Below, one piece after another: positions 1-32,350 of a stretch of 32,350 bases of DNA. The notes beneath the pieces were generated by a model. It worked only from the letters and a program-made list of their open reading frames with translations, had not been told where the DNA came from and did not search any database. The translations under genes were made by a program, and so were the position numbers. Origin of the DNA: Colwellia sp. (GTDB taxonomy: Bacteria > Pseudomonadota > Gammaproteobacteria > Enterobacterales > Alteromonadaceae); assembly GCF_013215345.1 (NCBI RefSeq), contig NZ_JABSOV010000044.1, positions 1 to 32,350 on the forward strand, written 5' to 3'. Each line of letters starts with the position of its first letter. Position 1 is the stretch's first letter.

Positions 1-88
1 TTCCCAAAGAAGTATGAAAGCTAAACACAGAAATAAGTAATCCGTTCTTATATCTAGCATAGGAAGGTTGTGACCTAAGAATGAGTTG

Positions 89-259
89 TTATTTGTTACG
101 TTTTTTCAAAATATAAACGACAACACCAATCACCGCAAATAACGATAGGATGCTTGGCTCAGGTATAGGTGTTGTTGGTTCTTGACCAGCATAAACGCTA
201 TTAGTTATGAGCAAAGTTAAAACGATATACAATTTAGACATTAAATTAACATTTTTCAT
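89..259 (-). CDS. Minimal PEP-CTERM sorting-signal protein
   Basis: A 56-residue exported protein. The start at 259 is preferred over an upstream in-frame ATG at 295 because AGGAG lies seven bases before it, and it puts a clean signal peptide (Lys near the N-terminus, hydrophobic core LYIVLTLLI, cleavage after SVYA) at the N-terminus. After only about seven residues comes a textbook PEP-CTERM tail: PIPEP, a hydrophobic segment (SLFAVIGVVVYIL) and a basic end (KKRNK). In the known family this tail is processed by exosortase/EpsH during export to the surface or extracellular polysaccharide. Here almost no cargo remains between the two signals. The neighbours (VOC protein) give no functional hint and no exosortase gene lies in the window. 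Confidence 0.8.
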   Translation of the reverse strand: MKNVNLMSKLYIVLTLLITNSVYAGQEPTTPIPEPSILSLFAVIGVVVYILKKRNK

Positions 260-602
260 TGTATTCTCCTCTGTTGGTTGCGGAAATGAATGCATAGAGT
301 AGACCGAGAGTTTTATGCTATTGAATTTAAGGATTAATTTTTTAAAAGTTTATTGAGTAAAATTTAAACTGTAAAATAACCTGACACATTTACCACAATT
401 TATCCATTGATTTATTATTTTTATATTACTTTTTATACTAATTAAAGTTCATCATTGCGGGCATAATCCCAAGGATAACTATTGCACACAATGACTTTCA
501 CGGTAGCGCTACATTCACCATTTGAACTCAGGTGTCTACAGTGACATTTAATTTATTTGGCTAGTTTACTTTTGATGCGTAGTCGATTACTTATTAGCAA
601 AC
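260..602. other. Intergenic region, no gene seen
   Basis: This AT-rich gap lies between the PEP-CTERM gene and the end of the VOC gene, both read leftward. It must hold the promoter of the PEP-CTERM gene, whose ribosome binding site AGGAG is at 266-270 on the minus strand. I see no clear hairpin terminator, operator dyad or additional ORF with a ribosome binding site. Confidence 0.6.
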
Positions 603-980
603 TTACTCATTAATTACACAAAAGCCATTGCCAAATGGGTCTACACAATGAGCAATAGAGCCCCAGTCACCGCTCTCACCTCCTTCATGCACACCGCCTA
701 ACTTCACTGTTCTCTCAACCAGTTCATCGATATTTTCACAGAGAAAATCTAAGTGAATGGGTGTCCAATGACGCCCATAATCACGATTAACATCACTTTC
801 TGCTGGTAATGGCTTGGAGCCAGCTGATTTTTCTTGTAAATAGATATCGCAATTATCTACGGCAAGTACCACCATGTTAGCCCCTTGATCACGAATTTTT
901 TTACAGCCAAGCGCTTCTATATAAAAATATTCGGCTTGTTTTAAGTCTGATACGTCAATACTTACTGAGAGTTTTATCAT
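603..980 (-). CDS. VOC (glyoxalase/bleomycin-resistance fold) protein
   Basis: A 125-residue protein of the vicinal oxygen chelate superfamily. It opens with a typical first beta-strand and helix (IDVSDLKQAEYFY, then a GCKK turn), has HLDF in the middle, the position of a usual metal-ligand His, and ends with DPFGNGFCVIN, the hallmark C-terminal strand of these proteins. The length fits one monomer with two beta-alpha-beta-beta-beta modules. AAGGAT lies upstream of the ATG at 980. Members are glyoxalases, dioxygenases or drug-binding proteins; nothing here fixes the substrate. It is divergent from the LanC-like gene across about 190 bp. Confidence 0.82.
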   Translation of the reverse strand: MIKLSVSIDVSDLKQAEYFYIEALGCKKIRDQGANMVVLAVDNCDIYLQEKSAGSKPLPAESDVNRDYGRHWTPIHLDFLCENIDELVERTVKLGGVHEGGESGDWGSIAHCVDPFGNGFCVINE

Positions 981-1172
981 AATAATTATCCTTAATAGCT
1001 ATTTTAATGCATAATCGCAAGCGTGCTGTATATAAACACAGTTACCGTGTAAATATATACAAATGATAAAAATAAAGAGCAATATCAAAGTATATCTTCA
1101 AGCTTTTATTATGGCTTAAGTTATGGCTTAGATTAAGACTGGTATTAGATAAGTTAATAGGAAGGAGTAATT

Positions 1173-2378
1173 ATGCTATTTGAACCTAAACGTCACCAAC
1201 CCCTCACGGAAACACCTTGGCATAGTAATATCGTTCAGCAAGAAATTTTAGCGATAATTGATGATATTGAAAAATCTTTATTAGCCAATGCTAGTTGGCC
1301 TACACACCCACTTGATGCGGAGGGTTATCCTAAGGTTGGGCCGAAATGGGCTGCTTATGCTGGCTCGGCTGGTACTATTCATGCTTTACAGATCTTAAAA
1401 AATTACGGCTATCAAGTAACTGACTTATCGCATTTACTCGCCCAGGTGTATTCTTCATTTTTGCAAAACCCAGACGTAGCAATCGAGCCGGGGTTACAGC
1501 TAGGCGAAATCGGTATTTTGATGCCTAGACTATTAGCAGATCCTAATAACGATGAAGTATCAAATAATCTTTTAAAGTGTATGGAAGCTACACTAGCGCT
1601 ACCTTTTCATGAAATAACGTCAGGACAAAGTGGCATGATGCATGCCGCCTTTGCTCTGTATCAAAAAACAGGGAAATCCTGCTGGAAAGTAATGTTTATT
1701 AAAGGGGCAAGATCGCTGCTAGCTAATTGGCAGCAAGATAAATCTAGCGGCGAATGGCTGTGGCAAAGTCAAGTATTTGGGCCTAAGCGACATTATTATG
1801 GTGCCTGTCATGGCATAGTAGGTAATGCTAATATCCTGCTACAAGGTGCCGATTTAATAGCAGACATTTCAGTTAAGGAAATCCTTCATCGCACAGTTTT
1901 AACACTTATTATCTCTGCTAAAACCGAGAAAAAGCTAAATAATTGGCCACTATGTACTAAGCCAAATATTGATAAACTCTTGGTACAGTGGTGTCATGGC
2001 GCAGCAGGCATAGTTACTGCTATGGCAAGAGCCCCTAAAATTGCATCGTCAAATACTACCGAGCTGGATAACTTATTAGCAACAACTGCAGAGTTAGTTT
2101 GGCAAGCAGGACCACTAAGCAAAGGAGCTAATATTTGCCACGGCACTGCCGGCAACGGCTATGCGTTTTTATATTTATATAAAAGGACGGGAGATTCAGT
2201 TTGGCTTGATAGAGCAAGAAAGTTTGCCATGCATGCAATTAAACAATGCCAACAAGATCGCATACACTACGACCAAGGAAGGTACACTTTGTGGACCGGA
2301 GATGCTGGCCTAGCAATCTATTTATATCACTGTTTACATCCAGACGAGGCAGCTATTCCTGGTTTAGATTTATTTTGA
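1173..2378 (+). CDS. Orphan LanC-like protein (lanthionine cyclase fold)
   Basis: A 401-residue protein with the alpha/alpha-barrel motifs of the lanthionine synthetase C / LANCL family. The family's zinc site appears intact: WCHG with Cys274, and CHGTAGNG with Cys322-His323. The conserved ACHGIVGN (His213) that corresponds to the catalytic or acid-base His region is also present. LanC enzymes cyclise dehydro-residues with Cys thiols in lanthipeptides; eukaryotic LANCL proteins add glutathione to dehydroalanine. No LanA precursor, LanB dehydratase, transporter or protease lies nearby, so a LANCL-like or damage-repair role is as likely as peptide maturation. A strong ribosome binding site (GGAAGGAG, 1160-1167) fixes the start. 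It is monocistronic. Confidence 0.85.
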   Translation: MLFEPKRHQPLTETPWHSNIVQQEILAIIDDIEKSLLANASWPTHPLDAEGYPKVGPKWAAYAGSAGTIHALQILKNYGYQVTDLSHLLAQVYSSFLQNPDVAIEPGLQLGEIGILMPRLLADPNNDEVSNNLLKCMEATLALPFHEITSGQSGMMHAAFALYQKTGKSCWKVMFIKGARSLLANWQQDKSSGEWLWQSQVFGPKRHYYGACHGIVGNANILLQGADLIADISVKEILHRTVLTLIISAKTEKKLNNWPLCTKPNIDKLLVQWCHGAAGIVTAMARAPKIASSNTTELDNLLATTAELVWQAGPLSKGANICHGTAGNGYAFLYLYKRTGDSVWLDRARKFAMHAIKQCQQDRIHYDQGRYTLWTGDAGLAIYLYHCLHPDEAAIPGLDLF

Positions 2379-2545
2379 TGCCCAGTAATGATCAAATATT
2401 ACACACCCAGCTGGTAGCTGTATAAAAACACAGTACGCGATTGGTTTATCATTATATTTTCAAACTAACAGCTTTTACTCTTATTCCTACTGCCATAATG
2501 GTTGCCGATACGCCGCTATCAGGTATCATTTTGCTGATATAGCCC

Positions 2546-2905
2546 TTAGTGCAACCATAAAAGCGCGTCATCACGGTCAATGAATACCTCAATGTTTAAG
2601 GTTTTAGAGCTTGGGATAGTCGCTGAAAAATCAGCGCTCATTCTGGCCATTTTATTGGGGGCAAAAATCGCTATTTTGTTTATTGCCGCCAAGGTGCCAA
2701 ACTTCATCAGCGCATCGAGTTGGCTTGAGTAGGAGTTAGTTTTATTAATGAGTAGTGAAAATGTGTGATTGAAAATTGACAGTAAGCAATAATGGATTTC
2801 ATCAACCATTTTAACGTTTATATCGACGCCATCATCAACAACTATTTCGGCAAGATCATTACGCAAGACAGTGATCTTGGCAAATGATATTTGGTGTACA
2901 TCCAT
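2546..2905 (-). CDS. STAS/SpoIIAA-like small protein
   Basis: A 119-residue soluble protein without signal peptide or membrane segment. The order of strands and helices and the ending (NIEVFIDRDDALLWL) resemble small SpoIIAA/STAS-like proteins common in marine gammaproteobacteria and Bacteroidetes, where the 'F.D..DAL.WL' ending is frequent. Function in this group is not established; partner binding is presumed from the STAS fold. It is convergent with the LanC-like gene and lies downstream of the MtfA-like gene on the same strand, separated by 168 bp that hold a strong hairpin. The family call rests on pattern similarity only. Confidence 0.5.
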   Translation of the reverse strand: MDVHQISFAKITVLRNDLAEIVVDDGVDINVKMVDEIHYCLLSIFNHTFSLLINKTNSYSSQLDALMKFGTLAAINKIAIFAPNKMARMSADFSATIPSSKTLNIEVFIDRDDALLWLH

Positions 2906-2926
2906 ATAATAAATATATCCCTGATA

Positions 2927-2958
2927 AAATAGACTTATTGCGCTTAATAAGTCTATTT
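2927..2958 (-). terminator. Perfect 13-bp hairpin between mtfA-like and STAS-like genes
   Basis: The arms at 2927-2939 and 2946-2958 are perfectly complementary around a six-base loop. Read on the minus strand the stem is followed by a T-rich stretch (TTTTATC), so it could terminate the mtfA-like transcript. It lies only 22 bp before the STAS-like start codon, so it would also sit in that gene's leader if transcription reads through. Confidence 0.55.
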
Positions 2959-3073
2959 ACTGCTATCGTTGATAACATTATTGTTTTTAGTGCATATATT
3001 ATAACTTTAAAATTATGAGCTTTATAGATTAAACATCAATAAATAGTACAAATACCCTATTATATTCAAGTTA

Positions 3074-3895
3074 TTACCAATGAATGGGGTCAACTTTATA
3101 ATAGCTGGTTAGTTGACTATACAATGCTGGGTGTTGTTGAGAGAACTGTTGAGACTTTTCGAAAAACACCTCACTGACCACGGCAAAAAACTCTGCGGGC
3201 TCGGTGGCACCATAATAATCAAATATTGACGGTGTGCCAGCTGCGGCTTGCTTTCTAAGTTCGTCAAATTGTTGGCTAAATATCTCAGACCAGCATTGAT
3301 AACTTTGCCCTTTTCCTAAAATAGGCGAGCCATTCGCTTTACCATTTTCTTGATCAAGTTGATGGGCAAACTCATGAATAACCACATTGTGGCCATCGTT
3401 AGGTAATTCTGCGCCATGTACGCTGTCTTGCCACGATAAGACTATCTTGCCAAAATCCCAAGACTCCCCGGATAAAGCCACTCTTTTGGTGTATTGAGTA
3501 CCATCAGGGTTTAATTGGCTTTGCTCTTTAACAAACGCACTGGGATAAACTAAAATAGTTTTTAGTTTCGGATAATAATCAGTTTTTCTATTAAGCAGCA
3601 ACAAACATGCTTGCGCCGCTATGGTAATTTTTATCTCATCGGTAATTTTAACGCCATTACAACCGATAAAATTTTTCTCAGCGATAAAGACTTGTATATG
3701 TTGCTTTAACTGCAGCTGTAAATCCGTAGGCATTTGCCTAAAATATGGCATTCTTTGCTGGATTATTTTACGCCATTGTTTTTTAAACGGTAAACTTCTT
3801 ACTTGATCGCGCTTATATTCACGCCAATACGGTTTTGCCATTAAAGAGCCAATGATGGCGATGGCAATAAACAAAGGTAACAAAATAGGTAACAT
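3074..3895 (-). CDS. mtfA: MtfA-type zinc metallopeptidase (M90)
   Basis: A 273-residue protein with a single N-terminal hydrophobic segment (residues 2-20) and the family's zinc signature HEFAHQLDQ (His174, Glu175, His178). The downstream EPAEFFAVVSE block supplies the third zinc ligand in this family. Length matches E. coli MtfA (about 265 residues), which is activated by release of the glucose repressor Mlc and is linked to control of PtsG. Mlc/PtsG are not in the window. The ATG at 3895 is preferred to that at 3901 because AAGG directly abuts the first ATG but is properly spaced from the second. The N-terminal membrane anchor is a feature many homologues carry. Confidence 0.85.
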   Translation of the reverse strand: MLPILLPLFIAIAIIGSLMAKPYWREYKRDQVRSLPFKKQWRKIIQQRMPYFRQMPTDLQLQLKQHIQVFIAEKNFIGCNGVKITDEIKITIAAQACLLLLNRKTDYYPKLKTILVYPSAFVKEQSQLNPDGTQYTKRVALSGESWDFGKIVLSWQDSVHGAELPNDGHNVVIHEFAHQLDQENGKANGSPILGKGQSYQCWSEIFSQQFDELRKQAAAGTPSIFDYYGATEPAEFFAVVSEVFFEKSQQFSQQHPALYSQLTSYYKVDPIHW

Positions 3896-4143
3896 AAACA
3901 TCCTTATAGGGTGAGCTTAATTCATATCTTGGTACGAGTTGGGTCAATTTCAAGCCATGAGGATATTTAAACATCATGGAGAAATTGGTGGGTTGAGTTA
4001 AATTTCGTGGTTATGGACGTTACAGAAAATGGTGTAGAACACCCTTGCTAATTCATCGGTACGGCTAAATTAACAAGGGCTAGAGGAAGTGTGGATTGGA
4101 GCTTTTCATCTGCTAAAAGTCAGTAATTCTCAGGGACTATTGT

Positions 4144-5682
4144 TTATTTAAATGTGGTACTTAAGCCCTCTATTAACTCGGCACTTTTATTTATTTCAAT
4201 ACCACAGCTATTCACCTGTTCAGCTAAATCAGCATTATTTTTCGAGATGCCGTCTATGGTCACAATGCTTTGATTTATTTGATTAGCGACAACACTTTGT
4301 TCTTCGGTAGCCGTCGCTATTTGAGCGGTCATATCACTTACCAGATTTACATTAGTGATAACATTCTCCATTGTTTCCGTGATTTTCACCGTATCTTGAG
4401 AGCACTGTTCGGCATTCACTTTACTGGCCAGCATTACCTGACTCCATTGTTGTAACGTTGTTTGTAACGCTTGCACTGAAGTTTCAATTTGTACGGTAGC
4501 ACCTTGTGTTCTACTTGCTAAAGTTCTTACTTCATCGGCGACCACGGCAAAACCACGACCTTGCTCTCCGGCTCTTGCTGCTTCGATAGCCGCATTTAAA
4601 GCCAATAGATTAGTTTGATCGGCAATGCCTTGTATTTCAGCCATAATGGTGGAAATTTTATCAACATCTTTTACTAAATCAAGAGCACTTTCTGCGGCTA
4701 CTCCGACTTCATTTGATAAGGTAACAATTTTAGCTTGCGTTACTTTAGTGATTTCAATATTTTGCTGGCATTCATCTTGAATTTGAACCATTTTGTCATG
4801 AGTATGTGTGGTATTGGCACTCACCTCATCTATGGTTGCGCTCATTTCGGTGATTGCCGTGGCAAACTGTTCAAGATGAGAGTTTTCCTCATGTATGCCT
4901 TCTATCATATTATTTGCGGCTTCTTCAAGGTCAGTTGCTACCTTGACCAGACCGCGACCAGAGTCTTTACTGCGACCTAATATAGTGTTTATTCTTGCTT
5001 TATATAACTCTGCAGGGTAATTAATGATGCTGGTTAAGCCTTTACCTGAAAATATAAGTCGAGATGGGCTATCAAGTTCTATTTTGGTTTGAGCAGCTAG
5101 CTTTGGAAATACCAATAGCTCCTCGGTAAAAATGATAAAAATTAGCCCTATAGTGGTCAATAAAATAGCCGTAGACATTATCGGCGCTGAATACTGCCAA
5201 GTTGCTAGACAAGCAAGCAGGATGACAGTTGCTGCAATGATACGTTTTAAAGCCGTGTTGGCATTAAAGTCTCGGTCTGATTTGCCATTATTTAACCCGT
5301 CATACAATTGTTGAGCTTTTTGCTTTTGACTATCGGTTGGCTTAGTTCTTACTGACTGGTAACCAACAACGCTATTGTTTTCATAGAGCGGCGTTACATA
5401 AGCGTCAACCCAATAAAAACCACCGGTTTTGCAACGATTTTTAACCATGCCACGCCATGAGTCGCCTCGCTTTAGCTTTTTCCATAAATCTGAAAATGCC
5501 TCCTTGGGCATGCTGGCATGGCGAACAATATTATGATGTTCGCCAACTAACTCAGCTAGGGAGTAACCTGAGACACGGCAAAATTCATCGTTAGCGTAGG
5601 TTATCCTACCCTTGAGATCGGTAATTGAAACAAGTTGTTCGGAATCAGAAAAGGTTATTTCTTTGGCTGAAGTATTATGCAT
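4144..5682 (-). CDS. Aer-type PAS chemoreceptor (methyl-accepting protein)
   Basis: A 512-residue energy or redox taxis receptor. Residues about 15-115 form a PAS domain closely following Aer, including [17 protein letters not shown] and WRGMVKNR, the region that binds FAD in Aer. Two hydrophobic segments (about 147-187) form a short membrane hairpin with no large periplasmic domain, so the sensor is cytoplasmic. The C-terminal half is a methyl-accepting signalling domain with the nearly invariant hairpin tip ([20 protein letters not shown]) that contacts CheA/CheW. A canonical HAMP domain is not obvious. No che genes are nearby. Expected role: movement toward favourable redox or electron-transport conditions. 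Confidence 0.9.
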
Positions 5683-6012
5683 TAAGATATATCCAAAAAA
5701 GTGAGTCGGTAAGTAATTTGAAAGCTAGCATGACATTAGTCAGTCAATTTAGGATAATCAAATTAAGATAGTTGGAAACTCCGCATTAGACGCCTTTATT
5801 TGATATAGATCAATATTTAACGTACAAATATGTAATCTGAATCAATGACCTCAGTGCAAAGTTGTGATGTTGGAAATTATTTGTAGATGCAAGCACAAAA
5901 GGAGTTCCTTCCGTTGGTGTTGCTAAGTAGATAATTGAGTTACTCTAAGCCAGTAATTTAATACCTGCATTAAAGATGCCCCACGAGGTGCAGGGCTATT
6001 GAAATTTCGAAC
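5683..6012. other. Intergenic region between capA-like and aer-like genes
   Basis: Both flanking genes read leftward, so this gap should contain the end of the capA-like transcript and the promoter of the chemoreceptor gene. The only structure I see is a CCTGCA (5964-5969) / TGCAGG (5989-5994) inverted repeat 20-50 bp past the capA-like stop, a possible weak terminator. No ORF with a ribosome binding site and no copy of the shared operator was found. Confidence 0.5.
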
Positions 6013-8175
6013 TTACTTTGTGCTAACAACAACCCCTTGGGAGCTGGCTTTAGCCGTTTCACTGGTATTAGATAAACCTAAATAAGCTGGTTGGCGACTA
6101 TCAAGAGTAAAGAATGGTGGCTTTGAGCTATTAGTAAAAGCACTGTGCCATTCAATCACCGCAAAATCATCAATAGCTAACTGTGTCATGCTGCCATCGA
6201 CTAATTCTGCTTCAACCATAATGCGATAACTTTTATAACCAATTCTTGGTGAATTAAAGTCAACTTCAACACTTTGCCATTGCTCTGTACCTGGTAGCTC
6301 GACGGTTTCTATTAGGTTTTTAGGACTATTTTTAAAAGCATCAAATAATTTTTGTCTGCTTTTTCTACCTTGCCAGTAATAATGCAATTTTACTGCATTT
6401 TTGCTTTGATAATTAGCTTTAATGGTCATCGGTCTACTGGCAGAATATACCCGCCAAAAGCTCTTCACACCAAAGGTGGTAGTTTGTTGGTTATTAAGTG
6501 CTAAAGACATACTGGTATTACCGCTAGCACCATAATTATTTAAACTCATGATACTTCGGTCAAAAAACAAACCACGTTCAGGGCTATCAAAGGTTGAGTA
6601 GCTTTCAAAGTCACTACCATTGATTAAGTTTTTCCCTAGGCGATACTTTACTTGCTCGTTTGGTAAAGATATTTCACTTATTTGTTGGTGCCAAGGTAAA
6701 TGATACAAACTCACTACGTTGCTGCCCGGAGCAAAGGTTAACGTATGTTGCACTGCGGCCTTGTTTGCTGATTTCTGTGCTGACTTGTGATTATCGGCTT
6801 TAGTGTTCACTGCCTTAACTGTTACTGAGGCAGTTATTGGCGTGATAACACCATGACCACCGGATTGACGAATATGGGTATTTCTAAGTTTAGAAAGCTC
6901 TGTTAATCGCTTCATCACAGTATAACGATTAACACCGGTGGCTGGTGTTGGTTTATAACCTTTAACATATAAGGGCACTATTTCAGCACGATGAAATATC
7001 CCTTCATCTAACCAAACATACAATATGAAACTGTGCTGGGTAGCGGTAAAGTTTTGGTCAAAGATGAAATTACCCATTGAGTAAGCAATTAACTTATTGT
7101 CATATAATTCTAGACCCTGAGTAACATGAGGGTGATGTGCAATGGCAAGCGCGGCGCCATTATCTAGTGCTGATTTTAATCGTTGCTCGGTTACACCCGT
7201 TGGACTGCTGGCGTATTCTTGGCTGCCATGATATTGCACTATGGTGATTCTACCCTTAGCCACTTCTTTTTGTACTGAGTTAACAATGTTGTTCATTGAG
7301 CCATAAGCAGCACCGCCATGTTGGTGATTTGCGGTTTGTGTTGGCTCAGAGCGTCCTTCCCAACCGACATAACCTAGCATAGAAAATTCAGTATCCTTGA
7401 TTGTATCGCGATGCGCTTTTAACGCTTGTTCTTCATTCATACCAGCACCAGAGTAACCCAGTTGGCTTTGCTTTAGAAATGCTAAGGTTGACTGCATTCC
7501 AGGCTCTAAATAATCATAGGTGTGGTTATTTCCCAAACTGACATAATCAACGCCTGCCCACGCTAAAGCGTCAAGAATTTCAGGTCGAGAATAAAAGGTA
7601 ACTGACTTAGGGGCACGTTCACCGGGCTTTTTATCGGCGATTTGTGTTTCTAAATTTACCGCTGCATAATCAGCGATACTCATATAGGGTTTAATATTTT
7701 CTACCACCGCTTTGCTATCTTTAAGCCTAGTTTCTGGGTGAATCAAAATTGAATCACCAAAGTAAGGTTTGTAATAACGACGGTCCATCATCACATCACC
7801 GCCAAAAGCTAGCATTACACGCTTAGCTTTTTTGGCAACAAGGGTCATATCAGCGATAACGCCATGATGCTTTTTAGCTTGCAGTGAAAACAATTCGTAA
7901 TGACTAAACGTTTGGATGTTTTTAAAATAATCATTTTTTACAAAGCTGAGTTGGTAAATAGTTTGTTCAGTGCTTGAACGTTCAACAGGCAATACAAAAC
8001 GGCCCTGTTTATTACTCATAACCGTTTTATTGTTTAGGGTGATTTTTACATCGCTGAGAGGATTTTGTGATTCATCAAGCAAACGACCAGTTATATTAAC
8101 TGTTTGATTTGCATTAACATTAGGCTGAAAAGAAAAAGCGGCTAAGATAATTATTATTGTTATAAATTGTCGCAT
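6013..8175 (-). CDS. Secreted CapA/PgsA-like protein with flanking beta-domains
   Basis: A 720-residue exported protein: signal peptide (1-22, cleavage after VNA), an Ig- or carboxypeptidase-regulatory-like beta-sandwich (about 25-113), and a CapA/PGA_cap calcineurin-like domain (about 118-400). The latter has GGDVMMDR (Asp127), NLETQI, GNNHTYDY (His218), HHPHVTQG (His347-350) and SMGNFIFDQ. A Lys/Ala-rich linker near 460-480 and a C-terminal carbohydrate-binding-like jelly roll follow. CapA/PgsA proteins act in poly-gamma-glutamate capsule production, but the synthase partners (CapB/C or PgsB/C) are absent and the protein has no membrane anchor. It follows gabD-gabT on the same strand and has its own operator dyad (8311-8323). 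A hydrolytic or binding role toward poly-glutamate is my inference. AGGA precedes the ATG. Confidence 0.8.
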   Translation of the reverse strand: MRQFITIIIILAAFSFQPNVNANQTVNITGRLLDESQNPLSDVKITLNNKTVMSNKQGRFVLPVERSSTEQTIYQLSFVKNDYFKNIQTFSHYELFSLQAKKHHGVIADMTLVAKKAKRVMLAFGGDVMMDRRYYKPYFGDSILIHPETRLKDSKAVVENIKPYMSIADYAAVNLETQIADKKPGERAPKSVTFYSRPEILDALAWAGVDYVSLGNNHTYDYLEPGMQSTLAFLKQSQLGYSGAGMNEEQALKAHRDTIKDTEFSMLGYVGWEGRSEPTQTANHQHGGAAYGSMNNIVNSVQKEVAKGRITIVQYHGSQEYASSPTGVTEQRLKSALDNGAALAIAHHPHVTQGLELYDNKLIAYSMGNFIFDQNFTATQHSFILYVWLDEGIFHRAEIVPLYVKGYKPTPATGVNRYTVMKRLTELSKLRNTHIRQSGGHGVITPITASVTVKAVNTKADNHKSAQKSANKAAVQHTLTFAPGSNVVSLYHLPWHQQISEISLPNEQVKYRLGKNLINGSDFESYSTFDSPERGLFFDRSIMSLNNYGASGNTSMSLALNNQQTTTFGVKSFWRVYSASRPMTIKANYQSKNAVKLHYYWQGRKSRQKLFDAFKNSPKNLIETVELPGTEQWQSVEVDFNSPRIGYKSYRIMVEAELVDGSMTQLAIDDFAVIEWHSAFTNSSKPPFFTLDSRQPAYLGLSNTSETAKASSQGVVVSTK

Positions 8176-8306
8176 AGTTGTTCCTAGTTTTTTACTAAGT
8201 AAAGGGGCTAATTAAGCAATGACTTATCGAGTATTGACGAATATTAACGAGTATAAACAATCAAATGCCATCAAATACAAATAAATGTATTCTTATCTAT
8301 TGGCTA

Positions 8307-8326
8307 TGTATAACCTGAGGGTATGG
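8307..8326. promoter_or_regulatory. Shared operator dyad upstream of capA-like gene
   Basis: TATAACC-TGA-GGGTATG, with T-N11-A core at 8311-8323, is an imperfect copy of the TATAACC-N3-GGTTATA dyad found at four other promoters in the window. It lies about 135 bp before the capA-like start codon, similar to its distance from the TonB receptor and decarboxylase starts. Confidence 0.6.
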
Positions 8327-8338
8327 TTTAAATGCAGA

Positions 8339-8376
8339 AACTGAGTAACTAAGCATTTTAGCTAAATTACTCAGTT
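8339..8376 (-). terminator. Inverted repeat downstream of gabT
   Basis: A perfect 10-bp inverted repeat (AACTGAGTAA at 8339-8348, TTACTCAGTT at 8367-8376), with a shorter internal AGC/GCT pairing, lies 56 bp past the gabT stop codon and before the capA-like operator. It is a plausible terminator separating gabT from capA-like, although no long T-run follows. Confidence 0.4.
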
Positions 8377-8431
8377 GATATAAATAAACAGTTAAATAGC
8401 TACTCAGTATATAGTCGCTGATACTTAGCTG

Positions 8432-9724
8432 CTATTTGGCAAGTTCTGCGACAACATCAGTAAATAAACGTTCGAAGACAGCAAGACCTTCATTAGCTAT
8501 ATCATCGCTAATAGTTAATGCCGGTAAAAAACGAATAACATTGCCATAAAATCCACATGCTAATAGCACTATGCCGTACTTAGCGGCATTAGCAATAATG
8601 GCTTGGGTTAGCTCAGTATTTGGCTGTTCCACATCACCATCACAAATAAGCTCTATGGCAATCATAGCGCCCTTGTTTCTAACATCTAGAATCAGATTAG
8701 GGAATTTATTTTGTAATTGTGACAACTGCTCGTTAAATAGTTCGCCTATTTGATTAGAGCGTACTATTAAATTTTCTTCCTCAATGATCTCGAGTACCGC
8801 TAGTGCTGCAGCACAAGCTACCGGAGAGCCGCCATAAGTTCCACCTAAACCACCAGGCAAGGGTGCATCCATAATGTCAGCTTTACCGACAACTGCAGCG
8901 ATAGGGAAACCACCAGCAATGCCTTTTGCCATGGTGATTAAGTCAGGCTCAACATTGGCGTATTCAAAGTTAAACATTTTACCGGTACGGGCAAAACCGG
9001 TTTGAATTTCATCGGCAATTAAAACTATACCGTGTTTATCACAAAGCTGGCGTAACGCTTGTAAAAACTCACTTGGCGCTTGATAGAAACCACCTTCGCC
9101 TTGGATAGGCTCAACAATAATGGCGGCAACATCAGTTGGTGCAATATCGACTTTAAAGAGGTTTTCTATCGCTTTAAGGGATTGTGCAACGGTAATGCCG
9201 TGACAAGCAATAGGGAAAGGTGCGTGGAAGATATCACCAGGAAAAGGCCCAAATAAGTTTTTATAAGGGGTGATTTTACCGGTTAACGCCATGGTTAAAT
9301 TGGTACGACCATGAAAACCACCGTTAAAAGCAATAACACCACGACGCCCGGTATGAGCGCGCGCTATTTTAACGCAATTTTCCACCGCTTCGGCGCCAGT
9401 AGAAACAAAAATTGCTTTTTTCTCTGAATCACCAGGCGCAATAGCCACTAATTTTTCCGCTAATTCAACCGCTACTTCATAAGGGTTAACCATTACACAA
9501 GTATGACTAAATTTATCCAGTTGTGCTTTTACCGCAGCAACAACTTTCGGGTGACTATGGCCGGTATTACACACGGCAATGCCAGTACCAAAATCAATAT
9601 AACGTTTACCTTCAACATCCCAAATCTCTGAGTTTTGTGCACGCTCCACATACACTGGGTACATATTGCCTTGTCCGCGGGCAATTACCTGTGTCTTTCT
9701 TTTTTGTAATTCTGAATTTGTCAT
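8432..9724 (-). CDS. gabT: 4-aminobutyrate aminotransferase
   Basis: A 430-residue class III (fold type I) PLP aminotransferase matching GabT in length and motifs. These include GTGIAVCNTGHSHP near the N-terminus, the cofactor-contact ADEIQTGFARTGKM, and the Schiff-base lysine Lys267 in MAKGIAGGFP, at almost exactly the E. coli position. It transfers the amino group of GABA to 2-oxoglutarate, giving succinic semialdehyde and glutamate in the cytoplasm. It lies 96 bp downstream of gabD in the same orientation and the two complete the GABA shunt to succinate. Related 5-aminovalerate or beta-alanine aminotransferases cannot be excluded, but the pairing with gabD favours GABA. Confidence 0.93.
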   Translation of the reverse strand: MTNSELQKRKTQVIARGQGNMYPVYVERAQNSEIWDVEGKRYIDFGTGIAVCNTGHSHPKVVAAVKAQLDKFSHTCVMVNPYEVAVELAEKLVAIAPGDSEKKAIFVSTGAEAVENCVKIARAHTGRRGVIAFNGGFHGRTNLTMALTGKITPYKNLFGPFPGDIFHAPFPIACHGITVAQSLKAIENLFKVDIAPTDVAAIIVEPIQGEGGFYQAPSEFLQALRQLCDKHGIVLIADEIQTGFARTGKMFNFEYANVEPDLITMAKGIAGGFPIAAVVGKADIMDAPLPGGLGGTYGGSPVACAAALAVLEIIEEENLIVRSNQIGELFNEQLSQLQNKFPNLILDVRNKGAMIAIELICDGDVEQPNTELTQAIIANAAKYGIVLLACGFYGNVIRFLPALTISDDIANEGLAVFERLFTDVVAELAK

Positions 9725-9820
9725 TTTATTTACCTAGTTCAATTTTTATATCAATTGGCCAGCGTCATTAACATCTTCACTTAAAAGCGCTGGTTTTTGT
9801 AATTTTTACTAAAAGCTTAG

Positions 9821-11278
9821 TTACTTATCTAGGCCGCCCATACATAAATATTTGATTTCTAAATAATCATCTAAACCATACTTTGAGCCTTCACGGCCAT
9901 TACCTGATTGTTTGACTCCACCAAACGGTGCAGCGGCATTGGAAATAATACCTTCGTTTATACCAACCATACCGAACTCCAATCCTTCCGCTACTCGCCA
10001 AATTCGGCCAATATCTCGAGAATAAAAATAAGCCGCCAAGCCATATTCTGTATCGTTGGCCATATCAATAACTTCTGCTTCAGTGTCAAAGGCAATAATC
10101 GGTGATACAGGGCCAAATATTTCATTGGCGGCAATAGGCATATCATTAGTCACATTAGTTAAAATAGTTCCTTGGTAGAAATTATCTCCAGCGGGATCTT
10201 TTTTACCACCGCAGATTAATGTCGCGCCAGCGGCAATAGACTTGCTCACTAAGCTTTCAACATCACTGACCGCTTGCGCCGAAATCATCGGGCCTATAGT
10301 TACGCCCTCAACTAAACCATCACCTAGGATTAATTCACTGACCGCTTGGGCGAATTTTTCGGTAAATTGTTCAAGTACCGATTGTTGCACGAAAATACGG
10401 TTGGTACAGACACAAGTTTGTCCGGCATTGCGATATTTAGACGCCATAGCGCCCTGCACTGCGGCATCAATATCGGCGTCATCAAAAACAATAAAAGGTG
10501 CATTGCCGCCTAATTCCATTGATACTTTTTTAACTGACGTGGCACATTGGCTCAGTAATGTTTTGCCCACTGGCGTTGAGCCGGTAAAGGTGAATTTTGC
10601 GATATCAGGATGTTGGGTTAACACTTCACCCATGCCGCGAGCATCTTCACCAACAACAACATTAAACACGCCTGCAGGGATACCTGCTCTTTCAGCAAGT
10701 TCTGCCATGGCAAGCGCAGAAAGTGGTGTTTGTTTTGCTGGCCGTACGACAAAAGTACAACCTGCAGCTAATGCCGCCGCCGCTTTACGGGCAATCATGG
10801 CATTAGGAAAATTCCATGGAGTAATCGAGGCAACCACGCCAACTGGCTGTTTAATTACTATAATGCGTTTGTCGTTTGATGGCCCAGGGATAATATCGCC
10901 ATAAACACGTTTACCTTCTTCAGCAAACCACTCAATAAAAGAGGCACCATAAGCAACTTCACCCTTAGCTTCAGCTAATGGCTTTCCTTGCTCTAATGTT
11001 AGAATTCGACCTAAATCGTCTTGATTTGCCATCATCAGATCAAACCAGTTACGTAATAAAGTCGCTCTTTGGTTAGCCGATTTTGCCGACCACATAGCTA
11101 AGGCATCTTTAGCGGCTTTAACCGCCAGCTTAGTTTCAACCACACCAGCATTGCTGACCTTGATAATCTCTGCGCCATTCACTGGATTGGTGACGGAAAA
11201 TTCAGTAGCACTGCTATGCCAACTACCATTGATATAAGAAAAGTTTTTCAATAATTGTTTATCTGCTAGGCCGTACAT
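9821..11278 (-). CDS. gabD: Succinate-semialdehyde dehydrogenase, NAD(P)+
   Basis: A 485-residue aldehyde dehydrogenase of the GabD type. The FTGSTPVGKTLL nucleotide-binding turn, the general-base Glu255 in SMELGGNAPF, and the catalytic Cys289 in GQTCVCTN are all present; the second Cys (291) two residues later is the redox-active pair known in GabD1 enzymes. Length equals E. coli GabD (482). It oxidises succinic semialdehyde to succinate. AAGGAT is spaced six bases before the ATG. It is first in the gabD-gabT unit and divergent from a LysR regulator across about 130 bp, the classical arrangement for regulation by that protein. Confidence 0.94.
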   Translation of the reverse strand: MYGLADKQLLKNFSYINGSWHSSATEFSVTNPVNGAEIIKVSNAGVVETKLAVKAAKDALAMWSAKSANQRATLLRNWFDLMMANQDDLGRILTLEQGKPLAEAKGEVAYGASFIEWFAEEGKRVYGDIIPGPSNDKRIIVIKQPVGVVASITPWNFPNAMIARKAAAALAAGCTFVVRPAKQTPLSALAMAELAERAGIPAGVFNVVVGEDARGMGEVLTQHPDIAKFTFTGSTPVGKTLLSQCATSVKKVSMELGGNAPFIVFDDADIDAAVQGAMASKYRNAGQTCVCTNRIFVQQSVLEQFTEKFAQAVSELILGDGLVEGVTIGPMISAQAVSDVESLVSKSIAAGATLICGGKKDPAGDNFYQGTILTNVTNDMPIAANEIFGPVSPIIAFDTEAEVIDMANDTEYGLAAYFYSRDIGRIWRVAEGLEFGMVGINEGIISNAAAPFGGVKQSGNGREGSKYGLDDYLEIKYLCMGGLDK

Positions 11279-11332
11279 AACGAGATCCTTAATAATTATC
11301 TGTGGTTTGGGTATATGCCCCTATTGAAACCC

Positions 11333-11395
11333 ATAACAAACTCAGGTTAAATATAAAACATTAAACCTATTGTTTGGACTAGACCAAACTTATAA
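11333..11395. promoter_or_regulatory. Divergent gabD/lysR control region with dyads
   Basis: The 129-bp gap holds two candidate LysR sites. TTTGGACTAGACCAAA (about 11380-11395) is a near-perfect dyad close to the lysR start. On the minus strand, TAACCTGAGTTTGTTATGG (11331-11349) resembles the capA-like operator but with three extra bases between half-sites, so it is not a proper T-N11-A copy. Autoregulation and control of gabD are plausible; the exact site is uncertain. Confidence 0.4.
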
Positions 11396-11407
11396 AGAAT
11401 ATTACTT

Positions 11408-12334
11408 ATGAAAAACACCTCAATTATTCCCAAGCCAGTAACTGAGTATGACCTAAGGTTACTGAGAATTTTCAGCTCTGTTGTTGAATACGGTGGTTTT
11501 GCTGCTGCAGAGCTAGCACTAGGTATTACCCGCTCAACCATCAGTGTGCATATGTCTAACTTAGAGACACGGATGAAGCTAATCTTATGTCGTCGTGGTC
11601 GAGGTGGCTTTGCCTTAACCGAAGATGGCCAAGCGGTTTACCGGGCAATAATAGAGTTATTTGACTCACTCAATGACTTTTCTTTACTGGTGGGCACCTT
11701 AGGTAAAGAGCTTAGTGGTGAGTTAGTGATCTTGTGCGCCGATCAGCTAGACTCATTAAAACAACAAAAATTAGCGCAAGTTATTCAACAACTACACGAT
11801 GACTCACCTAACTTACATATTGTCTTAGACGGTGACTCAATTTCCACTATTGAAAAGCAATTATTAAAAGATAAAGCCCATATTGGCCTATTCCCAAGTT
11901 ACCAGCAGATAGAGGGATTAAGTTACACCGCTCTTTCAAACGAGCCTATTTTTCTATGTTGCGCCAAAGACCACCCTTTCTTTAGTCAAGTTGATAGCTC
12001 AATTTCGGAACAAGATTTAGCAGAAGTCGCTGCCATTCATCCCGGTATCGATATAGATAACGATGGAAAAGAGCAATTAATGAAACTTAATTTATCGGCT
12101 AAGTCGTACCAATTTGATACCCGTAAAACCATGATATTATCAGGCCGTTATCTAGGCTATATGCCGCAAAGCTATATTCAAGAAGAATTAAACCAAGGAC
12201 AAATTCGTATCATTAAACCCAGTAGTCATACCTATCAATTTAACTTGTCCTTGGTGACAAAAAGCTCACCCCGTGAAGTAAGTAAGGTCAATTTACTGAG
12301 CAATATTTTCAAGCAAGTATTTAAAATAACCTAA
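11408..12334 (+). CDS. LysR-family regulator, divergent from gabD
   Basis: A 308-residue LysR-type regulator. The N-terminal helix-turn-helix covers about residues 12-72 (FSSVVEYGGFAAAELALG, then RSTISVHMSNLE) and the co-inducer domain follows from about residue 95. It is divergent from gabD, so GABA-shunt control is likely, and it is the best-placed candidate to bind the TATAACC-N3-GGTTATA dyads, which contain the T-N11-A core typical of this family. A second LysR gene at the right edge is the alternative. The ribosome binding site is weak (AAAGAA). A 16-bp perfect hairpin overlaps the stop codon. Confidence 0.9.
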   Translation: MKNTSIIPKPVTEYDLRLLRIFSSVVEYGGFAAAELALGITRSTISVHMSNLETRMKLILCRRGRGGFALTEDGQAVYRAIIELFDSLNDFSLLVGTLGKELSGELVILCADQLDSLKQQKLAQVIQQLHDDSPNLHIVLDGDSISTIEKQLLKDKAHIGLFPSYQQIEGLSYTALSNEPIFLCCAKDHPFFSQVDSSISEQDLAEVAAIHPGIDIDNDGKEQLMKLNLSAKSYQFDTRKTMILSGRYLGYMPQSYIQEELNQGQIRIIKPSSHTYQFNLSLVTKSSPREVSKVNLLSNIFKQVFKIT

Positions 12335-12366
12335 CTTACATTAAGCTAAGTTAATGTAAGTTAGGT
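12329..12366 (+). terminator. 16-bp perfect stem-loop over the lysR stop codon
   Basis: The arms at 12329-12344 and 12351-12366 are perfectly complementary around a six-base loop; the left arm includes the TAA stop codon (12332-12334). No T-run follows on the plus strand, so it is either a 3'-end stabilising or terminating structure or a protein-binding dyad. Confidence 0.5.
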
Positions 12367-12436
12367 CAATAAGAATTGGCTATCTCAATACTCAGTAAAA
12401 GCCATATATTAACCTAGATATACCGTGTCCATCAGC

Positions 12437-12455
12437 CTATAACCTTGCGCTATGG
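12437..12455. promoter_or_regulatory. Shared operator dyad (weak copy) upstream of 82-aa gene
   Basis: CTATAACC-TTG-CGCTATGG, with T-N11-A core at 12440-12452, has a full left half-site and a degenerate right half-site of the shared dyad. It lies about 95 bp before the start codon of the small Asn/Asp-rich protein. Confidence 0.5.
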
Positions 12456-12546
12456 ATGAACAAAACTTAAGTCATTTCATTTTTAAACATAAAATTACAT
12501 TATGGTTATCCAAGGTGATAAATAACGTTTTAACAAGGTGATGATT

Positions 12547-12795
12547 ATGGCTAGTACAGACGATGCTCAAGGGAAAGTAACGAAGTGCAATAATAGCGCT
12601 GCAGATGACTTTACAGGAAATCTAGAGAACAACTCAGTTGCTAGTGCTGATAATGACTCTGGTACTAACGCTATTACAAACAGAATAAATAATAACGATA
12701 CAATAGAGAGTACTGCTAGCCCTGAAGCTTCGCCTTTAATGAGATACTTTGATTTCGATGAATCAAATTATAGCTATGTATTAGGTTATAACTAA
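12547..12795 (+). CDS. Small Asn/Asp/Ser-rich hypothetical protein
   Basis: An 82-residue protein I do not recognise. The start at 12547 is chosen because AAGGTG (12535-12540) is correctly spaced; an ATG at 12541 is the alternative. Residues 1-58 are low-complexity and rich in Asp, Asn, Ser and Thr with one Cys, likely disordered. The last 20 or so residues differ, being aromatic: MRYFDFDESNYSYVLGYN. No signal peptide or membrane segment. It has its own promoter region containing a copy of the shared operator and is convergent with the MHYT kinase gene. A disordered adaptor, or a peptide whose Tyr-rich tail is recognised by a partner, would fit; neither is shown. Confidence 0.6.
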   Translation: MASTDDAQGKVTKCNNSAADDFTGNLENNSVASADNDSGTNAITNRINNNDTIESTASPEASPLMRYFDFDESNYSYVLGYN

Positions 12796-12882
12796 AGCTG
12801 GTACTTAGTGTTTATATCGAGTGTTGACCCTGACAGTGATTATTTTACAATAGCGATAGTGCTGGTTACCATAAGGATGCCA

Positions 12883-15366
12883 CTAATTAGTTTTAAGCCA
12901 CTTATTAAGCGTATCAGATAATATTTCAATATCTATTGGCTTAGTTAAGTAGTCACTCATACCAGCAGCAAAGCACTTAGCGTCATCTCCGACCATAGCA
13001 TTAGCGGTCATGGCAATAATTGGAATGTCTTTATAATGATGACCCGCTTCTCCGGAACGAATTCCTCTGGTCGCTTGATAACCATCCATGATAGGCATTT
13101 GGCAATCCATTAACACCAAAGTAAAGGGCTTACCTGGGCAAGCGTTAGCTAATGTATCTAAGGCTTCTTGGCCATTCTTAGCCACGGTAACATTGAGGCC
13201 AATCTCGTTAAGCATATGAGTCGCGACTACAGTATTAATACGATTATCGTCTACCAACAAGACCTTGACCTTGCTGGAGAAATTTTGACACGGTACATCA
13301 ATTTCATCGATTGCAATATTACTTTCACCTGAGTTACTATTTTCATCTAATTCACGTTCATCTAACTCACTATTTTCATGAGAAAATGAAGCCAAATATT
13401 GATGGGTAATTATTGGTTGAGATAAATCGATATCACTGGCAGGAGACTTTATTATCGCTAACGCATCTAAAATATCTGAGCCGGTAACGGGTTTTGAGAA
13501 GTAGGCATTGAAGCCTAGGTCGGTAAAATACTTTGTATCGCCTTGTGTCGACATCGAGGTCATCATGACCATAGGCAGTTCATTAAAACGCTTATCCTGT
13601 CTTATTTTCCGCGCAAAGGTGGCACCATCCATATTTGGCATCTGCATATCAACAAAAATCACATCAAAAAGATCGCGTTTATTGTCAAAATAGCTCTCCA
13701 ATTTTAAAAACGCCGCTGCAGCGCTGTCCGCTTCTTCTACGCAGCAGCCCCAGTGTTCCAATTGTCCCCGTAATACTTCCCTATTGGTGGCATTATCATC
13801 AATGACTAATAACGATAATTTGCTGACATCTATATGAGGTACTACCTGTTTTGACTGACTGCTTTTTAATAAGCTAATGTTAAAGTTAAAACAACTGCCC
13901 TTGTTCAATATACTGGTGACCGAGATTGAACCTTGCATCAATTCGCATAATTGTTTAGAAATGGATAAACCCAGTCCTGTGCCACCATATTTTCGTGTAG
14001 TGGATGAATCAACTTGGGTAAATAATTGAAATAAGTTTTTAATGGATTTTTTCGGAATGCCTATGCCGCTATCCTCTACAGAGCAACTAAAGATTAAATC
14101 TGACTGTTCATCCTCAATTAGTTCAGCTCGGATAATAATATTGCCAGTTTCGGTAAACTTTATCGCGTTTGATACCAAGTTTGAAATAATTTGTCTAATG
14201 CGAACGGGATCGCCTTTGACCATTGAATGCTCAATGCGAGTAATATCAAGAATAATTTCTAAGCCTTTAATTTCAGCTTGTAAGGCCACAGATTCTGCAA
14301 ATTCAATTAATAAACTGCGTAAGTCAAAATGCAAGACTTCTAAATCTAGTTTACCCGCGTCTACTTTAGAAAAATCTAATATGTCATTCAGTAAAGCTAA
14401 TAATGACTTAGCGCTTGAACGCGCTATTTTTGCCTTATACATTTGATTTTCATCGAGATTTGATTTTATCAATAAATCTAGCATACCTAAGACACCATTC
14501 ATCGGCGTACGAATTTCATGACTCATACTCGCTAAAAACTCGGCCTTTGCCTGCGTTGAAGCTTCAGCATCAACTTTGGCTAACAAAAGCTTGGTAAACA
14601 TTTTGTTGATGATGTTGGATACCACAGCTAACATCGATAGAAATAGTGTGCTGGCAATCAATATAACGGTCATCATTGCGTGTGAAGCATTAGCTTCAGC
14701 GTGGCTGATATGGTCAATCGCCAAAAAATACGATGCTTGCATACCCATGTAATGCATACCGGTAATAGCGGCACCAACTAAAGCGGCTGAACGAAGCAAT
14801 TGATAATTCTGTTCTCTTTCAGCATCTACATTAAACTTCCCGGCATAAAGCGCAATAATGGCTAGCACCACAGCAACAATAATCGAGAGTAGAAAAAACC
14901 AGGGTTGGTACACTAACGTAAAATTGCCATACATTGCCTCCATGCCCATATAATGCATGATACCAATGCCTGCGCCTAAGATAATACCAGCCCCGATAAG
15001 GTGCCAAGTAGTGTAATTATCACGTTCAATAAAAAATAGCGCAATATAACTGGCCGCAATAGCGGGCAGAACAGACAGCGCTGTTAGTCCAAGATGATGG
15101 TGAACAGCTACTGGTAATGATAACGCCAGCATACCGACAAAGTGCATTGACCATATAGCGCTGCCCATGGCTAAGGAGCCGCCAACATGCCACAAGCGCT
15201 TAGCGGTAACTGATTCAGCATAACGCATTGAGGGAATGGTAGATAAACCCGCGTACGCTCCTATCCAAGCAACAATATAAGAAGCAAACACAACGAAGTA
15301 ATTATAGTCTGTAGTGAGTGCGAGAAAGATCGCGGTATTATTATCTAAAAATTCTAAGCCAAACAT
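12883..15366 (-). CDS. MHYT-domain hybrid histidine kinase with two receiver domains
   Basis: An 827-residue membrane hybrid kinase. Residues about 1-245 are the MHYT sensor: seven hydrophobic segments with three repeats of the metal-binding pattern ([27 protein letters not shown]), proposed in the literature to bind copper and sense O2, CO or NO. Next come a dimerisation/phosphoacceptor domain (His283 in [12 protein letters not shown]), an ATPase domain (ending [12 protein letters not shown]), a first receiver with Asp573 ([11 protein letters not shown]) and a second with Asp754 ([11 protein letters not shown]). No Hpt domain is present, so phosphotransfer must go to a separate protein. The ATG at 15366 is chosen over a TTG at 15381. 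No cognate partner gene is adjacent except a dead receiver fragment. Confidence 0.9.
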
Positions 15367-15495
15367 ATTAGATATTCTCAACAGTGTAAGACAGGGGAAG
15401 AAAGGAAACTAAATGCACCAATAATTAGCATAGATGCATTTAGCCATTAAGCTATTGGTAAATTTGCTTTGGTATTGATTTAGTCTTTTTTGGTC

Positions 15496-15720
15496 ATGGG
15501 ATTTTATATAAATAAGGCCTCAAGTGCTGACTCAGGCAAAGGTTTAATACAGAAACAAGTTAGCATAGAAGTTATACAAGCAGAAAATGGTCAAGTGGCG
15601 CTTAATTTATTAATAACAGCAGAAAAGCCGATTGAGTAGATTTTAATGGATATCATGATGCCAATAATGGATGGCATGGAAGTGAATATGACGGTCGTTT
15701 TAAAAAACGACCGTCAATAA
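15496..15720 (+). pseudogene. Degraded response-regulator receiver fragment
   Basis: Reading this frame from the ATG at 15496 gives IEVIQAENGQVALNLL, then a TAG at 15637-15639, then ILMDIMMPIMDGMEV, and a stop at 15718. This is the alpha1-to-alpha3 core of a receiver domain, with the phospho-acceptor Asp codon at 15649-15651. The stop replaces the codon where homologues have Leu (KP-D/E-L-ILMD), explained by a single TTG-to-TAG change. The N-terminal strand with the acidic pair and everything after alpha3 are missing, so it is a remnant, lying antisense to and between the kinase and deacylase genes. Confidence 0.72.
15690..15715 (-). terminator. Terminator hairpin of the deacylase operon
   Basis: GACGGTCGTTT at 15690-15700 pairs perfectly with AAACGACCGTC at 15705-15715 around a four-base loop. 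It lies 26 bp past the deacylase stop codon (minus strand) and contains a T-run within the stem on that strand. Confidence 0.7.
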
Positions 15721-15741
15721 CAGCAATACAAACTGATGAGT

Positions 15742-17424
15742 TTACTGAATAAACTCTCCTGCTAAGATATCCTTGTACTGGGCATCCTCTATCACCAAGG
15801 TACCATTAACAATCACCTGTTCTATCCCTACCGAGTAGTTATTCCATTGACTAAAAGTTGCCTTGGGTGAAAATGTTTGTTGATCAAAAACAATGACATC
15901 AGCCTTGTAGCCCACCTTTAACATGCCACGTTCGGTTAGACCGAGTATCTTGGCAGTTTGTGACGAGCTTCTATTAATAAAGTCAGCCATAGTGAGTAAT
16001 TTTTTCTCGACCACATAAGTTTGATATTTTCTTGGGAAACTAGCATATTTTCTCGGGTGACCATTTGTACCGTCTGAAGAAGTAACCACCCAAGGTTGTA
16101 CCATAAAACGTTCAACGTCTTTAGGTGACATATTAAATGACGCCACTCTCACATCACCTTCCAGTATTAACGCAATAGCGGTATCAACTATAGCTAGATT
16201 TTTCAACTCCGCTACTTGTAATAGATTTAAACCCACTAAGTCTGTATCAGTGAACTCAGTAATATACAGCGAGTCTGGACCACCTCTTCTACGGATATTC
16301 TCAGTAACTTCTTTTGCCAGCTTTTCAGCTAAATCCGCTTGTTTTAAACGTTGATGAAAAGCTTTTGTAGAATCAGCCATTACCCAATTTGGCATAACCG
16401 CACTGCGCAACTTGGTACCAGAGGCTAACCATGGATATTGATCTGCTGATATTGACGTACCATTTTTTTGAGCTTGCTCAATTTTATCAATTGCTTGCTC
16501 ACTTTGTCCCCAAACATCAACCCCTAATGCTTTGATATGCGCTAAATGTAAGTGAATATCGGCCTTGTCGGCAATATTAATCGCTTCATCAAGCGCGGCG
16601 GTAAAACCAATATTGAAGGTACTTTCATCACGTAAATGGGTGTCATAAATACCACCATAGTGACTGGCTATCTTGGCTAAGCTAATAACTTCGTCAGTGT
16701 TAGCATAACTACCAGGCACATAATATAAACCGGTTGATAAACCAATAGCGCCCGCTTGCATCGCTGTGGTGAGTAGTGCCGACATTTCACTGAGCTCTGC
16801 TGGTGTTGAATAACGCTCTGCTCTGCCCATAACTTGTTCTCTTAAACTGCCATGGCCGACTAATAACGCAGTATTTGTACCTATACCATTACTGGTTAAT
16901 TTTTCTGACATTGCAGCGATATCAACGGGACCGCCGCCGTCATTACCGTTAACAACGGTAGTCACACCTTGGGTTAAGTAATTTAAGTTGTGGTTTTTAT
17001 CTTTACTTAACAGCTCAGATAAAGAGTGAGTGTGTGGGTCAATAAAACCTGGGCTAACAATTTTACCTGTAGCATCAATTGTTTTGGTCGCTTTAATAGT
17101 ATGATCACCACTCGGATATAAACCACAAATAATTTTCTGGCAAATAGCGACATCGAGATGTTGAGCTTGGTTACTGTCCCCGGTGTATACCGTGCCGTTA
17201 GTAATTAAAAGATCAACATTATTGGCTAATTGCCCCTGTATCTTACTCTGTGTTTTATTTTGGCCAGGACTCTGCCCATTATTTTGTACTTCACTTTGAA
17301 CAGCACTGTCATCAGAGCAAGCTGTTAACAAGGCTAAACTTACTGCCATGGTAATTATTTTTTTATTAAGTGATTTTTCAGCAATCACTTTTATATCAAG
17401 AAATTTCACATTAAATATACTCAT
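15742..17424 (-). CDS. N-acyl-D-amino-acid deacylase (D-aminoacylase), lipoprotein
   Basis: A 560-residue amidohydrolase of the D-aminoacylase family. Visible signatures are the metal-binding DPHTHS (His131, His133), GLSTGLYYVPG, YDTHLRDES, HLAHIKALG, ADQYPW, and VTSSDGTNGHPRKYASFPR, all characteristic of N-acyl-D-amino-acid deacylases (N-acyl-D-glutamate, D-aspartate and general D-aminoacylases). A long basic N-terminus followed by SLALLTAC gives a lipobox at Cys36, so it is probably a periplasm-facing lipoprotein. That is unusual, as characterised enzymes are cytoplasmic. It releases a free D-amino acid from an acylated or dipeptide-like substrate. It starts 8 bp after the M14 peptidase stop codon with AGGA as ribosome binding site, so both belong to one operon. 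Confidence 0.88.
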   Translation of the reverse strand: MSIFNVKFLDIKVIAEKSLNKKIITMAVSLALLTACSDDSAVQSEVQNNGQSPGQNKTQSKIQGQLANNVDLLITNGTVYTGDSNQAQHLDVAICQKIICGLYPSGDHTIKATKTIDATGKIVSPGFIDPHTHSLSELLSKDKNHNLNYLTQGVTTVVNGNDGGGPVDIAAMSEKLTSNGIGTNTALLVGHGSLREQVMGRAERYSTPAELSEMSALLTTAMQAGAIGLSTGLYYVPGSYANTDEVISLAKIASHYGGIYDTHLRDESTFNIGFTAALDEAINIADKADIHLHLAHIKALGVDVWGQSEQAIDKIEQAQKNGTSISADQYPWLASGTKLRSAVMPNWVMADSTKAFHQRLKQADLAEKLAKEVTENIRRRGGPDSLYITEFTDTDLVGLNLLQVAELKNLAIVDTAIALILEGDVRVASFNMSPKDVERFMVQPWVVTSSDGTNGHPRKYASFPRKYQTYVVEKKLLTMADFINRSSSQTAKILGLTERGMLKVGYKADVIVFDQQTFSPKATFSQWNNYSVGIEQVIVNGTLVIEDAQYKDILAGEFIQ

Positions 17425-17432
17425 AGCATGTC

Positions 17433-18719
17433 CTATTGTTTATCATGATCAACGTTGGATAACATATTAATCATCAATATGTTAGCTGATTTAAAAGCAA
17501 TACGCTTTATCTTGGTGCGATCGGTATTGTCACCCATTTCATAGGTAATAGCATGAACACCAAATTTATCAGAGAAATACTGTTTTGAAACACCCAAACC
17601 AGGGTTGTTACCGGGTCTCAGTACGACGTCAAAATTTGGCATTTGACGATCAAGCTCAGCTAACCAATTCCTGACAAAATAAGCTTTTTCAACACCGTAA
17701 TCAACGGGCATGGTGTAAAAAATATCACTTTTGGTCGAGTGGAAATCTACCGCAAAACGTATTTTTTGTCCCTGACTAACCAATTGTTGCAAGTAGTCAT
17801 TGATCAGGCTAGTTTCAACTTGGCTGAAATCTACCCAGTCACGATTCAAATCTAAGCCATTAGCATTGCTGCGCCAATTACCAGCTTCAACACCATCAGG
17901 GTTGATATTGGGAATAACTAATACGTTATATTTTCTTAGAAAATAATTACTGAGTTCGCTGCTTGATAACAGTGTTTCGACAAAGGGAAAAAGTGCTAGT
18001 GCGCCAGTAACTTCTGGTGGATGTTGACGACCTAAAATAACCACCCACTCGTTAGCATTTTCATTTCGGCTCTCTATTTTATAAATAGGACGCCCTTGTG
18101 TTGATTGTCCTAAAATGCTGTGAGTAAAAGTATTTTTCTCGGTTAATTGTTTGGCCCAATCTACATAGTATTCATTATTAATAATTTCTTGCGCAGCAAT
18201 AGTAATTGGCTTAGCTGATGCCGTCATCTTCATGATTAAGCGCTTGCCCCGAATCTGGTAGTCTTGCAGCTGCCAGGTTTTACCATCACGACTAATTTTC
18301 GGTGGGTAACGATGTTCATCACCACGAACTTTCATGGTAATTTTAATATCAGTATTTTGCTCAGCCTGTACTTTAAAGGCGTACCAAGGGCTTGAGTTTA
18401 TCGGGGTATTTTCAGGAACTAAAACAATTTCAAATTCATTTTCAGCCACGCGTTTACATTCGTCCATGCGACCAGCAGAAAAATCAGCTGTCAACGTTAC
18501 CGGGCCGGCATCACATGATTTATTAGCAATGTTTTCACTGTTAACTTGCTTGCGGACTATTGCAAGTGGTGTCTTATCAGCAGATTGTACCGATTTTTCT
18601 GCTGATTGCTCTGTAGTAGTGGCAACCGCAGGGCTTTCTTTTTCAATAATATGAGGAGATGAACATGCAAACAAGAATAAAGGTAATAACAACGGAGCAG
18701 TTTTCAATAATTTAATCAT
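17433..18719 (-). CDS. M14 zinc carboxypeptidase, lipoprotein
   Basis: A 428-residue lipoprotein (lipobox FLFAC, Cys19) with an N-terminal beta-sandwich (about 50-170) reminiscent of the N-domain of cytosolic carboxypeptidase-like M14 enzymes, then an M14 catalytic domain. All key residues are visible: zinc ligands His233 and Glu236 (RQHPPEVTG) and His327 (VDFHSTKSD), substrate-binding Arg/Asn-Arg in GNWRSN and LDLNRDW, and catalytic Glu394 (TYEMGD). Relatives with this two-domain layout include deglutamylases that trim Glu side chains, but specificity cannot be read from the sequence. The ATG at 18719 is preferred to a TTG at 18728. It lies between the TonB receptor and the deacylase. Confidence 0.85.
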   Translation of the reverse strand: MIKLLKTAPLLLPLFLFACSSPHIIEKESPAVATTTEQSAEKSVQSADKTPLAIVRKQVNSENIANKSCDAGPVTLTADFSAGRMDECKRVAENEFEIVLVPENTPINSSPWYAFKVQAEQNTDIKITMKVRGDEHRYPPKISRDGKTWQLQDYQIRGKRLIMKMTASAKPITIAAQEIINNEYYVDWAKQLTEKNTFTHSILGQSTQGRPIYKIESRNENANEWVVILGRQHPPEVTGALALFPFVETLLSSSELSNYFLRKYNVLVIPNINPDGVEAGNWRSNANGLDLNRDWVDFSQVETSLINDYLQQLVSQGQKIRFAVDFHSTKSDIFYTMPVDYGVEKAYFVRNWLAELDRQMPNFDVVLRPGNNPGLGVSKQYFSDKFGVHAITYEMGDNTDRTKIKRIAFKSANILMINMLSNVDHDKQ

Positions 18720-18750
18720 AATTTTCAAACTATTAGTTGGTTAAAAATAA

Positions 18751-18784
18751 TATGGCTCGACTAGCATTAACTAACCGAGCCATA
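18751..18784 (-). terminator. Hairpin between TonB receptor and M14 genes
   Basis: TATGGCTCG at 18751-18759 pairs perfectly with CGAGCCATA at 18776-18784. On the minus strand the stem is followed by TTATTTTTAA, the layout of an intrinsic terminator. It lies 53 bp past the receptor stop; partial read-through would give high receptor and lower enzyme expression. Confidence 0.65.
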
Positions 18785-18836
18785 ACGTCTATCTCTTACG
18801 TATATCTGATTGAGCTTTTATAGCAAAAAGGAGTGC

Positions 18837-21737
18837 TTAAAAAGTTTTGCTCAAGTTCATGTATAAGTAACGACCACGGTTTGAATGATAATCACCTGAG
18901 TAACCATGCCAGTAATTATCTGCTACTGGTGGCTCTTCATCACCGATATTTCGAACACCTATTCTGATATAAGAACCATCTAAAAGAGTATCATTTGAAA
19001 CCTTGTATGAACCATACACATCGACAGTGGTAAAACTATCTATAGGTAAAAATACTTTTTCATCATCAACTGTCGCGTTTGTACTAGTATCAACAAACTC
19101 ACTAACATAATTTAAGCTAACACCAGCGCCCCAACCATTGAACCGCCAGTTAAGTGAACTTTTAGCGCGCCATTCAGGATTGCCATCTTGTTTGATTAAG
19201 TCACCTACACCGGCAACTTCTACGTCTTCAAGGTTTGGATATTTAACTAAATCTTTTTGGGCTTCAAGTACGGTAGCAGAAAGACTATCAACTGATGTTT
19301 CATATTTAGTTAAATAGGCGGCATTTACGTTAAATTCAAAGTCACCAAATGACGTTTCAAAGTCATACACCACACCGAAATCAAGACCAGACAACTCTTG
19401 GCTTGAGGCATTGATATATCGATTATTTACTTGGCTAGCGACTAAATCTTCATCACGAATAACGTTAGGATTACCAGCACCACCATCTACACGTAAAACA
19501 TAATCGTGTGCTAAAACGGTTTCATAAGGTGCAAGGAAAACCAAATTTTCTTGCTCTATATTCCAATAATCTACAGTAAATGTTAAATTTTCAAGTGGCT
19601 CAAAAATAAGTCCAAAAGAGGTATTTACACTGTCTTCTGGTGCTAGATTAGAGTTACCTTGACGATTATCAATAACAGCATAAGTGTCATCTAATACCGG
19701 ATCATACTTAGAGCTACGACGTGGCATGCTTGCTTCTTCAGAACTTTGTTGTAGGCCAGGTACTTTAAAACCACCCGCATACGATGCTCTCATGCTAAGC
19801 CAATTTGTAGGTTTGTAAAATAATGCGACTTTAGGTTTTAATGCATCACCACCGTCCGAAAAATTTTCATAACGTGCAGCAAGTTGCACTTCTGCATACT
19901 GATCACCACTGTCGATTAATGGCAAGATAAGCTCAGCAAAAACGGAAGTAACACTACGGCTAGCGCTAGCGTCCGTTGTTGCACTACTGCCATATAATGA
20001 ACTTTCATTAACCACACCTTTATAGTCCGTAAAAGGCAAACTACCATCTACATACTTAGAACGGTCACTGGTATAATCTTCATAGCGGTATTCAACACCT
20101 AGAGCAAGGCCAGCATCGCCAGCAGGCATTTCGAAGATCTCGCTATTCGAAGCCTTGAAATCGATTGATGCTAAACTCGTTGTTGAATCAGTGTGAGCTT
20201 GAATTAAAAACTGGTCAGTAATGGATTTCGACACTAATGGTCTATTTCCAATTGTATTTGGATTGTTAATATCACCACCACCAAAGACATTGTATGCGGT
20301 ACTTTCATCGGTAGAGTTTACTGCTTTTTCAAAAGCATTTATATCAATACGGGTACTGGCATCGTTGGTTTCAGCTGCACTATAAAATGCGGCACTTTCC
20401 CAATCCCATTCGCCCATGTAACCTTTAAAACCTGCTAGTACTCGATAACTTGTATCATCAACGGTAACGGTTCTTGGTCCAATATCAGTAGGTCGATATT
20501 TTCGTAAAGTAACTTTTTCGTCAAAAGGGTTATAAAAGGCATCTGCGGCTATGTTAAATCGATGTTTACTACCGTTGTGATTTTGCTCTGACTGATTGGT
20601 AAGTTCCGCTTGGTAATAAATACCTTCCGCAAAAAATTCGACATCATCATTAACTTGATGGGTGAAATGTGTGTAAAAGTTAATTCTTTGTGCATCTGAA
20701 GATAATGGACGTGTAGTACCACGATCAAATTTCACATCTCCACCGGGTTTAGAGCCAGCTGAACCGGAAACACTTTCTCCAACAACACAAACACCATCTA
20801 AACCAAGCGCACCGGATGCTCCGTCTGCACCACCGGCATCACAATCGCCCATACTTTCTGGCTGAAGATGAAATGTTCCGTAAGAAGAACTACTAAACTC
20901 GCCCCAAGGGGTATCACTGCTGCGGTTATCTAATTGACTATCACCAACAAATTCTTCAGGTAAACCAGGGTATTGACGTCTATCATGACTTGCTGAATAT
21001 GGACGTTCTGTTGCCATCATGCCATTTCGGTTGTAAATAGTAACCGAGCCAACTAAATTTGAACGGCCTTCGTTAAGCTCTAAACCACCTAAGTAGCTAA
21101 AGGTTGTTTCATTTAGCGGCGTGCCTTGTGATTCACCGTATCTAAGACTTACCTTACTACCAACATACTCACTATCAAGTGCATAGTTAACCACACCCGC
21201 AATAGCGTCAGAGCCATAAATTGCAGCAGCGCCATCACGTAAAACCTCTAATGAACGCAAGCCTGAAACAGGTAAAGTATTTGAGTTAACCGTATTGACC
21301 GGAACTTTATTAGCGCCTGACTTAGATTGAGTACCTGGGTGATTAACCATACGGCGGCCATTAAGCAATACTAACGTATTACCAGCGCCTAAACCTCGAA
21401 GGTTAAATGAGCCTACATCTCCACGTGCATCATTGACATTAGAAGAACCAGTGGTTTCACCGAAGTTAACTGACCCCATTTGTGGGATAGATCGAAGTAA
21501 TTCATCACCGGACACTGCCGCGGAATTTTCAATGTCAGATGCCGACATTACGGTTATGGGTAAAGTACTCACATCCGCAGCACGTTTAATATTTGAACCG
21601 ACAACAGAAATCCTTTCAATTTCTTCCTCTTTAATTTCTGCTTTTTCTGCAGCAAAGGCAACTTGAGAACTTAGTGCTGTTAGCACGCATAAACTCAAAT
21701 GTGACAGTTTAGACTTAAATATTGATTTATCTCTCAT
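18837..21737 (-). CDS. TonB-dependent outer-membrane receptor
   Basis: A 966-residue outer-membrane receptor. A signal peptide (MRDKSIFKSKLSH..., cleavage after VAFA) is followed by a plug domain (about 35-170) with LLRSIPQMG, SFNLRGLGAGNTLVLLNGRR and LRDGAAAIYGSDAIAGVVNY. A beta-barrel follows, with the TonB-box-2-like end region and a terminal Phe (YMNLSKTF). There is no FecA-like signalling domain. The layout is that of the large nutrient receptors of marine Alteromonadales that import oligomers. The ATG at 21737 is chosen because GGTGG is well spaced from it but abuts the alternative at 21746. It precedes two periplasmic lipoprotein hydrolases, so the substrate is probably a peptide-like or acyl-amino-acid compound; an operator dyad lies about 135 bp upstream. 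Confidence 0.92.
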   Translation of the reverse strand: MRDKSIFKSKLSHLSLCVLTALSSQVAFAAEKAEIKEEEIERISVVGSNIKRAADVSTLPITVMSASDIENSAAVSGDELLRSIPQMGSVNFGETTGSSNVNDARGDVGSFNLRGLGAGNTLVLLNGRRMVNHPGTQSKSGANKVPVNTVNSNTLPVSGLRSLEVLRDGAAAIYGSDAIAGVVNYALDSEYVGSKVSLRYGESQGTPLNETTFSYLGGLELNEGRSNLVGSVTIYNRNGMMATERPYSASHDRRQYPGLPEEFVGDSQLDNRSSDTPWGEFSSSSYGTFHLQPESMGDCDAGGADGASGALGLDGVCVVGESVSGSAGSKPGGDVKFDRGTTRPLSSDAQRINFYTHFTHQVNDDVEFFAEGIYYQAELTNQSEQNHNGSKHRFNIAADAFYNPFDEKVTLRKYRPTDIGPRTVTVDDTSYRVLAGFKGYMGEWDWESAAFYSAAETNDASTRIDINAFEKAVNSTDESTAYNVFGGGDINNPNTIGNRPLVSKSITDQFLIQAHTDSTTSLASIDFKASNSEIFEMPAGDAGLALGVEYRYEDYTSDRSKYVDGSLPFTDYKGVVNESSLYGSSATTDASASRSVTSVFAELILPLIDSGDQYAEVQLAARYENFSDGGDALKPKVALFYKPTNWLSMRASYAGGFKVPGLQQSSEEASMPRRSSKYDPVLDDTYAVIDNRQGNSNLAPEDSVNTSFGLIFEPLENLTFTVDYWNIEQENLVFLAPYETVLAHDYVLRVDGGAGNPNVIRDEDLVASQVNNRYINASSQELSGLDFGVVYDFETSFGDFEFNVNAAYLTKYETSVDSLSATVLEAQKDLVKYPNLEDVEVAGVGDLIKQDGNPEWRAKSSLNWRFNGWGAGVSLNYVSEFVDTSTNATVDDEKVFLPIDSFTTVDVYGSYKVSNDTLLDGSYIRIGVRNIGDEEPPVADNYWHGYSGDYHSNRGRYLYMNLSKTF

Positions 21738-21869
21738 GACATCCACCGTTGTAATTTAGCTTGTTTTATAATTGTCAGGTTATTAGCTACCTGATCATTT
21801 AGTTACGTTTCATTCACCTTAACCATGAACTTAAATTACAAGGTTAACAATTAACGCTTTATTGCTGCC

Positions 21870-21888
21870 CTATAACCTTGGGTTATAG
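21870..21888. promoter_or_regulatory. Perfect copy of the shared operator dyad (TonB receptor)
   Basis: CTATAACC-TTG-GGTTATAG is a perfect 8+3+8 palindrome with T-N11-A core TAACCTTGGGTTA at 21873-21885. It lies about 135 bp before the receptor start codon. It is the clearest member of the set at 8311, 12440, 21873, 27107 and 29971. Confidence 0.8.
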
Positions 21889-21901
21889 CCTGACTTTATC
21901 T

Positions 21902-21949
21902 CGGCGTGATCCTAGGTGTAATACTCGGCGTAATACTCGGCGTAATAAA
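21902..21949. repeat. 12-bp tandem repeat in the TonB receptor promoter region
   Basis: About four head-to-tail units of a 12-13-bp sequence: TCGGCGTGATCCT, AGGTGTAATACT, CGGCGTAATACT, CGGCGTAATAAA. The last two and a half are nearly exact. It sits just beyond the operator dyad relative to the receptor gene. Confidence 0.65.
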
Positions 21950-22082
21950 GACTGTTTTTAGCCTAACAGAGCATCAATAAAATGAATTTATAGAGGATTT
22001 AATAAACAGAGGATGCGTGTTTTAACGCTATTGAACTTAACTATTAAAAAGTACTAAGAACACCATAGCAGACTAGGCGGAA

Positions 22083-22113
22083 TCTATCACTGCTTAAACA
22101 AGCAAGTGATAGA
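22083..22113 (-). terminator. Hairpin downstream of glutamate dehydrogenase gene
   Basis: TCTATCACT-GCTT pairs with AAGC-a-AGTGATAGA (one bulged base), 46 bp past the stop codon. No T-run follows on the minus strand, so it may be a 3'-end stem rather than a strict intrinsic terminator. Confidence 0.45.
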
Positions 22114-22158
22114 TAATTGTTAAAGAATTCAAAATTAAGCGGTCAGTTAAGCGCGTAA

Positions 22159-25100
22159 TTAAGCAAGTAAAGTTCTTAATTGACGGTTAGCAAAATAGAG
22201 TTTATCTATGTGCACTTTACCGCTGTTCTTTAAATCATCAAGCACGCTATTTATCCTATTTAACGCTGAGCACTTGTCTTTTGACCACAGCTCAATAGCG
22301 ATTTCAGCCGGCTCATTTCGATTACTGTTAATTACATTTACCACCAGTTTTTCTCGAATTTCGAGTAAATCAAGTAATAAACTAAAGCGCGCTAACCTTG
22401 ACCAATGATCTTTCGCCGGCACCCGCTCTGTTTGCTCTATTAACCAGGCAAGACCGAGCAAGTTACTTATTTTACAGTAACAGGGCAAAATTTCAGTCAC
22501 CGTTAACTTGAGCTCAAACGCAGTTTTGACAATGTCACAGAACACCACGCTAGAAACTTTTAACTGATGAATTTTATCAACCAAAGCTTGAGCTTCACCC
22601 TCGCTCTCAAGTTGATAGAGTGACTCATCAACCGGTGAGAATGGTAGGCTAATGTCGTCACCATTAAGCTGCTGTAAGGTATGTAACCCAGGTGTAAAGC
22701 GCTGTACTATGCTAGCGATACTTTCATCTGCATTAGCGTGGTTAATAAACCAAATAGCCATTAGACGATAAAAACGCTGGACTTCTATCATCATCTTAAT
22801 TTGAATCTGCGCTGAAACACACCCTTGTAGCGCTTCTATTTGATGCCAAATATCATCCAAAGCAAACACTTCTTTGGCAATAATAAACGCTTTGACAATT
22901 TCGGCGATAGTTGCGCCGGTCTGCTCTCTTACCGCATGTATACCGCCACGGTTGAAAATTTCATTGGCGATACTGGTGGCAATAATTTGTTTGGCTAACG
23001 GATGATTAATAATCTCTGCTTGGTATTCATTGGCCAAGATGACAGGAAACGCCGATAATAAGTATTTTTTGAAGTAGCTATCGGTTATTAAATGCTGCTC
23101 TTTTAATAAGGCATCATGCACATCCATTTTTGAATAAGCCATCAACACCGCTAACTCAGGTCGAGTTAGCCCTTGCTGAGCAATAACTCTTGCTTGCAAC
23201 TCTTCGTCATCGGGTAAGTACTCTAATTCACGGTTTAAACCGATGCTATTGACCAAGTATTGGCTTAAACGGGTAAAACTATCAAAATGAGATTGGCTAT
23301 TCGCTTCATCGATACTTAATGCTTGCGCTTGATAATAATTATTACGCAATACCATAGCGCCAACTTCGTCAGTCATCGATGCTAATAAGGCATCACGCTG
23401 TGTTTTAGTCATGTTTTGCTTATCAACTAAGCCATTGAGCAATATTTTAATATTTACTTCAGCGTCTGAACAATTAACGCCAGCGGAGTTATCAACCGCA
23501 TCGGTATTAATTTTACCGCCGCCTTTAGAAAACTCTATTCGGGCCAGTTGACTACAACCTAAGTTTCCGCCTTCACCAATGACCTTACAGCGTAATTCAT
23601 TACCATTAACACGCAACAAGTCGTTAGCTTTGTCCCCTACTTCGGTATTAATTTCACTACTGGCTTTAACATAAGTGCCTATACCGCCAAACCAGAGTAA
23701 ATCGGCCTGACAGAGTAAAACATGACGAATCAAGTCATTTGGAGACAGTCGTTCAACCTTACTATCTATATTAAGTAACTGTTTTATTTGTGCTGTTAAT
23801 GGAATGTGTTTAACCGAGCGACTGAAAATACCACCGCCAGCAGAAATTAAGGACTTATCATAATCCTGCCATGAGGAACGATCCAGCTGGTAAAGTCTAC
23901 TGCGCTCGACATAACTCAAGGGGCTATCAGGTGTTGGGTCGATAAATATATCCCGGTGGTCAAAAGCCGCTACTAGATTTATCGTTTTTGAAGACAACAT
24001 GCCATTACCAAAGACATCGCCAGACATATCACCGATTCCAATAACACTGATTTCATCTTGTTGCACATCAATAGCCATCTCGTTAAAATGTCGCTGCACT
24101 GACACCCAAGCACCCTTGGCAGTTATACCCATTTTTTTATGATCGTAGCCAACACTGCCACCCGAGGCAAAAGCATCGCCGAGCCAAAAGCCATAATCGT
24201 CAGCGAGGGCATTAGCAATATCGGAAAAGGTTGCCGTGCCTTTATCTGCAGCGACAACTAAATAGCTATCATCGCCATCAAAACAAACCACATCTTTCGG
24301 CTTAACTATGCCGTCAGCGGTATTATTGTCGGTTAGGTCTAATAACGCTGAGATAAACACCTTATAACAACTTATGCCTTCGTTAAGAATACTTTCGCGT
24401 GTGCCGTTAACGGGCAGTTTCTTAGAGACAAAGCCGCCTTTAGCGCCTTGTGGCACAATAACAACATTTTTAACTTGCTGCGCTTTTACTAAACCCAAAA
24501 TTTCAGTTCTAAAGTCTTCTTGCCTATCAGACCAACGTAAACCACCACGAGAAACAGGACCAAACCTTAAATGCACACCTTCAACTTGCGGCGCATAAAC
24601 AAAGGTTTCAACATAAGGTCTAGGTTGCGGCGCATCATCAATTTCACCACTGCGAATTTTAAAGCTACAGTAATGTTTATGCTCGCCACTTGGAGTAACT
24701 TGATAGAAATTAGTTCTTATGGTGGCTGAAATGGCAGCAATAAAGTTACGGAGAATTCTGTCATGGTCAATTTTTGTTACCGTACTGAGACTTGCTAATA
24801 ACTCGCCTTTGATAACCTCAGTCATGGCATTACGTTGATCAATTGAGTCATCAGTTAAGGCAAAGCGTGCTTCGAATAAGTTGATGAGACCATGGACAAT
24901 CTCAGGGTAATTAAGCAAGGCTTGTTGGAAGTACTCTTCGGAGTAACCTAAACCTAATTGACGTAAGTATTTACCGTAAGCGCGAATAATAACAATTTGC
25001 CTGATACTGAGATCAGCACCAAGTAATAACTTGTTATAGCCATCACTTTCAATGCTACCGGCCCACACTTGTGCCAATGCGTACTCAAGATTAATTTTTA

Positions 25101-26904
25101 ATGCATCAATATCGGTATCTTCATTAGGATACTCAAGGGTATAACTATAAACTTTGCTACTAGTATTGCTAATTGAACAGCTGACATGAAAGCTAAATTC
25201 ATCGACAGGTCTGAAACCAAACTGCTCTAAAAAAGGAATAGAATCACTTAAAGCAATGCTTTGCTCTAAAGTATATATATTTAAGGTAAGCTCACTTTTA
25301 CTTTGTGCTGAGCGGTAAACTTGAAACTGATAAACATTGTCAGAAGTTAAACACTCAATGTTCTTTATTGCTCTTATGGCTTGTTTAGCAGAAAAGTGCT
25401 CTCTATAAGTTTTCGAAAAAGCATTGCTATATTTCTTAACTAACAAGTTTGCTTGCTGGCCCTGCCACAATTGCGAGATCAGTGTAGTTAAATTCTCATT
25501 CCAACTTTGTGTTTTAGACTCAATACTTGCTATCAAGGCGCTGAGATCGACTTCATTTTTAAGGCAAGCACCTTTTTTAACAATAAAATGCCACTGCGCG
25601 AGGTAGTTATCATTTAGCATTGAACGACGAGATAAGATTTCACCTTGATAAGCCCCGGCTAACTCACTTTCAATTTCATCACGTAAATCGGTACAAAATG
25701 CGTCTTTAGAAACAAATACCAGTACTGACACTTGTTCATTTAAATCATTCTCCCTAATAAAAACGCCTGATTTACTTCTTACATTTAGGTTATGAATGCT
25801 CTTCGCTAAAACAAGCAGTTGCGCAACGCTACTTTCATATAACTCTCTTTTGGGTAACACCGCGAGAATATGGGTGAAATTACGATAGTCGTGGCTATCT
25901 ACTTTCAAGCACAGCTGTTGTAAAACTTGTGCTAACTTAGCCTGTAAAAAAGGGATTTTGTTGGGTTGTAAATTATTAGCGACTTGCGTGAATAATCCCG
26001 AAAACTGATGAACAGCAATTAAATCACCCTGCTGAGAAAATTCCTTAACACTGATTAAATCAAGGTAATCATGGCGATGAATTGTTGATTTTACTAATGA
26101 CTTACTGACCATCAATGGCTTGCTGTCAGCAACAAACCGGCTAAATTCTACCGGTGAAAGTGTTAAAGCCTCAGTCTTAATCGCGACATCATCATGAAAG
26201 GTGCCCAAACAGCCTCTAGCTGGTTCCGCGTTACCTTTAGCGTTTGTTTTTATATAGTTATAACCCATAAAAACAAAGTGTTGCTGACAAAGCCAAGTTA
26301 AAAACGTTTCAGTATCATTATCTGCTAAATCAGCTGACTTATGGTTAATACCTTTAGTTTTGACCATCATTAACGGCCAATCTTGCGTTACTCTAGCGAT
26401 ATCTGCCAATAATTTTTGGATAGTTTCAACGAGTTCGCCAACCACTATTGGCTCTAGTTGATTAGCTAGCTCTATGTATAAAATGGACTCGTCTCGACCA
26501 GCATCTACTGCTTTACAGGTACCATCGAAAATATGAGTTCGATTAACAACAGGATGTAAAAACACATTTATTTTATAACCCTGTGCTTTTAATAACGCCG
26601 AAATAGAATCAACAATAAAGGCTTTGTCATCGGTAATAATATGAATGACTGAGCCTGCAACCAACACACCTTGTTGTTGTCTATTTTCGATGACAACTTT
26701 ATTTTCATTGCTGTTACGATCAGCAAAGGATTGCCATAATATCAAAGCGGTTTGATAACGCTGTGAGGTTGATAGCATTTGTAAATCAACACTGAGTAAG
26801 CTGTTAAAAATTTGCTGAGAAAAACGTTCAAAAGCAGTTATATCTGCCTCAGGGTAGCTTTCATTAATATAACGACATAATTCTAAATCAGTAGCGACAG
26901 TCAC
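22159..26904 (-). CDS. gdhB: NAD-specific glutamate dehydrogenase (large, ~180-kDa type)
   Basis: A 1581-residue protein of the large bacterial NAD-GDH family (characterised in Streptomyces and Pseudomonas, about 1600 residues). The long N-terminal half carries the regulatory ACT-like segments, and the catalytic domain lies about 740-1250. It shows VEGVHLRFGPVSRGGLRWSD and PQGAKGGFVSKK with Lys822 in the glutamate-binding region, then the dinucleotide-binding part (IGIGDMSGDVFGNGML) and GEGGNLGCSQLARIEF. It oxidatively deaminates L-glutamate to 2-oxoglutarate and ammonia, a catabolic enzyme. The start is GTG (AAGG nine bases upstream). It is divergent from the decarboxylase-gltS pair, so glutamate uptake and breakdown share a control region. 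Confidence 0.93.
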   Translation of the reverse strand: MTVATDLELCRYINESYPEADITAFERFSQQIFNSLLSVDLQMLSTSQRYQTALILWQSFADRNSNENKVVIENRQQQGVLVAGSVIHIITDDKAFIVDSISALLKAQGYKINVFLHPVVNRTHIFDGTCKAVDAGRDESILYIELANQLEPIVVGELVETIQKLLADIARVTQDWPLMMVKTKGINHKSADLADNDTETFLTWLCQQHFVFMGYNYIKTNAKGNAEPARGCLGTFHDDVAIKTEALTLSPVEFSRFVADSKPLMVSKSLVKSTIHRHDYLDLISVKEFSQQGDLIAVHQFSGLFTQVANNLQPNKIPFLQAKLAQVLQQLCLKVDSHDYRNFTHILAVLPKRELYESSVAQLLVLAKSIHNLNVRSKSGVFIRENDLNEQVSVLVFVSKDAFCTDLRDEIESELAGAYQGEILSRRSMLNDNYLAQWHFIVKKGACLKNEVDLSALIASIESKTQSWNENLTTLISQLWQGQQANLLVKKYSNAFSKTYREHFSAKQAIRAIKNIECLTSDNVYQFQVYRSAQSKSELTLNIYTLEQSIALSDSIPFLEQFGFRPVDEFSFHVSCSISNTSSKVYSYTLEYPNEDTDIDALKINLEYALAQVWAGSIESDGYNKLLLGADLSIRQIVIIRAYGKYLRQLGLGYSEEYFQQALLNYPEIVHGLINLFEARFALTDDSIDQRNAMTEVIKGELLASLSTVTKIDHDRILRNFIAAISATIRTNFYQVTPSGEHKHYCSFKIRSGEIDDAPQPRPYVETFVYAPQVEGVHLRFGPVSRGGLRWSDRQEDFRTEILGLVKAQQVKNVVIVPQGAKGGFVSKKLPVNGTRESILNEGISCYKVFISALLDLTDNNTADGIVKPKDVVCFDGDDSYLVVAADKGTATFSDIANALADDYGFWLGDAFASGGSVGYDHKKMGITAKGAWVSVQRHFNEMAIDVQQDEISVIGIGDMSGDVFGNGMLSSKTINLVAAFDHRDIFIDPTPDSPLSYVERSRLYQLDRSSWQDYDKSLISAGGGIFSRSVKHIPLTAQIKQLLNIDSKVERLSPNDLIRHVLLCQADLLWFGGIGTYVKASSEINTEVGDKANDLLRVNGNELRCKVIGEGGNLGCSQLARIEFSKGGGKINTDAVDNSAGVNCSDAEVNIKILLNGLVDKQNMTKTQRDALLASMTDEVGAMVLRNNYYQAQALSIDEANSQSHFDSFTRLSQYLVNSIGLNRELEYLPDDEELQARVIAQQGLTRPELAVLMAYSKMDVHDALLKEQHLITDSYFKKYLLSAFPVILANEYQAEIINHPLAKQIIATSIANEIFNRGGIHAVREQTGATIAEIVKAFIIAKEVFALDDIWHQIEALQGCVSAQIQIKMMIEVQRFYRLMAIWFINHANADESIASIVQRFTPGLHTLQQLNGDDISLPFSPVDESLYQLESEGEAQALVDKIHQLKVSSVVFCDIVKTAFELKLTVTEILPCYCKISNLLGLAWLIEQTERVPAKDHWSRLARFSLLLDLLEIREKLVVNVINSNRNEPAEIAIELWSKDKCSALNRINSVLDDLKNSGKVHIDKLYFANRQLRTLLA

Positions 26905-26959
26905 GATAAATTGCCTTAATTGGTATTATAAGAGTCCTTCCCTTCAGGGAGAAAGATGC

Positions 26960-27012
26960 TATAGCCAGTTGATTTATCCACTGGCTATAAACAAAAGCCT
27001 AGCCAGTGGCTG
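26960..27012. repeat. Inverted and repeated AGCCAGT elements upstream of GDH
   Basis: TATAGCCAGT (26960-26969) and ACTGGCTATA (26980-26989) form a perfect 10-bp inverted repeat with a 10-base spacer; AGCCAGTGGCT follows at about 27002-27012 as a third, self-symmetric copy. It lies 55-108 bp before the GTG of the GDH gene, suited to an operator or a leader hairpin. Confidence 0.6.
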
Positions 27013-27103
27013 ATTTCCAGGCAAATTCATTTTGTTGACCAAGGTATAACCAAACGTTGTAGTTACTTCGCGTGATTTTATTACAAGCGCTTTCAACTAG
27101 AGC

Positions 27104-27122
27104 ACATAACCCTAAGTTATTA
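27104..27122. promoter_or_regulatory. Shared operator dyad upstream of decarboxylase
   Basis: CATAACC-CTA-AGTTATT, with T-N11-A core at 27107-27119, matches the shared dyad with one changed base in the right GGTTAT half-site. It lies about 120 bp before the decarboxylase ATG and about 200 bp before the GDH start, so it could serve either or both. Confidence 0.65.
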
Positions 27123-27240
27123 CCTAGCAAAGATTAACTAATACCCATTTTCATATTGTTACATTATCTTAAAGGTATCGAAGAAGAATCATCTGTTATT
27201 GCAACAGTGGCATGTTTCCTTAATTGAAAAAGATACCCAT

Positions 27241-28518
27241 ATGAACAGAAATCAAAACATAATAAAAACAGCTATCAACGCACACGCTATCGATAATGAT
27301 TTAACCGCTATTGGCGTGATGGATTTATACGGTTTAAGAAAAACCGTCAGTGATGCTTATGCCGCTTTCCCCGTTAATTTCTTCCACACCTTTGCGGTAA
27401 AAGCTAATGCCTTAGTCAATGTATTAAAGCCTTTACGGGAATATGGTATGGGCGCTGAAGTTGCCAGCCCTGGGGAATTATTAATTGCCCTTACCGCAGG
27501 TTTTTCTGCCCAGAACATTATCTTTGATTCTCCTGCAAAAACACTACAGGACTTACGCACCTGTATAAAAAGTGACATAGCCCTTAACATTGATAACTTA
27601 CAAGAGCTTGCACGCATTGATGCACTAATGCTTGAATTTCCTGACAGTAAATCTGTCATTGGCTTTCGTGTTAACCCACAAATTGGCGCCGGTAAAATTG
27701 GCTCAACAAGTACAGCAACAGCAACGTCAAAATTTGGTTATGCCTTACTGGATAATGATAACCGTAATACCCTTATTAATATTTATAAGGCTCGTCCTTG
27801 GTTAACGAGTATTCATACTCACACTGGCTCCCAAGGCTGTGAACTTACCTTAATGGCATATGGCATTAAGGTCATTACCGAGTTAGCCGAGGAAATAAAT
27901 GCGGTAATTGGTAGTCAACAAATATCCCGTTTAGATATTGGTGGCGGTTTGCCAGTAAACTTTAGCTCAGAAGTAATTAAGCCAAGCTTTAAAGATTACG
28001 CAGACATATTAAAAGCTGAAGTACCCTTATTGTTTACCGGTAAGTACCAAGTAAAAACTGAATTTGGTCGTGCTATTGTTGCGAAAAATGGCGTCATTAT
28101 TACCCGTGTAGAATACACAAAAAACTCTGGCGGTCGTCACATTGCCACCACACACGCCGGCGCACAAATCCTCACCCGTACGGCATTTTTACCTAAATCA
28201 TGGCCAATTAGAGTCACGGGTTATACCGCTGAAGGCATAGAAAAAAACCCTCAAAACTCAGAAGTTGTCACCACAGATGTTGCAGGACCTTGTTGTTTTG
28301 CCGGTGATCTAATCTGCAGTAATCAACAGTTACCCAAGTTAGAGCTCAATGACTATGTCATGGTGCACGATACGGGTGGTTATTACTTTACCAATCATTT
28401 TGATTACAACAGCTTACCTCGAGTAGCTGTTTACGCTGTCAGCGGCCCCGACGATTCCTTATCAATGACATGCATACGTGAGCCAGAATCCTTACAAGAT
28501 GTTTTAAACAAGATGTAA
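27241..28518 (+). CDS. Fold-type III PLP decarboxylase, LysA-like but not a typical DAP decarboxylase
   Basis: A 425-residue alanine-racemase-fold (type III) decarboxylase. Visible parts are the Schiff-base Lys54 in HTFAVKANALVNVL, EVASPGEL, HTHTGSQG, the phosphate-binding DIGGGLPV, the EFGR motif (EPGR in LysA) and the catalytic Cys352 in GPCCFAGD. Diaminopimelate decarboxylases have Cys-Glu and ornithine decarboxylases Cys-Asp at this point; here Phe353 follows the Cys, so the substrate's distal group is probably not a second amino-acid centre. It is followed 133 bp later by gltS and divergent from GDH. A glutamate-related substrate is my inference; a precedent is BtrK, a family member that decarboxylates a glutamyl thioester. 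The ATG at 27241 is chosen although the ribosome binding site is weak. Confidence 0.85.
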   Translation: MNRNQNIIKTAINAHAIDNDLTAIGVMDLYGLRKTVSDAYAAFPVNFFHTFAVKANALVNVLKPLREYGMGAEVASPGELLIALTAGFSAQNIIFDSPAKTLQDLRTCIKSDIALNIDNLQELARIDALMLEFPDSKSVIGFRVNPQIGAGKIGSTSTATATSKFGYALLDNDNRNTLINIYKARPWLTSIHTHTGSQGCELTLMAYGIKVITELAEEINAVIGSQQISRLDIGGGLPVNFSSEVIKPSFKDYADILKAEVPLLFTGKYQVKTEFGRAIVAKNGVIITRVEYTKNSGGRHIATTHAGAQILTRTAFLPKSWPIRVTGYTAEGIEKNPQNSEVVTTDVAGPCCFAGDLICSNQQLPKLELNDYVMVHDTGGYYFTNHFDYNSLPRVAVYAVSGPDDSLSMTCIREPESLQDVLNKM

Positions 28519-28651
28519 GTGCTTCTAGCATTGTAAAAACACATCGTCAGCAAAAATCCTCATACTAAATCAGTCTAATGCAAGCCACTCTTTAACGACA
28601 ACTTATTGAGTGAGCTTAGCTTAGTCACATAACTATAAAGTGAGTTTAATC

Positions 28652-29863
28652 ATGGACATCAACGTCGGTATCTTAGAAACATTAGTGGTTGCATTAATTA
28701 TTCTTTTTTCAGGTTATTATTGTAATAGCAAAGTAGCCCTCTTACGCAACAATAACATTCCAGAGCCCGTTGTTGGCGGTATACTCTTTTCAATATTAGC
28801 CGCCATAGCACATAGCTTTTTTGATATTCACTTTAATTTTGAAATGGGATTTAAAAACCCGTTAATGACGGTGTTTTTTACTACTGTTGGCTTAGGGGCA
28901 AGTTACTCGTTATTAGTCAAAGGTGGCCCAAAGGTTATTTTGTTCTTAGGGGTCGCAACCTTATATCTACTGGTCCAAAATGCGGTTGGTGTTTCATTAG
29001 CCATAGGTGCCGGCATGGACCCATTAATGGGTTTAATTGGCGGCTCAGTCACTCTTTCTGGCGGTCATGGTAATGGCGCTACTTATGCCGATTTATTTAT
29101 TAGTGAATACAATATGCCTTCCACTGTATTTGAACTGGCTATGGCAGCCGCGACCTTAGGCTTAGTTTTAGGTGGTTTGGTTGGTGGTCCGGTAAGTAAA
29201 CGATTGATTAAACGCTATAATCTAAAAGCTGATAGTTATCATGAAGAGCTTGATGATACGATAACCTTTAACCCGGAAGATCATGATCTAGTGACCCCGA
29301 AAAAAATGATGGAAACCCTATTCATTATTTTATTATGTATGACGGTTGGCCACGTGGTGTACTTAGAGTTAAAAAGTAATGATGTCATTTTACCCGCTTT
29401 TTTGATGCCACTATTATTTGGTGTATTAGCAACAAATTTAACTGAATTATCTAAACGCTACACCATCAGCAGAGCTTGCATTGATTTATGGGGCACCATG
29501 GCCTTATCGATTTTTTTAGCCTTAGCGCTAATGTCATTAAAAGTCTGGGAATTGGCCAACCTAGCGCTGCCAATGATAGTTATTATTTTAGTCCAAACCA
29601 TTATGCTAATGATGTTTGCTTACTTTATTACTTTTAGAGTTATGGGCAAAAATTATAATGCTGCTATTATTGCCGGTGGTCACTGTGGTTTTGGTTTAGG
29701 GGCTACGCCTACGGCGGTTGCTAATATGGAATCTCTGGTTGCCAGACATGGTCCATCTCCACAAGCATTCTTAGTAGTACCTTTAGTGGGCGCATTCTTT
29801 ATAGATATTACCAATGCGCTGGTTATTCAACTGTATTTAAGCCTGCCATTTGTTACACCTTAA
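28652..29863 (+). CDS. gltS: Sodium/glutamate symporter
   Basis: A 403-residue inner-membrane carrier that aligns along its whole length with E. coli GltS (401). Shared blocks include IPEPVVGG near the N-terminus, DPLMGLIGGSVTLSGGHGNG, TLGLVLGGLVGGPV, ALMSLKVWELANLALPM, and GGHCGFGLGATPTAVANM, with the ending VVPLVGAFFIDITNALVI. About ten to twelve membrane segments in two inverted halves. GltS imports L-glutamate, and in E. coli also D-glutamate, with Na+. The ATG at 28652 is used; a GTG at 28640 would add four residues. It probably forms an operon with the decarboxylase upstream and supplies its substrate or that of GDH. Confidence 0.95.
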   Translation: MDINVGILETLVVALIILFSGYYCNSKVALLRNNNIPEPVVGGILFSILAAIAHSFFDIHFNFEMGFKNPLMTVFFTTVGLGASYSLLVKGGPKVILFLGVATLYLLVQNAVGVSLAIGAGMDPLMGLIGGSVTLSGGHGNGATYADLFISEYNMPSTVFELAMAAATLGLVLGGLVGGPVSKRLIKRYNLKADSYHEELDDTITFNPEDHDLVTPKKMMETLFIILLCMTVGHVVYLELKSNDVILPAFLMPLLFGVLATNLTELSKRYTISRACIDLWGTMALSIFLALALMSLKVWELANLALPMIVIILVQTIMLMMFAYFITFRVMGKNYNAAIIAGGHCGFGLGATPTAVANMESLVARHGPSPQAFLVVPLVGAFFIDITNALVIQLYLSLPFVTP

Positions 29864-29878
29864 CTTATACCTAAGTTA
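29861..29878. terminator. Short stem-loop at the gltS stop codon
   Basis: TAACTTA (29861-29867, including the stop) pairs with TAAGTTA (29872-29878) around a four-base loop. The stem is short and without a T-run, so termination here is uncertain. Confidence 0.3.
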
Positions 29879-29962
29879 CGCCTCAGTATGGTTAGCAGTG
29901 CTCATCTTAAAAGATAAAATTGTATACATGTCGGCTGTATCAAGTTAACTTGACCCTATTAG

Positions 29963-29991
29963 CTAAGTTATAACCTAAGGTTATAGCTTAG
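29963..29991. promoter_or_regulatory. Extended perfect operator dyad upstream of nhaC
   Basis: CTAAG-t-TATAACC-TAA-GGTTATA-g-CTTAG: the 17-bp core (T-N11-A at 29971-29983) is a perfect dyad, and the symmetry continues to five more bases on each side. A further TATAACC half-site, with a degenerate T-N11-A at 30146-30158, lies closer to nhaC, resembling the recruitment-site plus activation-site pairs known for LysR regulators. Confidence 0.75.
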
Positions 29992-30018
29992 AACTAAGAA
30001 TATATATCAGCTTGTTTT

Positions 30019-30066
30019 ACTGATAACCATGTTAACTGAAATCTATATTAACTGATAATTATGTCT
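30019..30066. repeat. Three 16-bp imperfect direct repeats upstream of nhaC
   Basis: ACTGATAACCATGTTA (30019-30034), ACTGAAATCTATATTA (30035-30050) and ACTGATAATTATGTCT (30051-30066) follow each other without gap. Units share ACTGA.A..., about 10-11 of 16 bases. Confidence 0.55.
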
Positions 30067-30109
30067 TCTTATCGTTTTATATTGAGCCACATTGCCAAGG
30101 GCTTTGCCA

Positions 30110-30211
30110 ATGACTAAACAAGATCAAAGCTTTAATAGCTATGCTATAACCTACTATAACGCCAGTGCCCTAAACATATGCACCTTGACCACTAGGGATG
30201 GTCATTCATGA
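30110..30211 (+). CDS. Possible 33-residue leader peptide overlapping nhaC
   Basis: An ORF of 33 codons ([20 protein letters not shown]..., one Cys at residue 24) starts with ATG eight bases after AAGGG (30097-30101). It stops in a TGA that overlaps the nhaC start as ATGA (30208-30211). That overlap is the classic arrangement for translational coupling. The peptide has no signal or membrane segment and no run of rare or repeated codons typical of attenuator peptides. It may be a regulatory leader or chance; the good ribosome binding site and exact overlap favour a real ORF. Confidence 0.45.
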
Positions 30212-31941
30212 GTAAAAACAATAGCCTAGCCCTGGTTATTATTAGCCTAGGATTATTTTTCGCTATCTACGTTAATAATGCGGTTGATAAAACCTGGCTA
30301 GAGCAATCCTACCTCTATGATACTTACCAAACAGACTCAGGTGAAAATGCTTATATATATAAGGGCAAAGAAGTCATTATCAAAGATGTGGTGCCCTACC
30401 ATCAATCACCGCTCAAACAAGAAAACTTAAACCTAAGCATAAATGAGCTAAGTCAGCAGCCGCCATTTACACAGCAATGGGTAGAAAAGGACGACCAGCA
30501 ATTAACACTGCTTAAACCTGCCTTTCACTTTGGCCTGTGGTCATTGTTGCCTGCTTTTATCACCATCGCCTTATGCTTGCTCACTCGTGAGCCATTAAGC
30601 TCACTTTTTGCTGGCATAGTGGTCGGCTCAATAATGTTAGGTCAATACGATTTAACCGATGCGGTGATCATTCCCAATTTAGCCAAAGAAGGTACGGCTG
30701 GGCTGTTATTACTGTATCTATGGTTATTAGGTGGCTTATTAGGTATTTGGTCTAAAACCGGTGCTGCCCAAGCCTTTGCTAATTATATGACCGAGCACTT
30801 TGTTAAAGGTCCACGCTCAGCCAAGCTTATTTCTTGGCTGCTAGGAATATTATTTTTCCAAGGCGGCACTATGAGTACCGTTTTAGTAGGTACCACAGTT
30901 AGGCCATTAGCTGATAAAGCTAAAGTGAGCCACGAAGAAATGAGTTATATCGTTGACTCAACCGCTTCACCTATTGCCTTAGTTATCGCTTTTAATGCTT
31001 GGCCTGCCTATGTGCAAGCGTTAATTTTTGTCCCTGGAGTAGCCTTTTTGGCGACAGAAGCAGACCGAATAAGCTTCTTTTTTAACAGTATCCCTTTCAG
31101 TTTTTATGGCATTATCGCGGTAATAGGCACCTTATTATTATGTTTAAATATCACCACTTTTTCCGGTAAAAGAATTCGCCAAGCTCAACAAAGAGCCGAA
31201 AAAACAGGCCAGTTAGATGCTCCTGGCGCAAGACCGTTAAGTGCTAAAGAGTTACAAGCTTGTAATGTGCCGTCGGGATATAACTCCCATGTCTTAGAAT
31301 TTATCCTACCTTTAGTCACCCTGATCGCTATTGCTGTTAGCACTTTTATCTATTTAGGCTCTCCTAAAATAAATTGGGCTTTTGGTGCAGCTTTACTCTT
31401 GTCTGCTGGCATTGCCTTAATCAAAGGCATGACCTTAACTGATGTTGTTGACGGCTTTGGTAATGGTTTAAAAGGTGTGGTGCTTGCCTCTGTAATATTA
31501 ATGCTCGCGGTGATTATTGGCAGTATCAGCAAAGAAATTGGCGGCGGCTTGTATTTAGTGTCATTACTTGGTGAACAATTACCCTTTTGGCTGTTACCGC
31601 TGATATTACAGTTAATCACTATGGTTATCGCTTTTTCTACTGGTACCAGTTGGGGTACCTATGCAATCGCGTTTCCATTAGCTATGCCTTTAGCTTGGGC
31701 TGTTTGCCAATCTCAAGGGCTGGCTAATCCCGAGCTATTTATGATGGTTTGTTTTGCCACAGTGCTTAATGGTAGCGTCTTTGGCGATCAATGTTCACCT
31801 ATATCAGATACCACCATATTGAGTGCCATGACCACTGGTTGTGATTTAATGGACCATGTTAAATCTCAGTTAGTACCAGCGACATTTGCGGCAACGCTTG
31901 CTGGCTGTTTATGGACACTCACCGTTTACTTTTTTGCTTAA
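30208..31941 (+). CDS. NhaC-family Na+/H+ antiporter
   Basis: A 577-residue inner-membrane protein of the NhaC family. The C-terminal signature [21 protein letters not shown]...DHV is the family hallmark, and the central [17 protein letters not shown] and [15 protein letters not shown] blocks also fit. It carries an N-terminal extension: one membrane segment (about 7-24), then some 80 hydrophilic residues predicted to face the periplasm, before the usual bundle starts near residue 110. NhaC-type proteins exchange cytoplasmic Na+ for H+; some relatives exchange organic acids or amino acids instead. Next to Na+-coupled GltS it could restore the sodium gradient or move a catabolic product. A ribosome binding site AGGG lies ten bases upstream. 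Confidence 0.85.
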
Positions 31942-31975
31942 AGTAACTATTGATACACTCACTTAGGAGAGAAAA

Positions 31976-32350
31976 ATGCGCTTACGACATATTGAGATTT
32001 TTCACGCCATTTACACCACGGGCTCAATAACGAATGCTGCTAAAATATTACATGTTTCCCAACCATCGGTCAGCAAAGTATTATCTCACGCGGAAATGCA
32101 GCTCGGTTTTGACTTATTTAAACGGGTTAAAGGTCGTTTGATCCCAACCGATGAAGCGGAAATGCTGTTTGATGAAGTAGATAAAATATACCAACAGATG
32201 CGTTCTATCAAGAATACCGCAGAGAACATTAAAAAATCTGAATATGGCCAAATAAGCATAGCGGGCAGTCCCGCATTAGGTTTTGATGTTATGCCAAGTG
32301 CCATCGCAAAATATCACCAAAAACATCCTCAGGTAAACTTTAACGTACAA
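31976..32350 (+). CDS. LysR-family regulator, N-terminal part (cut by window end)
   Basis: The first 125 codons are open to the right edge. AGGAGA (31965-31970) is ideally spaced before the ATG. Residues 1-60 form a typical LysR helix-turn-helix (MRLRHIEIFHAIYTTGSITN, then SQPSVSKVLSHAE and LFKRVKGRLIPTDEA), and the effector domain begins near residue 92. The N-terminus resembles regulators of amino-acid catabolism such as OccR/NocR-type proteins. It begins 34 bp after nhaC and is probably co-transcribed, so it is a second candidate for the shared operators. Confidence 0.9.
   Translation, partial: MRLRHIEIFHAIYTTGSITNAAKILHVSQPSVSKVLSHAEMQLGFDLFKRVKGRLIPTDEAEMLFDEVDKIYQQMRSIKNTAENIKKSEYGQISIAGSPALGFDVMPSAIAKYHQKHPQVNFNVQ

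Follow-up and report, generated by a model that had tools for sequence, protein, structure and literature searches.

A clade of LysA-like decarboxylases that probably acts on D-glutamate and stands in for DgcN-DgcA in a marine bacterial regulon

What is the substrate of a LysA-family decarboxylase that is encoded next to a glutamate symporter and lacks the acidic residue after the catalytic cysteine? The question is raised by a gene in a 32,350-nucleotide stretch of DNA analysed here as a whole (hereafter, the window; located on contig C197, in a draft genome of 4.24 Mb), the closest named relatives of which, judged by this gene, belong to Colwellia. The original prediction was that the product is a D-glutamate or gamma-glutamyl decarboxylase feeding the 4-aminobutyrate (GABA) transaminase GabT. 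The D-glutamate branch of this prediction gains genomic, not biochemical, support, and the gamma-glutamyl branch is not excluded.

The gene (hereafter DC) starts with an ATG codon and encodes a protein of 425 amino acids, with a longer version starting at a TTG codon at 27199 being possible. The assignment to the LysA family is confirmed: the protein contains both PF02784 (121.8 bits, cut-off 23.4) and PF00278 (47.4 bits, cut-off 23) domains together with the catalytic Lys and Cys, and hence is a fold-type III PLP decarboxylase. The best NCBIfam match is LysA (TIGR01048), with a score of 228.8 bits that is under the curated cut-off of 297.9; membership in the DokD family (NF052544; 92.3 bits, cut-off 700) is not met, and the fold-type I glutamate decarboxylase family (GAD, TIGR01788) is not among the 8 NCBIfam families that match DC with E-values up to 0.001. 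The AlphaFold2 model of DC (mean pLDDT 83.8, with low reliability in active-site loops 313-320 and 351-356) is closest to diaminopimelate (DAP) decarboxylases (2yxx, 3c5q and 2qgh; Z 38.8-38.9, rmsd 2.4-2.5, 381-385 residues aligned), the best single match being 3c5q (Z 38.9, rmsd 2.5, 385 residues).

The check for a separate, true lysA that accompanied the original prediction gave a positive result. The genome encodes four PF02784 proteins, DC included, of which one, on contig C203, is a true LysA (484.5 bits, motif GPVCETGD), another belongs to the exosortase-associated type (TIGR03099, 625.3 bits, cut-off 478.45), and the remaining paralog was not assigned to any family. Because C203 carries a true LysA, the refuting condition that the genome has no lysA other than DC is not fulfilled, and the possibility that DC is a second LysA for lysine synthesis is rejected. 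In all 27 genomes that hold DC (hereafter, carriers), a LysA scores above the cut-off, and the DC copies are all below it (209.5-239.4 bits). DC fails LysA membership by score and by the residue after Cys, and satisfies it by the pair of arginines discussed below. In a tree of 53 proteins, 34 DC-family members split off by a branch with support 100/100, and 17 LysAs (97/80) and the two other paralogs from the same genome fall outside. Judging from these sequence comparisons, DC forms a clade of its own within the LysA superfamily; the exact neighbour of this clade is unsure because the tree warns of long branches.

Named genomes yielded 26 loci with relatives of DC at 64-93% identity, two more Pseudomonadota have relatives at 50-53%, and a plasmid search at 1e-60 gave five records, all of them actinobacterial (45-52%); among viral contigs, 52 pattern matches included no relative. 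The distribution is rare and patchy, with DC present in 13 of the 36 other genomes of the same genus, in 21 of 395 at the family level and in 3 of 398 from Pseudomonadota at large (the latter two counts include the genome analysed here).

The motif around the catalytic cysteine is GPCCFAGD, as originally read: Cys352 is followed by Phe353, which is invariant in an alignment of 22 sequences and is the only residue at its column in 31 DC-family rows. The corresponding position is occupied by Glu (Glu343 of LysA) in Escherichia coli LysA and 16 LysAs from the same and related genomes, in line with the notion that DAP decarboxylases have Cys-Glu. Other members of the superfamily also have a non-acidic residue after Cys, namely, BtrK (GPLCTPED) and the two non-LysA paralogs from the same genome (GPLCTPLD and GPLCTSMD). 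What is distinctive in DC, at the level of the alignment, is the loss of this Glu with both distal-carboxylate arginines, R277 and R313, kept. These arginines, along with K54, C352 and Y381, are common to the 31 family rows and the LysAs; Tyr311 of LysA is replaced by Ala, Leu or Met at position 317 in the 31 rows, and Lys282, His305, Gln309 and Thr314 are new compared to LysA and fixed in the family rows checked.

In the Thermotoga maritima enzyme (TmDAPDC), the equivalent residues R249 and R285 bind the distal carboxylate of DAP, and E315 binds the distal amine (PMC8277567). With both arginines kept and the amine reader lost, the predicted substrate is an acidic amino acid lacking such an amine. 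DAP decarboxylase removes CO2 at the D centre of DAP, and of 2-aminopimelate, the E315T variant accepted the D form alone (PMC8277567). The loss of Glu is not sufficient by itself: E315F gained some activity toward 2-aminopimelate and aminoadipate and retained about 5% of the DAP activity (36 of 675 mU/mg), with no detectable D-Glu activity, and E315Q alone showed slight D-Glu activity (5.9 mU/mg; PMC8277567). Phe353 alone, therefore, does not explain the use of D-Glu, and other fixed changes in DC would have to shorten the pocket, for which there is no model. Whether the substrate is a D or an L acid cannot be read from the sequence.

The genes and sites around DC are listed in Table 1.

Table 1. 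Features of the DC locus and related loci (window positions unless a locus is given; fractions are DC loci with the gene)
Feature	Position	Strand	Evidence and remarks
DC, fold-type III PLP decarboxylase, proposed D-glutamate decarboxylase	27241..28518	+	ORF, Pfam, alignment, fold, tree; key residues K54, R277, R313, C352, F353, Y381
LysR-type box ATAACCCTAAGTTAT between NAD-GDH and DC	27106..27120	.	exact ATAACN5GTTAT
Second box copy, NAD-GDH/DC intergenic region	27046..27060	.	one mismatch
LysR-type box 5' of TonB receptor	21872..21886	.	exact
LysR-type box 5' of NhaC-like gene	29970..29984	.	exact
GltS sodium/glutamate symporter	28640..29863	+	TIGR00210 439.3 bits, cut-off 310.75; 26/40
NhaC/ArcD-like transporter	30208..31941	+	PF03553; 11/40
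LysR-type regulator, cut by window end	31976..32350	+	25/40
NAD-dependent glutamate dehydrogenase (NAD-GDH), divergent from DC	22159..26904	-	PF05088 835.5 bits; 17/40
TonB-dependent receptor	18837..21746	-	PF00593, PF07715; 23/40
M14-family peptidase	17433..18728	-	PF00246; lipoprotein-like by eye; 18/40
D-aminoacylase-like amidohydrolase	15742..17424	-	PF07969; lipoprotein-like by eye; 10/40
GabT, 4-aminobutyrate transaminase	8432..9724	-	TIGR00700 584.1 bits, cut-off 506.65
GabD, succinate-semialdehyde dehydrogenase	9821..11278	-	TIGR01780 690.5 bits, cut-off 646.35
PGA_cap (CapA-like) protein	6013..8175	-	7/40
LanC-like protein	1173..2378	+	PF05147 123.1 bits
Gamma-glutamyltransferase (GGT) genes near DC	L042 11278-13092; L051 11303-13069, 16637-18388; L052 4825-6777; L062 4733-6505; L068 10842-12611
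M55 D-aminopeptidase, Embleya	L061 10296-11129		directly after DC gene
Weak N-formylglutamate amidohydrolase domain + Golvesin domain, Pseudoalteromonas sp. NBT06-2	L047 7016-8320		3' of DC-gltS
Second, divergent dgcA-dgcN pair, Colwellia	L115 5930-9360; L117 6751-9944

The predicted context, with GltS downstream (121 bp past the DC stop codon), NAD-GDH divergent and gabT and gabD in the window, stands, and no lysine genes are among the window genes identified. The 40 DC loci compared include some short ones and are not independent because many come from close Colwellia; the counted partner genes are all absent in seven of them (L053, L054, L056, L060, L063, L064 and L069). Across the 395 genomes of the family, all 21 carriers have D-aminoacylase and 20 of them have GltS, compared to 44 and 26, respectively, of the 374 other genomes; in one carrier (G067), DC and GltS are on separate contigs. 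In Pseudoalteromonas denitrificans (L046), gabD and gabT are located just past gltS. GGT genes are found within 2.5 kb of DC in 5 of the 40 loci, in gammaproteobacteria, Arenicellales and Streptomyces. The PDB matches of the D-aminoacylase-like protein are a D-aminoacylase (1.9e-54), an N-acyl-D-glutamate deacylase (7.1e-49) and the sugar deacetylase PpOngB (7e-47), and its family includes sugar deacetylases; in an ungapped extension of the alignment, Val or Ile occupies the position of the BbDam Arg that reads the side chain of N-acyl-D-Glu (PMC12017989). The NhaC/ArcD-like transporter might function in the exchange of amino acids or GABA and not as a sodium/proton antiporter.

Comparison of 12 stretches around gltS, 11 from DC-less genomes and one (L109) from the carrier G067, revealed a counterpart of this locus. 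Nine DC-less loci (L099-L107) encompass genes for the TonB receptor, M14 peptidase, GltS and LysR, followed by two genes after LysR, and eight of the nine also encode D-aminoacylase; in L108 and L110, gltS is present without the TonB receptor/M14/LysR set. In L103, the two genes are those for the N-acetyltransferase DgcN (NF041892, 486.7, cut-off 480) and the N-acetyl-D-Glu racemase DgcA (NF042940, 424.6, cut-off 400); only this pair was scored against the profiles, and the other eight pairs are its close relatives by clustering. DgcN-DgcA can convert D-Glu to L-Glu (PMC10845958), dgcN being described as the key gene of this pathway and as serving acidic D-amino acids and their amides (PMC12363236). 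By its partners and the kind of box it shares, the DC locus matches D-glutamate loci of the dgcN-dgcA type, binding of the box by the regulator in response to D-Glu being a prediction. The LysR proteins are 66-79% identical among DC loci and 66-74% identical between DC and dgcN-dgcA loci (relatives compared). A PGA_cap gene is present in 7 of the 9 dgcN-dgcA loci, and its product is possibly a part of D-glutamate or poly-gamma-glutamate handling.

We then counted these genes in 60 selected genomes: the 27 carriers, 18 genomes that lack DC but encode a GltS at 76-81% identity (a further DC-less genome, G453, with a broken gltS copy was left out) and 15 other genomes of the same genus. Close dgcN (72-87% identity, plus the query's own genome) is present in none of the 27 carriers, 15 of the 18 DC-less genomes with close GltS (p 2e-9 vs the carriers) and none of the other 15, and close dgcA (at least 61%) is present in the same 15 genomes; weak dgcA-like matches (31-33%) in 4 of the 15 other same-genus genomes, in G553 and in G773 were not counted. 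Counting against the D-glutamate decarboxylase reading, divergent dgcN (47-49%) is present in five of the 27 carriers (the genome analysed here, G015, G034, G035 and G039), with dgcA adjoining it in four. All carrier and locus counts are uncorrected for shared ancestry. The LysR encoded beside the second dgc copy is only 33-37% identical to the LysR proteins above. Next to the second dgcA-dgcN pair, a protein that, by inspection of its sequence alone, is isoaspartyl peptidase-like is encoded; D-aspartyl compounds are perhaps the substrates.

The two types of loci share a putative regulatory site. A search for any shared spaced palindrome in 20 DC upstream regions and 10 gltS regions of the DC-less group yielded ATAACN5GTTAT in 14 of the 20 and all 10, respectively; palindromes of this form suit LysR regulators. 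The loci, 1.0 Mb in total, contain 83 exact boxes, compared to 0-1 in each of five Markov shuffles. The six one-mismatch boxes in the window alone (2.37 expected; 5 of 100 shuffles reach six) are weak evidence; the exact sites across loci are strong evidence. Within the range of -400 to +90 of gene starts, an exact box precedes 22 of 37 DC genes (30 with one mismatch allowed, leaving 7 without a box; of the 40, L060 is partial and the L061 and L063 genes were not picked by the ORF caller), 8/9 dgcN genes, 26/31 TonB receptor genes, 9/10 NhaC-like genes and 11/16 NAD-GDH genes, the latter often through the same site as the divergent DC. Among unlabelled ORFs, which are mechanical calls with spurious ones included, only 6/352 have an exact box and 21/352 one with up to one mismatch (Fisher p 6e-21 for DC vs unlabelled ORFs, exact box, kinship uncorrected). 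Exact boxes precede 10/37 gltS genes, all 10 outside DC loci, and few LysR (6/33) and GGT (1/7) genes; for PGA_cap genes, the counts are 3/9 exact and 6/9 with one mismatch. No exact box was found in this range before D-aminoacylase (0/16), M14 (0/23), GabD (0/3) or GabT (0/2) genes, so that the related control of the gab genes assumed in the original prediction is unsupported.

Across the genome of origin, the pattern ATAACYN4GTTAT occurs at 21 distinct sites, 3 of them in the window (32 strand matches vs 13 for the reversed pattern). A genome-wide regulon was rejected, the three sites inspected outside the window (at C135:5976 and on C201 and C224) being inside ORFs with no evident link, and a promoter scan was uninformative (17 sigma-70-like sites found vs 17.1 expected).

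A GABA-forming DC would require the carriers to have a GABA transaminase. Indeed, 25 of 27 carriers encode a close GabT (E up to 1e-120), compared to 6 of 33 non-carriers (p 4e-9) and 1 of 15 genomes with close dgcN (p 3e-8), with kinship uncorrected and more distant transaminases in other genomes not included. The two carriers that lack it are G039 and G554, and in G554 another class III aminotransferase is encoded about 120 bp away. No GAD above the cut-off is encoded in the genome of origin, and the only one of 41 genomes with a GAD is not a carrier. An acid-stress GAD system was rejected on the same ground (GadC was outside the search).

Given the true lysA elsewhere in the genome, the retention of both arginines with the Glu lost, the replacement of dgcN-dgcA, the shared box, the co-occurrence with GabT, D-aminoacylase and GltS, the GGT and M55 D-aminopeptidase genes near DC in some loci and the lack of a GAD, we conclude that the main substrate of DC is quite likely free D-Glu, a reading that has genomic support and no assay. 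In the inferred pathway, D-Glu would be released on the outer side of the cytoplasmic membrane, by the peptidase, by the D-aminoacylase-like protein or, in certain relatives, by gamma-glutamyltransferase, and would enter the cell through GltS. PLP on Lys54 would then form an aldimine with D-Glu, with Arg277 and Arg313 holding the side-chain carboxylate; as with DAP decarboxylase, the D centre would lose CO2, whereupon GABA would be released. GabT and then GabD would convert GABA to succinate, the divergent NAD-GDH would regenerate the 2-oxoglutarate consumed by GabT, and the neighbouring LysR probably senses D-Glu or a product. Apart from the inactivity of E315F on D-Glu and the divergent dgcN in five carriers, this reading is weakened by the Val or Ile of the D-aminoacylase-like protein and the sugar deacetylases in its family, the two carriers without a close GabT, the seven loci devoid of partner genes, the seven DC genes without a box and the separation of DC from GltS in G067. 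The weakest links are the choice between D and L, the length of the pocket and the members outside Alteromonadales.

Of the alternatives, decarboxylation of gamma-glutamyl (probably gamma-D-glutamyl) peptides, with gamma-Glu-X converted to GABA-X and then hydrolysed, is compatible with the GGT genes near DC and with the glutamyl thioester substrate of the related BtrK (PMC7857480). Without a structural model, one may also infer that the spacing between the alpha carbon and the two distal arginines could roughly match that expected for the C-terminal carboxylate of gamma-Glu-Gly. We consider this possibility unlikely: the DC family keeps the second arginine that is absent in BtrK, so that a free side-chain carboxylate fits DC, GltS is, by family name, a symporter of free glutamate, and the DgcN-DgcA proteins that DC replaces act on free D-Glu. 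A fold-type III L-glutamate decarboxylase involved in GABA formation or acid tolerance would account for the GabT co-occurrence, the GltS and NAD-GDH neighbours and the lack of a GAD over the cut-off in the genome, and the L-acting BtrK, FigC and SbnH belong to the same larger clade (PMC7857480). Such an activity appears quite improbable, however, for an enzyme that replaces D-Glu genes behind a box of the same kind, has D-aminoacylase-like and D-aminopeptidase neighbours, and finds its nearest sequence and fold matches among D-acting DAP decarboxylases.

Other D-amino acids that carry a carboxylate in the side chain (D-Asp, D-2-aminoadipate or D-2-aminopimelate) come into consideration given that TmDAPDC E315F and E315T accept 2-aminopimelate and aminoadipate, not D-Glu (PMC8277567), and given the range of acidic D-amino acids and amides served by dgcN (PMC12363236); GltS, GabT and the replacement of DgcN/DgcA all point to glutamate and GABA, making this a very doubtful option. 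The least credible candidate is a second DAP decarboxylase for the consumption of peptidoglycan DAP. Marine Pseudomonadota do grow on DAP using LysA (PMC9602339), and E315F is not devoid of DAP activity (PMC8277567), but in DC both the amine-reading Glu and the nearby Tyr are lost in the 31 family rows, the scores are below the LysA cut-off in 27/27 carriers, and lysine genes are lacking among the identified genes of the window.

D-glutamate occurs in peptidoglycan, as one of its building blocks, and in marine dissolved organic matter (PMC10845958), and the routes to L-Glu named in that article are the racemase YgeA and DgcN-DgcA. A search of the open-access PMC literature (subscription papers were outside it) did not find the term 'D-glutamate decarboxylase'. 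According to PMC8277567, no decarboxylases other than DAP decarboxylases are known to act on a D centre, contrary to which the PDB names include a D-ornithine/D-lysine decarboxylase. DC has the type III decarboxylase fold, but its activity would be new. It seems likely that DC is the first natural D-glutamate decarboxylase, a LysA-like clade that converts D-Glu to GABA, displaced DgcN-DgcA in the same marine regulon and links cell-wall D-Glu turnover to the GABA shunt. If this is true, marine bacteria have a new way to eat D-glutamate, a one-step, irreversible route that requires no acetyl donor and ends in GABA and succinate; the family that others tried to re-engineer (PMC8277567) would include a natural D-acid decarboxylase; and 'diaminopimelate decarboxylase' labels, such as those of the Streptomyces and Arthrobacter plasmid copies, would be corrected.

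Compared with the known systems, DC shares with LysA the fold, the catalytic Lys and Cys, the two distal-carboxylate arginines and Tyr381; unlike DC, LysA has Glu in place of Phe after Cys and the Tyr four residues past the second Arg that DC lost, and lacks Lys282, His305, Gln309 and Thr314, in addition to the separation of DC by score and clade. BtrK, which converts glutamyl to GABA on a carrier thioester (PMC7857480), has the same fold (2j66: Z 36.9, rmsd 2.8, 380 residues) but a different motif and no second distal arginine, so that DC does not qualify as a BtrK-type enzyme. DokD is likewise a fold-type III enzyme that acts on a D centre (9nq5: Z 34.5, rmsd 2.6, 400 residues), whereas its substrates, D-ornithine and D-lysine, have a basic side chain. 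GadB-type GAD has in common with DC the proposed product, GABA, but is of fold type I (PMC8277567), shows no sequence match and uses L-Glu. The closest parallel at the level of the locus is DgcN-DgcA, with the same partners, a similar LysR regulator and the same box; however, these enzymes acetylate and racemise D-Glu towards L-Glu (family names; PMC10845958), whereas DC would remove CO2 directly.
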